64,000 bases of DNA. It comes from Streptomyces tardus (GTDB lineage: Bacteria > Actinomycetota > Actinomycetes > Streptomycetales > Streptomycetaceae). Within the stretch, counting starts at the first letter, position 1. Each line of letters begins with the position of its first letter. The position numbers and the translations under genes are program-made. The stretch lies in NCBI RefSeq assembly GCF_018101125.2, contig NZ_JAELVF020000001.1, positions 931,095 to 995,094 of the forward strand, in the 5' to 3' direction. Positions 1-64,000 of this stretch are shown here, one piece after another. Below the pieces are notes generated by a model. It made no database searches and was not told the DNA's origin. It worked only from the letters and a program-made list of their open reading frames with translations.

Positions 1-1
1 G

Positions 2-997
2 GCCCAGGGCAAACCGGACCGGGGCTACCTCTTCGCCGCGGTCGTCCTGATCGTCGCGCTCGTCGCGCTCGGCGAGAACCTCCAGTTCGGCACCGCCAAC
101 GCCTATGTCTGGCCGCTGCTGCTGATGGGCGTCGGCGTGGCCGTCGTCTGGCGCCAGGTGGACAACGACCGCCGGGCCCACTGGACGGAGATGAGCCGCA
201 GCAAGCGGCTCATTCCGCTCGCCCGCACCGCCGCCGGCGTCGTACTGGTCGGCGCGGGCGTGGCCGGGTTCGCCGTGATCCAGGGCTCGGGACGGCAGTT
301 GGGCGCCGTGCTCCAGGCCGCGCTCGCCGTGGTCATCGGTATCGCGCTGATCGCGGGCCCGTATCTCGTACGGATGACGCAGGATCTCTCCGAGGAGCGC
401 CTGATGCGCATCAGGGCGCAGGAGCGCGCCGAAGTCGCCGCCCATGTGCACGACTCGGTGCTGCACACCCTCACGCTGATCCAGCGCAACTCCGAGAACG
501 CCCGCGAGGTCAGCCGCCTCGCCCGTGCCCAGGAGCGCGATCTGCGCGCCTGGCTCTACAAGGGTGCGCGCGGCGCGAGCGAGGAGGAGTCGGACGAGAG
601 TCCGCGGACCTTCGCCGAGTCGGTGAAGGCGGTGGTCGCCGAGGTCGAGGACCACCACGGCGTACCGGTGGAGGTGGTGTGCGTCGGCGACTGCCCGATG
701 GACGACCGGCTGACCGCCACCCTCCAGGCCGCGCGCGAGGCGATGGTCAACGCCGCGAAGTACGGCGGCGAGGCCGGCCACGTCCAGGTCTTCGCCGAGG
801 TGGAGGGCTCGACGATCTTCGTATCGATCCGCGACCGCGGCCCCGGATTCGATCTGGATTCGGTGCCCTCGGACAGAATGGGCGTACGGGAGTCAATCAT
901 CGGCCGGATGGAACGCAACAGCGGCACCGCCCGCATCAGGTCCACTCCTGGTGAGGGGACCGAGGTGGTGCTGGAGATGGAGAGGGCGGAATCATGA
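2..997 (+). CDS. PspC/DesK-type sensor histidine kinase, 5' end outside window
   Basis: The reading frame is open from the first bases, so the N-terminus (probably a PspC domain and further membrane segments) lies upstream. Visible are two or three hydrophobic segments (within 40-130 and 220-370), then a HisKA_3-type dimerisation helix with the phosphoacceptor in AHVHDSVLHTL, and an HATPase_c domain with the N-box EAMVNAAKYG and G-box RDRGPGFDLD. It should autophosphorylate and pass phosphate to the response regulator that overlaps its stop codon by 4 bp (ATGA). The ligand cannot be read from the sequence. Kinase class is clear; the PspC assignment is inferred from common Streptomyces arrangement. 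Confidence 0.85.
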   Translation, partial: AQGKPDRGYLFAAVVLIVALVALGENLQFGTANAYVWPLLLMGVGVAVVWRQVDNDRRAHWTEMSRSKRLIPLARTAAGVVLVGAGVAGFAVIQGSGRQLGAVLQAALAVVIGIALIAGPYLVRMTQDLSEERLMRIRAQERAEVAAHVHDSVLHTLTLIQRNSENAREVSRLARAQERDLRAWLYKGARGASEEESDESPRTFAESVKAVVAEVEDHHGVPVEVVCVGDCPMDDRLTATLQAAREAMVNAAKYGGEAGHVQVFAEVEGSTIFVSIRDRGPGFDLDSVPSDRMGVRESIIGRMERNSGTARIRSTPGEGTEVVLEMERAES

Positions 998-1689
998 GCG
1001 CGGAACAGAGCGAAGAGACCACCGGCGGCCGGCGCGCACGGGTCGTGCTCGTCGACGACCACCGGATGTTCCGGGCCGGTGTGCAGGCCGAGATCGGCGA
1101 GACCGCGGCCACCGGGGTCGAGGTCGTCGGCGAGGCCGGGGACGTCGACCAGGCGGTGAGCGTCATCTCCGCGACCCGACCGGACGTCGTACTGCTGGAC
1201 GTGCACCTCCCCGGCGGCGGCGGGGTGGAGGTGCTGCGGCGCAGCTCCGCGCTGATGGCCGACCCCGAACAGCCGGTGCGCTTCCTGGCGTTGTCGGTCT
1301 CCGACGCCGCCGAGGACGTCATCGGCGTCATCCGCGGCGGCGCGCGCGGCTACGTCACCAAGACCATCACCGGCCGGGACCTCGTCGACGCGATCTTCCA
1401 GGTCGCCGACGACGACGCCGTCTTCTCCCCCCGCCTCGCCGGCTTCGTACTGGACGCCTTCGCCTCCACCGACGCCGCCCCGGTCGACGAGGACCTCGAC
1501 CGACTCACCCAGCGCGAGCGCGAGGTGCTGCGGCTGATCGCCCGCGGCTACGCGTACAAGGAGATCGCCAAGCAGCTCTTCATCTCCGTCAAGACGGTCG
1601 AGTCGCACGTCTCCGCGGTGCTCCGCAAGCTCCAACTCTCCAACCGCCACGAACTCACCCGCTGGGCCACCGCTCGCAGGCTGGTCTGA
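994..1689 (+). CDS. LuxR/NarL-family response regulator
   Basis: 231 aa. An N-terminal receiver domain has the acidic pair in VLVDDHRMFRAG (residues ~12-24), the phosphoacceptor Asp in VVLLDVHLPGGGG (~66-78), the Thr/Ser in ALSVSD and the Lys in YVTKTITG. A C-terminal LuxR-type helix-turn-helix follows (LTQREREVLRLIARGYAYKE to SNRHELTRWA). Start overlaps the kinase stop by 4 bp, so the two are translationally coupled and form one two-component system. It is the last core-like gene before the accessory island. Confidence 0.95.
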   Translation: MSAEQSEETTGGRRARVVLVDDHRMFRAGVQAEIGETAATGVEVVGEAGDVDQAVSVISATRPDVVLLDVHLPGGGGVEVLRRSSALMADPEQPVRFLALSVSDAAEDVIGVIRGGARGYVTKTITGRDLVDAIFQVADDDAVFSPRLAGFVLDAFASTDAAPVDEDLDRLTQREREVLRLIARGYAYKEIAKQLFISVKTVESHVSAVLRKLQLSNRHELTRWATARRLV

Positions 1690-1731
1690 GCAGCCGGGCG
1701 ATACCCTGATCGGACCGAGGAGGGAGTGGGC

Positions 1732-2979
1732 ATGCTGCTGAGATTCCGTGTGGAGAACGTACGATCCCTGCGCGACGAGCAGGAGCTGTCCTTCGCCGTC
1801 CCGGAGGGCGAGTCCGGGTACGCGGAGCGCCTTGTGGCCCTGTCGGACGGACGCGAGCTGGCGCTCTACCCCACTCTCGGCATCCTCGGCGGCAACGCCT
1901 CCGGAAAGTCCAATGTCCTGGCCGCACTGCGCCTGATGAAGGAGGCGGTGCTCAGCTCGTACGGTGCCTGGACCTCCTACGACGGGCTCCCCCGCGAGCC
2001 GTACGCGCTGGACCCCGGCGCCGCCGCCAAGTCGTGCTTCTGGGAAGCGGACTTCGTCCTGGGAGACGGGGTGCGCTGGACCTACGGGTTCGAGCTGGGT
2101 GAGAGCCGCGTCGAGGGCGAATGGCTGCACGCCTATCCCAAGGGACGCAGGCAGGTCTGGTTCGACCGTGAGGCAGGACGCCCGAAGGAGTTCGAGTTTC
2201 CCGGCGAGCGCCTCCAGGACCGTACGAGACTCGCCCGTACGACGCGTCCGAACGCGCTGCTCCTCTCCCGGGCCGCGGCCGACAACCACCCCCAACTCGG
2301 CCGTGTCTTCGACTGGTTCAAGAAACTCTGGGACATCGACCCGGAGTCCGAGCGGCAGCAGCGCGAAGCCTTCACCACCCGTCAGCTCGCCGACGGAAAG
2401 GCCCGGCACCGCATCGAGGAGCTGCTGCGCGTCGCCGACCTCGGAATCGAGAGCACGGAGTTGGAGCAGCGCCCCGGTCGGCCGCCCGTGGTGAAGCTGC
2501 GGCACACCTCCGCGCAGGGCGGGGGAACCATCGAATGGGAGCGCGAGTCCTTCGGAACCCGCTCCTGGTATGCGCTGCTCGGCCCGGTGTTGCGCGCCCT
2601 CGACGAGGGAGCGGTGCTGCTGGTCGACGAGCTCGACTCCAGCCTGCACCCCCGGATGGCCGCCGAGGTCGTACGCCTCTTCCAGCGCCCGCAGACCAAC
2701 CCCCGCAACGCACAACTCATCTTCACCAGCCACGACTCCTCGCTGTTGGGCGAGCCCGGCGGCGGACGGCTGCTGGCGGTGGGGCAGATCTGGCTCACCG
2801 AGAAGGACGCAGACGGCGCCACCCGGGTATTCCCGCTCTCGGACTTCGAGCCCGGTGAGGAGGAGGACCTGACGAGCTCATATCTGACCGGGGTCTTCGG
2901 TGGAGTGCCCCGCCTGTCCGAAGGGCAGGTCGGACGACGGCTGTTGATGGCGGACGCGATGGAGGTGAGCGGTTCCTGA
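1732..2979 (+). CDS. AAA/ABC-type ATPase of an RloA/AbiLi-like defence pair
   Basis: 415 aa. It begins MLLRFRVENVRSLRDEQEL, the usual opening of OLD/RecF-like ATPases. Walker A is GGNASGKSN (~residues 52-60), Walker B VLLVDELDSSLHP (~294-306), and a switch histidine is in IFTSHDSSLL. The ATG at 1732 is chosen over an in-frame GTG at 1726 because AGGAGG at 1718-1723 lies 8 nt before it. Its stop overlaps the start of the RloB gene (TGATG), so the two are coupled. ATPase plus RloB pairs are known from type I restriction loci (RloA/RloB) and from AbiL abortive infection; the ATPase is inferred to gate the partner's toxicity. Confidence 0.85.
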   Translation: MLLRFRVENVRSLRDEQELSFAVPEGESGYAERLVALSDGRELALYPTLGILGGNASGKSNVLAALRLMKEAVLSSYGAWTSYDGLPREPYALDPGAAAKSCFWEADFVLGDGVRWTYGFELGESRVEGEWLHAYPKGRRQVWFDREAGRPKEFEFPGERLQDRTRLARTTRPNALLLSRAAADNHPQLGRVFDWFKKLWDIDPESERQQREAFTTRQLADGKARHRIEELLRVADLGIESTELEQRPGRPPVVKLRHTSAQGGGTIEWERESFGTRSWYALLGPVLRALDEGAVLLVDELDSSLHPRMAAEVVRLFQRPQTNPRNAQLIFTSHDSSLLGEPGGGRLLAVGQIWLTEKDADGATRVFPLSDFEPGEEEDLTSSYLTGVFGGVPRLSEGQVGRRLLMADAMEVSGS

Positions 2980-3701
2980 TGGCACGCCAGAGGGGGAAGG
3001 ACGACACGAGGCGTCGCCCCAAGGGCGCCGGGGGCAGGGCCCGTAATCGTGTGGTTCACATCTTCGCCGAGGGCGAGGTGACCGAAGAGCAGTACCTCGA
3101 TCTGGTGATGGCAGAGGGCACACCGAAGAACCCGGCGGAGACTGCGGTTCATCGAGTACGCACCAGCTCCGTCGCGACCAAAGACCGCAAACCGCTGCCC
3201 CTGGTGGACCTCGCGGTGGCCGCGCTGCGCAAGGCGGAGCGCGAGGCCGAACAGGGCGGGCTCACCAAGAAGCACTGGGCCTGGCCTCAGGTGTGGGTGC
3301 TCTTCGACCGGGATGATCACAAGCAGATCCCCACCGCGTTCAGCCGTGCGCGAGAAGCCGGCGTGCAGGTCGCCTACTCCCACCCGTGCTTCGAGCTCTG
3401 GCGACTGCTGCACTACAAGAACCGCACCGTCGGTTTCGGTGGCGGCAAATGCCACTCCGCCAGCTCCGCCCTCCGCTCCCAGCCCGGCTTCGCGAAGACG
3501 TACGGCCACAACGTCAGGTCGGTCTCGGAGGACCGCGCCAAGAAGGTCGTGCTGGACCAGATCAAGGGCGGCTACGCGGACGCGCGCAAGTTCGCCGCGA
3601 AGCTCAACGAGCAGCACACCGGCCCGGACCAGAGCCACTGGGATCCGTACACAAACGTGTACGAACTGATCGAGGACGGGCTCGGGCTGTCGGGTTACTA
3701 G
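2979..3701 (+). CDS. RloB-family protein, putative Toprim-like nuclease partner
   Basis: 240 aa. The N-terminus is very basic (RQRGKDDTRRRPKGAGGRAR), followed by the RloB motifs: IFAEGEVTEEQYLDL (Glu ~29), VWVLFDRDDHKQ (DxD near residue 110) and SHPCFELWRLLHY (~131-143). A conserved Glu in a glycine turn followed by DxD is the layout of Toprim metal sites, as in AriB/OLD nucleases, so a nuclease or tRNA-targeting effector role is plausible but not proven. Start codon overlaps the ATPase stop. With that gene it resembles AbiLi/AbiLii and, in logic, PARIS. Confidence 0.8.
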   Translation: MARQRGKDDTRRRPKGAGGRARNRVVHIFAEGEVTEEQYLDLVMAEGTPKNPAETAVHRVRTSSVATKDRKPLPLVDLAVAALRKAEREAEQGGLTKKHWAWPQVWVLFDRDDHKQIPTAFSRAREAGVQVAYSHPCFELWRLLHYKNRTVGFGGGKCHSASSALRSQPGFAKTYGHNVRSVSEDRAKKVVLDQIKGGYADARKFAAKLNEQHTGPDQSHWDPYTNVYELIEDGLGLSGY

Positions 3702-3813
3702 GGTGTTGGGCATGGCGGGCTCCTGCGGAGCGTAGGCTCTTGCGCGGCTTGCCACCCATGTGCTGGGGACGCGGGCCGCCCCCGAACGACAAGAGCACAG
3801 GGAGCCGTATCTC

Positions 3814-6423
3814 GTGGCCAAGCTCACGCTCGCCCAGCTGGAGCGCCATCTCTTCGCCGCGGCGGACATCCTGCGCGGCACGATGGACGCCGCCGAGTAC
3901 CGCGACTTCATCTTCGTACTGCTCTTCCTCAAGCGCGCCAACGACGAGTTCGACGCGGCCAGGGTGGCGATCGCCGCGGAACAGCGGCGCGACGACGAGT
4001 CCGAGGAGATCATCGCGCAGGAGCTGGAGCTCCCCAGGAACTACACCTCACGGGGCGTCCTGTTCGTTCCCGAGGACGCCAGGTGGGAGCGGCTGGCGAG
4101 TGCCAACGAGAACATCGCGACGGGCCGCCTCGACCCGGCCCTGAACGCCCTCACTCAGCAGAAGGGGAACGACCGTCTCGCCGGTCTCTTCTCCCACGTC
4201 AACTTCAACCGCATCGGTGGCGGCAGCGGAAGCGGCGCTTCCTCGGCGAAGCTCGCCGACCGCAGGCTGGAGGACCTGATCCGCCACTTCTCGCGGATCA
4301 ACCTGCGCGGCGAGAACTTCGAGTTCCCCGACATGATCGGCGCCGCCTACGAGTACATGATCAAACACTTCGCCGACTCGGCGGGCAGCAAGGGAGGTGA
4401 GTTCTACACCCCTCGTGCGGTGGTGCGCATGATGGTCGAACTCGCCCGCCCGCAGGAGAACTGGGGTGTGTACGACCCCTGCGTCGGCTCCGGCGGCATG
4501 CTGATCCACGCACGCGAGTACGTCGAGGAACAGGGCCAGAACGCGGCAAGCCTGGTCCTCGACGGGCAGGACGCCAACAGCGGCTCCAAGGTCATGGCCA
4601 CCATGAACATGCTCTTCCACGGCGCGAGCAAGTACAACCTCCAGGTCGGTGACACTCTCACCAACCCGCTCCACACACCCGGTGAGTACCACCTGGTGCT
4701 CAGCAACCCGCCGTTCTCGGCCGACTACACCCGCAGCGCGGTCCCGCACCGCCACGAGCGCATGAAGTACGGAGCGACGTCCGAACGCGGCAAGGCCGAC
4801 CTGATGTTCCTCCAGCACATGCTGCACATGGTCGGGCCGAAGAGCGGTTCGGTCTTCACCGTGATGCCGCACGGCGTGCTCTTCCGGGGCGGCGAGGAGC
4901 AGCGCATCCGCGCACAACTGGTGGAGAAGGACCTACTGGAGGCGGTCATCGGTCTCGCCCCCAACCTCTTCTACGGCACCGGCATCCCGGCCTGCGTACT
5001 GGTGTTGCGTGCCCCGGGCGGCAAGAAGCCCCGGCGGCACGGAGGTGTGCTGTTCATCAACGCCGACCGCGAGTTCCACGCGGAACGGGCTCAGAACATG
5101 CTGCTGCCCGAGCACGTCGAGAAGATCGTCTCCACCTTCCACGCCGGGAAGGACGTCGACGGCTTCGCCCGGTTCGTCACGCGCGAGGATCTGGCGGCCA
5201 ACGACCACAACCTCAATATCCGCCGTTATGTGGACAACACGCCCCCGCCCGAACCGCAGGATGTGCGGGCCCACTTGGTCGGCGGCGTACCGCACGCGGA
5301 GGTCGAGGCCCGCAAGGCGCTGCTGGACGCGTACGGGATCGGGCTCGACGCGCTGTTCACCGAACGCGAGGACGATCCCGACTATCTCGACTTCCCGCCC
5401 GAGGACTCGCGTCCCGACGCCGAGAAGCTGGCGGAGCTGGCGGCCCCGACGGAACAGCGACTCAAGGAAGCGTTCGAGAAGTGGTGGGGCGAGGAGTCCA
5501 AGGTCATCACCGCCCTCGCTCCGAGGAAGGACGACGACCGCACGGACAGCGAACGGCGCGCGCAACTCGTCCGTGCCCGCTCCGAGCTTCTCACCTCCTT
5601 CCGCGAACATCTCGACAGCGTCGGACTCCTGGACCGGTACGCGCTGGACGGCGCCATCGCCGGCTGGTGGCAGGAGGCCAAGTACGACCTGATGGCGCTC
5701 TCCACGCACGGTTTCACCGAAGTGGTGGACGGCTGGGTGGAGTTGGTCGAGACGATGCTGCTGCCGGAGCTCGACGCCCGCACCGGCAAGTCGAGCAAAC
5801 GCAGCGGGGCCGAGCGCCGCCAGGCGTATGGACAGAAGATCGTCGAGGCCATCGCTCCGGACTTCCTGCGAGAACTGGCGGAGGCGGACGCGAGGAAGGC
5901 CGAGGCGGACGCGAAGCTCAAAGCCGCGACCGCCGTACCGGAGGACTCGGAAGACGGGGACGGGGAAGCAGCCGAGGACGAGCGGACGTTGCCCACCGAG
6001 GACGAGCTCAAGGCGCTCAAGCGCGCCCGCACCAAGGCCGCCGCGGCCGTCAAGAAACTCGAAGACGACTTCTGGCCGTTGGATGGCAGGGCTCCCGAAG
6101 CAGACGATGTCAGCACTCCCGGCGCGGTCGGGGACGCACAGCAGGACACACTCGACGGCCCGCAGGTACCGGGCCTCACCCGCGCCCGCCGAGCCCTGTG
6201 GGACGACCCGGACGCGGAGCCGGCTGCCGTCCTCGGCATCCTCCACGACGACCTCGCGGCCAAGCTCGACGGTCATGTCGTCCGCAAACGGCGGGAATTG
6301 ACGCAGGCGTATCAGCGTTGGCTCGACAAGTACGAGGTCTCACTGCACTCGATCGAAACCCAGCGCGCGGAGGCCACCGCCCGCATGGAACATTTCCTGA
6401 AGGAGCTCGGCTATGCGGAGTGA
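3814..6423 (+). CDS. hsdM: type I restriction-modification DNA methyltransferase subunit M
   Basis: 869 aa. The N-terminal HsdM domain starts [17 protein letters not shown], and the N6-adenine methylase core has the SAM motif [10 protein letters not shown] (~residues 220-229) and catalytic NPPF (~296). GTG at 3814 is chosen because CAGGGAG lies 9 nt upstream; longer forms have no ribosome site. The protein is much longer than the ~500-aa enterobacterial HsdM: past residue ~480 there is a further ~390 aa, including charged Ala/Lys/Glu-rich helices (~690-760) that look like coiled coil. It overlaps hsdS by 11 bp. Methylates the target adenine chosen by HsdS. Confidence 0.95.
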
Positions 6424-7600
6424 GGCCGAACTCGTGCCGTTCTCCGTGGCGGCGGAAGTCAACCCACGAGACGTGCCGAATGGCAACCGAATCCCCTACG
6501 TGGCGATGCAGGATGTCTCCGAGGAGGGCCGGTTGCTACGGGTTGAGGAGCGCCCTCTAGCCGACGTGGCAACAAGCCAACCCACCTTCCGTGACGATGA
6601 CATCCTCTTTGCCAAGATCACGCCATGCATGGAGAACGGCAAAGGCGCGCTGGTTCATGGTCTCGGCCACTCAGTCGGGTACGGAAGCACCGAGTTTCAT
6701 GTGCTGCGCCCCACAGGGAAGGCGCTACCGGGGTTCATCCACTACTGGACGTGCCTCAGGCGCTTCCGCCGAGCAGCGGAAGCAACGATGACGGGATCCG
6801 GTGGCCAACGCCGGGTGCCGGCCGAGTTCTTTCGGGCCTTTCGCATTCCGCTGCCCAGCTTGCCGGAGCAGCACCGCATCGTCGAGATCCTCGACTCCGT
6901 CACCGAGACGGAGCGGGTACTCGCGCGCACCAAAGCTAAGCTCAGCATCATCACTTCTTCCGCGCGTAGTAGCTTGATCGAGGAACTCTCGAACAGCGAA
7001 GCGGTAAGGGTTAAGGACCTAGGAAATGTGCGGGGCGGCAAGCAGCTTTCACCTTCAGGCAAAGAAAATCCTGAGCAATACCCCTACCTGAGGGTCGCCA
7101 ACGTCCTGGCCGGAAGAATCAGCTTCTCCGATGTCAAGACGATGCATTTCACGAATTCAGAGAAAGACACATACCAGCTACAGCCTGGTGACATCCTCCT
7201 CAACGAGGGGCAAAGCTTGGAGCTGGTGGGGCGAAGCGCCATCTACAACGAACAGCCGGGAAAATTCTTCTTCCAAAACACTCTCATTCGTTTCCGGCCC
7301 GGCCCTCGCGTCAAGTCACGTTTCGCACAAGAGGTATTCACTCACTGGCTTGCATCAGGAAGATTCTCCGGAATCGCCAAACAGACGACCAGCATCGCAC
7401 ACTTGGGCAGCGAGCGATTCGCCTCGATGTCTTTTCCGGAGGCGACGATCGCGCGACAGGAGCAAGTGATCGCGATCCTCGATGCTCAGCTGCAGAGGAG
7501 CGCAAGCGTGGAGCGACAGCTCGCCAAGCTGCGACTTCTACGCGAGGGGTTGGCGGATGACCTGCTGAGCGGGCGCGTACCCGTGGGATCGGTCAGCTGA
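6413..7600 (+). CDS. hsdS: type I restriction-modification specificity subunit S
   Basis: 395 aa with two target recognition domains: the first ~1-140 ([25 protein letters not shown]), the second ~195-340 ([27 protein letters not shown]). Each is followed by a conserved helical spacer, [17 protein letters not shown] (~145-160) and [13 protein letters not shown] plus [16 protein letters not shown] at the end. ATG at 6413 has GAAGGAG just upstream and overlaps the hsdM stop. Base composition drops clearly below the neighbours, with more A/T at third positions, especially from ~6930 to 7400, as is usual for exchangeable recognition domains. Confidence 0.95.
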
Positions 7601-7621
7601 TCCCACGGAGCCGAACGTCCC

Positions 7622-8041
7622 TCACGTCAGGTCCAGTTCGACCCAGACCGTCTTGCCTACTTCCAGCGGAGTGACACCCCAGCGGGAGGCGAGGGCGTCG
7701 ACGATGACCATCCCCCGGCCGAACATCTCGTCGTCCGCTGCCTGACGACGTCGGGGCAATCGCTCGCCGCGCGGATCGGTGACCTCGGCGCGCACAACGA
7801 GCCGCGTCAGCTTCAGATGAACGCGGAAATGCCGCCGCGGAACACAGCCGTGCAGCACGGCGTTGCAGGCCAACTCCCCCACCACCAGCGCAAAGTCACC
7901 GGCGATCCCCGGGTGGCCCCACTCCGCGACCAGACGCGCCGCTCGACGCCGAACCAACTGCACACTTCCCGGCAACGGCGTGTAGTTCAGCCGGTCCTCC
8001 CGCAGCACGTCAGTACCCCGCCTCAACTCGGCGTGCCCCAT
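7622..8041 (-). CDS. HATPase anti-sigma-like ATP-binding protein (abaA/whiJ-type cluster)
   Basis: 139 aa, single HATPase_c_2 (RsbW-like) domain: N-box ELACNAVLHGC, then VTDPRGERLP and RGMVIVDALASRWGV for the G-boxes. No transmembrane or dimerisation domain. ATG at 8041 is preferred to one 10 codons upstream because GGGAGGGAG lies in front of it. It is divergent from the XRE gene across 174 bp. HATPase protein, XRE/DUF5753 regulator and DUF397 peptide form a recurrent actinobacterial trio (abaA and whiJ loci of S. coelicolor); a regulatory rather than defence function is inferred. Confidence 0.85.
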   Translation of the reverse strand: MGHAELRRGTDVLREDRLNYTPLPGSVQLVRRRAARLVAEWGHPGIAGDFALVVGELACNAVLHGCVPRRHFRVHLKLTRLVVRAEVTDPRGERLPRRRQAADDEMFGRGMVIVDALASRWGVTPLEVGKTVWVELDLT

Positions 8042-8180
8042 CTTTGCTCCCTCCCACGCGTGTTCGCGCACCTCGAACGCCCGAACACGATTCGTGACGA
8101 GCTCAACACCGAGAGTAGATTCAGAACTTCACGGGCACAACCTTCCCGGGGAATATCTTCTCCGAGTGCCTGGGCGACTC

Positions 8181-8220
8181 GACTCGTGAACCGCTTCAGT
8201 TGCACACTTCGACTCGTGAA
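8181..8220. promoter_or_regulatory. paired 10-bp direct repeats, candidate operator of the XRE gene
   Basis: GACTCGTGAA occurs at 8181-8190 and again at 8211-8220, exactly 30 bp (about three helical turns) apart, the second overlapping the proposed GTG start. A weaker inverted copy, TTCACGGG, is at 8129-8136. The position in the divergent intergenic region suggests autoregulation by the XRE protein; this is inference from layout only. Confidence 0.4.
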
Positions 8221-9094
8221 GCAGTCAGCAGACACAAGCAGTCGGGTCTCGACAGTCCTTGGGCGGAAGCTGGGTACCGAACTCCTGCACCTGCGGGACT
8301 CGGCAGGCAAGACGCAGCAGCAGGCAGCACAGACCCTGAGCGCCACATCAACCAAGGTCGTGAAGATAGAACGGGGCTGGGTGCCCGTACGTGACCCGGA
8401 TCTACGGGCGCTGTGCTCCTACTACGGCGTGACCGACGACGCGGTGCTCAGATCGCTGCTCGAACTCGCCAAGCTCGACCGCGAACGCCGACGGGCAAAA
8501 GGATGGTGGCAGCAACTCCCGGGAGCCGGCGCCCTGTCCGAGTACATCGCACTGGAGGATGCCGCCAGCCGGGTGCGCACATGGCAACTGGCCTTTGTAC
8601 CGGGCCTGCTCCAGACGGCCGAGTACGCCAGAGCGCTCGCGGTCGGGGAAGGGACGTGGGAGGACCCGGACGAGGTCGACCAGATGGTGGGCACCCGACT
8701 CAAACGCCAGGAACGCCTCCACGGGGATCGCCCACTGCACGTCTACGCAGTCGTCTGGGAGGCCGCACTGCGCCAACTCGTTGGAGGCCCGAGCGTGATG
8801 CGCGCCCAGCTCGACCAGGTCCGCGAGCTAACGGAGCTGCCCAACGTCCAGCTGCAAGTGCTGCCTTACCGTGCGGGCGCGCATGCTTGCGCCGCTTCCT
8901 CGTTCACCATCGTCTCCTTCGCCGAGGATGCGGCAGCCGATGTGACGCACGCGGATACGATCGGCACGACGGTCTGGGTGGAGAACCAGGAACTGAGCAC
9001 CACCTACCGCACGTTCTTCGAGCGCACTGCAAGGCAGGCTCTTGCACAGCGAGACTCGCTCACGCTCATCGATGAGATCCGCAAGGGGTTGTGA
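8216..9094 (+). CDS. XRE-family regulator with C-terminal DUF5753 (WhiJ-like)
   Basis: About 292 aa from GTG 8216. An N-terminal helix-turn-helix (LGTELLHLRDSAGKTQQQAA, SATSTKVVKIERG) is followed by the DUF5753 domain common to Streptomyces Scr1/WhiJ-like proteins (YIALEDAASRVRTWQLAFVPG, LLQTAEYARAL, VVWEAALRQLVGG, QLQVLPYRAGAH). No good ribosome site precedes the start, so translation may begin slightly elsewhere or be leaderless. It is followed 4 bp later by its usual partner, a DUF397 peptide. Confidence 0.9.
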   Translation: MKQSADTSSRVSTVLGRKLGTELLHLRDSAGKTQQQAAQTLSATSTKVVKIERGWVPVRDPDLRALCSYYGVTDDAVLRSLLELAKLDRERRRAKGWWQQLPGAGALSEYIALEDAASRVRTWQLAFVPGLLQTAEYARALAVGEGTWEDPDEVDQMVGTRLKRQERLHGDRPLHVYAVVWEAALRQLVGGPSVMRAQLDQVRELTELPNVQLQVLPYRAGAHACAASSFTIVSFAEDAAADVTHADTIGTTVWVENQELSTTYRTFFERTARQALAQRDSLTLIDEIRKGL

Positions 9095-9098
9095 ACTC

Positions 9099-9287
9099 AT
9101 GTCCCAGTTCAGATTCCGCAAGTCCGGCTACAGCAGCGGCAGCGGCGAGTGCGTCGAGGTCGCCGACAACGTTCCCGGGGCCGTCGCGGTGCGGGACTCC
9201 AAGACGCCGCGCCGCGCACACGTCCTGCACTCCCCCGCCGCCTGGGCCGCGTTCCTCACACACCTGCGCAAAGCTCACACCCTGTAG
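9099..9287 (+). CDS. DUF397 small protein, partner of the XRE regulator
   Basis: 62 aa: MSQFRFRKSGYSSGSGECVE, then VADNVPGAVAVRDSK and SPAAWAAFLTHLR. These are the standard DUF397 landmarks (KSSYS-like opening, VAVRDSK centre, WxxF near the end). ATG at 9099 lies 4 nt after the XRE stop with AAGGGG upstream. DUF397 proteins bind or modulate their cognate XRE protein in the whiJ/Scr families, and the pair has been discussed as toxin-antitoxin-like. Confidence 0.9.
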   Translation: MSQFRFRKSGYSSGSGECVEVADNVPGAVAVRDSKTPRRAHVLHSPAAWAAFLTHLRKAHTL

Positions 9288-9365
9288 ACCCCCACTCACA
9301 CCCGGCGCCGTCTTCGGCGCACAATGGGTGTGGGCACGCCAACGGGCAGGGGAGGGCAACCGGGG

Positions 9366-12300
9366 ATGGCACCGTACTCGGCGGAACTGGACGAGGCCGA
9401 AGCACCGCTGATCGCGCAGCTCACGGCGATGGGTTGGACCCATCTGCGCGGTTCGGAGCTGTCCGCGGAGGACCGTACGCCGGGTTCCCCGATTCTGGAG
9501 GGACGAGTGCGGCGTGCTCTGCGCCGCATCAACCGCAAGCCCGGCCAGGCCGACACCTGGCTCGACGAGGCGACGACGGACGCCGCCGTCCAAGAGGTGC
9601 GCAGGCTCACCAGCCACGCGAGCGGCGTCACGCTGGAGGACACCAACCGCACCGCCACCACGCTCCTCCTCAGCGGGACCCAACTGCCCGGCCCGGACGG
9701 AGAGTTGGAGCTCGTTCGGTTCGTGGACTGGACAGCGGACACGGATGCCCACGACTTCCTGGCGGTCAGCCAGTTCTCTGTCGCCGGCCCCGGTGGCCAT
9801 ACGGAGATCCCCGACCTCGTCCTCTTCGTCAACGGTCTGCCGTTGGCCGTCGTCGAATGCAAGAGCCCCGATGCGCCGGACCCGCTCGACCTCGCCATCA
9901 GCGATCTGCGCGCGTACAGCGGCAATCCCTTGGAGGACGACGAACGGACCGCACACGAACGACCGCGCGGCATCCCCGGCCTGTTCGCCTTCGCCCAGCT
10001 GCTGGTCGCCGCCAACGGTGAGGACGCCGTACTCGGCACGATCTCGGCGGACGAGGCGCACTACCACGCCTGGCGCAGCGTTCAGCCCGACTACGACAAG
10101 CCGGCGGCGCTCCAACGCGAGCTGCGCCGCGTCCCGGGACTGCTGGTCGCGGACCAGCAGCCGAACGGCCAACATGTCCTGACCGCCCTGGTGTTCAGGC
10201 CCGCCAATCTGCTCAACATCTTGCGGCACTACGTGATCGAGCTGCCGATCACCGACGACGACGGCGAGATCCTGCGACGCGTCAAGACCGTCTGCCGTCA
10301 CCAGCAGTACCGCGCCTCGGAGAAGATCGTCCGCAAGCTGGCGAACGGGCGCAACCCGACGAGTCCCGGCGTCACCGACGACGAGCGCGGCGGGGTCGTC
10401 TGGCACACCCAGGGCTCGGGCAAGAGCCTGACGATGGCCTGCCTGGCCAGGCGCCTGCACATGCACCGCGATCCGGAGCTGAACGGCTTCACCATTCTGG
10501 TGGTCACCGACCGCACGCAGTTGCAGGGCCAGTTGAACGGAGCACTGCAGCTCAGCGGCAGCGAGGTGGTCACGGCCGGCTCCCAGGCGGACGTGGAGAG
10601 CCTGCTGGAGCACGCGGGGAAGCCGGGCGGTCGGCGGGTGATCTTCGCGATGATCCAGAAGTACCTGGGGCGCGTCCCGGGGCTCGTGCTGGACAGCGCC
10701 GACCGCGAGGAGCGCGACCTGCGCGGCGACTTCGACCGTACGCGGAAGCGGATCGAAGCCGGAGAGGACCCGGAGCAGGCGGCGGAACCCGAAGCACCCG
10801 AGGAGGCCGTACGGCGGCGGGTCTTCCGGCGGTGCAGCGACTCGCACCGGGTGCTGGTCCTCGTGGACGAGGCCCACCGCTCCCACGCCTCGGTCCTCCA
10901 CGCCTGCCTGCGCGACGCCGTACCGAACGCCGCCCGGGTCGGGTTCACCGGCACCCCGATCATGCGGGGCAACCACCTCAAGCACACCAGCCGGATCTTC
11001 GGTACCGAGCCGGACGACCTCTTCCTCGACACCTACCGAATGGAAGAGGCCGAGACCGACGGCGTTGTCGTCCCCGTCCGCTACGAGGGCCGGACCGGCA
11101 AGGGCGAGGTGAGCGACGCCGACGCTCTGGACGGGAAGTTCGACAACCTGCTGCAGCCTCTCTCCGACGATCAGCAGCGGCTTCTGCGGCGGCGCTGGTC
11201 CCAGCCGACCGCACGGGACGTGGCGGAGTCCGCGCCGATGATCCGCGCCAAGGCGCGGGACATGCTGAACCACTACGTCACCGGTGCGCTCGACCGTGGT
11301 TTCAAGGCGCAGCTGGCAGCCGTCAGCCGCCGGGCCGCGGTGATGTACCGGCACGCGCTGCGCGACGCCCGCGCGGAACTGCTCGCCGAGATCGAGGACT
11401 TCGACCCCGAGCACCTCCGGGACAAGGACGTGTCGCAGTACACCGAGCGCGAGCTGCTGCATCTGCGCGCCTGGCAGTACCGGGCGGTACTGCGACGCAT
11501 CGACTTCGTCCCGGTCATCTCCGAGGGCAGGGACGGCAAGGACCGCGGCTGGCGCCAATGGACGGATCCGGCCCGGCAGGAAGAGCACATCAAGGACTTC
11601 CGCCAGCCGCTCCCACATCTCCCGCCCGACCTTCCGTGGGAAGCCGCGGCACCGGAAGCGGAGCCGAATCCGCCGCTGATGGGACAGGTGGGGCGGATGC
11701 CGTCCTTCAATCCGTGGGGTGAGGAGGAGGTGGCCGTCGAGACCGTCGGCAAGGCGTCGGAGGCTCAGCCGGTCGCCTTCCTGATCGTGAAGTCGATGCT
11801 GCTGACCGGCTTCGACGCGCCCATCGAGCAGGTGCTCTACCTGGACCGTCCGATCCGCGACGCCGAACTGCTCCAGGCCGTCGCCCGGGTCAACCGGCCG
11901 GCCCGGGAGAAGACACACGGGCGCGTGGTCGACTACTACGGCGTGCTCGACGACCTCACCGTCACTCTCGCCGCCTACCGGGGCGACCCCTCGGTGCAGC
12001 GCAGCGTTCGGGCTCTGGACGAAGATCTGCCTGCTCTCCGAGTCGGCGCACAAGCAGTCCGGAACTTCCTCGACCAGCAGGGCATCACCCAGCTCGCCGA
12101 CCGGGCCGGCCTCACCCGCGCGGTGCTCGCACTGAAAGAGGAGGAGACGCGGGCACGCTACGACGAGCTGCTGAGCGAGTTCCACCGTGGGCTCGATCGC
12201 GTGCTGCCGCACGAGGCCGCCCTCGCACACATCGCGGAAGCCAAGGCGTGGACGCTGCTGCAGAAGCGTGCGCGCAGGCTCTACCGGGATGCGCAGGGCG

Positions 12301-12989
12301 GCGTGTTCTCGCTGCGCCCGGTCGGACGAGCGGTGCGCTCCCTGATCGCCGACCATCTGCAGCACTCGGAGCTGTCCCAGCAGATCGTCCCCGTCTCGAT
12401 CACCGACCTCGGCTTCGACTCCGCCGTCGAATCGATCTCCAACGCCGAACTCGCGGCGGCCGAGCAGGTGCACGGTCTGCGCTACCACCTGGAGCAGCGA
12501 GAACGCCGCGAACGCCCGGAGCTCTACCGGGAGTTGTCCGAAGGTCTCGAAGAGGTGCTGCGCGAGTTCGATGGTCGCTGGGAGAGGATCAGCGAACAAG
12601 TGCAGCCGCTGATCGAGACGGCCAGGGCGCAGAACGCCGACGATCCGGAGTCGCACGGCCTCACCCGGACCGAGTACCTGCTGTACAAGCAGCTCTCCGG
12701 GAAGCTCACGCACGAGGAGAGCCCGTTCGGTCCGCTCCTCGCCGAGCAGGTCAGGTCCGTCGTCATCGCCGTGGAGAGCTCGATTGTGGCGGAGGTGTCG
12801 CTGCACTCCTACCGGGACGACGCGACGAGCCTTTCCAGACTGGAGGACGTGATCTGGAAAACGCTGCGGACCGCCCTCAGGAGCCAGGGCGCAAAGCGGG
12901 ACATCAGCGCAGAGGAGGACCTCAGCACGGCGCTGGCCGGTCATGTGCAGGGCCACCTCTCGCACTACAGACAGGCGGGAAACATGTGA
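9366..12989 (+). CDS. hsdR: type I restriction endonuclease subunit R
   Basis: 1207 aa. The N-terminal nuclease motif is EIPDLVLFVNG to AVVECKS (~residues 147-163, PD-ExK). The SF2 translocase follows: Walker A HTQGSGKSLTM (~345), VDEAHRSHA (~499), GFTGTPIM, and late motifs FDAPIEQVLYLDRP and QAVARVNRP. A long helical C-terminal region would contact the methylase core. ATG at 9366 is chosen for the GGGGAGGG 9 nt upstream. It is separated from hsdM-hsdS by 1.7 kb holding the regulatory trio. Cuts DNA lacking the cognate methylation after translocation. Confidence 0.95.
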   Translation: MAPYSAELDEAEAPLIAQLTAMGWTHLRGSELSAEDRTPGSPILEGRVRRALRRINRKPGQADTWLDEATTDAAVQEVRRLTSHASGVTLEDTNRTATTLLLSGTQLPGPDGELELVRFVDWTADTDAHDFLAVSQFSVAGPGGHTEIPDLVLFVNGLPLAVVECKSPDAPDPLDLAISDLRAYSGNPLEDDERTAHERPRGIPGLFAFAQLLVAANGEDAVLGTISADEAHYHAWRSVQPDYDKPAALQRELRRVPGLLVADQQPNGQHVLTALVFRPANLLNILRHYVIELPITDDDGEILRRVKTVCRHQQYRASEKIVRKLANGRNPTSPGVTDDERGGVVWHTQGSGKSLTMACLARRLHMHRDPELNGFTILVVTDRTQLQGQLNGALQLSGSEVVTAGSQADVESLLEHAGKPGGRRVIFAMIQKYLGRVPGLVLDSADREERDLRGDFDRTRKRIEAGEDPEQAAEPEAPEEAVRRRVFRRCSDSHRVLVLVDEAHRSHASVLHACLRDAVPNAARVGFTGTPIMRGNHLKHTSRIFGTEPDDLFLDTYRMEEAETDGVVVPVRYEGRTGKGEVSDADALDGKFDNLLQPLSDDQQRLLRRRWSQPTARDVAESAPMIRAKARDMLNHYVTGALDRGFKAQLAAVSRRAAVMYRHALRDARAELLAEIEDFDPEHLRDKDVSQYTERELLHLRAWQYRAVLRRIDFVPVISEGRDGKDRGWRQWTDPARQEEHIKDFRQPLPHLPPDLPWEAAAPEAEPNPPLMGQVGRMPSFNPWGEEEVAVETVGKASEAQPVAFLIVKSMLLTGFDAPIEQVLYLDRPIRDAELLQAVARVNRPAREKTHGRVVDYYGVLDDLTVTLAAYRGDPSVQRSVRALDEDLPALRVGAQAVRNFLDQQGITQLADRAGLTRAVLALKEEETRARYDELLSEFHRGLDRVLPHEAALAHIAEAKAWTLLQKRARRLYRDAQGGVFSLRPVGRAVRSLIADHLQHSELSQQIVPVSITDLGFDSAVESISNAELAAAEQVHGLRYHLEQRERRERPELYRELSEGLEEVLREFDGRWERISEQVQPLIETARAQNADDPESHGLTRTEYLLYKQLSGKLTHEESPFGPLLAEQVRSVVIAVESSIVAEVSLHSYRDDATSLSRLEDVIWKTLRTALRSQGAKRDISAEEDLSTALAGHVQGHLSHYRQAGNM

Positions 12990-13023
12990 AGGCACTGACA
13001 GTGCGGACGGCTACGGTGGCATC

Positions 13024-13797
13024 GTGGACCAGCGATCCGATCAGCTCACCGACGGCCAGAGAGCAGTGTTCGACGGCCGCGAGGCCACCGTCTCGGTGAC
13101 CCGAGAGCGCCGACGCCTGGGCCTGACGATCGAGCGGGACGGCAGGCTGGTGGTGCGCACTCCGCTAGGCGCCGGCTTCGACGCAGTGGACCGCTTCGTA
13201 CGGGAGAACCGACGCTGGATCGACGCGAAGCTGGAGCTGTGGCGACGGCACCGCCCGCTCAACTCCGCACCGAGACTGGCCGAGGGCGAGCTGTTTCGCT
13301 ATCTCGGCCGCGAGTACCGGCTGGCGCTGACGGAGGCGTCCGCTCCGCCGGCACCGGTACGCCTGGTCGCGGGGCAGTTCCTGCTCGACGCGCGCGTCGC
13401 CGAGGATCCCGTGCTGGCCCGCGCCCATCTGCGCCGTTGGTACCGGGAGGCGGGCGCCGACTGGTCGCGGGGGCGGCTCCAGCCGTGGGCGGGACGCATG
13501 GAGGTCGCCGAGCCCCGTCTCGTCGTGCGGGATGTGGGCAAGCGCTGGGGCACCTACCGGGCGGCGCCCGAGCCGGGCGGCAGCCCCGGTGTGATGGCGC
13601 TGCACTGGGGCCTCTTCCAGCTCCCGCCACGGCTGATCGACTACGTCATCGCGCACGAGCTCGCGCACATCAGAGTCTCCGGCCACGGCCCCGACTACTG
13701 GCGGCTGTTGCGTCGGGCCATTCCCGAATGCGAGTCGCTCAAGGCCGAGTTGGACGAGATGGGCCGCCACGTCTGGCTGGGCGACCTCGGCCGCTGA
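13024..13797 (+). CDS. YgjP-type (M48/WLM-like) zinc metallopeptidase
   Basis: 257 aa. The zinc site HELAHIRVSGHGPDYW (~residue 210) has HExxH with the third ligand a few residues on, as in the YgjP/DUF45 family, and the family signature KRWGTYRA lies earlier (~175). No signal peptide, so cytoplasmic. It starts 35 bp after hsdR at a GTG with GGTGG upstream. YgjP-like peptidases are often encoded beside hsdR; whether this one trims HsdR or a phage protein is unknown. Confidence 0.85.
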   Translation: MDQRSDQLTDGQRAVFDGREATVSVTRERRRLGLTIERDGRLVVRTPLGAGFDAVDRFVRENRRWIDAKLELWRRHRPLNSAPRLAEGELFRYLGREYRLALTEASAPPAPVRLVAGQFLLDARVAEDPVLARAHLRRWYREAGADWSRGRLQPWAGRMEVAEPRLVVRDVGKRWGTYRAAPEPGGSPGVMALHWGLFQLPPRLIDYVIAHELAHIRVSGHGPDYWRLLRRAIPECESLKAELDEMGRHVWLGDLGR

Positions 13798-13909
13798 GAA
13801 CGACGCCGTTCGGACCGCCTGCCCCGTACGTTCAACGGTCCGCTCCTGCACTGGCGTTGATACGATCGATCGCTGAGCGTGGGGAATCGGTTACAGGGGA
13901 GCGGGGCGC

Positions 13910-15976
13910 ATGAAGGATCTGCACATGAAGGACCTGTACATCAAGCAGGTGGAGAAACAGCTCCGCGAGCGGTTCGACGGGCTCATCGACATGAGCGACG
14001 AAGCGGCCAAGCGTTCCGATCCGGACAAGACCTGGCTCTCCCGAGCGCTCGCCGCGCTCGCAGTGGTGGACGCCACCGGCTGGGAGCCCGGCCGGGCGGC
14101 GAAGTGCGTCATCGACGGTTTCGACGACGAAGGCATCGACGCCATCGCGGTGGACACCGAATCGCCCCACATCTGGATCGTGCAGGCAAAATACAGCAGC
14201 AACGGAAACGCCGGTTTCGACCAGCAGTCGATGTTCGCGCTCAAGGCCGGCCTCGATCTTCTGGTGAAACGGGGCGAGTACCACAGGTTCAACAACAAGC
14301 TGCAGCCGCTGATCGAGGATCTTTCGAATGCGTTGGCCAACCCGGGGGTCCGGCTGACCGTCCTCCTCGCCCTGACCGGCGAGGAGCGCCTCTCACCCAA
14401 CGTCCGGCAGCGTTGCGCCGATCTCACCGGCGAGTACAACGAGATCAACCACGACTTCATGACCATCAAGACGATGCACCTCTCGGATTTCGTGCGAGCG
14501 GTGCGCTCCGACACCCGCATCGAACTCCAGGCCCGGATCGAAGATCTCAAGGTGCACAAGGAGCCCTACCCCGCGTACTACGGCACCATCACCGCCGACC
14601 AGGTCGCGGCATGGCACGCCGAGTACCGACACCGCCTCTTCAAGCGCAACATCCGCCACCCGCTGGGGCTCACGCCGGTCAACTCCGAAATCGTCGACTG
14701 CCTGGTCAACACCCCGGAACTTTTCTGGTACTTCCACAACGGCATCACGGTTCTCTGCGACACGGTGCCGATGATGGGACCGCTCGGAGACCTCCAGCTC
14801 AACGACGCAAGCGTGGTCAACGGAGCGCAGACCGTCGCCTCGATCCACGAAGCGCACACACGTGCTCCCGAGGCTCTGAAGAAGGCGGCGCTCGGCATCC
14901 GCATCATTCCGCTTCAGGGAACCCCGTCCGGGTTCGACAGCAGGGTCACCATCGCGACGAACACTCAGAACGGCGTCATCCAGCAGGACTTCCGAGCGCT
15001 GGACGATCTTCAGCGGCGTTTGGCCTACGACTTCCAGTACGGCCTGGACAAGGCCTATGTGCTCAAGCGCGGTGATAAGCCGCAAGACAGCCGAGAGGGC
15101 TGCGACATGGCGGAGGCGGCCATGGCGCTGGCCTGCGCTCACGCGGATTTCCGGATCTCCTACCGCGCCACCGCGGACAGCCGGCGACTCTGGGACAACG
15201 ACACCTATTTCGAGATCTTCAAGGTGGGGGACGCCCGGACGGTCTGGCGGTGCGTACAGCTCCATCGTGCAATCCAGCAGCATCTGCGGGACTCCCGCAC
15301 CGAACGAGAGGGCCGGGCCGAGCAACTCGCCGACCAGGGCGGGCACCTCGTCGCGCATCTGGTGTACCAGTCCCTGCCCGGGTGGCGGAAGGTAGACGAA
15401 GAGCAGTGGACAGAGGTCCTCGCATCGGTCGCCCAACTGACAGAGGAAGCATTCCGCCGGGCCATCCACACCGTTGACACCGTCATCGGCCAGGGAAGCC
15501 ACATCAGTTCTCTCTTCCGGTCCAGCGAGCGTTATGAGCGTGTCGCGCGCGCCGCTGCCGAGGCAACCCGTGCCGGCGAGACCGTTCCGGATCTGGCGCA
15601 GGGCTACCAGGCATCCGAAAGCGAGGGCAAGGCGCGCAAGGCCAACGCCGTCACGGTCATCGTGGAGGCGGAGGCGATCGAGGCGGGCACCGCGCTGGAG
15701 TTCCGGCCGGTGACGGGGCCCGAACGCTCGGCACTCGCCGCCTGGATCGCCGAGGATCCTCGGCGAGGTCGAGCGACCTGGGCCCGGAGCAAGAGCAAGC
15801 CATTGCTGTGGGAGCTGGACGGCATGCAGTACTCGCCCACCGCCCTGGTGATGAAGTTCTTCGAGGAAGCCAACAAGAAGGGGCCCAAGGCCGTGCAGGG
15901 AACGCGCCGATGGTTCGTTCCCACTCGTGGCTCGCTGGTCGAGATCGCGGACAAGGTGCGCACCGAGGCGGAGTAG
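13910..15976 (+). CDS. AIPR-family abortive infection protein
   Basis: 688 aa. Near the N-terminus FDDEGIDAIAVD (D77) and IWIVQAKYSS (Q92, K94) give a PD-(D/E)xK-like nuclease arrangement. The AIPR core is recognised by FHNGITVLCD (~276-285), NDASVVNGAQTVASIHEAH (~299-317) and RVTIATNTQN. ATG at 13910 follows GGGGAGCGGGG; a second ATG is 5 codons later. AIPR proteins occur in phage abortive-infection and restriction loci. It has its own leader (113 bp after the peptidase gene) so it may be a separate unit. Confidence 0.85.
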   Translation: MKDLHMKDLYIKQVEKQLRERFDGLIDMSDEAAKRSDPDKTWLSRALAALAVVDATGWEPGRAAKCVIDGFDDEGIDAIAVDTESPHIWIVQAKYSSNGNAGFDQQSMFALKAGLDLLVKRGEYHRFNNKLQPLIEDLSNALANPGVRLTVLLALTGEERLSPNVRQRCADLTGEYNEINHDFMTIKTMHLSDFVRAVRSDTRIELQARIEDLKVHKEPYPAYYGTITADQVAAWHAEYRHRLFKRNIRHPLGLTPVNSEIVDCLVNTPELFWYFHNGITVLCDTVPMMGPLGDLQLNDASVVNGAQTVASIHEAHTRAPEALKKAALGIRIIPLQGTPSGFDSRVTIATNTQNGVIQQDFRALDDLQRRLAYDFQYGLDKAYVLKRGDKPQDSREGCDMAEAAMALACAHADFRISYRATADSRRLWDNDTYFEIFKVGDARTVWRCVQLHRAIQQHLRDSRTEREGRAEQLADQGGHLVAHLVYQSLPGWRKVDEEQWTEVLASVAQLTEEAFRRAIHTVDTVIGQGSHISSLFRSSERYERVARAAAEATRAGETVPDLAQGYQASESEGKARKANAVTVIVEAEAIEAGTALEFRPVTGPERSALAAWIAEDPRRGRATWARSKSKPLLWELDGMQYSPTALVMKFFEEANKKGPKAVQGTRRWFVPTRGSLVEIADKVRTEAE

Positions 15977-16159
15977 AGCAAGGGTCAACGGGTTGTGGAT
16001 GAGTGCCCGTTGGGAGTGGCGGGGCTGCCGTTCGGTGACCGTTTGTAGTCGTGGAGTGAACTCCGACGTTGGGGCCGGACGTCTTCGGGTACGAGCGGAA
16101 CACCCCGCCCTTCCGTCTGCGAGGCGTGGCACGCGGCTGACCGAGGGCGCGCCGCGGCC

Positions 16160-16600
16160 GGAATCAGACTGCTCGGCTTGCTCGAACTGGTCGGCCAAAG
16201 CGGCCGGTTGCACTGCATGGCAGCGCCGGAACGACGGGGAGTGCTCGCCGCGCTCGCCCTTGAGGCAGGAGCGGTGACGCCTGTCCGTCCACTGCTCTCG
16301 TTCGTCCGGGCGGGGAGCCGCCGGCCGCTGCGAAGGCCGCGCGGCAGGGCCACATCTCCGCACTCCGACGGCTGCTCGGCGAATCGCGCGTGGAGACCCG
16401 CGACCCCGGATACGTACTGTGCCTCGACTCCTGTGACGTCGATGCGCACCGGTTCACGGCCGCGCTCGACGGCAGCCCGGACGAGTTGCGCACTGCGTTG
16501 GACCTGTGGCGCGGACCCGCGCTCGCGGACCTGCCCGACGAACGCCGCCGCGTTGGCGTCCGGTTGGCCGAACGTTGGCCGAACGCAGCGCCGGGAGCTC
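16160..16600 (+). pseudogene. remnant of a SARP/AfsR-type regulator gene
   Basis: One frame from 16160 reads GIRLLGLLELV and PERRGVLAALALEAGAV, which match the start of the SARP winged-helix domain. Near 16310-16330 the match jumps to another frame, giving AARQGHISALRRLLGESRV, then RDPGYVLCLDSCDVDAHRF and ALDLWRGPALADLPDERR of the BTAD domain, after which similarity fades (~16600). No intact start, a frameshift and a missing C-terminus mark a pseudogene. The rest of the 15977-16956 gap shows no other gene. Confidence 0.75.
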
Positions 16601-16904
16601 CGAGTTGTCGAGCAGCGAAGCCCAACTCATGTGGCTCGATCGCCGGCTGGGCGGGCCGCGCGGTCCCCGTAGGCACACGCACACCCTGTTCTCCGGCCAA
16701 CAGGGCCTCCTCCGGGTCCGGTTCGCGCCGGCGCCGCATCGTTGGGCACCGACGCCACGCGGCCCTGCGGCGAGCGGCGAGCGGCGAGCTCACGCCGCCG
16801 GCGCCGGTGCGGCGGCTCACGGATGTGCTCGGCGCGCGGCTGGGGAGATCGCAACCCCGTGCCGACCGCCCGCAGGCGACGGCGGTCGCCCCGAAGCGTG
16901 ATGG

Positions 16905-16933
16905 ATGACACAATAAACCTGTATGCGTACTGT
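16905..16933 (+). promoter_or_regulatory. putative promoter of the four-gene GvpYZ/Asp23-type operon
   Basis: ATGACA (16905-16910), 17 bp, TACTGT (16928-16933) resembles a vegetative -35/-10 pair in a locally A/T-rich patch. The expected start of transcription is about 15-20 bp before the ATG at 16957. Confidence 0.45.
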
Positions 16934-16956
16934 CTACCTATTTGGGTGTGTCTGGA

Positions 16957-17967
16957 ATGAGCTACCCCGAACATTCGGTCGAAGGAGACCCCTTCGGTGA
17001 GGACGAGGAGGAGCCCACCGAAGGCCCCGGTGCAAACCGAACGGCGCTCCCGGCCCGGGTGGACGAGGACGTTCCGGCCGTGGACGCCCCCGACGTGCGG
17101 CTCGAGGTTCCGACGCTCCACGTCGACGAGATCAACCTCGAGGTCGAGGACCTCACCGCGCAGGTCGCCCTGAGCGCGGAAGTGCTCGACCTCCTCAAGC
17201 TCAACGTCGGAGCGGACGTACGCCTGGGCCGGGTTCAGTTGGACGTCAAGGGAGTCGAGGCCGAGGCGGAGCTGGAGGTACGGCTGCGGCACGTCGCTGC
17301 CATCGTCGGACGCGTGCTGACCACGATCGACCGGAACCCGCAGATCCTGGAGCATGTGACGCGCGGGGTGGAGACCGCCACGGCGGACCTGGGCAGCAGC
17401 GCGGGAACCGCGGTGGCCGAACTGGGTCACGGCGCCGGCGAGGCGGTGGAGTCGGTCGGTGAAGGCACCGGCGAGGCGGTCGAGGCCACCGGCGAGGGAG
17501 CCGGCCAGATCGCACGGAGCGCCGGAAAGGCTGTGCACACCACCGCCGACAGCACGAGCCGCGCCGTCGAGGACACGGCCGAAGGCGTCGTGGAAAGCGC
17601 GGACGACGCGGTCGACACCGCCGAGAACGAGCTGGACGACGACCCCGCGGGGCTGGACGACGACTCCACGGACGGGGACGAAGACCTCCCGGAAGCGGAA
17701 GAAACCGCAGAACGGGACGTCGAGGACGCCGGGCGACGCGGCGAGCGCCGCCAGCCGTCCCGCCCCACGGCCCGTACTCGCCGCGAACCGGGAACCAACA
17801 AGTCCCGCGCCGCCGGATCGGTGATCGACGCTGCCCCGGGCAAGCACCCCCGCCGGTCCGCGAGGGCAGCCACCGCACGCGAGGCCGAACGAAGCCCGGG
17901 GGTCGGTGGGCGGAAGTCGGCCGGTACGCACTCACCTCGCGCCACTCGCGGTCGCCCGCCGCAGTGA
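16957..17967 (+). CDS. acidic amphipathic-repeat protein of unknown function
   Basis: 336 aa, no recognised catalytic domain. Residues ~30-110 carry alternating beta-like stretches (VRLEVPTLHVDEINLEVEDL, LNVGADVRLGRVQLDV). About 120-215 is apolipoprotein-like, with 11-residue-type repeats such as GAGEAVESVGEGTGEAVEAT. The tail is acidic, then Arg/Pro-rich. No signal peptide. The ATG at 16957 has only a weak ribosome site; TTG 16942 is an alternative. First gene of the operon; a structural or membrane-surface role is suggested by composition only. Confidence 0.7.
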   Translation: MSYPEHSVEGDPFGEDEEEPTEGPGANRTALPARVDEDVPAVDAPDVRLEVPTLHVDEINLEVEDLTAQVALSAEVLDLLKLNVGADVRLGRVQLDVKGVEAEAELEVRLRHVAAIVGRVLTTIDRNPQILEHVTRGVETATADLGSSAGTAVAELGHGAGEAVESVGEGTGEAVEATGEGAGQIARSAGKAVHTTADSTSRAVEDTAEGVVESADDAVDTAENELDDDPAGLDDDSTDGDEDLPEAEETAERDVEDAGRRGERRQPSRPTARTRREPGTNKSRAAGSVIDAAPGKHPRRSARAATAREAERSPGVGGRKSAGTHSPRATRGRPPQ

Positions 17968-18097
17968 CCCCGTCGGCGGCGGTGCGACCGCAACCGCAGG
18001 ACCGGCCGCTCGCACACGTCGAGTCGTACCGACCGCGCCCTGAACCTCCGCCCGGGACGCGGGCGGAGACCCACTCGGGGACAAGGAAGGGTTTTCG

Positions 18098-18607
18098 ATG
18101 GAGACCGATCAGTACAGAACATCGCAGGCACGGAAGAACGGGGAGTCGGGCGCCGAGACCGTCGGCGGTCGGACGGCAATCGCCGATGTGGTCGTGGAGT
18201 CCATCGCCGGTATCGCCGCCCGTGAAGCGGACGGCGTGTACTCGATGGGCGGTGGCGTGTCCCGAGCGGTGGGAGCGGTGCGCAACCGATTGCAGTCGGG
18301 CGAGGACAGCGCTCGCGGCGTGGACGCCGAGGTCGGCGAGAAGCAGGCGGCCGTCGACATCTCACTCGTCGTCGAGTACGGCGCGATCATCACCGACACC
18401 GCACGCCAGATCAGGTCGAAGGTCTCGCGAACCGTCAAGGAGATGACGGGACTTGAGGTGGTCGAGATCAACATCTACGTGTTGGACGTACATGTCCCCG
18501 ACACCTCCGAGAAGTCCGAGGGCTCCGGGGGCTCGGAGAGTTCCGGCGGTTCCCGGCGCGATGACCGCTCGACAAGTACCGCCGGCGACCGTTCGCGCGT
18601 GCAGTGA
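18098..18607 (+). CDS. Asp23/Gls24 (DUF322) family protein
   Basis: 169 aa. The Asp23 domain spans ~20-130: TAIADVVVESIAGIAAREAD, VYSMGG, then DISLVVEYGAIITDTARQI and VVEINIYVLDVHVPD. The last ~35 residues are Ser/Gly/Asp-rich and disordered. RBS AAGGAAGGG precedes the ATG. Asp23 proteins sit under the membrane in Firmicutes and respond to envelope stress; in Streptomyces several paralogues exist. Here it lies between the repeat protein and two GvpY/GvpZ-like genes. Confidence 0.9.
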   Translation: METDQYRTSQARKNGESGAETVGGRTAIADVVVESIAGIAAREADGVYSMGGGVSRAVGAVRNRLQSGEDSARGVDAEVGEKQAAVDISLVVEYGAIITDTARQIRSKVSRTVKEMTGLEVVEINIYVLDVHVPDTSEKSEGSGGSESSGGSRRDDRSTSTAGDRSRVQ

Positions 18608-18715
18608 GGGAACGGCCCCGCACGGCGCGATGGCAGGCGCGGGAACCGAGCGGCGCCGACAAGAAGTCGGCGCACCGCTCCCCCGCCCCGACGGCTCTTC
18701 AGAGGTGGGATACCC

Positions 18716-19390
18716 ATGGATGACACGACGAAGATCGGTCTGGCCTCCGCGGTCGCGGGCGGCTACCTGCTCGGGCGTACGAAGAAGGGCCGACTCGCGC
18801 TGAGCCTGGCAATGATGCTGGCCGGACGCGAGGCGAGTGCCCAGCCCCGTCAGCTGGCGTCCCAGGCGGCCGAGTGGCTGGGCGGAGTACCGGAGGTCGC
18901 GCAGCTGCGGGACCAACTGCGGCAGGAGGGCACGGATGCCGCACGCAATGTGATGACCTCGCTGGCCGAGCGCGGCGCCGGTTCGCTCGCCGACGTGATC
19001 AGCAGCCGCACGGCCGTACCCGGCGACAAGCCGGGAGAGACAGCCACCGACAGCGACGATGACGCGTCGGGAAGCGAGCGGGACGACGACGGCGACGGCG
19101 ACCTGAGCGAGGAGAGCGACGAGGAACAGGAGGCCGACGGAGCGGACGAGGAGCCCGAGGAGGGAGCAGACGAGGAAGCCGAGGAGCCGGAGGAGGAACA
19201 GGGCGAACGGGAGCCCGAGCCCTCGGGTGGACGCCGTGGCGTGCCGCGTGCGGAGCGCAGCGAGCCGGCCCGGAAATCCGCTCCCGCCCGAGAGAGCAGC
19301 AGGACGGAGAAAACCGCCAAGTCGGCGCCCGCCGGGAAGACGGCAGCCAAGAAGACGGGCTCGGCGACCCGCAACAACCCCCGGAGGTAG
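18716..19390 (+). CDS. GvpY-like small protein with glycine-rich hydrophobic N-terminus
   Basis: 224 aa. It opens TKIGLASAVAGGYLLGRTKK, a short Gly-rich hydrophobic segment ending in a basic patch, then a helix LALSLAMMLAG and RQLASQAAEWLGG. Residues ~105-165 are almost only Glu/Asp/Gly/Ser, and the end is Lys/Ala-rich (AKSAPAGKTAAKK), resembling a histone-H1 tail. From memory this N-terminus matches proteins in Streptomyces gas vesicle clusters (gvpY, sometimes mislabelled DNA primase). RBS AGGTGGGA. Confidence 0.65.
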   Translation: MDDTTKIGLASAVAGGYLLGRTKKGRLALSLAMMLAGREASAQPRQLASQAAEWLGGVPEVAQLRDQLRQEGTDAARNVMTSLAERGAGSLADVISSRTAVPGDKPGETATDSDDDASGSERDDDGDGDLSEESDEEQEADGADEEPEEGADEEAEEPEEEQGEREPEPSGGRRGVPRAERSEPARKSAPARESSRTEKTAKSAPAGKTAAKKTGSATRNNPRR

Positions 19391-19394
19391 CGCC

Positions 19395-20297
19395 ATGGGA
19401 CAGCAGGCGTCGGACACTCGGCCCTCCGCGGTCGACCGACTGCGCGGTGTGGTGGCCGACTACGCGGCAGCGAAGATCGGCAGCGCCGCCGAGGGACTCG
19501 GCAAACGCGTCTCCCACACCACCCAGCGGCTGGGCGACCGCTTCAGCTCCGACGGCCCGGATTCCGGCGGACCGGATTCGGACAGCCCGGGGTCGGGTGG
19601 ATCCGGCTCGGACTCGGGCTCCGGAGGGGAAGCGGTGATGACACCGGGTGACCCCAAGGTGACGACGGTGATCGAGACCCTGGACGTGGGCGTACCGCTC
19701 AGGGCCGCATACGACCACTGGACTCAGTACGAGGAGTTCGGAAAGTTCGCCAAGGGCGTGCAGTCTGTCTCCAAGGACGACGACACGGTGAGCAAGTGGA
19801 ACACCAAGATCGCGGCGTCCTCGCGCAGCTTCGAGGCCACCGTTCAGGAGCAGATACCCGACGACCGGATCGTGTGGACGTCCCAGGGGCCGAAGGGCTC
19901 CACTCAGGGAGCGGTCAGCTTTCACGAGCTGGCACCCACGCTGACCAGGGTGGTGCTGGTCGTGGAGTACCGCCCGTCCGGCTTCTTCGAGAAGACCGGC
20001 AATCTGTGGCGCGCCCAGGGACGCCGCATCCGCTTGGACTTCAAGCACTTCCAGCGCTACGTGACCCTCGCCGAGGAGCAGCCGGAGGGCTGGCGCGGTG
20101 AGATACGCGACGGCGAGGTGGTCCGCACCGACGAGGAAGTGAGGGCGGACGAGGAGGATGACGCCGAAGAGCCGGATTCGGAAGGGGACGACGGCGAGCA
20201 CGACGACGAAGAAGACGACGGGTCCGACGAACAGGACGAGGACGACGGCGAGTTCGACGAGCACGACGACGACGCGGAGGACGACGACGAGCGCTGA
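19395..20297 (+). CDS. SRPBCC (START-like) domain protein, GvpZ-like, with polyacidic tail
   Basis: 300 aa from ATG 19395, which follows CCGGAGG and lies 4 bp after the previous stop. The SRPBCC domain spans ~90-220: VTTVIETLDVGVPLRAAYDH, WTQYEEFGKFAKGV, VEYRPSGFFEKTGNLW, RRIRLDFKHFQRYV. Residues ~240-300 are nearly all Asp/Glu. SRPBCC proteins bind hydrophobic ligands; one such gene (gvpZ) is part of Streptomyces gas vesicle clusters beside gvpY, which matches the order here. No GvpA, F, J, K, L, O or S is in the window. Confidence 0.75.
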   Translation: MGQQASDTRPSAVDRLRGVVADYAAAKIGSAAEGLGKRVSHTTQRLGDRFSSDGPDSGGPDSDSPGSGGSGSDSGSGGEAVMTPGDPKVTTVIETLDVGVPLRAAYDHWTQYEEFGKFAKGVQSVSKDDDTVSKWNTKIAASSRSFEATVQEQIPDDRIVWTSQGPKGSTQGAVSFHELAPTLTRVVLVVEYRPSGFFEKTGNLWRAQGRRIRLDFKHFQRYVTLAEEQPEGWRGEIRDGEVVRTDEEVRADEEDDAEEPDSEGDDGEHDDEEDDGSDEQDEDDGEFDEHDDDAEDDDER

Positions 20298-20419
20298 GGG
20301 CGGCGGGCACCACAGCGCCCCCGCCCCCGCCCCTTCGCAACGCCGGTTCCACACCCGACGATTGGGTTCACCGTCGTCGACGTCCGGGCGAGTCCTTCAG
20401 CGGTGCGGTGTCTCCCGCG

Positions 20420-22021
20420 TCACTCCCACTCGATGGTCCCCGGCGGCTTGCTGGTGATGTCGACGGCCACGCGGTTGACGTCCGCCACCTCGTTGGTGAT
20501 CCGGGTGGAGATCTTCGCCAGCACGTCGTACGGGAGCCGCGACCAGTCGGCCGTCATCGCGTCCTCGGAGGAGACCGGCCGCAGCACGATCGGGTGGCCG
20601 TACGTGCGGCCGTCGCCCTGGACGCCGACCGAGCGGACGTCGGCGAGCAGCACGACCGGGCACTGCCAGATGTCGCGGTCCAGACCGGCCGCGGTCAGCT
20701 CCTCGCGCGCGATGGCGTCAGCCTCGCGGAGCAGGTCCAGCCGGTCCCTGGTGACCTCGCCGATGATCCGGATGCCGAGCCCCGGCCCGGGGAACGGCTG
20801 GCGCTGGACGATCTCCTCCGGGAGCCCCAGCTCCTGGCCGACCATCCGCACCTCGTCCTTGAACAGCTGACGCAGCGGCTCGACCAGCTCGAACTCCAGG
20901 TCCTCCGGGAGCCCGCCCACGTTGTGGTGGGACTTGATGTTGGCGGTGCCGGTGCCGCCGCCGGACTCGACGACGTCCGGGTAGAGCGTGCCCTGCACCA
21001 GGAACGCCACCTCGGCGCCCTCTTCCCCTGCCTCGGCGACCAGTTCGGCCTGGGCCTGCTCGAAGACCCGGATGAACTCGCGTCCGATGATCTTCCGCTT
21101 CTGCTCCGGGTCGCTGACCCCGGCCAGGGCGGCCAGGAAGCGCTCCTCGGCGTCGACGACCTTCAGCTGCACGCCGGTCGCGGCCACGAAGTCCTTCTCC
21201 ACCTGCTCCGTCTCGCCCTTGCGCATCAGCCCGTGGTCGACGTACACGCAGGTCAGCTGGGATCCGACGGCCTTCTGCACCAGTGCGGCGGCCACCGCGG
21301 AGTCCACTCCGCCGGACAGCCCGCAGATCGCGCGCTTGTCGCCGACCCGGTCCCGGATCGCGGCGACCTGCTCCTCGACGATGGAACCGGTCGTCCAACT
21401 GGGCTCGATGCCCGCGCCCCGGTAGAGGAAGTGCTCCAGCACCTGCTGGCCGTGGGTGGAGTGCAGCACCTCGGGGTGGTACTGGACGCCGTAGAGCTTC
21501 TTCTCGTCGTTCTCGAAGGCGGCGACCGGTACGACGTCGGTGGAGGCCGTCACCGCGAAGCCCTCGGGCGCGGCCGAGCAGGCGTCGCCGTGCGACATCC
21601 ACACCTGCTGCTCGGTCGGCGTGCCCTCGAAGAGCGTCGAACCGGCCCGGCCGACGTGCAGCTCGGTACGGCCGTACTCGCGGGCGCCGCTGTTGTCCAC
21701 GGTGCCGCCGAGGAGCTGGGCCATCAGCTGGAAGCCGTAGCACATGCCGAAGACGGGCACGCCGGCCTCGAAGAGCGCACGGTCGAGCGTGGGCGCCTGC
21801 TCCGCGTACACCGAGGAGGGGCCGCCGGAGAGGATGATCGCCTTCGGCTTCTTCGCCAGCATCTCGGCGACCGGCATCGTCGAGGGGACGATCTCGCTGA
21901 AGACCCGGGCCTCGCGGACGCGGCGGGCGATGAGCTGGGCGTACTGCGCCCCGAAGTCGACGACGAGGACCGTGTCGGGAGCGGAGGACGCGGCGGCGTT
22001 CGATGCCACGGTGGAAGCCAC
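20420..22021 (-). CDS. guaA: GMP synthase (glutamine-hydrolysing)
   Basis: 533 aa. An N-terminal class I glutamine amidotransferase ([18 protein letters not shown], nucleophile Cys in VFGMCYGFQ) precedes the ATP-pyrophosphatase domain with P-loop [15 protein letters not shown] (~residue 232) and the dimerisation domain ending KPPGTIEWE. Converts XMP to GMP, completing the path started by the two guaB-type genes at 35.7-38.4 kb. GTG at 22021 with AAAGG upstream. It is the first core gene after the accessory region, facing the SRPBCC gene tail to tail. Confidence 0.97.
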
Positions 22022-22892
22022 TGAGCTGCCTTTCGGCGGTGGATCGGGAGGGCGCGCACCCGGCTGCGGCGCCGGGACGATGCGGCCGAGTCTACCGCCG
22101 TCGACTTTGCCGATTCGCCCGACCGGGGCACACCGGCCGCCGCGCCGCAGCAGGCGCCCGCTTTCCGGTTCGCCGGTGGCACCCGCCCGTCCGGCCGCCG
22201 CGGGCCCGGCCGGTGCTGCTCGTCAGCCGCCGAGCGGTCGCTCACTGCCCCGCCCCGCCGGCCCGGCCCGGGGCGGCAGTCGTCTCCCCCGGCCGACGCG
22301 GCATCGGCCGGCCAGGACCGGTACGACCGGTGGGACCCGCCCAGGCCGGGCCGAGTCGGCGGTCACGACCGGACCGGCCCCCTCCGCTCCCCAACTCGGG
22401 CACCGCGCAACGGCGTTGGGGGCTGTGCCGGCTGGAGCGCTCGCGCGGTCGCGACTGGTTCCGCAGCCCGCGCGCGCCGCACACGTACGAGGCGTCCGCA
22501 GGTCACGGGCGGACCTGCGCACGCCTCGTCACCCGTACGGCGCGTGACCGGCGGGTGTGCGCTTCGTTGGTCCAGGTAACCCAATGTCCGCCGGGGCCCG
22601 GCGATTTGGGGATCGCTGCCGAAGCGATGAGGCGCCGCTCCTCCCGAAGTCGGGGAGGAACGCGCGTCGTGGGACCTCGCTTCGGTGCGGTGACCGGAAC
22701 GCAGGGGACAGCAGCCCGGTCACTACCCAGTGGCCGGTTCCCGGGACGCCGGGGGCCGGCCGCCCGCGGATCGGCGTCACCGCACCCTAACCGAGACGGG
22801 CGATTCCAGCCGAAACCCCTGCGCAGCGCGCGGTGTTGCACACCGGCCGGAGCCGACCGGACCGCCGGAACGCGAACGGTTCCGTCCACGCT
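22022..22892. other. 870-bp gap upstream of guaA without a recognisable gene
   Basis: Very G+C-rich spacer between the GMC oxidoreductase stop and the guaA start. Open frames on both strands lack ribosome sites and known domains. A TAGACT -10-like box for guaA lies on the minus strand near 22090, and a short hairpin (TCCTCCC with GGGAGGA) near 22640-22660. Nothing else can be supported. Confidence 0.5.
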
Positions 22893-24923
22893 CTACTCGC
22901 GCGGCTCTCCCGACGCCTTCCGCTCCTTCGCCACCTCGGCCGATCCTGCCGCCTTCGGATTCCCGGACTCCCCGGGCTTACCGGACTTCGACTTACCGGA
23001 CTTCGGCTTACCGGTCTGCGTCGGTGCCTTCGGCCCGGCATCCTTCGCCGACCCCGCCCGCTCCGCGGACACCGACTCCTCTGCCGCGGTCTTGCGCTTG
23101 GGCACCACCGGCACCGGCAGTACGGGCAGACGGAGCGCGCCGAACGCGTCCTCCGGGACCGCCGGGCTGTTGGGCGCGACGGCGGCGAGCCGTACGTACG
23201 CCTCGTCCTGGTTCGGACGCGGGTCGGCCTCGCCCTTGTTCGGCCAGAGCGAGGCGGCCCGTTCGGCCTGGGCCGTGATGGTGAGCGAGGGGTTGACGCC
23301 GAGGTTCGCCGAGACCGCCGCACCGTCGACGACCGAGACACCGGGGTGGCCGTAGAGCCGGTGGTAGGGGTCGATGACGCCCTTCTCCGGGTCGTCGCTG
23401 ATCGGACAGCCGCCGAGGAAGTGGGCGGTGAGCGGGGTGCCCATCAGCTCGCCGACGTTGGAACCGGCGAAGCCGTTGATGTCCTCGGCCAGGTGCCGTG
23501 CCGCCTCGGCTCCCTCGGGCAGGTAGTCCGGGTTGGGTGCACCGTGGCCCTGCCGGGCGGTGAGCATCCCCTTGCCGAGACCCTTCTGCTTCCGGCTCGT
23601 GGTCAGCGAGTTGTCGAGCGACTGCATGACCAGGCCGATGATGACGCGTTCCGACCACTTGCGGCCCGAGAGCGACCGCAGGAAGAGCTGGGGGTGACGC
23701 ACGCAGGTCACCAGGTGCGCGAGCAGCCGGGGCAGTCGGGAGGTGTGGTTGACCTGGAGCGTGGTCATCAGCGACATCGCGTTGGAGCCCTTGCCGTAAC
23801 GGACCGGCTCGATGTGGGTGTTCGCGTCCGGGTGGATGGACGAGGTGATCGCCACGCCCTTGCTGAAGTCGAGCTCCGCGTCCTTGCCGTGCCGTTTGCG
23901 GTAGCGGCGCGGGACGGTCTGGGCGCCCACCAGCGCCTCGGAGTTGGTGCGGGTCAGCAGTCCGAGCGCCGGCGATGTCCGCGGCAGGTTGCCCTCGTCG
24001 CGCATCCGGTGCAGCAGCGTCTGGGTGCCGTACGTACCTGCGGCGACGATCACATGCGGCACCGTGAAGGTACGGCCTCGCGACTTGGCGCCCCTGCCGC
24101 GCTTGTTCGTGGGTACGGCAGTGACGCGGTAGGTGTCGTCGCCCAGGTCGGTGATGTCGGTGACGGTGGTCAGCGGGAAGACCTGCACGCCCGCCTTCTC
24201 CGCGAGGTAGAGGTAGTTCTCGTTGAGGGTGTTCTTGGCGCCCTTGCGGCAGCCGGTCATGCACTCGCCGCACTCGGTACAGGCCCTGCGCTCCGGGCCG
24301 GCGCCGCCGAAGTAGGGGTCGGCGGCGGTCGCGCCGGGCTCCGTCCGGGTGGCTCCGTCCGCGTCCTTGCCGTCGCCGAAGAAGACGCCGACCGGCGCGA
24401 AGTGGAAGGTGTCCCCGACACCCATCTTCTCGGCCGCCACCTTCAGATGGACGTCGGCCGGGGTCAGCGTCGGGTTCAGCCGTACGCCGAGCATCCGCTG
24501 CGCCTGGTCGTAGAAGGGCTTCAACTCCTCCTGCCAATCGGTGATGTGGGCCCACTGGCGGTCCTCGAAGAACGGCTGCGGCGGCACGTAGAGGGTGTTC
24601 GCGTAGTTGAGCGAACCACCGCCGACGCCCGCGCCGGCGAGGATCATCACCTTGTTCAGCAGGTGGATGCGCTGAAGGCCGTAGAGGCCGAACGCCGGGG
24701 CCCAGAGGTAGTTCTTCAGGTCCCAGGAGTTCTTCGGCAGCGAATCGTCGCTGAAGCGGCGGCCGGCCTCCAGCACGGCGACGCGGTAGCCCTTCTCCGC
24801 CAGTCGCAGCGCGGAGACGGAGCCGCCGAAACCTGAGCCGACGATGACGACGTCGAACTCGTCGCCCGTCCGCGCCGCCTTCGGCGCGGAGTTCGACCGG
24901 GAATCGGATGCTTCCTGGGACAC
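22893..24923 (-). CDS. GMC-family FAD oxidoreductase (cholesterol-oxidase-like)
   Basis: 676 aa from GTG 24923 (GGAGG 5 nt upstream); the frame stays open far upstream but that part has no homology. The Rossmann motif is FDVVIVGSGFGGSVSALRLA, followed by GAGVGGGSLNYANTL and a Cys cluster CTECGECMTGCRKGAKNTL. The C-terminal signature is NLGVNPSLTITAQAERAA. The last ~70 residues are a Lys/Pro/Ala/Ser-rich tail. Oxidises an unknown alcohol substrate; lies 89 bp downstream of the aldehyde dehydrogenase gene and is probably co-transcribed. Confidence 0.92.
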   Translation of the reverse strand: MSQEASDSRSNSAPKAARTGDEFDVVIVGSGFGGSVSALRLAEKGYRVAVLEAGRRFSDDSLPKNSWDLKNYLWAPAFGLYGLQRIHLLNKVMILAGAGVGGGSLNYANTLYVPPQPFFEDRQWAHITDWQEELKPFYDQAQRMLGVRLNPTLTPADVHLKVAAEKMGVGDTFHFAPVGVFFGDGKDADGATRTEPGATAADPYFGGAGPERRACTECGECMTGCRKGAKNTLNENYLYLAEKAGVQVFPLTTVTDITDLGDDTYRVTAVPTNKRGRGAKSRGRTFTVPHVIVAAGTYGTQTLLHRMRDEGNLPRTSPALGLLTRTNSEALVGAQTVPRRYRKRHGKDAELDFSKGVAITSSIHPDANTHIEPVRYGKGSNAMSLMTTLQVNHTSRLPRLLAHLVTCVRHPQLFLRSLSGRKWSERVIIGLVMQSLDNSLTTSRKQKGLGKGMLTARQGHGAPNPDYLPEGAEAARHLAEDINGFAGSNVGELMGTPLTAHFLGGCPISDDPEKGVIDPYHRLYGHPGVSVVDGAAVSANLGVNPSLTITAQAERAASLWPNKGEADPRPNQDEAYVRLAAVAPNSPAVPEDAFGALRLPVLPVPVVPKRKTAAEESVSAERAGSAKDAGPKAPTQTGKPKSGKSKSGKPGESGNPKAAGSAEVAKERKASGEPRE

Positions 24924-25012
24924 GGGGACCTCCGAAGTGAGGGTGCGGCTCAAAAGCCCCACAGATGGGTGAAGTCGGGGGTGGGCGCCGGGACGTGACC
25001 GGCACCCACCGG

Positions 25013-26611
25013 TCAGCGCAGGCGCAGTGCCTTCATCGCCTTCAGCGAGCGGGACATGAACGCCGCGTACCGCCGGTCGTCCATGCCCAGCGACGGCGCC
25101 ATCGGCAGCAGTCGCTGATGGGCAACCGTCTGCACCTCGGTGTACTTGAGGATGCCCTCGGAGCCGTGCCGACGGCCGAGACCGGAGTCGCCCATGCCGC
25201 CCATCGGCGCCCGGACGCTGCCGTAGGCCGAGGAGTACCCCTCGTTGACGTTGACGGTGCCGGTGCGCAGCCGGGCTGCGAGCGCGCGGGCACGGCGGCC
25301 GTTGGTGGACCAGACGCTGGAGTTGAGGCCGTACGGGGTGGCGTTGGCCAGCTCGACGGCGTCCTCGACGTCCTGGAAGCGGTAGACCGAGACGACCGGG
25401 CCGAACGTCTCCTCGGCGCAGACGGTCATCGGCTCGGTGACACCGTCCAGGATCGTCGGCTCGTAGAAGAGCGGGCCGAGGTCGGGCCTGGCCCGGCCGC
25501 CGGCGAGCACGGTCGCGCCCTGCTCGACGGCGTCGGCCACGTGCCGAGTGACGTTGCGCAGCTGCTGCTCGGAGACGAGCGAGCCCATGTCGGCGCCGTA
25601 GGCGAGGGCTGAGCCCAGCCGCATCGCCTTCGTACGGGCGACGAAGCGCTCCAGGAAGGCGTCGGCGATCGAATCGTGCACATAGAGCCGCTCGATGGAG
25701 ATGCAGAGCTGTCCCGCGGAGGAGAACGCTCCCCGTACGGCGCCGGCGGCGGCCTTGTCGAGATCGGCGTCGGGCAGGACGATCATCGCGTTCTTGCCAC
25801 CGAGTTCGAGCGAGCAGCCGACGAGCCGGGCGGCGGCCTGCTGCGCGACCCGGCGGCCGGTGGCGGTGGAGCCGGTGAAGGAGACGTAGTCGCCGCGGTT
25901 CACCACCTCGGGGCCGATCACCGGGCCCTCGCCGAGGACTATCTGCCAGACGTCCTCGGGCAGCCCGGCCTCGATGAGCAGCTGCCTGGCCCACATCGCG
26001 GTGAGCGAGGTCTCGGTGTCGGGCTTCATCACCACGGCGTTGCCCGCGACGAAGGCGGGCAGCGCGTCGCCGACGGACAGCTCGAAGGGGTAGTTCCACG
26101 GTGCGATCTGCCCGACCACGCCGCGCGGGTGCCGCAGCTCGCTCACCCGGGTCAGCGTCGGGATGGCGCCCTGGTGCCGCTTGGGCGCGAGGTAGGAGGG
26201 CGCCTTGCGGCCGTAGTGCCGGGCGGCGACGCAGACCGCGAGGACTTCCTCGTGCGCGTGCAGCCGGGCCTTTCCGGTCTCCAGCTGGATCAGGTCGAGC
26301 ACCTCGGACTGGCGCTTCAGCACCAGGTCGTGGAAGCGCAGCAGTACGGCCGCGCGCCGGCGCACCGGCCAGTGCTGCCACTCGCGCTGCGCCTGCCGGG
26401 CACGCTCGAACGCCTCCTCGACGTCCTCGGCGGTGGCCTCGGGCAGGTCGGCCAGCTTCTCGCCGGTGGACGGGGTGTGCGAGACGGTCTTGCCGCTGCC
26501 GGCCACACCGCGGGTCAGGCGCGCGAGGAGTTCGGGCGTGACGACGTCGGCGGCGTCGCGCGTGCCGGCGGGGGCCGTGGCGGCCGGATTCCTGTCCTGC
26601 GTCTGCGTCAT
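25013..26611 (-). CDS. succinic semialdehyde dehydrogenase (NADP type)
   Basis: 532 aa aldehyde dehydrogenase: VVGQIAPWNYPFELSV, FTGSTATGR, catalytic Glu in LELGGKNAMIV and catalytic Cys in SSAGQLCISIERLYV. The sequence fits the actinobacterial succinate-semialdehyde dehydrogenase (GabD2-like) group, oxidising succinic semialdehyde to succinate. Substrate is from family resemblance. Upstream of and in the same direction as the GMC oxidoreductase. Confidence 0.88.
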   Translation of the reverse strand: MTQTQDRNPAATAPAGTRDAADVVTPELLARLTRGVAGSGKTVSHTPSTGEKLADLPEATAEDVEEAFERARQAQREWQHWPVRRRAAVLLRFHDLVLKRQSEVLDLIQLETGKARLHAHEEVLAVCVAARHYGRKAPSYLAPKRHQGAIPTLTRVSELRHPRGVVGQIAPWNYPFELSVGDALPAFVAGNAVVMKPDTETSLTAMWARQLLIEAGLPEDVWQIVLGEGPVIGPEVVNRGDYVSFTGSTATGRRVAQQAAARLVGCSLELGGKNAMIVLPDADLDKAAAGAVRGAFSSAGQLCISIERLYVHDSIADAFLERFVARTKAMRLGSALAYGADMGSLVSEQQLRNVTRHVADAVEQGATVLAGGRARPDLGPLFYEPTILDGVTEPMTVCAEETFGPVVSVYRFQDVEDAVELANATPYGLNSSVWSTNGRRARALAARLRTGTVNVNEGYSSAYGSVRAPMGGMGDSGLGRRHGSEGILKYTEVQTVAHQRLLPMAPSLGMDDRRYAAFMSRSLKAMKALRLR

Positions 26612-26859
26612 AGGCAGAGAGTAGAGCCCAGGAAAACCGATGGGTACCCGCGGGTAACACTTTTCCAGAAAATCTGCCAGCGATTACTGGCACGTTACGT
26701 CCCAAGCCGGCGCGGTCCGCCCGTAACGCCCGAGGCGGGAGGCGGGGCGCGAGTACGGGTGCGGGGGTCGGAGTGCGGCGCGAGAGGAACGCCCGGAGGC
26801 GCGGGAGGAGCGCCGGACACCGGCACCGCGGGCGAGGACGCGCACCGCAGCTGCACGCG

Positions 26860-26930
26860 GCCCGACGGGCGGTACGGCGCACGGGGCCCGACGGGCGGTA
26901 CGGCGTACGGGGCCCGACGGGGCGTACGGG
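26860..26930. repeat. 26-bp tandem repeat in a non-coding gap
   Basis: Two copies at 26860-26885 and 26886-26911 differ by one base (GGCGCACGGG versus GGCGTACGGG), and a partial third follows. The repeat lies in the 26612-26952 spacer between the pseudokinase stop and the SSADH start; no gene is seen there. Confidence 0.75.
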
Positions 26931-26952
26931 GCCGTACGCCGGGCGTTCCGGG

Positions 26953-29637
26953 TCAGCCGCCGGCGCGGTAGGTGTCGACGACCGCGGTGAAGTGCTCGTC
27001 GACCTCTTCGCGGCTGCTCTGCGGGCCCTTGACCAGCACCACGTGGTACTTGCCGCCCAGCAGCATGGCGCGGTTGCGCACCACCGTCTGCTTGCCGCCG
27101 GCCTCCCAGCCGAACTCGCCCTCGGCCATCGCGGTGTCCCCGACCGTGATGGTCCGGACCCCGCTGCTGGTCTTCCAGCCCGTGGCGTCGCGGTAGTCGG
27201 CCAGTTCCGGCTGGTCGGAGAGCTGGTAGTTCCGCGGATCGCTGCCGAACCTGTCGGCGCTGTCCCGTCCGGGCACGACCACCAGCTCCATCGCGCCCTT
27301 GCGGAACCGGACCAGGCCGTCCGAGGTCTGGCCGCGCGCCCACCCCTGGGGCACGGCGATCCGGAATCCCGCCGGGTCGTCCTGGACCCGGTAGCCCTCG
27401 GGGGCGGAGGGCTCGTCGGAGTCGGTGGCGCCGCCACTCGGCTCGGGGCTGTCGCTCTGCCCGCCGCTTCCGCCCTCGCCCGGCTTGTCGTCCTCTCCGC
27501 CGGTGCCGCCGTCGCCGGACTCCGAGGGCGCGGGCCTCGAACCGTCCACGGAACCGCGCTGGTTGGAGTCCCCATCCGATTTCGGCATCAACAGCGCCGC
27601 ACCCACCATCACGGCGACCACCAGCACGAACACGCCGAGAACTATCAGCCGGCCGAGCTTGCGCGGATCACCTCCGCCGGTGCGGGGAGCGGGCTTCGCG
27701 CTCTGCTTGCGGTGCCGCCGGCGCTCCACCGGAACCGGCTCACGAGCCGCTCGGCGTCGCCGCACCAGCTCCCCGCGCCGCCGTATGATCGGCAGCCGGC
27801 TGGGGTCCGAACGCCGTCCGCCGGGCGGCAGCCCGGCGCTGACCACCCGTCGGCCCGCGTCCGGCTCCGGCGCGGACCTGATCAGCGAACGCAGCCAGCC
27901 GCTGAGCTCCTCGTAGCTCGGACGCTCGGTCGGGTCCTGGCGCAGCAGCGACTCGATCACCGGCCGCAGCGGGCCGCACTCCTCGGCGAACGCCGGGGGC
28001 TCGGCGCAGACCAACTGCACCAGCTCCGCGGTGTTCTCCTCCGGATAGGGCGCGTGACCCTGGACCGTACGGAAGAGCAGCGCGCCCAGCGCCCACAGAT
28101 CGGCGGGCGGCCCGACCGGCGGGGCGAGGCGCCAGTTCTCGTAGACCGGCCCGGCCTGCTCGGGCGCCCAGCGCTCGGTGACGGCGCCGACCATCGTCAT
28201 CCGCGCCTGCCTCGCCCGCTCGGCGGCGAGCGAGGTGACCGGCCCGCGGTAGGGGCCTGCGGCACTCTCGCCGCCGCCCCACCGCTCCGCCTCACGGCCC
28301 TCGCCACCTCCGTGGCCGCCGCGAAGCTCGGCATCGCGACCGCGGGGGTGCGGATCGGTCTCGGCGTACGCGTCCGGTGTTCTGTACGTGGCCGGCGTGC
28401 CGTACGCGTCGGCGGGTGCGGTCTGCGAGTCGGCGGGGGGAGCGAGCTCCGCCTCTGCCGCGTCCTGCCGGTGGTCGTTCGGATCGAAGCGGCCGTCGGT
28501 GCCGTCGGTGTCATCGCCCCCGACGCCCCGGTGCGGCGCCTTCTCGAAGTCCAGCGGGCCCAACTCGTCCTCGGCGGGCGGAAGTTGGCCGCCCTCCGAG
28601 CCCTCGTTCGCGCCGTCGCCGTTCTCACCGTCACGATCCGAACCGTCGGCGCTCGGGCCGTTGTCCGGCGTGTGCCGCGGGCGGTAGCCGAGCTGCACCG
28701 GAATCGCCATCGCCGGGCCCGGCTTGTCGCCGCCCCACGGTCCGTGTGCTCCCTTCGGCGCGGGGGCCTCGTCGGTCGCCTCGCCGTCGCCGGTATCCCG
28801 GGGCGCCGCCCCGGACCGCACCTCGGACGCAGCCACTGGCCACTCCTCGGCGAACTCCGCCTCCGCGTCCACCACCGCGTCGTCGCCCGGATCGCCGTAC
28901 CCGGTACCGCCGTTCTCCGCGCCGGCCTCCGGATCGCCCCACCCAACGCCGCCGTACCCGGACTCGCCCTGCCCGGGGGGCTGTTCGGCGTGCAGCTGCT
29001 CGGCCGGGCCGCGCAGGCCGCGCACCGGCGGCGAGGGGGCCATCGGGCCGTCCGTGGGCAACGGGTCGTAACCGCTGAGCGCTTCCTCCGCGGCGCCCGA
29101 GGCGAGGCCGGTGAGCAGCGCCCGGCCGTCCTCGCAGATCAGCACCGTACGGGTGGTGATGTTGCGGTGTGTCCAGCTGTAGGTGTGCACGGCGCTGAGC
29201 GCGGCCAGCAGGTCCGCGGCGATCTCGGCAGCCCGGTGCGGTGTGAGCGGCGCCTCGGCGAGGACCGCGGCGAGCGGTCGCGCGGCGACCAGCTCGCTGA
29301 CGATCCACAGCCCGTCGTCCTCCACGAAGACGTCGAAGACCTGGTCCAGACGCGGGTGGTCGGGGATACGGCTGGCTTCGAGCGCCGCGTCGATCGCGCG
29401 CCGCACCGCCGGATCGTCCGGCGTCCTGGTGGCCCGTCCCAACGAGGTACGGCCGCCGAAGCCCGGCTCGCCGAGCAGCTCGGCCTCGACCACTTCGGGC
29501 AACGGCACCTGGCGCACCAGGACTTCCTGACCGCTGGCGGTGTCGTACGCGCGCGACTCCCGGAGCTCGTACTCCTCCGCGGGCGGAAGCGGCAGACGGT
29601 AGCGCTCGGCCAGAAGCCTCCCCGCATAAGCGTCCAC
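26953..29637 (-). CDS. membrane-anchored Ser/Thr pseudokinase with a large disordered insert
   Basis: 894 aa. The N-lobe resembles bacterial Hanks kinases, but the catalytic Lys position reads VLVRQV (R42), the HRD loop reads HRN (157-159) and the DFG site reads LTGLAS (175-180), so it should not phosphorylate. Roughly residues 190-490 are an Asp/Gly/Pro-rich low-complexity insert. The C-lobe resumes with PPADLWALGALLFRTVQG. A membrane helix (RLIVLGVFVLVVAVMVGAAL, ~660-680) precedes a Ser/Gly linker and an extracytoplasmic domain. Directly downstream of the active kinase gene. Confidence 0.88.
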   Translation of the reverse strand: MDAYAGRLLAERYRLPLPPAEEYELRESRAYDTASGQEVLVRQVPLPEVVEAELLGEPGFGGRTSLGRATRTPDDPAVRRAIDAALEASRIPDHPRLDQVFDVFVEDDGLWIVSELVAARPLAAVLAEAPLTPHRAAEIAADLLAALSAVHTYSWTHRNITTRTVLICEDGRALLTGLASGAAEEALSGYDPLPTDGPMAPSPPVRGLRGPAEQLHAEQPPGQGESGYGGVGWGDPEAGAENGGTGYGDPGDDAVVDAEAEFAEEWPVAASEVRSGAAPRDTGDGEATDEAPAPKGAHGPWGGDKPGPAMAIPVQLGYRPRHTPDNGPSADGSDRDGENGDGANEGSEGGQLPPAEDELGPLDFEKAPHRGVGGDDTDGTDGRFDPNDHRQDAAEAELAPPADSQTAPADAYGTPATYRTPDAYAETDPHPRGRDAELRGGHGGGEGREAERWGGGESAAGPYRGPVTSLAAERARQARMTMVGAVTERWAPEQAGPVYENWRLAPPVGPPADLWALGALLFRTVQGHAPYPEENTAELVQLVCAEPPAFAEECGPLRPVIESLLRQDPTERPSYEELSGWLRSLIRSAPEPDAGRRVVSAGLPPGGRRSDPSRLPIIRRRGELVRRRRAAREPVPVERRRHRKQSAKPAPRTGGGDPRKLGRLIVLGVFVLVVAVMVGAALLMPKSDGDSNQRGSVDGSRPAPSESGDGGTGGEDDKPGEGGSGGQSDSPEPSGGATDSDEPSAPEGYRVQDDPAGFRIAVPQGWARGQTSDGLVRFRKGAMELVVVPGRDSADRFGSDPRNYQLSDQPELADYRDATGWKTSSGVRTITVGDTAMAEGEFGWEAGGKQTVVRNRAMLLGGKYHVVLVKGPQSSREEVDEHFTAVVDTYRAGG

Positions 29638-29798
29638 AGCGCCTCCCCACAGCGTGCGAAACAGTCAGATCCGCTCTTCCGCCGCCCTGTTGCGGCGGAG
29701 AACGTCCACAGCTCAGTACCTCACGATACGTGTCCCCGCGGCGACGTGCTGCCGCAACCTGTCAGTCGGTGCCACGTCTCCGTGCCGCCGACAGCCGC

Positions 29799-31670
29799 TC
29801 AACTCCCCTGCGGACGGAAGGAGTCGAAGGCGGTTTCGCGCATCGTCGTGCACTCCTCGCCCTCCCACTCCGAAGCCTTGCAGGTGATGACGATGGCGTA
29901 CCCGTTGTCGTCGTCGACCTTGAAGCCGCGGTTGAGCACGCGGACCCGCTCGCCGTTCTCCTCGCGCTCGAAGTGCCAGTCGGAGACGGTCGGGTAGTCA
30001 CGCCACTCGATCTGCTGCATGTCGACCTTGCGGTAGTCCTTGCTGCCGGTGGCCACTGCTGACTCCAGCAACTGCCAGGCGCGCAGGGCGCTCTTGGTCG
30101 GGCTGTTGGTGAAGTCGACCTGGATCTTGGGAACGCTGCCGCGCGAAGTCGCGTAGATGCCGCCGGAGTTGCGGCCCGCGGTGGCGACCCGGGAGAAGTC
30201 CTCGGGCATCGCCATTCCGAAGCGGAAGCTGTTGTCGGTCAGCTCCTTGTAGCCCCGGGGCAGACCGTCCTCGTCGTCCTTCTCGTCCTTGTCGCCCTCG
30301 TCGCCCTTCTTCCCGTCCGCGTCGCCGCCTGCGGAGGAGCCCTCGTCGCCCTTCCCGGAGTCGCCGCCGCTGTCGGAGCCCTTGTCCTCGCCCTCGCCGC
30401 CGGAGCCCTTGGCGTCCTCACCGCCGCCGCCGGCAGCCGCGGCGCTGTCGCCCTTCCCGGGCGAACCGCCGTCGTCGTTTCCGTTGTTGGCGAAGGCGAT
30501 CACCGCGCCGAGGATGCCGAGCAGCACCACCGCGACCGCGGCGGCCATCAGCGCCACCGAGCGCCTGGAGCCCGACTCGCCGCCGGCACGTGCAGGCTGC
30601 GGCGCGGTCGGACCGCCGTCGGACGCACCTGCCGAGGCCTGGCCGGCCGGTACGGCGGCGGACTTCACCGGTGGCGGCTTGTCCTCGCCCCCGCGCTCCC
30701 CGCGCTTGGCGGGCTCGCCGTCCGCGGCCTCGTACTCCGCGGTCCTGGCGGCCTTGGCACCCCGGGCGGGCAGCACCACGGTCGAGGAGGAGTCCTGCTG
30801 CAACCGCTCGGAGTCCTCGGGACCGTCCAGCACGGCCTGGAGCAGCACCCGCGCCCCGGCCTCGTCCAGCCGCTTCTCCGGGTTCTTCAGCAGCAGCCCG
30901 TAGATGACCTCCTCCAACTCGCCCGCGCTCGTGGGCGGTTCGAGCGGATCGGTCATGACGGCGGTGAGCGTGGCGATCGCCGAGCCCTTGTCGTACGGCG
31001 GGTGGCCCTCGACCGCGCAGTACAGCAGTCCGCCGAGCGACCACAGGTCCGCCGGCGGGCCCGGCCGCTGGCCGCGCGCGCGCTCGGGCGAGATGTAGGA
31101 GGGCGCGCCGACCAGCATGCCGGTGGAGGTGACCGAGGGGTCGCCCTCCACCTTGGCGATGCCGAAGTCGGTCAGGATGACACGGGCGGTGTCCTCCTCC
31201 ACCAGGACGTTCGACGGCTTCACATCGCGGTGCACGATGCCCTCGCGGTGGGCGGCGCGCAGCACTCCGAGCACCGCGAGCCCGACCTCCGCCGCCCGGC
31301 GAGGCGTCAGCGGGCCGTCCTCCTTGATGATGTCGGCGATCGAGCGGCCCTCGATCAGCTCCATCACGATCCACGGGCGGCCGTCCTCGTCCACCACGTC
31401 GTAGACGGTGATGGCGCTGCCGTTGCGGATCCTCGCGATGGCCTTGGCCTCGCGCAGGGTGCGGGTGACCAGCCGCCGCTTCTCTTCCTCGTCGATGTCG
31501 GAGGGGAACCGCAGCTCCTTGACCGCGACCGTACGGCCCAGCACCTCGTCCCTGGCCCGCCACACGGTGCCCATACCGCCACGCCCGAGCACGTCCCCGA
31601 GGCGGTAGCGCCCACCCAGGAGCCGACCGGTCTCCTTGCCCTTGGCAGCATTTTCGGCGTTCTCGCCCAT
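29799..31670 (-). CDS. membrane Ser/Thr protein kinase (PknB-like)
   Basis: 623 aa. A complete kinase domain (~15-280) has GRGGMGTVWRA, VAVKELRF, HRDVKPSNVL, DFGIAK and SPERARG. A linker, one membrane helix (VALMAAAVAVVLLGILGAVI, ~375-395), a very acidic Gly/Ser/Lys region (~405-480) and an extracytoplasmic domain follow; no PASTA repeats. The extracytoplasmic domain resembles that of the neighbouring pseudokinase in spacing and motifs, suggesting duplication. 161 bp separate the two genes. Confidence 0.93.
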   Translation of the reverse strand: MGENAENAAKGKETGRLLGGRYRLGDVLGRGGMGTVWRARDEVLGRTVAVKELRFPSDIDEEEKRRLVTRTLREAKAIARIRNGSAITVYDVVDEDGRPWIVMELIEGRSIADIIKEDGPLTPRRAAEVGLAVLGVLRAAHREGIVHRDVKPSNVLVEEDTARVILTDFGIAKVEGDPSVTSTGMLVGAPSYISPERARGQRPGPPADLWSLGGLLYCAVEGHPPYDKGSAIATLTAVMTDPLEPPTSAGELEEVIYGLLLKNPEKRLDEAGARVLLQAVLDGPEDSERLQQDSSSTVVLPARGAKAARTAEYEAADGEPAKRGERGGEDKPPPVKSAAVPAGQASAGASDGGPTAPQPARAGGESGSRRSVALMAAAVAVVLLGILGAVIAFANNGNDDGGSPGKGDSAAAAGGGGEDAKGSGGEGEDKGSDSGGDSGKGDEGSSAGGDADGKKGDEGDKDEKDDEDGLPRGYKELTDNSFRFGMAMPEDFSRVATAGRNSGGIYATSRGSVPKIQVDFTNSPTKSALRAWQLLESAVATGSKDYRKVDMQQIEWRDYPTVSDWHFEREENGERVRVLNRGFKVDDDNGYAIVITCKASEWEGEECTTMRETAFDSFRPQGS

Positions 31671-31755
31671 GCTTCCCCTCGCGTCAGCCCGCCCCAGCAG
31701 TCGGACCTATTGTCACCCATGCGGAGCGGAGCTGAGGTACGGGGCCAACGTGACC

Positions 31756-31771
31756 TCTGGTGCAGACCAGT
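31756..31771 (-). promoter_or_regulatory. DasR-like palindrome upstream of the kinase gene
   Basis: On the minus strand ACTGGTCTGCACCAGA resembles the DasR site (A, C/G, TGGTCTAGACCA, C/G, T) at 13 of 16 positions, differing in the centre and last base. It lies ~85 bp before the kinase start. Weak evidence by itself. Confidence 0.3.
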
Positions 31772-31847
31772 GCGTTGCACCACACACGCCGACGGGAGTC
31801 GGCCACCGCGCGGTGCGCGGGGCCAACTCCCGTACGGGGGTGCCGGG

Positions 31848-33554
31848 TCAGCCCGCGGCGATGTCCGGCGCGCCCAGTCGGGCGGCGTCGGCGGTGAGGT
31901 CGTCGGGCTGCCGCTGGGACTCGCGCTCGGCCTCGACCCGCTTCTCGTAGTGCTTGACCTCGCGGGCGATCCGCTCCTTGTCCCAGCCGAGCACTCCGGA
32001 CATCAACTCGGCGCACTCCCGGGCGCTTCGGGTGCCGCGATCGAAGGTCTCGATGGAGATGCGGGTGCGGCGGGTCAGCACGTCCTCCAGGTGGCGCGCG
32101 CCCTCGTGGGTGCAGGCGTAGACGATCTCCGCCTTGAGATAGTCGTCCGCCGCCGGCAGCGGCTTGCCCAACTCCGGGTCCTGGGCGATGAGTTCGAGCA
32201 GCTGCTCGGTCAACGAGCCGTAGCGGCCCAGCAGATGCTCGACCCGCACCACGTGCAGACCGGCCCTGGCCGCGAGCCTGGCGCGCGCGTTCCACAGCGC
32301 GTGGTAGCCCTCCGCCCCGGCGAGCGGCACCTGCTCGGTGCAGCACTCCGCGACCCGGTGGTCCAGGGCCCGTACGGCCTCGTCGACCGCGTCCTTGGCC
32401 ATCACCCGGTACGTCGTGTACTTGCCGCCTGCGATCACCACGAGGCCGGGCACCGGGTGGGCGACGGTGTGCTCCCGGCTCAGCTTGCTCGTCGCGTCCG
32501 ACTCCCCTGCCAGCAGCGGGCGCAGGCCGGCGTACACGCCCTCCACGTCGTCCCTGGTCAGCGGCGTCGCCAGCACGGAGTTCACATGCTCCAGCAGATA
32601 GTCGATGTCCGCGCTGGACGCGGCCGGGTGGGCCTTGTCCAGGTCCCAGGCGGTGTCGGTGGTGCCGACGATCCAGTGCCGCCCCCAGGGGATGACGAAC
32701 AGCACGCTCTTCTCGGTGCGCAGGATCAGCCCGGTGGTGGAGTTGATGCGGTCCCGCGGCACGACCAGGTGGATGCCCTTGGACGCGCGCACATGGAACT
32801 GGCCGCGCTCGCTGATCAGCGCCTGGGTGTCGTCGGTCCACACCCCGGTGGCGTTGACGACCTGCCGGGCCCGCACCTCGTACTCGCCGCCGGACTCGAC
32901 GTCCTGCACCCGCGCGCCGACGACCCGTTCGCCCTCGCGGAGGAAGCCGACAACCTTGGCCTGGTTCGCCGCCAACGCGCCGTAGGAGGAGGCGGTGCGC
33001 ACCAGGGTGTGCACGAAACGGGCGTCGTCCACCTGGGCGTCGTAGTACTGGAGGGCTCCGGTCAGGGCGTCCTTGCGCAGGCACGGCGCGACCCGCCGCG
33101 CGTGCTTGCGCGAGAGGTGCCGGTGCACCGGGAGCCCGCGGCCGTGCCCGGAGGAGATCGACATCGCGTCGTACAGCGCCACTCCGGAACCGGCGTACAG
33201 CCGCTCCCAGCCCTTGTGCTGCAACGGGTAGAGGAAGGGCACCGGCTTGACCAGATGGGGGGCGAGCCGCTCCAGCAGCAGACCGCGCTCCTTCAGCGCC
33301 TCCCGCACCAGGGCGAAGTCCAGCATCTCCAGGTAGCGCAGCCCGCCGTGGATGAGCTTGCTGGAGCGGCTGGAGGTGCCCGAGGCCCAGTCCCGCGCCT
33401 CAACGATGCCGGTGGACAGGCCGCGCGTCGCGGCGTCCAGCACCGCGCCCGCGCCGACGATGCCGCCGCCGACCACCAGTACGTCCAGCTCCCGTTCGGC
33501 CATCAGGGCGAGTGCCTCCGCCCGCTCCGCCGGTCCCAGTGTCGCTGTCCTCAC
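31848..33554 (-). CDS. glpD: aerobic glycerol-3-phosphate dehydrogenase
   Basis: 568 aa. FAD motif LDVLVVGGGIVGAGAVLDAA near the N-terminus, then SSRSSKLIHGGLRYLE, VNATGVWTDD, and IPWGRHWIVGTTDTAWD; C-terminal DAO_C domain. Oxidises sn-glycerol-3-phosphate to DHAP at the membrane, feeding electrons to quinone. GTG at 33554 has GGGAGG upstream. No glycerol kinase or facilitator gene is adjacent. Confidence 0.95.
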   Translation of the reverse strand: MRTATLGPAERAEALALMAERELDVLVVGGGIVGAGAVLDAATRGLSTGIVEARDWASGTSSRSSKLIHGGLRYLEMLDFALVREALKERGLLLERLAPHLVKPVPFLYPLQHKGWERLYAGSGVALYDAMSISSGHGRGLPVHRHLSRKHARRVAPCLRKDALTGALQYYDAQVDDARFVHTLVRTASSYGALAANQAKVVGFLREGERVVGARVQDVESGGEYEVRARQVVNATGVWTDDTQALISERGQFHVRASKGIHLVVPRDRINSTTGLILRTEKSVLFVIPWGRHWIVGTTDTAWDLDKAHPAASSADIDYLLEHVNSVLATPLTRDDVEGVYAGLRPLLAGESDATSKLSREHTVAHPVPGLVVIAGGKYTTYRVMAKDAVDEAVRALDHRVAECCTEQVPLAGAEGYHALWNARARLAARAGLHVVRVEHLLGRYGSLTEQLLELIAQDPELGKPLPAADDYLKAEIVYACTHEGARHLEDVLTRRTRISIETFDRGTRSARECAELMSGVLGWDKERIAREVKHYEKRVEAERESQRQPDDLTADAARLGAPDIAAG

Positions 33555-33687
33555 CCTTTGCCTCCCGTGGTCGCGCGCCGTCGTCGATCCAGGGGCCGGC
33601 CTCCGCTGTGATGGGAGTGGCTCCTGGGCCGATGGTCCCCCATTTCCCGGGCCTTGACCCGGGGGTCGGCACGGTTCCGGAATCCAC

Positions 33688-33704
33688 CATATCTGTCATA
33701 TATG
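33688..33704. promoter_or_regulatory. A/T-rich inverted repeat between divergent glpD and sugar dehydrogenase genes
   Basis: CATAT, 7 bp, ATATG inside a rare A/T-rich patch (33684-33715) of the 250-bp divergent spacer. Likely promoter or operator DNA for one or both genes; the factor is unknown. Confidence 0.3.
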
Positions 33705-33804
33705 CGCTTAACCTGACGTAGCGCCCAGGGTGAGCGCTCCCTCGGGCCGTGCCGGGCCCGCCCCGCACCAGCCGCCCCGTCGTCCCGGGAAGGACACCGC
33801 CCCC

Positions 33805-35067
33805 ATGCCCGCAGACCTCGCAGTTCTCGGACTCGGCCATCTCGGTCTGCCGGCAGCCCAGGCAGCGACCGCCGCCGGTATCGGCACCGTCGGATACGAC
33901 CCCTGCCACGGGACCGTCACCGAACTGCGCGCCGGGCGCCCGCCCGCCGACGGCGTCCTGTCCACCCCGGAGCTGCGCCGGATGCTCTCCGCCGGCTTCC
34001 ACGCCACGTCCGAGCCCACCGAGCTCGGCCGGGTGCGCACGGCGCTCATCTGCGCCGCCACCCCGCTGGGCACCGACGGCGCCCTGGACCTCACCGCCGT
34101 CGAGGACGCCGCCCGGACGCTCGCCGGCCGGCTGCGGCCCCGTACGACCGTCATCGTCGAGTCGACCGTCTACCCCGGCACCACCGGCAAGCTGATCCGC
34201 TCACTGCTGGAGGAGGGCTCCGGGCTGCGCGCCGGACGCGACTTCCACCTCGCCTGCGCCCCCGGCCGCCTCGACCCCGGCAACCGCCGCTACGGGTACG
34301 CCCGCACCCCGCGCGTCATCGGCGGCCTCACCCCTGCCTGCACCGAGGCCGCCGCGGCCTTCTACGGAAGGCTGACCGACAAGGTCGTCCGCGCGCGGGG
34401 ACTGCGCGAGGCGGAGACCACCAAGCTCCTGGAAACCAACTTCCGGCACGTCAACACCGCGCTCGTCAACGAGATGGCCGTGCTCTGCCACGACCTCGGC
34501 GTCGACCTCTGGGACGTCATCCGCTGCGCCGAGACCAAGCCGTTCGGCTTCGAGTCCTTCCGGCCCGGCCCCGGGGTCGGCGGCCACGGCGTACCGATCG
34601 ACCCCAACTACCTGGCGTACCGCAGCCGTACACTCGGCCACCCGCTGCGGCTGGTGGAACTCGCCCGCGAGGTCAACGACCGGATGCCCCGCTACGTCGT
34701 CCACCGCGCCACCTCGCTCCTGAACGAGCACGGGAAGTCCGCACGGGGCTCGCGCATCCTGCTCCTCGGCGTCACCTACAAGCCCGACCTCCCCGACCAG
34801 GAGGGCGCGCCCGCGCGGGAGATCGCCACCCGGCTCGCCGACCTCGGCGCCCAGCTCAGCTACCACGACCCGTACGTCCCGCAGTGGCGCGTCTCGGGGC
34901 GCCCGGTACCCCGCGCCGACTCGCTCCACGAGGCCGCGGCGGGGGCCGATCTGACCCTGCTGCTCCAGCACCACACGGTGTACGACCTCCAGGGCCTGAG
35001 CGCCAAGGCGCAGCTCCTCCTGGACACCAGGGGCGCCAGCCCCGCAGGTGCCGCGCACCGGCTCTGA
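33805..35067 (+). CDS. nucleotide sugar dehydrogenase with Gly at the usual catalytic Cys position
   Basis: 420 aa from ATG 33805 (GGGAAGGAC upstream). NAD motif VLGLGHLGLPAAQAA, middle-domain LLETNFRHVNTALVNEMA, and C-terminal LLGVTYKPDLPDQEGAPARE mark the UDP-glucose/UDP-ManNAc dehydrogenase family. In the active-site loop, where WecC-type enzymes read GGHCIPVDP, this protein reads GGHGVPIDP, so the nucleophilic Cys is replaced by Gly. It may be inactive for full oxidation, act as a dehydrogenase to the aldehyde only, or have another role. Confidence 0.88.
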   Translation: MPADLAVLGLGHLGLPAAQAATAAGIGTVGYDPCHGTVTELRAGRPPADGVLSTPELRRMLSAGFHATSEPTELGRVRTALICAATPLGTDGALDLTAVEDAARTLAGRLRPRTTVIVESTVYPGTTGKLIRSLLEEGSGLRAGRDFHLACAPGRLDPGNRRYGYARTPRVIGGLTPACTEAAAAFYGRLTDKVVRARGLREAETTKLLETNFRHVNTALVNEMAVLCHDLGVDLWDVIRCAETKPFGFESFRPGPGVGGHGVPIDPNYLAYRSRTLGHPLRLVELAREVNDRMPRYVVHRATSLLNEHGKSARGSRILLLGVTYKPDLPDQEGAPAREIATRLADLGAQLSYHDPYVPQWRVSGRPVPRADSLHEAAAGADLTLLLQHHTVYDLQGLSAKAQLLLDTRGASPAGAAHRL

Positions 35068-35139
35068 CCCGCTCCGCGGGCACCCGCCGGAGCATCGCGA
35101 ACAGCCGCTGTCGGCCCGGCCGTTGTCAGTGGTCGACGG

Positions 35140-35159
35140 TAGACTCGAACACAGTTCGA
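35140..35159 (+). promoter_or_regulatory. -10 box overlapping a LexA-like palindrome
   Basis: TAGACT (35140-35145) runs directly into TCGAAC-ACA-GTTCGA (35145-35159). The arms match the actinobacterial SOS box TCGAAC-N4-GTTCGA but the spacer is 3 rather than 4 bp. It is 31 bp before the ATG of the small gene downstream. Confidence 0.4.
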
Positions 35160-35189
35160 ATGGTTCGCCGACGCCCTGGGAGGACGCCG

Positions 35190-35492
35190 ATGACCGTCGT
35201 CACACCGCCTGCCCCGACAGCCCAGCCCGCCTCTCCTGCCTTGACCATCCCGACCGCCCCGGCTGCTCAGATCCCCTGCAAGCGCCTGCCCGCGGGCCAG
35301 CCCCGCGAGTGGTACGAGTCGCACAACCGCAAGCTCAAGGCCATGCGCCTGGCCTCGGCTCTGCTCAACTCCGGGGTGTACCACCCCACTCAGGCATCCG
35401 ACCGACGGATACGAGCCATCGCCCCGCTCGTCGGCGTGCACCCGCCGTCGACGGCCACCTGCCGGTTGGTGCGCCGGCTGATGCTCCACTGA
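35190..35492 (+). CDS. small basic conserved hypothetical protein
   Basis: 100 aa. A Pro/Thr/Ala-rich N-terminus is followed by a Lys/Arg-rich helical segment (REWYESHNRKLKAMRLASAL, then SDRRIRAIAPLVG) and CRLVRRLMLH at the end. RBS GGGAGGA at 35178-35184, 6 nt before the ATG. No domain recognised. Its promoter carries a LexA-like palindrome. Confidence 0.7.
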   Translation: MTVVTPPAPTAQPASPALTIPTAPAAQIPCKRLPAGQPREWYESHNRKLKAMRLASALLNSGVYHPTQASDRRIRAIAPLVGVHPPSTATCRLVRRLMLH

Positions 35493-35661
35493 CACCGCCG
35501 CCGTACCGCAGCCGTGCCGCCGCCCGGCGCCTCACCGTCGCAGCCGGCGGTGGGGCGCCGCGTTCGGCGGCCGAGGGGCCGCGCACGAGTGCGGGCCGGT
35601 CCCGGCGAACTGCTCGCCGGGACCGGCCCGTTCAGCACTGCAACACTGCGCTGCGATTCCC

Positions 35662-36777
35662 TCAGCGGCTGGGCGACACCGTCACCTCTACCCGCTGGAA
35701 CTCCTTCAGCTCCGAGTAGCCCGTGGTCGCCATGGCCCGGCGCAGGGCGCCGAAGAAGTTCATCGAACCGTCCGGGGTGTGGGAGGGCCCCGTGAGGATC
35801 TCCTCCGTGGTGCCCACAGTGCCGAGCCGCACCTTCTTGCCGCGCGGCACGTCCTCGTGCACGGCCTCCATGCCCCAGTGGTAGCCGCGGCCCGGTGCGT
35901 CCTCGGCACGGGCGAGCGGCGAGCCCACCATCACGGCGTCCGCGCCACAGGCCACGGCCTTCGGCAGGTCGCCGGACCAGCCGACCCCGCCGTCGGCGAT
36001 GACGTGCACGTACCGGCCGCCCGACTCGTCCAGGTAGTCGCGACGGGCGGCGGCCACATCGGCCACCGCGGTCGCCATCGGCACCTGGATGCCCAGTACG
36101 TTCCGCGTGGTGTGCGCCGCACCGCCACCGAAGCCGACCAGCACACCGGCCGCGCCGGTGCGCATCAGATGCAGCGCCGCGGTGTACGTCGCGCAGCCGC
36201 CGACGATCACCGGCACGTCCAGTTCGTAGATGAACTGCTTGAGGTTGAGCGGCTCGGCGGCCGAGGAGACGTGCTCCGCGGAGACCGTGGTGCCGCGGAT
36301 GACGAAGATGTCCACGCCCGCGTCAACCACCGCCTTGGAGAACTGCGCGGTGCGCTGCGGCGAGAGCGCCGCCGCCGTCACGACGCCGGAGTCGCGGACC
36401 TCCTTGAGTCGACGGCCGATCAGCTCCTCCTTGATCGGCTCCGCGTAGATCTCCTGGAGACGGCGGGTGGCCCGCTCCTCGTCCAGCTCGCCGATCTCGG
36501 CGAGCAGCGGCTCCGGGTCCTCGTAACGGGTCCACAGGCCCTCGAGGTTGAGCACCCCGAGGCCGCCGAGCCGGCCGATCCTTATGGCGGTGGCCGGCGA
36601 GACGACTGAGTCCATGGGGGCGGCGAGGAAGGGCAGTTCGAAGCGGTAGGCGTCGATCTGCCAGGCGATCGAGACCTCCTTCGGGTCGCGCGTCCGCCGG
36701 CTCGGCACGACGGCGATGTCGTCGAAGGCGTACGCCTGCCGACCGCGCTTGCCGCGCCCGATCTCGATCTCACTCAC
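35662..36777 (-). CDS. guaB3: IMP dehydrogenase family protein GuaB3
   Basis: 371 aa, starting at GTG 36777 with MSEIEIGRGKRGRQAYAFDD, the GuaB3 N-terminus. It has one TIM barrel and no CBS domains. The loop equivalent to the catalytic Cys loop of IMPDH reads GFGGGAAHTTRNVLGI and contains no Cys. Phosphate-binding IADGGVGWSGDLPKAVACGA is conserved. Linked to guaB2 in the same direction (116 bp apart). Function in actinobacteria is not settled. Confidence 0.93.
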   Translation of the reverse strand: MSEIEIGRGKRGRQAYAFDDIAVVPSRRTRDPKEVSIAWQIDAYRFELPFLAAPMDSVVSPATAIRIGRLGGLGVLNLEGLWTRYEDPEPLLAEIGELDEERATRRLQEIYAEPIKEELIGRRLKEVRDSGVVTAAALSPQRTAQFSKAVVDAGVDIFVIRGTTVSAEHVSSAAEPLNLKQFIYELDVPVIVGGCATYTAALHLMRTGAAGVLVGFGGGAAHTTRNVLGIQVPMATAVADVAAARRDYLDESGGRYVHVIADGGVGWSGDLPKAVACGADAVMVGSPLARAEDAPGRGYHWGMEAVHEDVPRGKKVRLGTVGTTEEILTGPSHTPDGSMNFFGALRRAMATTGYSELKEFQRVEVTVSPSR

Positions 36778-36893
36778 GTGTCCACTGCCCTTTCGTACGG
36801 TGTGCCGACCTCAGTATCCCCGACCTCCCCAGAGCTGCGGGAGGCGGGCGAGGGAGAACCGCCCGCATCCGCTCGCGCAGGCCGGACGACGGG

Positions 36894-38438
<1,545 letters not shown>

Positions 38439-38505
38439 CTAACGCCCAGCCGGACACCCACCGCACGATCGGCTGATCGTACGAACCCCGCACGGATCTC
38501 CGTGC

Positions 38506-39180
38506 CTACTGCTCGGCCAGCGCGCGCAGCCGACTGAGCGCGCGGTGCTGCGCGACCCGTACGGCTCCCGGTGACATGCCGAGCATCTGACCGGTCTCCT
38601 CCGCGGTCAGGCCGACCGCGACCCGCAGCAGGATCAACTCCCGCTGGTGCTCGGGGAGACTGGCGAGCAGCTTCTTGGCCCACTCGGTGTCGCTGCTGAG
38701 CAGCGCACGCTCCTCGGGGCCGAGCGAGGCGTCCGGCTGCTCCGGCATCTCGTCCGAGGGAACCGCCGTCGAACCCGGCCGGCGCATCGCGGCGCGCTGC
38801 AGATCGGCGATCTTGTGCTGGGCGATGCCCACCACGAAGGCGTCGAACGGCTTCCCGGTGTCGCGGTAGCGCGGCAGCGCGCAGAGCACAGCGAGGCAGA
38901 CCTCCTGGGCGAGGTCGTCGACAAAGTGCCGCGCGTCCCCCGGGAGGCGACTCAACCGGGTACGGCAGTAGCGCAGCGCGAGCGGGTGCACGTGCGCGAG
39001 CAGGTCGTGTGTCGCCTGCTCGTCGCCGTCCGCCGCTCGCTGGACGAGTGTCCCGATGGCCGTCGCGGCCGTGGTCTCGTCGTCGCGCATCGGTCCATGG
39101 TGCACCGGAGCCGAAGCATCCGTTGCACCGAGCCCTTGCTTGTGCACTGAAGCGTTATGAGTGGGCGCACTGGATCCCAT
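38506..39180 (-). CDS. shbA: ECF sigma factor, ShbA/SigD-like
   Basis: 224 aa from ATG 39180, which has GGGGAGGG 8 nt upstream; a shorter form from ATG 39090 lacks a ribosome site. Region 2 is [20 protein letters not shown] to [20 protein letters not shown], region 4 is [20 protein letters not shown] with [20 protein letters not shown]. No anti-sigma gene adjoins it. Position between guaB and bldM matches the S. griseus/S. coelicolor sigma ShbA, which drives transcription of the principal sigma hrdB; the symbol rests on that context. Confidence 0.8.
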
Positions 39181-39336
39181 GCCCTGCGCCCTCCCCTCAC
39201 GCCTGACTGACCGGTCCCCGAGGAACTCCATACTCCCAAGGATGCGGCACGCGCGGGATTGCGGCACCACCCTTGCTCTTCCGACCCGCCCACCGGGACC
39301 GATGGGCGGGGGTACGGGTCAGGATCGGGACGTTCG

Positions 39337-39948
39337 CTAGCGCACGAGGCCCCAGCGGAATCCGAGCGCCACCGCATGCGCGCGGTCGGATGCGCCGAGC
39401 TTCTTGAAGAGCCGGCGCGCATGCGTCTTCACGGTGTCCTCGGAGAGGAACAGCTCGCGGCCGATCTCCGCATTGGACCTGCCGTGACTCATGCCCTCCA
39501 GCACTTGGATCTCGCGCGCCGTGAGCGTCGGCGCCGCACCCATGTCGGCGGAACGCAGCCGCCGCGGCGCGAGCCGCCAGGTCGGGTCGGCGAGCGCCTG
39601 GGTGACGGTCGCGCGCAACTCCGCACGCGAGGCGTCCTTGTGCAGATAGCCGCGCGCTCCGGCGGCGACGGCGAGCGCCACACCGTCCAGGTCCTCCGCG
39701 ACCGTCAGCATGATGATGCGCGCCCCGGGATCGGCCGACAGGAGCCGGCGCACGGTCTCGACACCGCCGAGTCCGGGCATCCGGACGTCCATCAGGACCA
39801 GGTCCGAGCGGTCGGCGCCCCAGCGGCGGAGCACCTCCTCGCCGTTGGCCGCGGTCGTCACCCGCTCGACGCCCGGCACGGTTGCCACCGCGCGGCGCAG
39901 CGCCTCCCGGGCGAGTGGAGAGTCGTCGCAAACGAGAACGGAAGTCAT
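39337..39948 (-). CDS. bldM: developmental response regulator BldM
   Basis: 203 aa, recognised from the sequence: MTSVLVCDDSPLAREALRRA, receiver Asp in LVLMDVRMPGLGG, and LuxR-type HTH ending TVKTHARRLFKKLGASDRAH. The protein is nearly identical to S. coelicolor BldM, an atypical receiver not needing phosphorylation that forms homodimers and WhiI heterodimers to control aerial hyphae and sporulation genes. ATG 39948 gives the known length. Transcribed from a BldN-type promoter 120-150 bp upstream. Confidence 0.96.
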   Translation of the reverse strand: MTSVLVCDDSPLAREALRRAVATVPGVERVTTAANGEEVLRRWGADRSDLVLMDVRMPGLGGVETVRRLLSADPGARIIMLTVAEDLDGVALAVAAGARGYLHKDASRAELRATVTQALADPTWRLAPRRLRSADMGAAPTLTAREIQVLEGMSHGRSNAEIGRELFLSEDTVKTHARRLFKKLGASDRAHAVALGFRWGLVR

Positions 39949-40071
39949 GGCCGCCCCCCACTGCTGATGCGCATCACCTTGTGCCTCCAGGCTGTTACGA
40001 GTCTTCACCTGTGCGGTTGACGCTCTCGGACATCTGCCCGAGTCGCTTGTCCGCCAACCGCCTCCGCACTC

Positions 40072-40099
40072 TCAACGACGGTCACCCAAAAGAGTTACG
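40072..40099 (-). promoter_or_regulatory. bldM p1 promoter, sigma-BldN type
   Basis: Read on the minus strand: CGTAAC (40099-40094), 16 bp, CGTTGA (40077-40072). This is an exact match to the BldN consensus CGTAAC-N16-CGTTGA known from S. coelicolor bldM p1. Implied leader about 120 nt. Confidence 0.9.
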
Positions 40100-40250
40100 G
40101 GCCCGGAGACCCGCCTTCAACACCCAGCGTGATCGGCTCACCACACCACAGGGCACCCTCGTCCTTCTTCTGCCGCCCCACTGTGCCCTATTTGGTGGCT
40201 TTTGCTTCCCCTTTGTCGCCTCTGTAGCTAGATTCGCAAAGAGTCATATT

Positions 40251-40353
40251 TACATCTACTCACACCGTAGATGTACCGTCAGAGGTGACTTGATCCGCTC
40301 TGAACGGTGGCGGGTCCCACCAGGACCCCTTCTGACCAGTTCAGACCAGTTCA
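40251..40353 (+). promoter_or_regulatory. whiD upstream control region with three repeat motifs
   Basis: Within 140 bp of the whiD start lie a perfect 9-bp inverted repeat TACATCTAC / GTAGATGTA with a 7-bp centre (40251-40275), a GTCA-N4-TGAC palindrome (40278-40289), and a tandem 10-mer GACCAGTTCA at 40334-40343 and 40344-40353. These are candidates for developmental regulator binding; no factor is assigned. Confidence 0.5.
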
Positions 40354-40387
40354 GCAGCCGGCAGCAAAGCTCCGAGAGGAACGAGCA

Positions 40388-40702
40388 ATGGCAGATTTCT
40401 CCCGCCTTCCGGGCCCCAACGCCGATCTGTGGGACTGGCAGCTTCTCGCTGCCTGCCGCGGCGTGGACAGCTCACTCTTCTTCCACCCCGAAGGAGAGCG
40501 CGGAGCAGCCCGCAGCGCGCGCGAGGCATCAGCGAAAGAGGTCTGCATGCGCTGTCCCGTACGCGCCGAGTGCGCGGCACACGCCCTCACCGTCCGCGAG
40601 CCCTACGGGGTCTGGGGCGGTCTGACCGAGGACGAGCGCGAGGAGTTGATGGGCCGCGCCCGCAGCCGCCTCGTCACCGCCACGACCAGCACCCCCGGCT
40701 AG
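40388..40702 (+). CDS. whiD: WhiB-family iron-sulfur regulator WhiD
   Basis: 104 aa. The four cluster ligands are C23, C53, C56 and C62 (AACRG, EVCMRCPVRAEC), the same positions reported for S. coelicolor WhiD, followed by GVWGG and a basic C-terminus (GRARSRL). [4Fe-4S] protein needed for late sporulation; acts with the principal sigma region 4. RBS GAGAGG 8 nt before the ATG. Divergent from bldM across 439 bp, as in S. coelicolor. Confidence 0.94.
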   Translation: MADFSRLPGPNADLWDWQLLAACRGVDSSLFFHPEGERGAARSAREASAKEVCMRCPVRAECAAHALTVREPYGVWGGLTEDEREELMGRARSRLVTATTSTPG

Positions 40703-40751
40703 GACCTCGCCGCAACACACGACCGAAGAAACGTATCTGCAACTCCTGGGC

Positions 40752-40801
40752 GCGCCATGCACCGTGCGTCGGTGCACCGTGCGCCATGCACCGTGCGTCG
40801 G
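40752..40801. repeat. 21-bp direct repeat downstream of whiD
   Basis: A 21-bp sequence starting GCGCCATGCACCGTGCG occurs at 40752-40772 and 40781-40801 (period 29 bp). The palindromic core GCACCGTGC appears a third time between them. No gene in this spacer. Confidence 0.75.
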
Positions 40802-40902
40802 CACATCCCGGCGGAACACCTTCACCTTCACCGGACGGCCCCCGCTGGAGCGCCGCGAGCAGAACGGCGCCCTCGCCCAACCCGCCGCCCACGCCCGGCA
40901 GT

Positions 40903-40952
40903 TCGAGCGCCGCGGTGCGACCGTGAACGTACGGTCGCACCGCGGCGCTCGA
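40903..40952. terminator. strong hairpin between convergent whiD and lysR-type genes
   Basis: A perfect 22-bp stem (40903-40924 with 40931-40952) encloses the loop GAACGT. No T-tract follows, as is common in Streptomyces. Placement between convergent genes suggests a bidirectional terminator. Confidence 0.8.
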
Positions 40953-41000
40953 CGTCGCGACAGGCGCGAGCGGGCAGGTCCGCCCCGCGGGGCGGCCGGG

Positions 41001-41942
41001 CTACACCGCGGACGCCTCGGCAAGCCGGTCGAGCATCGCCGCCACCGCGGGCACCCGTTCCAGATCGGGCAACGTCAGAGCGACCACCTCACGCCTGACC
41101 TCGGGTACGACCCGCACCGTGCGCGTACCCCTCGGACGTACGGACTCGACGGCCGGCGCGGGCAGCACGGCGACCCCGAGGCCGGCGCCCACCAGGCCGA
41201 CGACCGCGGGGTAGTCGTCTGTGGCAAAGTCGATCCGCGGGGTGAAACCCGCCGCCTCGCACACCTCCACCAGATGCCCGCGACAGCGCGGACAGCCGGC
41301 GATCCACGGCTCCCCGGCGAGCTCGGCGATGCCCACCTCCCCCGCGTCAGCGAAACGGTGGCCCTCGGGGACCAGGCCGACGAGGCTGTCCGTGAAGAGC
41401 GGTCGAATCGCCAGGTCGGACCACTCCGTCTCCGGATCGGTCCCGCCCGTTCCGGTTTCCGTGACTGAGTTCGCACTCGCGCGAGCGCCGGGGTAGCGGA
41501 AGGCGAGGGCGATGTCCGCCTCGCCGGCGCGCAGCATCTCCACCGAACGAGGCGGCTCCGCCTCGACCAGCGAGACCCGGGTTCCCGGGTGGCCCGAGCG
41601 CAGGCGCGCCACGGCGGTGGGCACCAGGGTGGAGCTTCCGCTCGGAAACGAGACCAGCCGCACCCGGCCGGCCCGGAGTCCGGCGATCGCCGCGACCTCC
41701 TCCTCGGCCGCCGCGAGCCCGGCGAGTACGCCCGCCGCGTGCCGCATCAGCGCCTCGCCCGCGTCGGTCGGACGCGCCTCCCGCCCGATGCGAACCAACA
41801 GCGGTGTACCGACGGACTGTTCGAGGGCTTTCATCTGCTGGCTGACCGCGGGTTGGGTGCAGCCGAGTTCCCGTGCCGCGCCCGAATAGGAGCCCGCGCG
41901 GACGACCGCGCGCAGCACTCGAAGGTGTCGAGCCTCAATCAT
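41001..41942 (-). CDS. LysR-family transcriptional regulator
   Basis: 313 aa. The N-terminal HTH reads MIEARHLRVLRAVVRAGSYS, AARELGCTQPAVSQQMKALE; the effector domain follows (VRLVSFPSGSSTLVP, GLVPEGHRF, GLVGAGLGVAVLPA). ATG 41942 matches the family start; another ATG is 4 codons upstream. Divergent from the MOSC gene with only 81 bp between, so it may control that gene and itself. Effector unknown. Confidence 0.93.
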   Translation of the reverse strand: MIEARHLRVLRAVVRAGSYSGAARELGCTQPAVSQQMKALEQSVGTPLLVRIGREARPTDAGEALMRHAAGVLAGLAAAEEEVAAIAGLRAGRVRLVSFPSGSSTLVPTAVARLRSGHPGTRVSLVEAEPPRSVEMLRAGEADIALAFRYPGARASANSVTETGTGGTDPETEWSDLAIRPLFTDSLVGLVPEGHRFADAGEVGIAELAGEPWIAGCPRCRGHLVEVCEAAGFTPRIDFATDDYPAVVGLVGAGLGVAVLPAPAVESVRPRGTRTVRVVPEVRREVVALTLPDLERVPAVAAMLDRLAEASAV

Positions 41943-42023
41943 GGACCCGACCATAAGACAGCCTTGGCGCTATAGCGAAATAATCGATTGCCGCTTTGAT
42001 CGGGGCGCTCCTAGCATGCCCTC

Positions 42024-42680
42024 ATGCGCATTCTCACGGTCAACGTCGGCACCTTCGAACCCAGTGAGCACACCGGAGCCCCCGGCGGCAGCACCGGCAT
42101 CGGCAAGAAGCCGGTCGATGCGCCGGTGCGGGTGAGTTCGCCCGGCCCCAAAGGCGTCGGCGGCAGCGGCCTGGCCGGGGACGCCATCGGCGACCTGCGG
42201 CACCACGGCGGCGACACCCAGGCCGTCTACGCGTACGCGCGGGAGGACCTCGACCTGTGGGAGCGGGAGCTCGACCGCGAGCTGCCGAACGGCATGTTCG
42301 GCGAGAACCTCACCACGGAGGGGCTCGACATCAACGGGGCCCTGGTCGGGGAGCGTTGGCGGATCGGGGAGCAGCTGCTGCTGGAGGTCTGCTCGGTGCG
42401 CATCCCCTGCCGCACCTTCCAGGGCAGGCTTCGGGAGCCCGGCTGGATCAAGCGCTTCACCCACGCCGCACGGCCGGGTGCCTACCTGCGCGTGGTGGAG
42501 CCGGGCGACGTACGGGCGTCGGACACCGTACGGGTGGAGCACCGTCCCACCCACCGCGTCACGGTGAACCTGCTCTTCCGGGCGCTGCTCACCGAGCAGG
42601 AGCTGCTGCCGGAGATCCTCGAAGCGGGGAACGCGCTGGATCCCGAGGCACGCGAGCGCGCCCTCAAGCACCTGGGCTGA
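42024..42680 (+). CDS. MOSC-domain protein (YiiM-like)
   Basis: 218 aa. MOSC features include DAIGDLRHHGGDTQAVYAYA, FGENLTTEGLDINGALVGER and the conserved Cys in VRIPCRTFQGRL. The C-terminal three-helix extension (VNLLFRALLTEQELLPEILE) is that of YiiM. Family members bind molybdenum cofactor-type sulfur and reduce N-hydroxylated compounds. Partner of the divergent LysR gene. Confidence 0.92.
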   Translation: MRILTVNVGTFEPSEHTGAPGGSTGIGKKPVDAPVRVSSPGPKGVGGSGLAGDAIGDLRHHGGDTQAVYAYAREDLDLWERELDRELPNGMFGENLTTEGLDINGALVGERWRIGEQLLLEVCSVRIPCRTFQGRLREPGWIKRFTHAARPGAYLRVVEPGDVRASDTVRVEHRPTHRVTVNLLFRALLTEQELLPEILEAGNALDPEARERALKHLG

Positions 42681-42920
42681 GGCACGGAGCCGGAGAGGCG
42701 CCCAGGGGACGACCTCGCCGGAGGACGGCCACGTCCGGAATCTCCCGGACGCACCCCGGGACACGGCCGCCCGGACACACCCCCCCCTCGGCGTGACTCC
42801 GAGGACGCGCGGGCGTCCGGTGCCCGCGCGGGCGTGCGGCGGTTCGGCGGTTCGGCGACCGCCTGTATCGGGCGCCGGGCGGCCCGTTCGGGACTGCGAG
42901 TGCCGCTATACCGTTCGGGC

Positions 42921-43712
42921 ATGACGACTGCACTGATCACCGGAGCCACCGCGGGACTCGGCGCCGCCTTCGCCCGGCGCCTCGCACGGGACGGCCACAA
43001 CCTCGTACTCGTGGCGCGCGACGAGCGACGGCTGAGCGACCACGCGACCGAACTGCACGACATGCACGGCGTCGAGGTCTCCGTGCTCAGCGCCGACCTG
43101 TCCACGGACGAGGGCATCGCGGCCGTCGAGGAGCGACTGTCGGACCGCAGGCACCCGGTCGATCTGCTCGTCAACAACGCGGGCTTCGGCAACAAGGGCG
43201 GCTACCTCGACGTACCGGTGGCCGACGAACTGACGATGCTCAAGGTGCACTGCGAGGCTGTGCTGCGGCTGACCACCGCGGGGGTGCGGCAGATGCGCGA
43301 GCGCGGTCGCGGCGGGGTGGTCAACGTCGCCTCGGTGGCCGCCTTCCTGCCGCGCGGGACGTACGGGGCGAGCAAGGCGTGGGTGGTCCAGTTCACGCAG
43401 GGCGCGGCGCAGGATCTGGCGGGCTCGGGGGTCCGGCTGCTCGCGCTGTGCCCGGGGTTCGTGCGCACCGAGTTCCACCAGCGGGCGGGGATGGGCACCG
43501 GCAACATCCCGAACTGGATGTGGCTGGAGGCGGACCGCGTGGTCGACGCGGCGCTCAAGGACCTGGCGCGCGGCCGGACCCTGTCGGTTCCCGACCCGCG
43601 CTACAAGACGCTGATCGGGGCCAGCAAGCTGGTGCCGCGCAATCTGATGGGCCGGGTGTCGTCCAGATCCGGGCGCAAGTACGGCCCCACACGTACGAGC
43701 GACGACGACTGA
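42921..43712 (+). CDS. short-chain dehydrogenase/reductase
   Basis: 263 aa. Cofactor motif TGATAGLGAAFARRLARDGH, NNAG in LLVNNAGFGNKGG, catalytic Ser region NVASVAAFLPRGT and YGASK. The ATG at 42921 lies 12 nt after a TATACC box and has no clear ribosome site, so the transcript may be short-leadered. Substrate unknown. Confidence 0.9.
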   Translation: MTTALITGATAGLGAAFARRLARDGHNLVLVARDERRLSDHATELHDMHGVEVSVLSADLSTDEGIAAVEERLSDRRHPVDLLVNNAGFGNKGGYLDVPVADELTMLKVHCEAVLRLTTAGVRQMRERGRGGVVNVASVAAFLPRGTYGASKAWVVQFTQGAAQDLAGSGVRLLALCPGFVRTEFHQRAGMGTGNIPNWMWLEADRVVDAALKDLARGRTLSVPDPRYKTLIGASKLVPRNLMGRVSSRSGRKYGPTRTSDDD

Positions 43713-43793
43713 CCGGCCGGCGGAACGGCCGCGGGCCGCCGCCTCCCGTACGGATACGGAAGAGCGACGGCCCGCGGACGAGCGCGCGCGAGA

Positions 43794-45461
<1,668 letters not shown>

Positions 45462-45527
45462 TCATGAATGACTTGTTGTCATGGATGACTCGGGAGAACC
45501 AGGGCGCGGATCGGCAAACGTGGGTGC

Positions 45528-45836
45528 TTACTTCTCGACGATCGCGAGAACGTCGCGAGCCGAGAGGACGAGGTACTCCTCGTTGTTGTACTTCACCTCG
45601 GTGCCGCCGTACTTGCTGTAGAGCACGACGTCGCCGACGTTGACGTCGAGCTCGACGCGCTTGCCGTCCTCGACGCGGCCCGGGCCCACGGCCAGGACAG
45701 TGCCCTCCTGGGGCTTCTCCTTGGCGGTGTCCGGAATGACCAGGCCCGAGGCCGTGGTCTGCTCTGCGTCGAGCGGCTGGACCACAATGCGGTCCTCAAG
45801 CGGCTTGATGGCAACCTTGGAGCTGGCGGTCGTCAC
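45528..45836 (-). CDS. groES: co-chaperonin GroES
   Basis: 102 aa from GTG 45836, with GGGGGAGG about 7 nt upstream. [20 protein letters not shown], mobile loop [18 protein letters not shown], roof [19 protein letters not shown]. Caps GroEL. Controlled by two upstream CIRCE operators. Confidence 0.97.
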
Positions 45837-45994
45837 GATCCGACCTCCCCCTTCGGAGATCTCACGGGGTCTGCATGTCTTGGTGTGCGACGTCTGGTGA
45901 TCCGTCGTCGCGGGTGCCGGATCGCCTGTCGCTGACGCTCGCTCGCCGTGAGTGCGGGGCACTCCCGGTTTTGCGCGCGCCGTTGTGCTGATGC

Positions 45995-46021
45995 CTGGCA
46001 CTCCCACGCGGAGAGTGCCAG
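45995..46021. promoter_or_regulatory. CIRCE operator 1 (HrcA) of groES-groEL1
   Basis: CTGGCACTC, 9 bp, GAGTGCCAG: perfect inverted repeat with the 9-bp spacer of CIRCE. Lies just downstream of the -10 region, in the untranslated leader. Confidence 0.9.
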
Positions 46022-46028
46022 TGCCGAG

Positions 46029-46055
46029 ATTATGCCGCGCTTAGCACTCGGTCAA
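46029..46055 (-). promoter_or_regulatory. groES-groEL1 promoter
   Basis: On the minus strand TTGACC (46055-46050), 15 bp, CATAAT (46034-46029). The -35 box lies inside CIRCE 2 and the start of transcription would fall beside CIRCE 1, so HrcA at either site would block it. Confidence 0.65.
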
Positions 46056-46067
46056 GCCGAGTGCCAG
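46041..46067. promoter_or_regulatory. CIRCE operator 2 (HrcA) of groES-groEL1
   Basis: TTAGCACTC, 9 bp, GAGTGCCAG; matches the CIRCE consensus TTAGCACTC-N9-GAGTGCTAA at 16 of 18 arm positions. Overlaps the -35 box. Confidence 0.92.
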
Positions 46068-46173
46068 TGAACCGTCGCGCACGGCGTGCCGGCGGACCGC
46101 CGCAGCCGCCCGCCGGCACGGTCGGAACCGTTCCGTGGCACTCCCGTTCGGGCGGGGTCCGTGGTGTCGGCAC

Positions 46174-47343
46174 TCAGAGGTAGTCCTCCAACCTGGCCAC
46201 GGCAAAGCCCTGTTCGGTGGCGGTCCTCAGCGTGCGGCGGACCATGTCCGCCATCGAGCCGCCCCACTCCTCCCTGCCCCGGAAGTGCGTGAGGACGATG
46301 TCGCCCGGGTGAAACTTCCGGTCCGCCCTGCGCCAGTCGAAGCGCTTGGCCCACGCCTCCTCCGCCCACAGCGGAACGGCGGTGATGCCGCACGTGGCCG
46401 CAGCACGCAGGGTGTCGCGGTTGTACGCCCCGTACGGCGGCCGGAACAACTTCGGCGGCTTGCCGAACTCCTCGGCGAGCACCTCCTGTTGGCCGCAGAT
46501 CTCCTTGCGCTGACCCTCGTAGGAGAGCTTCGGGAGCTCCTTGTGGGTGAGGGTGTGGTTGTGGATTCCCGCGCCCGCTCGCTGCATGCGGCGGAAGTAG
46601 TCGTAGTCGTCCGCGGCGACGTAGTCCGAGAGGAACGCGCTGTAGGGGACGTCGAGTTCGCGGAGCATCCGGATGAGCTCGGGATCCTTGTGGTAGCCGT
46701 CGTCGATGGTGAGGAAGACGACCCGGTCGCGGGTCGGGACGCGATTGAGGACCGGCGGCAGCCCCTTGCCGAGGTGGTCGGCGTCGCTGGTGAGGTCCGG
46801 TTTGCGGTCCGGCGGAGCGGGCGGACGCAGCGGAGCGCGGGCCACCTTCCAGGTGCGGGCGGCGGCGACACGCAGCCGCTCCCGACGGTGCAGGCGCTGG
46901 GCGTAGGCGTCCAGCGCGGCGGCGGCCCGGGAGGCCTGGGCGCGCTGGCGGGCTCCCAGGGTGAGCTCGGAACCGGCCCGCCGCCCGGCAGGGCCGCCCT
47001 CGGTGCCGGCGAGCGCCCCGGAGAGCGGTTCGCCGAGCGGAGCCCGGCGCGCCTCTCCACCGGCCGTCGCGTCCCGGTCGCCGGCGCCGGCTTCGGCGAG
47101 GCGGTCGGCGGTGTCGGGGTCGCGGTGGGCGGCACCGACTTCGGGGTCGCGGTGGGCGGTGTCGGCTTCGGGGTCGCCTGCCCGGGAGTCGGATCGACCG
47201 GTCTCCGCCCAGCCGCAGGAGACGGCGACCAGGGCGGCGAGCGAGAGGGCGCCCGCTCGACGGAGAAGGCGGTCCGCACGCGGCGGAGGGGACGGTGATC
47301 GCCCCCTCCTCGAGATTTGTGTGATTTGTCGGATAAGTCTCAT
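46174..47343 (-). CDS. secreted polysaccharide deacetylase (NodB domain)
   Basis: 389 aa from ATG 47343. A basic start and hydrophobic segment with a Cys (AGALSLAALVAVSCGWAE) suggest a signal peptide, possibly lipoprotein. Residues ~45-90 are an Asp/His/Ala/Arg-rich spacer with a repeated AHRDP motif. The NodB domain has VVFLTIDDGYH (metal Asp), HNHTLTH and LFRPPYGAYNRDTL. Likely deacetylates cell wall or other N-acetyl glycans outside the cell. Divergent from the methyltransferase gene, 75 bp apart. Confidence 0.88.
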   Translation of the reverse strand: MRLIRQITQISRRGRSPSPPPRADRLLRRAGALSLAALVAVSCGWAETGRSDSRAGDPEADTAHRDPEVGAAHRDPDTADRLAEAGAGDRDATAGGEARRAPLGEPLSGALAGTEGGPAGRRAGSELTLGARQRAQASRAAAALDAYAQRLHRRERLRVAAARTWKVARAPLRPPAPPDRKPDLTSDADHLGKGLPPVLNRVPTRDRVVFLTIDDGYHKDPELIRMLRELDVPYSAFLSDYVAADDYDYFRRMQRAGAGIHNHTLTHKELPKLSYEGQRKEICGQQEVLAEEFGKPPKLFRPPYGAYNRDTLRAAATCGITAVPLWAEEAWAKRFDWRRADRKFHPGDIVLTHFRGREEWGGSMADMVRRTLRTATEQGFAVARLEDYL

Positions 47344-47418
47344 GGAGCCGGATGCTGGCAGCCGACCGCACCCCTTTTCCGGAAGCCGGTTCGGCACTGC
47401 CGGAGACAGCCGGGGAAA

Positions 47419-48681
47419 ATGGCTCGTGTGGCCGTATCCGACAGCACCAGCAACCCGCCCGACGCCGTGGAATCCTTCACCCGGCTGCTGACTCCACTGG
47501 GGCAGCAACTCCTCGACGAGCTACGGGACTTCGACCCCGCGCAGGAGCTGGCCGTGGCGACCAGGCTCCGACGCCGGCACCCACCGGAACTGGTCTCCGC
47601 GGCGATCGGCCAGGCCCGGCTGCGCCAACGGGCGGTCGCCAAGTTCGGAGCGGCGGACGCGAGCCGCATGTACTTCACCCCGGACGGTCTGGAACAGGCC
47701 ACCAGATCGGCGGTGGCCACGTACCGGGCCGAGCGGATCGCGGCAGCGGGCGTACGTCGGCTGGTGGACATCTGCTGCGGCGTGGGCGGCGACGCCCTGG
47801 CACTCGCCCGAGCCGGGGTACAGGTCCTCGCCGTGGACCGCTCCGCGCTGACCTGCGCGGTTCTCGCGGCCAACGCCGCCGCGCTCGGCCTCGACGGACT
47901 CATCGAGGTGCGCCGGGCCGAGGCCGCAGACCTCGGAGACGCCGAACTGCTCGGCGGCCCCGACCCGTACGACGCGGTCTTCGTCGACCCGGCACGCCGC
48001 GGCGGCCGTGGCCGGATCTTCGACCCCGAGGCGTACTCGCCGCCCCTCTCCTGGGCCGGCGAACTGGCCGCACGGATGCCGTGCGCCGCGCTCAAGATCG
48101 CTCCCGGAGTGCCTCACGAGGCGATCCCGCCGGAGGCGGAGGCGGAGTGGATCTCGGTCGACGGCGAGGTGAAGGAGGCCGTGCTCTGGTTCGGCGGTTT
48201 CACGGAGGGGACGGGCGGCCCGGCCCGTCCCGTCGTACGCGCCACGCTGCTGCCCGAACGCCACTCGCTGGTCGGCGAGGGACTCCCGGACCCGCAGGCA
48301 GGCCCGGTGCTGCGCTATCTCTACGAGCCGGACGGCGCCGTCATCCGCTCGCACCTCGTGGCCGAGCTGGCGCGGGACCTGGGCGCGCGGCTGATCGACC
48401 CGACGATCGCCTACCTCACCGCCGACGAGTTGCGCACCACCCCGTACGCGCGGGCGTACGAGATCACCGACGCGCTGCCGTTCAACCTCAAACGGCTGAA
48501 GGCCCTGCTGCGCGAACGCGAGGTCGGCACGCTGACGGTGAAGAAACGCGGATCGCCGATCGAGCCCGAGGAGCTGCGGCGAAGGGTCAAACCTCGTGGC
48601 CCCGCGTCGGCGACCGTCTTCCTGACCCGCGCGGAGGGCGCACCGGCCATGCTCCTGGGCCATCCGGTGACCGGCACCTGA
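47419..48681 (+). CDS. class I SAM-dependent methyltransferase with THUMP-like C-terminal domain
   Basis: 420 aa. SAM motif LVDICCGVGGDALALARAG, then VLAVDRS and DAVFVDPARRGGRGR. The C-terminal ~75 residues (RAYEITDALPFNLKRLKALL, GTLTVKKRGSPIEPEELRRR) match the THUMP-like domain seen in this family. An RNA substrate is inferred. ATG 47419 follows a GGGG tract. Confidence 0.87.
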   Translation: MARVAVSDSTSNPPDAVESFTRLLTPLGQQLLDELRDFDPAQELAVATRLRRRHPPELVSAAIGQARLRQRAVAKFGAADASRMYFTPDGLEQATRSAVATYRAERIAAAGVRRLVDICCGVGGDALALARAGVQVLAVDRSALTCAVLAANAAALGLDGLIEVRRAEAADLGDAELLGGPDPYDAVFVDPARRGGRGRIFDPEAYSPPLSWAGELAARMPCAALKIAPGVPHEAIPPEAEAEWISVDGEVKEAVLWFGGFTEGTGGPARPVVRATLLPERHSLVGEGLPDPQAGPVLRYLYEPDGAVIRSHLVAELARDLGARLIDPTIAYLTADELRTTPYARAYEITDALPFNLKRLKALLREREVGTLTVKKRGSPIEPEELRRRVKPRGPASATVFLTRAEGAPAMLLGHPVTGT

Positions 48682-48765
48682 GCGAACGGCGGACGGAACG
48701 CCCCGTTCGGACGGGGACGGCGGGTCGCCGGAGTGGGCCGGGTGCCCGGGGCGCGGGGGTACGCG

Positions 48766-49104
48766 TCAGTCGGTGCCGAGGGAGGTGAAGTGCCAGCGGT
48801 GCACGGGGCGCTGGAGCAACTCTGCCGGGGGTTCGGGCAGTTCGGCGACGACGGGCGCCGCGGGCTCGCTCGGGACGCCCGTGCTCGGGGCGTCCGCGCT
48901 CGCGGCGTCCTCGGCGGGCCGGGCGGCCTCACGGCTGTCGGCGTCGGCATCCCACCAGGTGACGACGAGCACCCGGTCACCCGGAGCGCTGAAGGTCTCA
49001 CGCCGTCGCGGCACGGCATCGAGCGGCTGGGCCCTGACCCAGGCCAGCAGCTCGGCGGCGCGACCCTCCGCGGCGCGGGCCTCCCACATCAGGGCGAGTG
49101 TCAT
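48766..49104 (-). CDS. conserved hypothetical protein, possible ABM-like fold
   Basis: 112 aa. MTLALMWEARAAEGRAAELL and DRVLVVTWWDADAD resemble the first strand and turn of dimeric alpha-beta barrel monooxygenases, but the match is weak. A Pro/Ala/Glu-rich region and PVHRWHFTSLGTD end the protein. Its ATG overlaps the rimI stop by ATGA, so it is the third gene of the tsaB-rimI operon. Confidence 0.7.
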   Translation of the reverse strand: MTLALMWEARAAEGRAAELLAWVRAQPLDAVPRRRETFSAPGDRVLVVTWWDADADSREAARPAEDAASADAPSTGVPSEPAAPVVAELPEPPAELLQRPVHRWHFTSLGTD

Positions 49105-49628
49105 GCGGCGGACCGGTCCTTCGGATCGGAGGCGGACGGATCGGGGGCGCTCGGCGGGTGCGGGCGGCGCATCACCAGCGCGTCGACGTTTGCGGGCTGG
49201 TAGTAGCCGCGACGCACACCGAGCGGTTCGAAGTCGAAGCGTTCGTAGAGGCGTTGGGCCCGGTGGTTGTCGACGCGGACCTCCAGCAGCACCTCGTGGC
49301 AGCCGAAGTCCGTTGCCGCGTCGAGGAGTCCGGTGAGCAGTCGCGAGCCGAGGCCGCGCCCCTCCCAGCCGGGGGCCACGGCGATGGTCAGGATGTCGCC
49401 GGTACCGTCCACCGCGCCGAATCCGCAGTAGCCGGCGATACGGCCGCCGTCGTCCGCGACGAGGTATCGACGGCCGGCCAACGGGCCGCGCGCACGGGCG
49501 AGTTCGGACCAGAACATCCCTTCGGACCAGGCGTCCTCGGGGAAGATCTCCCTTTCGAGCGCGAACACCGGATCGATGTCCCACCAGCGCATCTCGCGCA
49601 ACCGCACGGACGTCTGCGCGGCGCTCAC
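49101..49628 (-). CDS. rimI: ribosomal-protein-alanine N-acetyltransferase
   Basis: 175 aa GNAT protein: VRLREMRWWDIDPVFALERE, acetyl-CoA site VAPGWEGRGLGSRLL, and EVRVDNHRAQRLYERFDFEP. The start overlaps tsaB by 4 bp (GTGA). Acetylates the N-terminus of ribosomal protein S18 in other bacteria. Confidence 0.93.
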   Translation of the reverse strand: MSAAQTSVRLREMRWWDIDPVFALEREIFPEDAWSEGMFWSELARARGPLAGRRYLVADDGGRIAGYCGFGAVDGTGDILTIAVAPGWEGRGLGSRLLTGLLDAATDFGCHEVLLEVRVDNHRAQRLYERFDFEPLGVRRGYYQPANVDALVMRRPHPPSAPDPSASDPKDRSAA

Positions 49629-50290
49629 CCGGGGGTGACCACCTTGTAGCCGGCCGGGACCTTCGCGTCGGGCCGGCGCAGATAGAGCGGCAGCGGCGGC
49701 AGGAACCCGTCACCGGTGCCCGCAGCCAGGCGCTCCGCGGCGAGAGCGGCCAGGGCGGCGGCGGACTGGTGCTGGGGCAGATCGGCGCGCAGTCGCGGGA
49801 AGTCCGCCCCGTACTGCACCGCTCCGGCGCCGACGGCGGTCAACGCCGCGACCTCGGAGGGGAGTTCGCTCGACCGGTCGACCGCGGGCCCGTCCGTGCG
49901 CGTACGGGCGTCGGCGTACGTCGCCCAGTACACCTCCTTGCGGCGGGCGTCGGTCGCCACCACGAACGGCTCGTCCAGCCCGGACGCCCACGCGATCCCG
50001 TCGAGCGTGCACAGGCCGTGCACCGGCACTCCCAGCGCGGCGCCGAGGCTGCTCGCCGTCGCGAGTCCGACCCGCAGCCCCGTGTAGGGGCCGGGGCCGA
50101 CTCCGACAACCACCCCGGTCAGCTCCCCGCGGTCGCGGCCCGCCTCGGTGAAGACGCGATCCACGGCAGGCAGCAGAAGTTCGCCGTGGCGGCGGGCGTC
50201 GATCTGGTCGAACGACGCCAGGACGCGCTCTCCGTCGTGGAGAGCGGCGGTCACGGCGGGGGTGGCGGTGTCCAGGGCTAGCAGCAGCAC
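49625..50290 (-). CDS. tsaB: tRNA t6A biosynthesis protein TsaB
   Basis: 221 aa, ASKHA-fold: MLLLALDTATPAVTAALHDG, HGELLLPAVDRV, VGVGPGPYTGLRVGLA. GTG start. Forms the t6A complex with TsaD and TsaE; tsaE is 1.5 kb away on the same strand. First gene of tsaB-rimI-48766. Confidence 0.95.
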   Translation of the reverse strand: MLLLALDTATPAVTAALHDGERVLASFDQIDARRHGELLLPAVDRVFTEAGRDRGELTGVVVGVGPGPYTGLRVGLATASSLGAALGVPVHGLCTLDGIAWASGLDEPFVVATDARRKEVYWATYADARTRTDGPAVDRSSELPSEVAALTAVGAGAVQYGADFPRLRADLPQHQSAAALAALAAERLAAGTGDGFLPPLPLYLRRPDAKVPAGYKVVTPG

Positions 50291-50731
50291 GTGCCAAGCC
50301 TACGGCGCTCAGGGGCCCCGCCCGCGCCGGGTGGCCCGCAGCGGCGCTCTCCGGCCGTACGGAGCGTCCGGGCCGCCGGCGACCCGAGCCGGGCGCCGGG
50401 CTGCACGCCGGGCCGCACGCCGGCTGGCGCGGGAGTAGTCCTGCGGCCCCGGGCGCGACGCGGGGCGCGGACCCGGGCGCAGGGCGCGGACCCGGGCGCA
50501 GGCTTCCCCCTGCGCAGGCGCGCGCCCGGGCGCCGGGGCCGGGGCGCGCGCTCGGGGAGGGCCGGAACTGTCGGCCGGGCGCCCGTACGACCGTGCCGGT
50601 CCACCGCGGTGGACCGGCGGCGAAGGCCGGACCGGGCTGCCGAGAAGGCCCTCCCGCGACTGCTAACGTCACTCGTACGACGGTCACAAAGGCTGTCGGG
50701 TGTGGCGTATGTGTCCGAGAGGTGACCGAGG
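50291..50731. other. 441-bp divergent spacer with a 19-bp tandem repeat
   Basis: Extremely G+C-rich. GGCGCGGACCCGGGCGCAG occurs at 50464-50482 and directly again at 50483-50501. No gene or clear promoter box is seen apart from GAGAGG before the next start. Confidence 0.6.
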
Positions 50732-51292
50732 GTGGCGCGCAACAGTACGGGGATCGTCGTGGCCGGCCTGACCGCCGCGGCTCTTGCTGTGGTCGGCGTG
50801 CTGGCGGTCCAGGCGTCCGCCGCCAAGGAGCGGGACGACGAGCGGCGTGCGAAGCCGAGCCCCTCCGCCCCCGCGTCTCCGGACGACAGTGCGACGGGCG
50901 AGAAGGACGAGTCCAAGCTTCCGGTCGGCACGGGCGAGGGCAAGCGCGTCGTCTACTCGCTCAAGGCGGACCGGGTATGGCTGGTCGGCAAGGACGGCAC
51001 CCCGGGCCGGACGTTCGAGGTCACCCCCGGCACGGTCGACCCGCCGGCCGGCAACTACCGCGTCACCTCGCGCTCGGGACACGTCACCGGCACCGACGGC
51101 GTACCGATCGAGAACGTAGTCCGCTTCGCCGACGTGGGCGGCGTCTCGATCGGCTTCAGCGCGGCCATAGACGGGTCCACGCCCAATCCCGACCCGAGCA
51201 GGAAGACCGGCGGAGTCCGGGAGGACAGGCCCGACGGCGAGGCGATGTGGCTCTTCGCGACGCTGGACACCCGCGTCGTCGTGGTCGACTGA
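50732..51292 (+). CDS. secreted or membrane-anchored protein, degenerate L,D-transpeptidase-like
   Basis: 186 aa from GTG 50732. A signal anchor (TGIVVAGLTAAALAVVGVLA) is followed by a Ser/Pro/Asp linker and a beta-rich domain: KRVVYSLKADRVWLVGKDG, VDPPAGNYRVTSRSG. The layout recalls the YkuD fold, but the region that should hold the HG and SxGC active site has neither His nor Cys. A conserved Streptomyces family by memory; function unknown. Confidence 0.75.
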   Translation: MARNSTGIVVAGLTAAALAVVGVLAVQASAAKERDDERRAKPSPSAPASPDDSATGEKDESKLPVGTGEGKRVVYSLKADRVWLVGKDGTPGRTFEVTPGTVDPPAGNYRVTSRSGHVTGTDGVPIENVVRFADVGGVSIGFSAAIDGSTPNPDPSRKTGGVREDRPDGEAMWLFATLDTRVVVVD

Positions 51293-51397
51293 CCGCCGCC
51301 TTCGCTCGCTGACGCCCAACTCCGCGACCGGCGCGGCCTCGCCCGGAACGAATCGTCCAGCGGGTCGGCGGGCCGGAAAGTCGGGCGGCGCGGAGAG

Positions 51398-51604
51398 TCA
51401 GGCTGCACGGGGCCGGTCGACGCCCTCGGTGAGGTCCGGGGCATCGGGTGCCTCGTCGCGCGCGGTCGCACCGGGAGCGTCCGGCGGAGTGGAGACGGCG
51501 CTGGCCGCGGCGCAGGACGCCAGCAGCTCCTCGAATCGCGGGTTGGCCGACTTCGACGCGTCCTCGGGGTTGACGGATCGCGGCGCACGCTGGTGGTCCG
51601 ACAT
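51398..51604 (-). CDS. small hypothetical protein under an iron box
   Basis: 68 aa, MSDHQRAPRSVNPEDASKSA, then NPRFEELLASCAAASA and an acidic, Pro/Asp-rich end; no signal peptide or domain. ATG 51604 has GAGGGGAG 6 nt upstream. An iron-repressor box ends 18 bp before the start codon, so expression should rise under iron limitation. Function unknown. Confidence 0.75.
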   Translation of the reverse strand: MSDHQRAPRSVNPEDASKSANPRFEELLASCAAASAVSTPPDAPGATARDEAPDAPDLTEGVDRPRAA

Positions 51605-51622
51605 GGATACTCCCCTCAGACA

Positions 51623-51641
51623 GCGAATTAGGCTCACCTAA
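51623..51641 (-). promoter_or_regulatory. DmdR/IdeR iron box
   Basis: The core TTAGGCTCACCTAA (51628-51641) equals the last 14 bp of the consensus TTAGGTTAGGCTCACCTAA. It overlaps a possible -10 (CCTAAT on the minus strand) directly in front of the 68-aa gene. Confidence 0.85.
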
Positions 51642-51689
51642 CTTCGCGGCGTCCTCCCATGGGAACACGGCACGGTCAGCCCGCGCAAG

Positions 51690-51710
51690 ATTTTACCGAC
51701 AGGCTGTCGG
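51690..51710 (-). terminator. possible intrinsic terminator of tsaE
   Basis: On the minus strand CCGACAGCCTGTCGG forms a short stem (CCGAC/GTCGG, loop AGCCT) followed by TAAAATCTT, ~95 bp past the tsaE stop. Confidence 0.5.
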
Positions 51711-51803
51711 ATTCCCGGGCGCACCGCACTGACCTGCGATGTACCGGTGCTGGTATTCGATCTTGCGGCCCGGCGGCATGGTGCCCCGGCAACCGCGGAG
51801 GCC

Positions 51804-52310
51804 TCAGGCCAGGACGGCGAGGTCCTCCGAGTGCCACCGGTCGCCGACCGCTTCGACGGTGACCGTGCGGACGTCCTCGGCGGCTTCGACGGTGGCTGCG
51901 GTGTCGAGCTGTTCGCCGACTGCCCGCTCAATGGTCACGTGCAGACGATTTTCGGACAGCTCCTCGACCTTGCCCTCGCCCCATTCGACCACCACGACCG
52001 AACTCTCCAACGAGACGTCGAGCTCCAGGTCCTCCATCTCGTCCAGCCCTCCGCCCAGGCGGTAGGCGTCGACGTGGACGAGGGCGGGGCCGCCGACCAA
52101 CGAGGGGTGCACCCGCGCGATCACGAAGGTGGGCGAGGCCACCGGGCCGCGCACGCCGAGGCTGTCACCAAGTCCCCTGGTCAGCGTCGTCTTGCCCGCT
52201 CCGAGCTCACCGCTCAGCAGTACGAGGTCGCCGGCGCGCAGCAGCCCGGCCAGACCGCGGCCGAACCGCAGCATCTCCTCCGGTGTCCGGACAGTGGTGC
52301 GCATCTGCAT
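51804..52310 (-). CDS. tsaE: tRNA t6A biosynthesis ATPase TsaE
   Basis: 168 aa. P-loop LSGELGAGKTTLTRGLG, SPTFVIARVHPS, and VHVDAYRLGG plus VVVVEWGEG complete the TsaE set. Drives turnover of the TsaB-TsaD complex. A longer acidic C-terminus than in E. coli. Start at ATG 52310 or 52304. Confidence 0.94.
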   Translation of the reverse strand: MQMRTTVRTPEEMLRFGRGLAGLLRAGDLVLLSGELGAGKTTLTRGLGDSLGVRGPVASPTFVIARVHPSLVGGPALVHVDAYRLGGGLDEMEDLELDVSLESSVVVVEWGEGKVEELSENRLHVTIERAVGEQLDTAATVEAAEDVRTVTVEAVGDRWHSEDLAVLA

Positions 52311-52429
52311 GCAGCGATGCTACGGCCTGCTCCGCGGGCCGAACCCCACAGCTCCCGCCGCCGGCCCGCGACGACGGGCCCCTGGGCACGCTGCGGACGG
52401 GGCCGGCGGCGGGCGCCGAACTCCGGCGT

Positions 52430-53593
52430 TCAGGGCCGGCGCACCTCGGCGATCAGCTCGCGCAGGCGTTCGTTGAGCAGCTCCGGGCGCTCCAGCATCA
52501 GCAGGTGGCCGGTGTCCGGGACTATCTCCAGGCTCGCCCCGGGCAGCGCCGCGGCGATCGCCTCGCTGTGCGCCTTCGGCGTGAGCAGGTCCTTCTCGCC
52601 GGCGATGACCAGGGCGTGGCCGTCGTTGAAGGCGGCGAGCGCCTCCCCCTTCTCGTGCGCGTGGAACGCGGGGTAGAACTCGGCCACCACATCGATCGGC
52701 GTCGACTCGATCAGCCGCTCGGCGAACCGGGCGACGGCCGGGTCGACCGTGCGCGGCTCCCCGAAGCTGTAGTGCTTGACCCAGCCGGCGAGCAGGTCGG
52801 CGGTGGCCGCGCGGCCACGTTCGACCAGGGCCGAGTGCGAGGCGAGGGCTTTGAGGACCCCGGGCACGACCTTGCGCATCACGCTGATCCCGACCGCCGG
52901 CAGCCCGTACGTCACCTCGCCGAGGCCGCCCGCCGAGGTGCCGACGAACCCGGCGCCGACGGCGCGTTCCGCCACCCAGTCCGGATACTGGGCGGCTAGC
53001 GCCATCATCGTCATCCCGCCCATGGAGTGCCCGACCAGCAGGACCGGCCCCTCGGGGACGGCGGCGTCCAGCACCGCCATCAGGTCCCGGCCGAGGCGAT
53101 CGATGCTCACCGGTACGTCGCCCACCGCGCCGACCTGCTGCGAACGACCCCGCTCGCTGCGGCCGTGGCTGCGCTGGTCCCAGTAGACGGCGCGTACGGT
53201 GCCCAGCTCGCGCAGCGCCTCGCGCTGGAAGTGCCAGGAGTCCTGGGTCAGGCAGTAACCGTGGCTGAAAACCACGGTGAGGGTTTGAGACCGGGAAGTG
53301 CGCCGTGAGCCGGACTTGCGGCGCGTCCGCGTGCCGCTGCCGCCGTCCGCGGCGGGAGCGTCCGGATGGCCGGGCTCCTCGACCTCGTAGTGCAGCTCGG
53401 TGCCGTCGTCGGCGACCGCCGTACCGGCGACTCCGCGCAGCGTGCCGTACGGCCCGGTCGCGTCCAGCGCCAGCCGCGCCCGCCGCCGCACCGCGCGGTG
53501 CACCGTCAGCCGCTCCAGTGCGACACCGGCGGCGACCGCGCCTATCGCGGCTCCGGCGACACCCACTCCGCGCCTCCGCTGGGCCTCCGTCAC
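52430..53593 (-). CDS. alpha/beta hydrolase with N-terminal membrane segment
   Basis: 387 aa. A hydrophobic Gly/Ala segment (VGVAGAAIGAVAAGVALERL) suggests membrane anchoring. The hydrolase has oxyanion FSHGYCLTQ, YWDQRSHGRS, nucleophile LVGHSMGGMTMMALA and catalytic His in VPDTGHLLMLE. Between alr and tsaE, 17 bp after alr; substrate unknown. Confidence 0.9.
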   Translation of the reverse strand: MTEAQRRRGVGVAGAAIGAVAAGVALERLTVHRAVRRRARLALDATGPYGTLRGVAGTAVADDGTELHYEVEEPGHPDAPAADGGSGTRTRRKSGSRRTSRSQTLTVVFSHGYCLTQDSWHFQREALRELGTVRAVYWDQRSHGRSERGRSQQVGAVGDVPVSIDRLGRDLMAVLDAAVPEGPVLLVGHSMGGMTMMALAAQYPDWVAERAVGAGFVGTSAGGLGEVTYGLPAVGISVMRKVVPGVLKALASHSALVERGRAATADLLAGWVKHYSFGEPRTVDPAVARFAERLIESTPIDVVAEFYPAFHAHEKGEALAAFNDGHALVIAGEKDLLTPKAHSEAIAAALPGASLEIVPDTGHLLMLERPELLNERLRELIAEVRRP

Positions 53594-53610
53594 GCCCGCT
53601 CCCCTCTCGG

Positions 53611-54762
53611 CTACTCCCCCGTGTACACCCGGGGCACTCGCGACCCTATCCGTGCGACGATCTCGTACCCGATGGTGCCGACGGCACGTGCCCAGTCCTC
53701 GGCTGTCGGTTCGCCCCGGTCGCCGGGCCCGAAGAGCACGGCCTCCTCGCCCGCCACCGCACTGTCGTCACCGAGCTCGACGACGAACTGGTCCATCGCC
53801 ACCCGGCCGGCGGCCGTCCGCCACTTCCCGGCGACCAGCACGGGGCCGCTCCCCGAGGCGTGCCGGGGAATGCCGTCCGCGTAGCCGAGGGGGATCAACG
53901 CGAGCGTGGTGTCGCCGGAGGTGACATGGCTGTGGCCGTAGGAGACGCCGTGACCGCCGGGCACCCGCTTGACCAGCGCGAGGTCCGCGCTGAGCGTCAT
54001 CACCGGCCGCAGCCCGAAGTCGCTGGGGACGCCCAGCTCCGGGGAGGGCGAGAGCCCGTAGAGCGAGAGGCCGGGGCGCACCAGATCGAAGTGGGAGGCC
54101 GGAATCGTCAGCGTGGCGGGCGAGTTGGCCATGTGCCGCACCTCGGGCTCCAGACCTGCCTCGTCGGCGATCTTCAACGCGTCCTGGAAGACGTCGAGTT
54201 GAGCGGCGATCGAGGGGTGCCCCGGCTCGTCGGCGCAGGCGAAGTGGGACCACAGTCCGGTCACCCGCAGCAGTCCGTCCCGCTCGGCGGCGCGTGCGGA
54301 GCTCACCAGGTCCGGCCAGTCGGCGGGCTGGCAACCACCGCGCCCCAACCCGGTGTCCGCCTTCAGATGCACCCGCGCGGTACGGCCGGTGGCACGCGCC
54401 GCCGCGGCGATCTCGCGCACCGCCCACTCGGCACCCGCGGACACGTCGATGTCCTGGCGCAGCGCCTCCTGCCACGGCCCACCGGGCGTCCACTGCCAGC
54501 ACAGCACGCGCCCGCGGTCGCCGTCGGCCCGCAGTGCGAACGCCTCCTCGGGCGTCGCAGTGCCCAACCACTCCGCCCCGGCGTCGCGGATCGTACGGGC
54601 GCAGGGCAGCAGACCGTGGCCGTACGCATCGGCCTTGACCACGGCCATCAGGCCGACACCGTCCGAGGCGCGGGCGCGCAGCGCGGCCACGTTGGCGCGG
54701 AGCGCGGCGAGATCGACGACCGCGCGGGCGCGGTGCGGCCAGAAGGACGGTGCGTTGTTCAC
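53611..54762 (-). CDS. alr: alanine racemase
   Basis: 383 aa. PLP lysine in MAVVKADAYGHGLLPCA, LHLKADTGLGRGG, SLYGLSP, and the second catalytic Tyr in VSYGHSHVT. Supplies D-alanine for peptidoglycan. Downstream hydrolase and tsaE likely share its transcript. Confidence 0.96.
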   Translation of the reverse strand: MNNAPSFWPHRARAVVDLAALRANVAALRARASDGVGLMAVVKADAYGHGLLPCARTIRDAGAEWLGTATPEEAFALRADGDRGRVLCWQWTPGGPWQEALRQDIDVSAGAEWAVREIAAAARATGRTARVHLKADTGLGRGGCQPADWPDLVSSARAAERDGLLRVTGLWSHFACADEPGHPSIAAQLDVFQDALKIADEAGLEPEVRHMANSPATLTIPASHFDLVRPGLSLYGLSPSPELGVPSDFGLRPVMTLSADLALVKRVPGGHGVSYGHSHVTSGDTTLALIPLGYADGIPRHASGSGPVLVAGKWRTAAGRVAMDQFVVELGDDSAVAGEEAVLFGPGDRGEPTAEDWARAVGTIGYEIVARIGSRVPRVYTGE

Positions 54763-55067
54763 CTACCCAGTGTCTCAGGGCCGGGATACGCCACGATGCG
54801 CCCGGTACGTCAGCTCCGGGCGCTTCGTGTCGCACCCCGGCGCGCGGTCCGCGCGGGCGCGCGGGGCGTACGGCGCGGTCACGAGCGGGCGCGCGAGCGG
54901 GCCTGCGCCCAGGTCGGCGCGGGCGCATCCGCGGGCGGGCGCGCGGGGCGCACAGTCGCGGGTTCCAAAAGCCGACCCCGGCGTCGGCGGGAGGGGAGTC
55001 GACGTGCGCGCCGAGAGGGGCGGCAAGCGCCGGTGGGAGGGGATCAGTCGGTCCCGGCGGGAGGGGA
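54763..55067. other. 305-bp spacer between nnr and alr
   Basis: Filled with simple GCGGGCGCG-type repeats and no supported gene. Its right end is part of the tandem duplication of the nnr 3' end. Confidence 0.5.
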
Positions 55068-55082
55068 TCAGTCGGTGCCGGC
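55035..55082. repeat. 24-bp tandem duplication spanning the nnr stop codon
   Basis: GGGAGGGGATCAGTCGG-type units at 55035-55058 and 55059-55082 differ at one base. The right copy contains the last codons and TGA of nnr; the left copy repeats them outside the gene. Confidence 0.8.
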
Positions 55083-56534
55083 GGTGGCTCGGACCTGCTG
55101 CCATGCGCTCGGCAGTGCCGCCGCGACCTCGACAGCGGTGCACGGCTCCGGGGCGAGCCGGGCGGCGAGTCCGTGCAGATACGCGCCCACCGACGCCGCA
55201 TCGAGCGCGTCCAGGCCGGCGGCGAGCAGGCTGCCGGCCAGCCCGGACAGCACGTCCCCGCTGCCCGCGGTGGCCAGCCAACCGGTGCCGGTGGGGTTGA
55301 CCCGCACCGGCCGGCCGCCGGATGCGACCAACGTGGTGGAACCCTTGAGCAGTACGGTCGCCCCGTAGCGGCGGGCCAACTCCCGTACCGACACGAGCCG
55401 TTCGGACTCGACCGCCTCGCGTGCCACATCGAGCAGGGCGGCGGCCTCGCCGGCGTGCGGGGTGAGCAGCGTCGGCGCACGCCGCGCACGCACCTGCCCG
55501 GGGTCGAGGAAGCGGAGCCCGTCGGCGTCGACGAGCACCGGGACGTCGGCCTCCAGCACCTGCGCCACGGCTCGTTCCGCCTCCGCGCCCGTGCCGAGGC
55601 CCGGGCCGACGACCCAGGACTGCACCCGGCCCGCCTCCCGCGGCGCCCCGCCGGAGACCAGCGTCTCGGGATGGGCGGCGACCACACCCTCGGCCGCGTG
55701 CCCCGCGTAGCGTACGGCGCCCGCGCCTCCCCGCAGAGCGCCGCCGACAGCCAGCACGGCGGCCCCCGGGTAGCGGGCGGAACCGGCTGCGACGCCGACG
55801 ACACCGCGCCGGTACTTGTCGCTCTCCGGCGAGGGCAGCGGCAACAGCCGTGCCACGTCCGAGTGTTGGAGGGCGAGCAGATCGGGCTGCGGCGGCAGGT
55901 GCGGGCCGAGGCCGATGTCCACCAGCCGGACCGTGCCCGCCCGCTGCCGACCCGGGTCGACCAGCAGCCCCGGCTTGTACGCGCCGAAGGTGGCGGTGGC
56001 GGTCGCCCGTACCGCCGCACCGGGCACCTCGCCGGTGTCCGCGTCCACCCCGCTCGGCAGGTCGACGGCGAGCACGGCCGGCTCGGCGGCACCGGGCCGT
56101 CGAGCTTCGAGCCGTGCGAGCAACTCGGCTGCCTCCGGGCGCAGTCCACCGCTGCCGCCGATCCCGGTGATGCCGTCGAGCACGAGGTCGGCGACCAGAG
56201 CCCTGCCGGAGACGGCCGCCGCCGGTCCGGCGCTGCCGCCGGCGGCCCGCAGCGCGGCGAGCCCGCCGGGATGGGCACGGTCCGGGCTGAGCAGTACGGC
56301 GGTGACGGCCGCGCCTCGACGGGCGAGCAGCGCGCCGGCGAGAAGCGCGTCTCCCCCGTTGTCGCCGCCGCCGACGAGCAGCAGCACCCGGGCGCCGTAC
56401 ACCCAGCCGAGCATCCGTACCGCGGTGGCGGCCAGCCCCGCGGCGGCGCGGCGCATCAGCGCACCGTCCGGCAGCCGGTCCATCAGCTCCCGCTCCGCGG
56501 CCCGTACGGTCTCGACGCTGTAGGCAGTCCTCAT
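55068..56534 (-). CDS. nnr: bifunctional NAD(P)H-hydrate epimerase/dehydratase
   Basis: 488 aa from ATG 56534 (MRTAYSVETVRAAERELMDR). The N-terminal epimerase has VLLLVGGGDNGGDALLAGAL; the C-terminal ADP-dependent dehydratase has GVVGVAAGSARYPGAAVLAV, VGPGLGTGAEA, LTPHAGEAAALL and LATAGSGDVLSGLAGSLLAA. Repairs damaged NAD(P)H hydrates. Confidence 0.96.
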   Translation of the reverse strand: MRTAYSVETVRAAERELMDRLPDGALMRRAAAGLAATAVRMLGWVYGARVLLLVGGGDNGGDALLAGALLARRGAAVTAVLLSPDRAHPGGLAALRAAGGSAGPAAAVSGRALVADLVLDGITGIGGSGGLRPEAAELLARLEARRPGAAEPAVLAVDLPSGVDADTGEVPGAAVRATATATFGAYKPGLLVDPGRQRAGTVRLVDIGLGPHLPPQPDLLALQHSDVARLLPLPSPESDKYRRGVVGVAAGSARYPGAAVLAVGGALRGGAGAVRYAGHAAEGVVAAHPETLVSGGAPREAGRVQSWVVGPGLGTGAEAERAVAQVLEADVPVLVDADGLRFLDPGQVRARRAPTLLTPHAGEAAALLDVAREAVESERLVSVRELARRYGATVLLKGSTTLVASGGRPVRVNPTGTGWLATAGSGDVLSGLAGSLLAAGLDALDAASVGAYLHGLAARLAPEPCTAVEVAAALPSAWQQVRATAGTD

Positions 56535-56770
56535 ACCGCCAGTCCTACCCGACGGCCGAGAGCACGTCGCCGACTGACGCCCCGCCAACTCACCGGAGCA
56601 GCCCAGCGGTCGGCCCGCACAGGGGGCGACGGCGCGTACGGACGGCACGCGCGCCCCCGCCGATCAGGCACGGGCCGGACGGGCAGGGCCGGAAACAGAA
56701 CCCGGACAGCACGCCCCGGACGGACACGCTCCGGACTCGCCCCGGACGGGTGCGCCCCGACACGGCGGCG

Positions 56771-57139
56771 TCATGCCTCGGCTACGACCACCGCCGAGGC
56801 CACCCCGGCGTCATGGCTGAGCGACAGATGCCAGTTGCGCACACCCAGCTCGGCCGCGCGCTCGGCCACCGTGCCCCGCACGGTGAGCACCGGGCGGCCG
56901 CTGGCCTCGGTGTGCACCTCGGCGTCGGTCCAGCGCAGTCCGCCGGGTGCGCCGAGCGCCTTGGCCAACGCTTCCTTGGCTGCGAACCGGGCGGCGAGCG
57001 ACGCGACGCCACGCCGTTCGCCGCTGGGCAGGCACAGCTCGCCGCTGGTGAAGAGCCGATCCGCCAACTCCGGTGTCCGCGCGAGGGATTGCGCGAACCG
57101 CTCGATCTCGGCCACATCGATGCCGACCCCGACGATCAC
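56771..57139 (-). CDS. acpS: holo-[acyl-carrier-protein] synthase
   Basis: 122 aa. [19 protein letters not shown] (metal Asp) and [14 protein letters not shown] with [14 protein letters not shown] at the end. Attaches phosphopantetheine to ACP. 66 bp downstream of glmS, same strand. Confidence 0.96.
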
Positions 57140-57205
57140 CGTGCGCTCATTTCGTCTCGACGATCACGACTCTGCTGCGGCACCGCACGCGACCCGGGCC
57201 CGTGC

Positions 57206-59053
57206 TCATTCGACGGTGACCGACTTCGCCAGATTGCGCGGCTGGTCGACCTCGTTGCCCCGGGCGGTGGCCAGCTCGCAGGCGAAGACCTGCAACGGCA
57301 CCGTGGCGACCAGCGGCTGGAGCAGCGTCGGCGTCACCGGAACCCGTACGAGGTGGTCGGCGTACGGCTCCACCACGGTGTCGCCCTCCTCGGCGATCAC
57401 GATGGTCAGCGCCCCGCGCGCCCGTACCTCCTGGATGTTGGAAACGATCTTGTCGTGCAGCACCGAGCGACCGCGCGGCGAGGGCACCACCACCACGACC
57501 GGCACCCCCTTCTCGATCAGCGCGATCGGGCCGTGCTTGAGCTCGCCGGCCGCGAAGCCCTCGGCGTGCATGTAGGCGAGCTCCTTGAGCTTGAGCGCAC
57601 CCTCCAGTGCCACCGGGAAGCCGACGTGGCGGCCGAGGAAGAGCACCGTGTCCCGGTCGGCGAGGCTGCGGGCGAGCTCCCGCACCGGCTCCATGGTGTC
57701 CAGGACGGCCTCGACCTCGTCGCCGATCCGGGCCAGCTGCCCGATGACCGACTGGATCTCGTCGCCCCACTTGGTGCCACGCACCTGGCCGAGGTAGAGC
57801 GCCACCAGATAGCAGGCGACCAGCTGCGTCAGGAACGCCTTGGTCGAGGCGACCGCGACCTCGGGGCCCGCATGGGTGTACAGGACCGCGTCGGACTCGC
57901 GCGGGATGGTCGAACCGTTGGTGTTGCAGATCGCGAGGACCCTGGCGCCCTGCTCGCGGGCGTGCCGCAGCGCCATCAGGGTGTCCATCGTCTCCCCGGA
58001 CTGGGAGATCGCGATGACCAGCGTCCGGGAGTCCAGAATCGGGTCGCGGTAGCGGAACTCACTGGCCAGCTCGGTCTCGCAGGGCACCCGCGTCCAGTGC
58101 TCGATGGCGTACTTGGCGATCATGCCGGCGTGGTACGCGGTGCCGCAGGCGACGATCACGACCTTGTCGGCCTCGCGCAGCACCCGCGGCGGGATGCGGA
58201 TCTCGTCCAGGTGCAGCTGGCCCGCCCCGTCGATCCGGCCGAGCAGGGTGTCGGAGACGGCCTTGGGCTGCTCGGCGATCTCCTTGAGCATGAAGTAGTC
58301 GTAGCCGCCCTTCTCGGCGGCGGAGGCGTCCCAGTCGACGTGGTACTCGCGCACCTCGGCGGCGGCGCCGTGGAAGTCGGTGACCTGCACGCCGTCCCTG
58401 CTCAGCTCGACCACCTGGTCCTGGCCCAGCTCGATGGCGTCCCGGGTGTGCTCGATGAAGGCGGCCACATCGGAGGCCAGGAAGGTCTCGCCGTCCCCGA
58501 CCCCCACCACAAGCGGCGAGTTGCGGCGGGCGCCGACGACCGTGTCCGGCTGGTCGGCGTGCACGGCGACCAGAGTGAAGGCGCCCTCCAGGCGGCGGCA
58601 GACCTGCCGCATGGCCTCGCCGAGGTCGCCGCAGGAGGAGAAGTTCTCGGCGAGGAGGTGCGAGACGACCTCGGTGTCGGTCTCCGAGTGCAGTGCGTGG
58701 CCGCGCTCGGCGAGCTCGTCGCGCAGCGCGGCGAAGTTCTCGATGATGCCGTTGTGGACGACGGAGACCCGGCCCGCGTTGTCCAGATGCGGGTGGGCGT
58801 TGGCGTCGGTGGGGCCGCCATGGGTGGCCCAACGGGTATGCCCGATACCGGTGTTGCCGTCGGGCAGCGGACGCTCGTCGAGCACCTTCGTCAGATTGAC
58901 CAGCTTCCCGGCCTTCTTCGCCGCGGCCAGCCCACCGTCGGCGAGAACCGCCACACCGGCGGAGTCATAGCCCCGGTACTCCAGCCGCCGCAGACCGGCG
59001 ATGACCACGTCGAGGGCGGACTGCCCTCCTACATATCCCACGATTCCGCACAT
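57206..59053 (-). CDS. glmS: glutamine-fructose-6-phosphate aminotransferase
   Basis: 615 aa. Mature N-terminal Cys2 in MCGIVGYVGGQSALDVVIAG, GHTRWATHGGPTDANAHPH, SIS domains with ISQSGETMDTLMALRHA, and terminal NLAKSVTVE. Makes glucosamine-6-phosphate, which glmM (2 kb away) converts on. Confidence 0.97.
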   Translation of the reverse strand: MCGIVGYVGGQSALDVVIAGLRRLEYRGYDSAGVAVLADGGLAAAKKAGKLVNLTKVLDERPLPDGNTGIGHTRWATHGGPTDANAHPHLDNAGRVSVVHNGIIENFAALRDELAERGHALHSETDTEVVSHLLAENFSSCGDLGEAMRQVCRRLEGAFTLVAVHADQPDTVVGARRNSPLVVGVGDGETFLASDVAAFIEHTRDAIELGQDQVVELSRDGVQVTDFHGAAAEVREYHVDWDASAAEKGGYDYFMLKEIAEQPKAVSDTLLGRIDGAGQLHLDEIRIPPRVLREADKVVIVACGTAYHAGMIAKYAIEHWTRVPCETELASEFRYRDPILDSRTLVIAISQSGETMDTLMALRHAREQGARVLAICNTNGSTIPRESDAVLYTHAGPEVAVASTKAFLTQLVACYLVALYLGQVRGTKWGDEIQSVIGQLARIGDEVEAVLDTMEPVRELARSLADRDTVLFLGRHVGFPVALEGALKLKELAYMHAEGFAAGELKHGPIALIEKGVPVVVVVPSPRGRSVLHDKIVSNIQEVRARGALTIVIAEEGDTVVEPYADHLVRVPVTPTLLQPLVATVPLQVFACELATARGNEVDQPRNLAKSVTVE

Positions 59054-59062
59054 GCACGCAGC

Positions 59063-59248
59063 CTACGACGAGGGAAGTTCCTCCTCGTCGGCCATGCCGT
59101 CCTTCGCTTCGTGCAGAAGGGTCAGATATTCAGCCTCCTCGCAGCGCGGCTTGCTGCCGACGACGTACAGGTCCAGCGCGTGCTGAAGGTCCCCGGCGAG
59201 GTCTTCGTCGGGGAGCTCTTCTATGAGTGCGTCGAAGTGCGATGGCAT
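59063..59248 (-). CDS. small conserved acidic protein upstream of glmS
   Basis: 61 aa: MPSHFDALIEELPDEDLAGD, then LQHALDLYVVGSKPRCEEAE and YLTLLHEAKDGMADEEELP. Predicted helical and acidic, no known domain. Ends 9 bp before the glmS start on the same strand, so co-transcription is likely. Confidence 0.7.
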   Translation of the reverse strand: MPSHFDALIEELPDEDLAGDLQHALDLYVVGSKPRCEEAEYLTLLHEAKDGMADEEELPSS

Positions 59249-59433
59249 ATCGGCCCCCTCAGGGCTGCGGACGGTGAGGGGAATCTACGCTTCCGCCCGG
59301 GGTGCGTACAGAGGTGCGCACAAATCTACGAAAGTTTCCCGTTCCCCGACAAAGAAGCAGGTCAAAGCCGCCCCAAGCGGATGCCCACGCACCCCGAGAG
59401 GAAGCCCGCCGGCCCGCTGACCACAATGGAGCC

Positions 59434-60450
59434 GTGGCCAGCCAATCCGCGGTGACCGCCGCCCTCACCGAAGCCGCCGGCCGGCGCGGCGACAGCAGCC
59501 GCCGCCGTACGGGGGACCCGACGCCGTACGTGGACCTCAGCCGCGAGGAGTGGAGCTCCCTGCGCGAACGCACCCCGCTGCCGCTGACCGCCGCCGAGCT
59601 GGAGCACCTGCGCGGCCTCGGCGACGTCATCGACCTCGACGAGGTGCGCGAGGTCTACCTCCCGCTCTCCCGGCTGCTCAACCTCTACGTCGGCGCCACC
59701 CACGGACTGCGCGGCGCGCTCAACACCTTCCTCGGCGACGGCGCCCAGCCCGGCACCCCGTTCGTCATCGGCGTCGCCGGTAGCGTCGCCGTCGGCAAGT
59801 CCACGGTCGCCAGACTGCTGCGCGAACTCCTCGCCCGCTGGCCCGAGCACCCCAAGGTCGAACTGGTCACCACCGACGGCTTCCTGCTGCCCAACGCGGA
59901 GCTGCACCGCCGCGGCCTGATGTCCCGCAAGGGGTTCCCCGAGTCCTTCGACCGACGGGCCCTCACCCGCTTCGTCGCCGCGGTCAAGGCAGGGAAGGAG
60001 GAGGTCAGCGCACCGGTCTACAGCCATCTGATCTACGACATCGTCCCCGGCGAGCGGCTGGTCGTCTCCCGCCCGGACATACTCATCGTCGAGGGGCTGA
60101 ACGTGCTGCAGCCCGCGCTGCCCGGCCGGGACGGCCGCACCCGCGTCGCGGTGGCGGACTTCTTCGACTTCTCGCTCTACGTCGACGCCCGGGCCGACGA
60201 CATCGAGCAGTGGTACCTCGAACGCTTCCGCACCCTGCGCCGTACGGCGTTCCAGGACCCCTCGTCCTACTTCCGCAAGTACACCGAGGTCTCCGAGGAC
60301 GAGGCGCTGGAGTACGGGCGCACCATCTGGCGCACCATCAACCGGCCGAATCTGCGGGAGAACATCGAGCCCACCCGCGGGCGGGCCGGCCTGGTGCTGC
60401 GCAAGGGCGGCGACCACAAGGTGCGCCGGCTCTCGCTGCGCAAGCTCTGA
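59434..60450 (+). CDS. coaA: pantothenate kinase (type I)
   Basis: 338 aa from GTG 59434. P-loop [40 protein letters not shown], and [20 protein letters not shown]. First step of CoA synthesis. The start is set by family length; the ribosome site (GGAG) is close. Confidence 0.96.
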
Positions 60451-60609
60451 CCCGGCCGCGTCCACACGGGCGCCGGCCAACCCGGGACGGCGTGCGGCGG
60501 AGCCGCCGCACCGGGCACGCGCTCCCGTACCGGGCAGGAGCTGCCGTACCGGGCAGGAGCTGCCGTCGGGCCCGGGCCGCCGCAACGGGCCCGAGCCGCG
60601 AGAGACGGT

Positions 60610-62004
60610 CTAGCCCAGGGAACTCTTGACCACGTCGGCCAGTCGCTGGGCGACCGCGCGGGCCTGCTCCAGATCGGCGGCCTCGACCATCACCCGTACC
60701 AGCGGCTCCGTGCCCGAGGGCCGCAGCAACACCCGTCCGGTGGCGCCCAGTTCACGCTCCGCCTCGACCACGGCGGTGGCCAGCTCGGCCGAACTGGTGA
60801 CCCGGGTCCGGTCGACCTCGGGCACGTTGATCAGCACCTGCGGCAGCCGCTCCATCACGGTGACCAGCTCGGCGAGCGGTTTGCGGGTCGCGGCCACCCT
60901 GGCCGCGAGCATCAGCCCGGTGAGGGTGCCGTCGCCGGTGGTGGCGTGGTCGAGCACGATCACGTGCCCCGACTGCTCGCCACCGAGCGAATGGCCGCCG
61001 CGCTTGAGTTCCTCGAGCACGTACCGGTCGCCGACCGCGGTCTGGAGCAGCTGCAGCCCGACGGCCTCCATCGCGAGCTTGAAGCCGAGGTTGGACATCA
61101 CGGTGGCCACCACCGTGTCGTTGCGCAGGGTGCCTGCTTCCTGCATGCCGACCGCGAGCACCGCGAGGATCTGGTCGCCGTCGATCTCCGCGCCGTCGGC
61201 GTCCACCGCGAGGCAGCGGTCCGCGTCGCCGTCGTGGGCGACGCCGAGATCCGCGCCGTGCTCCACGACGGCCGCGCGCAGGCCCTCCAGATGGGTGGAG
61301 CCGCAGCCGTCGTTGATGTTCAGTCCGTCGGGGGCCGCGGCGATCGTCACCACCTCGGCGCCGGCGCGCGCGAACGCCTCCGGGGAGACCCGGGCGGCGG
61401 CGCCGTGGGCACCGTCGATGACGACCTTCAGCCCGTCCAGACGGTTCGGCAGCACACCCAGCAGGTGCGCGACATAGCTGTCGAAGCCCTCGTCGTACGT
61501 CCGCACCCGGCCGACGCCCGCACCGATCGGACGCTTCCACGGCTCACCCGTGGAGTGCTCGCGGTAGACGGCCTCGATACGGTCCTCCAGCTCGTCGGCG
61601 AGCTTGTGCCCGCCGCGCGCGAAGAACTTGATCCCGTTGTCCGGCATCGGGTTGTGGCTGGCCGACAGCATCACGCCCAGGTCAGCACCGAGCGAACCCG
61701 TCAGATACGCGACCGCCGGCGTCGGCAGCACGCCCACCCGCAGCACGTCCACACCGGCGCTGGCGAGTCCGGCGACCACGGCCGCCTCCAGGAACTCGCC
61801 CGAGGCACGCGGGTCGCGGCCCACCACGGCCACCGGGCGCCGCTCGCCCGAGGTGGTGCGTTCCGGCGCCGGCTCTCCGCCACCGGTGGGTCCTGCTTCG
61901 GTCAGCACGTGCGCGGCGGCGACCGAGAGACCGAGCGCCATCTCGGCCGTCAGCCCGGCGTTGGCGACGCCACGCACTCCATCCGTACCGAAGAGTCGTC
62001 CCAC
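60610..62004 (-). CDS. glmM: phosphoglucosamine mutase
   Basis: 464 aa. [20 protein letters not shown], active Ser loop [19 protein letters not shown], metal loop [13 protein letters not shown] and [16 protein letters not shown]. About 12 residues longer than usual because of a Gly/Pro/Glu/Thr insert at ~40-55. GTG 62004 with GGAGGAC upstream. Its first 184 bp and upstream DNA are duplicated in inverted orientation next door. Confidence 0.96.
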
Positions 62005-62429
62005 CGTTGTCCTCCGAGCTGTCGAGCTGTGTGGTCGGCCGCCTGCGAGTGCGACGGTCGCGGGGCGCGGCCGGTTCCCCGCCCTTCCGCCGGGCCGGGG
62101 AAGTCATGTGATGTCCGCCGTGCGATGCACGACGGACATCACATGACTTCCCCGGCCCGGCGGAAGGGCGGGGAACCGGCCGCGCCCCGCGACCGTCGCA
62201 CTCGCAGGCGGCCGACCACACAGCTCGACAGCTCGGAGGACAACGGTGGGACGACTCTTCGGTACGGATGGAGTGCGTGGCGTCGCCAACGCCGGGCTGA
62301 CGGCCGAGATGGCGCTCGGTCTCTCGGTCGCCGCCGCGCACGTGCTGACCGAAGCAGGACCCACCGGTGGCGGAGAGCCGGCGCCGGAACGCACCACCTC
62401 GGGCGAGCGGCGCCCGGTGGCCGTGGTGG
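61821..62429. repeat. giant inverted repeat covering the glmM 5' end (297-bp arms)
   Basis: Arms 61821-62117 and 62133-62429 are exact reverse complements wherever compared along their length; the 15-bp centre (62118-62132) contains the palindrome GTGC-GAT-GCAC. The left arm is the true glmM start and leader, the right arm an inverted copy. Identity breaks abruptly at 61820/62430. Confidence 0.95.
62246..62429 (+). pseudogene. inverted partial copy of the glmM 5' end
   Basis: Reads [17 protein letters not shown] to GERRPVAVV, identical to glmM codons 1-61, from GTG 62246 with the duplicated GGAGGAC site. After 62429 the frame runs into the rpsI terminator and antisense of rpsI, so only a nonsense fusion could be made. 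Confidence 0.9.
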
Positions 62430-62521
62430 ACGCCCCGGCGGCACGCTCCGTGCTCGCCGGGGCGTTCCCGTATCGGGGCGCCCCCGGCGAGCACGGAGCG
62501 TGCCGCCGGGGCGTCCACCAC
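62423..62521 (-). terminator. 40-bp-stem hairpin after rpsI
   Basis: Perfect inverted repeat: 62423-62462 pairs with 62482-62521 around a 19-nt loop, beginning 14 bp past the rpsI stop. Likely terminates the rplM-rpsI operon. Its outer GTGGTGG overlaps the end of the glmM duplication. Confidence 0.85.
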
Positions 62522-62535
62522 AGCCAGGGGCCGGG

Positions 62536-63063
62536 TCAGCGCTTGCTGTACTGCGTACCCTTGCGCGCCTTCTTGAGACCGGCCTTCTTCCGCTCCACCG
62601 CACGGGCGTCACGGGTGAGGAAGCCGGCCTTCTTGAGCGGGCCGCGGTTGTTGTCCACGTCCGCCTCGTTCAGCGCACGGGCCACGCCCAGGCGCAGCGC
62701 GCCGGCCTGACCCGAGATGCCGCCGCCGGAAATGCGGGCGACGACGTCGTAGCGGTTGTCCAGCTCGAGCACCTTGAAGGGCTCGTTGACTTCCTGCTGG
62801 TGCACCTTGTTCGGGAAGTAACCGTCCAGCGCGCGGCCGTTGATGCGCCACTGGCCGGAGCCCGGCACGATGCGGACGCGGGCGATGGCGTTCTTGCGGC
62901 GGCCGGTGCCGGCTGCCGGCTGGGGCTCACCGAACGGTGCGGCGAGGGACTCGGAGGTGTACTCACCGGCGACCTCGGGGGTCTCGGTGGTGTACTCCTC
63001 GAACTCCTCGCCGGTGTGCTCGGCGTTCTCGGTGTTCTCGACGGTCTCAGCGGTCTCAGCCAC
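62536..63063 (-). CDS. rpsI: 30S ribosomal protein S9
   Basis: 175 aa. The first ~50 residues are an acidic Glu/Thr-rich extension typical of actinobacteria; S9 proper runs from [20 protein letters not shown] to [11 protein letters not shown], whose tail reaches the P-site tRNA. Follows rplM by 41 bp. Confidence 0.98.
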
Positions 63064-63104
63064 GGAATTCCTCAGCTTCTCTTCGTCTAGGGGTGTGGCC
63101 GGAC

Positions 63105-63548
63105 TTACTGCGCGACCTGGGTGATCTCGAACGGGACCGGCTGCTGAGCAGCGTGCGGGTGCTGGTCACCCGCGTACACCTTCAGCTTCGAGAACATCTG
63201 ACGGCCCAGGGTGTTCTTGGGGAGCATGCCCTTGACGGCCTTCTCGACGGCCTTCTCCGGGTTCTTCTCCAGCAGCTCGTCGTAGCGCACGGAGCGCAGG
63301 CCGCCCGGGTAACCGGAGTGGCGGTAGGCGAGCTTCTGGGTCCGCTTGTTACCGGACAGGTGCACCTTGTCGGCGTTGATGATGATGACGAAGTCACCGG
63401 TGTCGACGTGGGGCGCGTACACGGGCTTGTGCTTGCCCCGCAGAAGGGTGGCCGCCTGAGAGGCCAGACGCCCCAGGACCACGTCCTGGGCGTCGATGAC
63501 GTGCCACTGGCGCTGGATGTCGCCGGGCTTGGGGCTGAACGTACGCAC
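63105..63548 (-). CDS. rplM: 50S ribosomal protein L13
   Basis: 147 aa from GTG 63548: [52 protein letters not shown], ending FEITQVAQ. First gene of the L13-S9 operon. Confidence 0.98.
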
Positions 63549-63727
63549 GGTCGTAGCCTTCGCTTCTTCAGTGAGTGGGTCCTGACAAGGCCACCCGGAG
63601 ATCACGACAGCCGAGACCGCGCGGCGGTGACGCATCCGCCCGCTGGTCGCTGGTCATCGTCCTGGTGGACCTGCGTAGCGGCCTCTCACCGTGAGATGGA
63701 GCAAGCCAATACGCATAACAAACAGGC

Positions 63728-63757
63728 AGACTACCGTCCGTCCGCCAGCAGGGTCAA
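63728..63757 (-). promoter_or_regulatory. rplM-rpsI promoter
   Basis: On the minus strand TTGACC (63757-63752), 18 bp, TAGTCT (63733-63728). It gives a leader of about 170 nt before rplM, long enough for autoregulatory RNA structure. The rest of 63549-63938 shows no gene. Confidence 0.75.
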
Positions 63758-63938
63758 AGCGGGTCCCCGCTCCCCCGTGCGGGTGACCGCCGAGCCCCCC
63801 GTCCGCCCCCGCGCACGCCGTGGGCCGAACTCCGGGAACCGGTGTCGGAGGAGGCTCTCCCCGGACCGCACGGACTCCTCCGGGCTGCGGGCCGCGAGCT
63901 CCTCCGGACCGCGAGCTCCGGGCTGCGGGCTGCTTGCT

Positions 63939-64000
63939 CAGCGGCGGCGGGCCACTCGGGTCTCGTCCCAGACCGGCTCCGAAGTCTCCCGCACCAGGCC
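63939..64000 (-). CDS. C-terminal fragment of a gene running out of the window
   Basis: The minus strand reads GLVRETSEPVWDETRVARRR and a TGA (63941-63939). Only 20 residues are visible; composition and position upstream of rplM fit a real gene, but the family cannot be named. Confidence 0.5.

Follow-up and report, generated by a model that had tools for sequence, protein, structure and literature searches.

Relatives of GvpY, GvpZ and a gvp-type Asp23 beside an amphipathic-repeat protein in a Streptomyces genome without a detected gas-vesicle shell gene

What do relatives of gas-vesicle helper proteins do in a genome in which no shell gene is found? This question is raised by four genes of Streptomyces tardus, which lie within a window of 64,000 nucleotides, i.e., the whole stretch of DNA that was analysed. 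The host genome comprises 6.16 Mb and has a completeness rating of 100%. Our best explanation, to which we assign a probability of about 0.42, is that the module functions on its own as a paralogue of the accessory half of gas-vesicle (gvp) clusters (Asp23, GvpY, GvpZ), joined by the repeat protein P1 and working shell-less through a surface-scaffold mechanism. The locus as such and its shell-free, recurrent nature are very well supported.

Gene models and protein architecture

The four consecutive genes listed by the initial annotation are found as same-strand ORFs (Table 1) with codon bias of the coding type (GC3 0.83-0.87). The tight spacing it described holds for the last pair: the intergenic gaps are 130, 108 and 4 bp, and thus tight coupling is indicated for the gvpY-gvpZ pair only. 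Likewise, its good ribosome sites are present for genes 2-4 (AAGGAAGG, AGAGGTGGG and GGAGGT, all strong), while no obvious site was seen when the sequence upstream of the P1 start was inspected.

Table 1. Genes and non-coding features of the module, in window positions
Feature	Position	Strand	Remarks
Conserved non-coding block, presumed promoter region	16895-16959	+	directly 5' of P1, reaching its ATG
P1	16957-17967	+	336 aa; ORF call
9-bp GC stem-loop, P1-Asp23 gap	18046-18068	+	no T tract; stem kept in XM4193
Asp23	18098-18607	+	gvp-associated Asp23 clade; PF03780 match
GvpY-like	18716-19390	+	phmmer match to gvpY of gvp clusters
GvpZ-like	19395-20297	+	PF03364 match; relatives inside gvp clusters

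The block in front of P1 is near-identical between the window and Streptomyces sp. XM4193. A search for a sigma-70-type promoter consensus upstream of P1 found none, and a SigB-type site picked by eye (GGGTGT in the window) was dropped because it is not kept in XM4193. The stem-loop of the first gap could possibly act as a partial terminator or RNA processing site; this is a weak reading, since the gap as a whole shows an ordinary folding energy relative to shuffled sequence (z -0.5, -0.75). Genes upstream of the module resemble a defence island. We therefore checked the module for a defence role as well and discarded it, given no PADLOC match for any of the four genes.

P1 consists of a conserved domain of about 95 aa (residues 45-136), amphipathic 11-residue repeats (about 138-225), an acidic stretch and a basic tail. 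The amphipathic repeats reported initially are clearly present, with a periodicity of z=7.0 at lag 11 and a hydrophobic moment that peaks at 98 degrees. The repeats are long and regular and, with Gly, Ala, Val and Glu, weakly hydrophobic. The further label "apolipoprotein-like" survives for the repeat geometry but not for family membership, as the Pfam Apolipoprotein model (PF01442, A1/A4/E) scores 17.3 bits, far below its gathering score of 90. P1 may work like an apolipoprotein nevertheless. No curated family matches it above cut-off, and an AlphaFold model from seven sequences was unusable (pLDDT 41). More than 60 homologues of P1 were collected.

Among the profile searches run for all four proteins, Asp23 and the SRPBCC protein exceed their Pfam cut-offs, while P1 and the GvpY-like protein fall in no curated family. 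Asp23 reaches 98.8 bits against PF03780 (cut-off 28, E=3.1e-28), in line with its initial naming. For the last gene, the description as an SRPBCC protein ending in about 60 mostly acidic residues proved accurate: PF03364 is matched with 63.6 bits (cut-off 23.4, E=2.7e-17), and the last 60 residues carry a net charge of -36. An N-terminal amphipathic helix, the SRPBCC/START-type domain (about 85-227) and this polyacidic tail make up the protein, i.e., it combines a core homologous to gvpZ with an acidic tail, as expected for the GvpZ family. The core matches helix-grip folds, with 3ggn on top. Its closest solved relative by profile and fold is Deinococcus DR_A0006 (SRPBCC; PDB 3ggn, 2kcz), which shares only about 25% identity and has no known gvp context.

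The GvpY-like protein shows an N-terminal GGYLLGRTKKGRLAL motif region, an acidic middle and a Lys/Ala/Arg-rich basic tail. Its N-terminus holds a short hydrophobic hairpin-like stretch followed by an acidic one. A transmembrane segment of full length is not found (the best 19-residue hydropathy is 0.68), such that the initial label of a membrane-type protein is not quite right. The N-terminal region matches GvpY of gvp clusters (phmmer), which places the protein in the GvpY family. Pfam and NCBIfam hold no model for GvpY and return low-complexity matches only; those of the tail are weakly histone-H1-like.

Kinship with gvp clusters and absence of shell genes

Within the genus, a typical gvp operon (L123) has the order gvpA, gvpF, gvpG, gvpY, gvpZ, more gvpA-type genes, gvpL, gvpK. 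This order is repeated in dozens of named Streptomyces loci, and the window's Y/Z proteins match the gvpY/gvpZ positions. GvpZ homologues in real gvp clusters adjoin gvpG, gvpY and gvpA/J. In S. coelicolor, the names gvpY/gvpZ refer to SCO6503/6504 and SCO0653/0654 (PMC5839063), and its clusters (gvpO-A-F-G-Y-Z-J-L-S-K; SCO6499-6508, SCO0649-0655) have homologous Y/Z genes in the same order as the module. The suspected resemblance of genes 3 and 4 to gvpY/gvpZ is thus one of homology to genuine Streptomyces gvp clusters.

A related Asp23 adjoins many of these clusters, mostly directly 3' of gvpK (22 genes in the locus set). We compared the 22 genes scored as gvp-cluster-adjacent with 8 module Asp23s and 21 other paralogues including the host's own. 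In the resulting tree, 21/22 gvp-adjacent and 7/8 module Asp23s form one 28-row clade (support 99/90), which holds 0/21 of the other paralogues, the host's other Asp23s included. The remaining module Asp23 (G162) lies outside on a long branch. Therefore, the closest kin of three of the four module genes is found in gvp clusters. No paper linking Asp23 to gas vesicles in Streptomyces was found in our literature search, nor one that gives a function for Streptomyces GvpY or GvpZ.

Unlike gvp clusters, the module adds P1, contains a separate GvpZ lineage and resides in a host without shell (gvpA/J/S) or gvpF/L genes. Genome-wide profile searches of the host with PF00741 (GvpA/J/S shell) and PF06386 (GvpF/GvpL) gave 0 matches each, such that the initial claim of missing shell genes, which a gvpA elsewhere in the genome would have overturned, stands. 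Seed searches for gvpG and gvpK, run on window positions 1-40000, gave no match. The lack of PF00741 and PF06386 in the host is meaningful, as these two profiles detect their genes throughout most of the genus (PF00741 in 241/296 congeners, PF06386 in 33/61 relatives). The nearest locus-bearing relatives, XM4193 and G586, also show no PF00741 match.

Of the named relatives of the GvpZ-like gene, the closest is that in XM4193, and the GvpZ core of G586 is identical to the XM4193 one. In the GvpZ tree, the P1-linked sequences cluster with 3 label changes compared to a mean of 17.8 for shuffled labels, and they branch apart from the bulk of the GvpZ proteins of gvp clusters. P1-linked GvpZ may have a single origin; the tree is midpoint-rooted and does not indicate which lineage came first.

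Recurrence and selection

We surveyed the neighbourhoods of these genes in 296 genomes of the genus, of which 219 hold a strong GvpZ homologue and 44 hold P1. Any gvpA-family match is missing from 55 genomes. Six of these contain both P1 and GvpZ, 0 contain one only and 49 neither (Fisher p=3.4e-8, kinship ignored). When two marginal-gvpA genomes are counted as negative, this becomes 7/0/0/50. One marginal case (G169) was left out of the gvpA-less count because its gvpF/L fragments with gvpZ nearby represent a decaying gvp cluster. The six shell-less genomes correspond to about five lineages in the GvpZ tree.

In all six, P1 is located within a few kb of gvpZ, compared to 4 of about 37 gvpA-positive P1 genomes, a set that includes a few P1 loci near contig ends (p=3.4e-5, kinship ignored). 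We observe four arrangements of P1-gvpZ loci overall. The same-strand order P1-Asp23-Y-Z is present in the window and in G124, and with a second Asp23 in G068. G162 is convergent, G061 has the order Y-Z-P1 and G296 Z-P1, while divergent arrangements are seen in L044, L049, L057, L061 and L084. An Asp23 gene accompanies the P1-linked pair at roughly half of the module loci and is missing from about as many. P1-GvpZ linkage also extends to two non-Streptomyces families (loci L247, L248); the genomes from outside the family with linked P1, GvpY-like and GvpZ-like genes are G576, which has gvpA, and G669, which has none. Several genomes carry the module plus a separate gvp cluster. The idea that the four genes travel together without gvpA is borne out for P1 and gvpZ, while strict four-gene linkage is not universal. 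Both pillars of the initial annotation, i.e., similarity to GvpY/GvpZ and conserved linkage, were examined and found, the latter as recurrent linkage.

All four ORFs are intact. The dN/dS values relative to XM4193 amount to 0.48 for P1 (0.21 for its domain), 0.30 for Asp23, 0.44 for the GvpY-like and 0.29 for the GvpZ-like gene, which indicates purifying selection on the module genes. Helpers under selection without a shell gene imply that their role is separable from gas vesicles.

A surface coat and its alternatives

Our reading of the module as a stand-alone paralogue is carried by the homologies, the absence of gvpA and gvpF/L, the recurrent linkage, the separate tree position and purifying selection. 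Since each shell-less Streptomyces in the sample that has retained a GvpZ-type gene carries the set, the helper relatives probably do a job separate from gas vesicles, which would most likely be the coating of a membrane or lipid surface. For this coat or scaffold role we have moderate confidence, based on the repeat geometry and on what is known of the families. According to PMC5889406 and PMC4807253, the lag-11, roughly 98-degree geometry of P1 is that of perilipin and apolipoprotein helices. The P1 repeats and the N-terminal helix of the GvpZ-like protein would bind the surface of a membrane or lipid body, either being possible, and recruit Asp23 to it. In S. aureus, Asp23 assembles into filaments and is attached along the membrane by AmaP (PMC6954212); the module's Asp23 would similarly polymerise on the surface as a filament-forming scaffold. 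The polyacidic GvpZ-like tail could pair with the two basic ones, those of P1 and of the GvpY-like protein, and thereby hold the coat together, while the START-type domain might bind or shuttle a hydrophobic ligand. Counting against this reading are the frequent solo P1 genes, the P1-linked loci that lack Asp23 and the missing transmembrane helix of the GvpY-like protein.

Two alternatives tie the locus to gas vesicles. It could be the leftover of a gvp cluster that lost its shell genes and now drifts without function, as suggested by the gvp-cluster relatives of all three non-P1 genes and by the decaying cluster of G169. We consider this very unlikely given the intact ORFs with dN/dS of 0.21-0.48, given that P1 is not a gvp-cluster gene and yet is linked in 6/6 shell-less genomes, and given the tree position of P1-linked GvpZ apart from gvp-cluster GvpZ and the coexistence of module and separate gvp cluster in several genomes. 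Service to gas vesicles whose shell protein has diverged beyond detection would be in accordance with the GvpY/GvpZ homology itself. It is extremely improbable, since neither PF00741 nor GvpF/L is found in the host or in five other module-bearing congeners, while the same searches readily find these genes in other genomes.

The other two differ in the surface concerned. Within a perilipin-like coat of triacylglycerol bodies, the module would stabilise the bodies and tether them to nucleic acid by its basic tails, similar to MLDS of Rhodococcus, a protein with an apolipoprotein motif that binds lipid droplets to DNA (PMC5504291). As PMC5889406 and PMC8064757 describe, perilipin 4 covers lipid droplets by means of an amphipathic helix that is long and repetitive and has no bulky apolar residues. 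The P1 repeats with their Gly, Ala, Val and Glu resemble this helix, and the weak histone-H1-like matches of the GvpY-like tail also fit. P1 shares the 11-residue helix geometry and basic tails with MLDS/TadA and eukaryotic perilipins but has its own N-terminal domain; no sequence membership was found, MLDS being likened by description. This coat is unlikely, as no match to a family of lipid-body proteins exceeds its curated cut-off and no lipid-synthesis genes are linked around P1 among neighbour clusters that are partly named. Alternatively, Asp23 filaments may serve as an envelope-stress scaffold on the cytoplasmic membrane, with P1 or the GvpY-like protein as AmaP-type anchor and no organelle involved. 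The staphylococcal Asp23/AmaP system shares an Asp23-family protein that probably forms a scaffold; the module's Asp23 belongs to a clade specific to gvp-type loci and has other partners. The gvp genes of Streptomyces are salt-responsive (PMC5839063), which would fit an envelope role. We give this reading a similarly low chance: the module has no AmaP-type protein, the AmaP match of its Asp23 is weak and spans the shared domain only, and P1-gvpYZ loci without Asp23 are common.

The shell-less locus offers a clean genetic background for testing the role of GvpY/GvpZ. A broader version, which we regard as quite unlikely, is that GvpY, GvpZ and a dedicated Asp23 were an ancient actinobacterial surface-coating system with P1 that was later taken into gvp clusters, the module forming a shell-less lipid- or membrane-bounded compartment. 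Gas vesicles have not been observed in Streptomyces despite their gvp clusters, and a different, as yet unidentified role of these clusters has been proposed (PMC4982088, PMC5839063). The ancient coat would account for the persistence of cryptic gvp clusters in those soil Streptomyces in which no gas vesicles have been observed.

P1 as a strict module-only gene was ruled out, because across the genus P1 mostly occurs as a solo gene. P1 may therefore have a job of its own. In a dozen P1 loci, a small conserved ORF directly follows 3' of P1.

Region upstream of P1

The region between the response-regulator gene and P1, the gene encoding 11-residue repeats, holds a putative defence island (window 1726-15976; see table). 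Since P1 lies directly 3' of the response-regulator gene in Streptomyces sp. XM4193, a relative carrying the same four-gene module, the island looks inserted in the window, judging from gene order. The ~65 bp upstream of P1 (window 16895-16959), presumably its promoter region, are almost identical in the window and XM4193, and the non-coding DNA near this block has diverged between the two.

Location of the features (L, loci of the neighbourhood survey)
Feature	Location	Remark
Response-regulator gene	window 994-1689	borders island on side away from P1
Type I restriction-modification-like ORFs	window 3760-6423, 9324-12989	read by eye
YgjP-like metallopeptidase	window 12943-13797	within putative defence island
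AIPR/AbiU protein	window 13910-15976	within putative defence island
Small ORF 3' of P1	L181:8875-9126, L171:8540-8791, L197:8819-9046	and nine more
Post-gvpK Asp23 gene	L048 12942, L089 12644, L116 12605	and others

Small ORF downstream of P1

Many P1 genes, mostly solo (i.e., without linked gvpY/gvpZ), show a small conserved ORF (~60-98 aa) just 3', for which no Pfam family was matched. This suggests that P1 and the small ORF form a second P1-based two-gene unit.

Gas-vesicle gene (gvp) clusters

About half of the gvp clusters with internal gvpY/gvpZ contain a dedicated Asp23 gene directly 3' of gvpK, and none of the other sampled Asp23 paralogues is found inside the clade of these genes. For the GvpY of a canonical congener operon (L123:5296-5997), the tail is similar to histone-H1-like and Rv3852-type basic tails, these matches being weak and under the cut-offs. 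We also observed a decaying gvp cluster in a further genome (G169 C11:217935-220228) with only a marginal gvpA-family match; gvpF/L is split into fragments and an intact gvpZ is located nearby.
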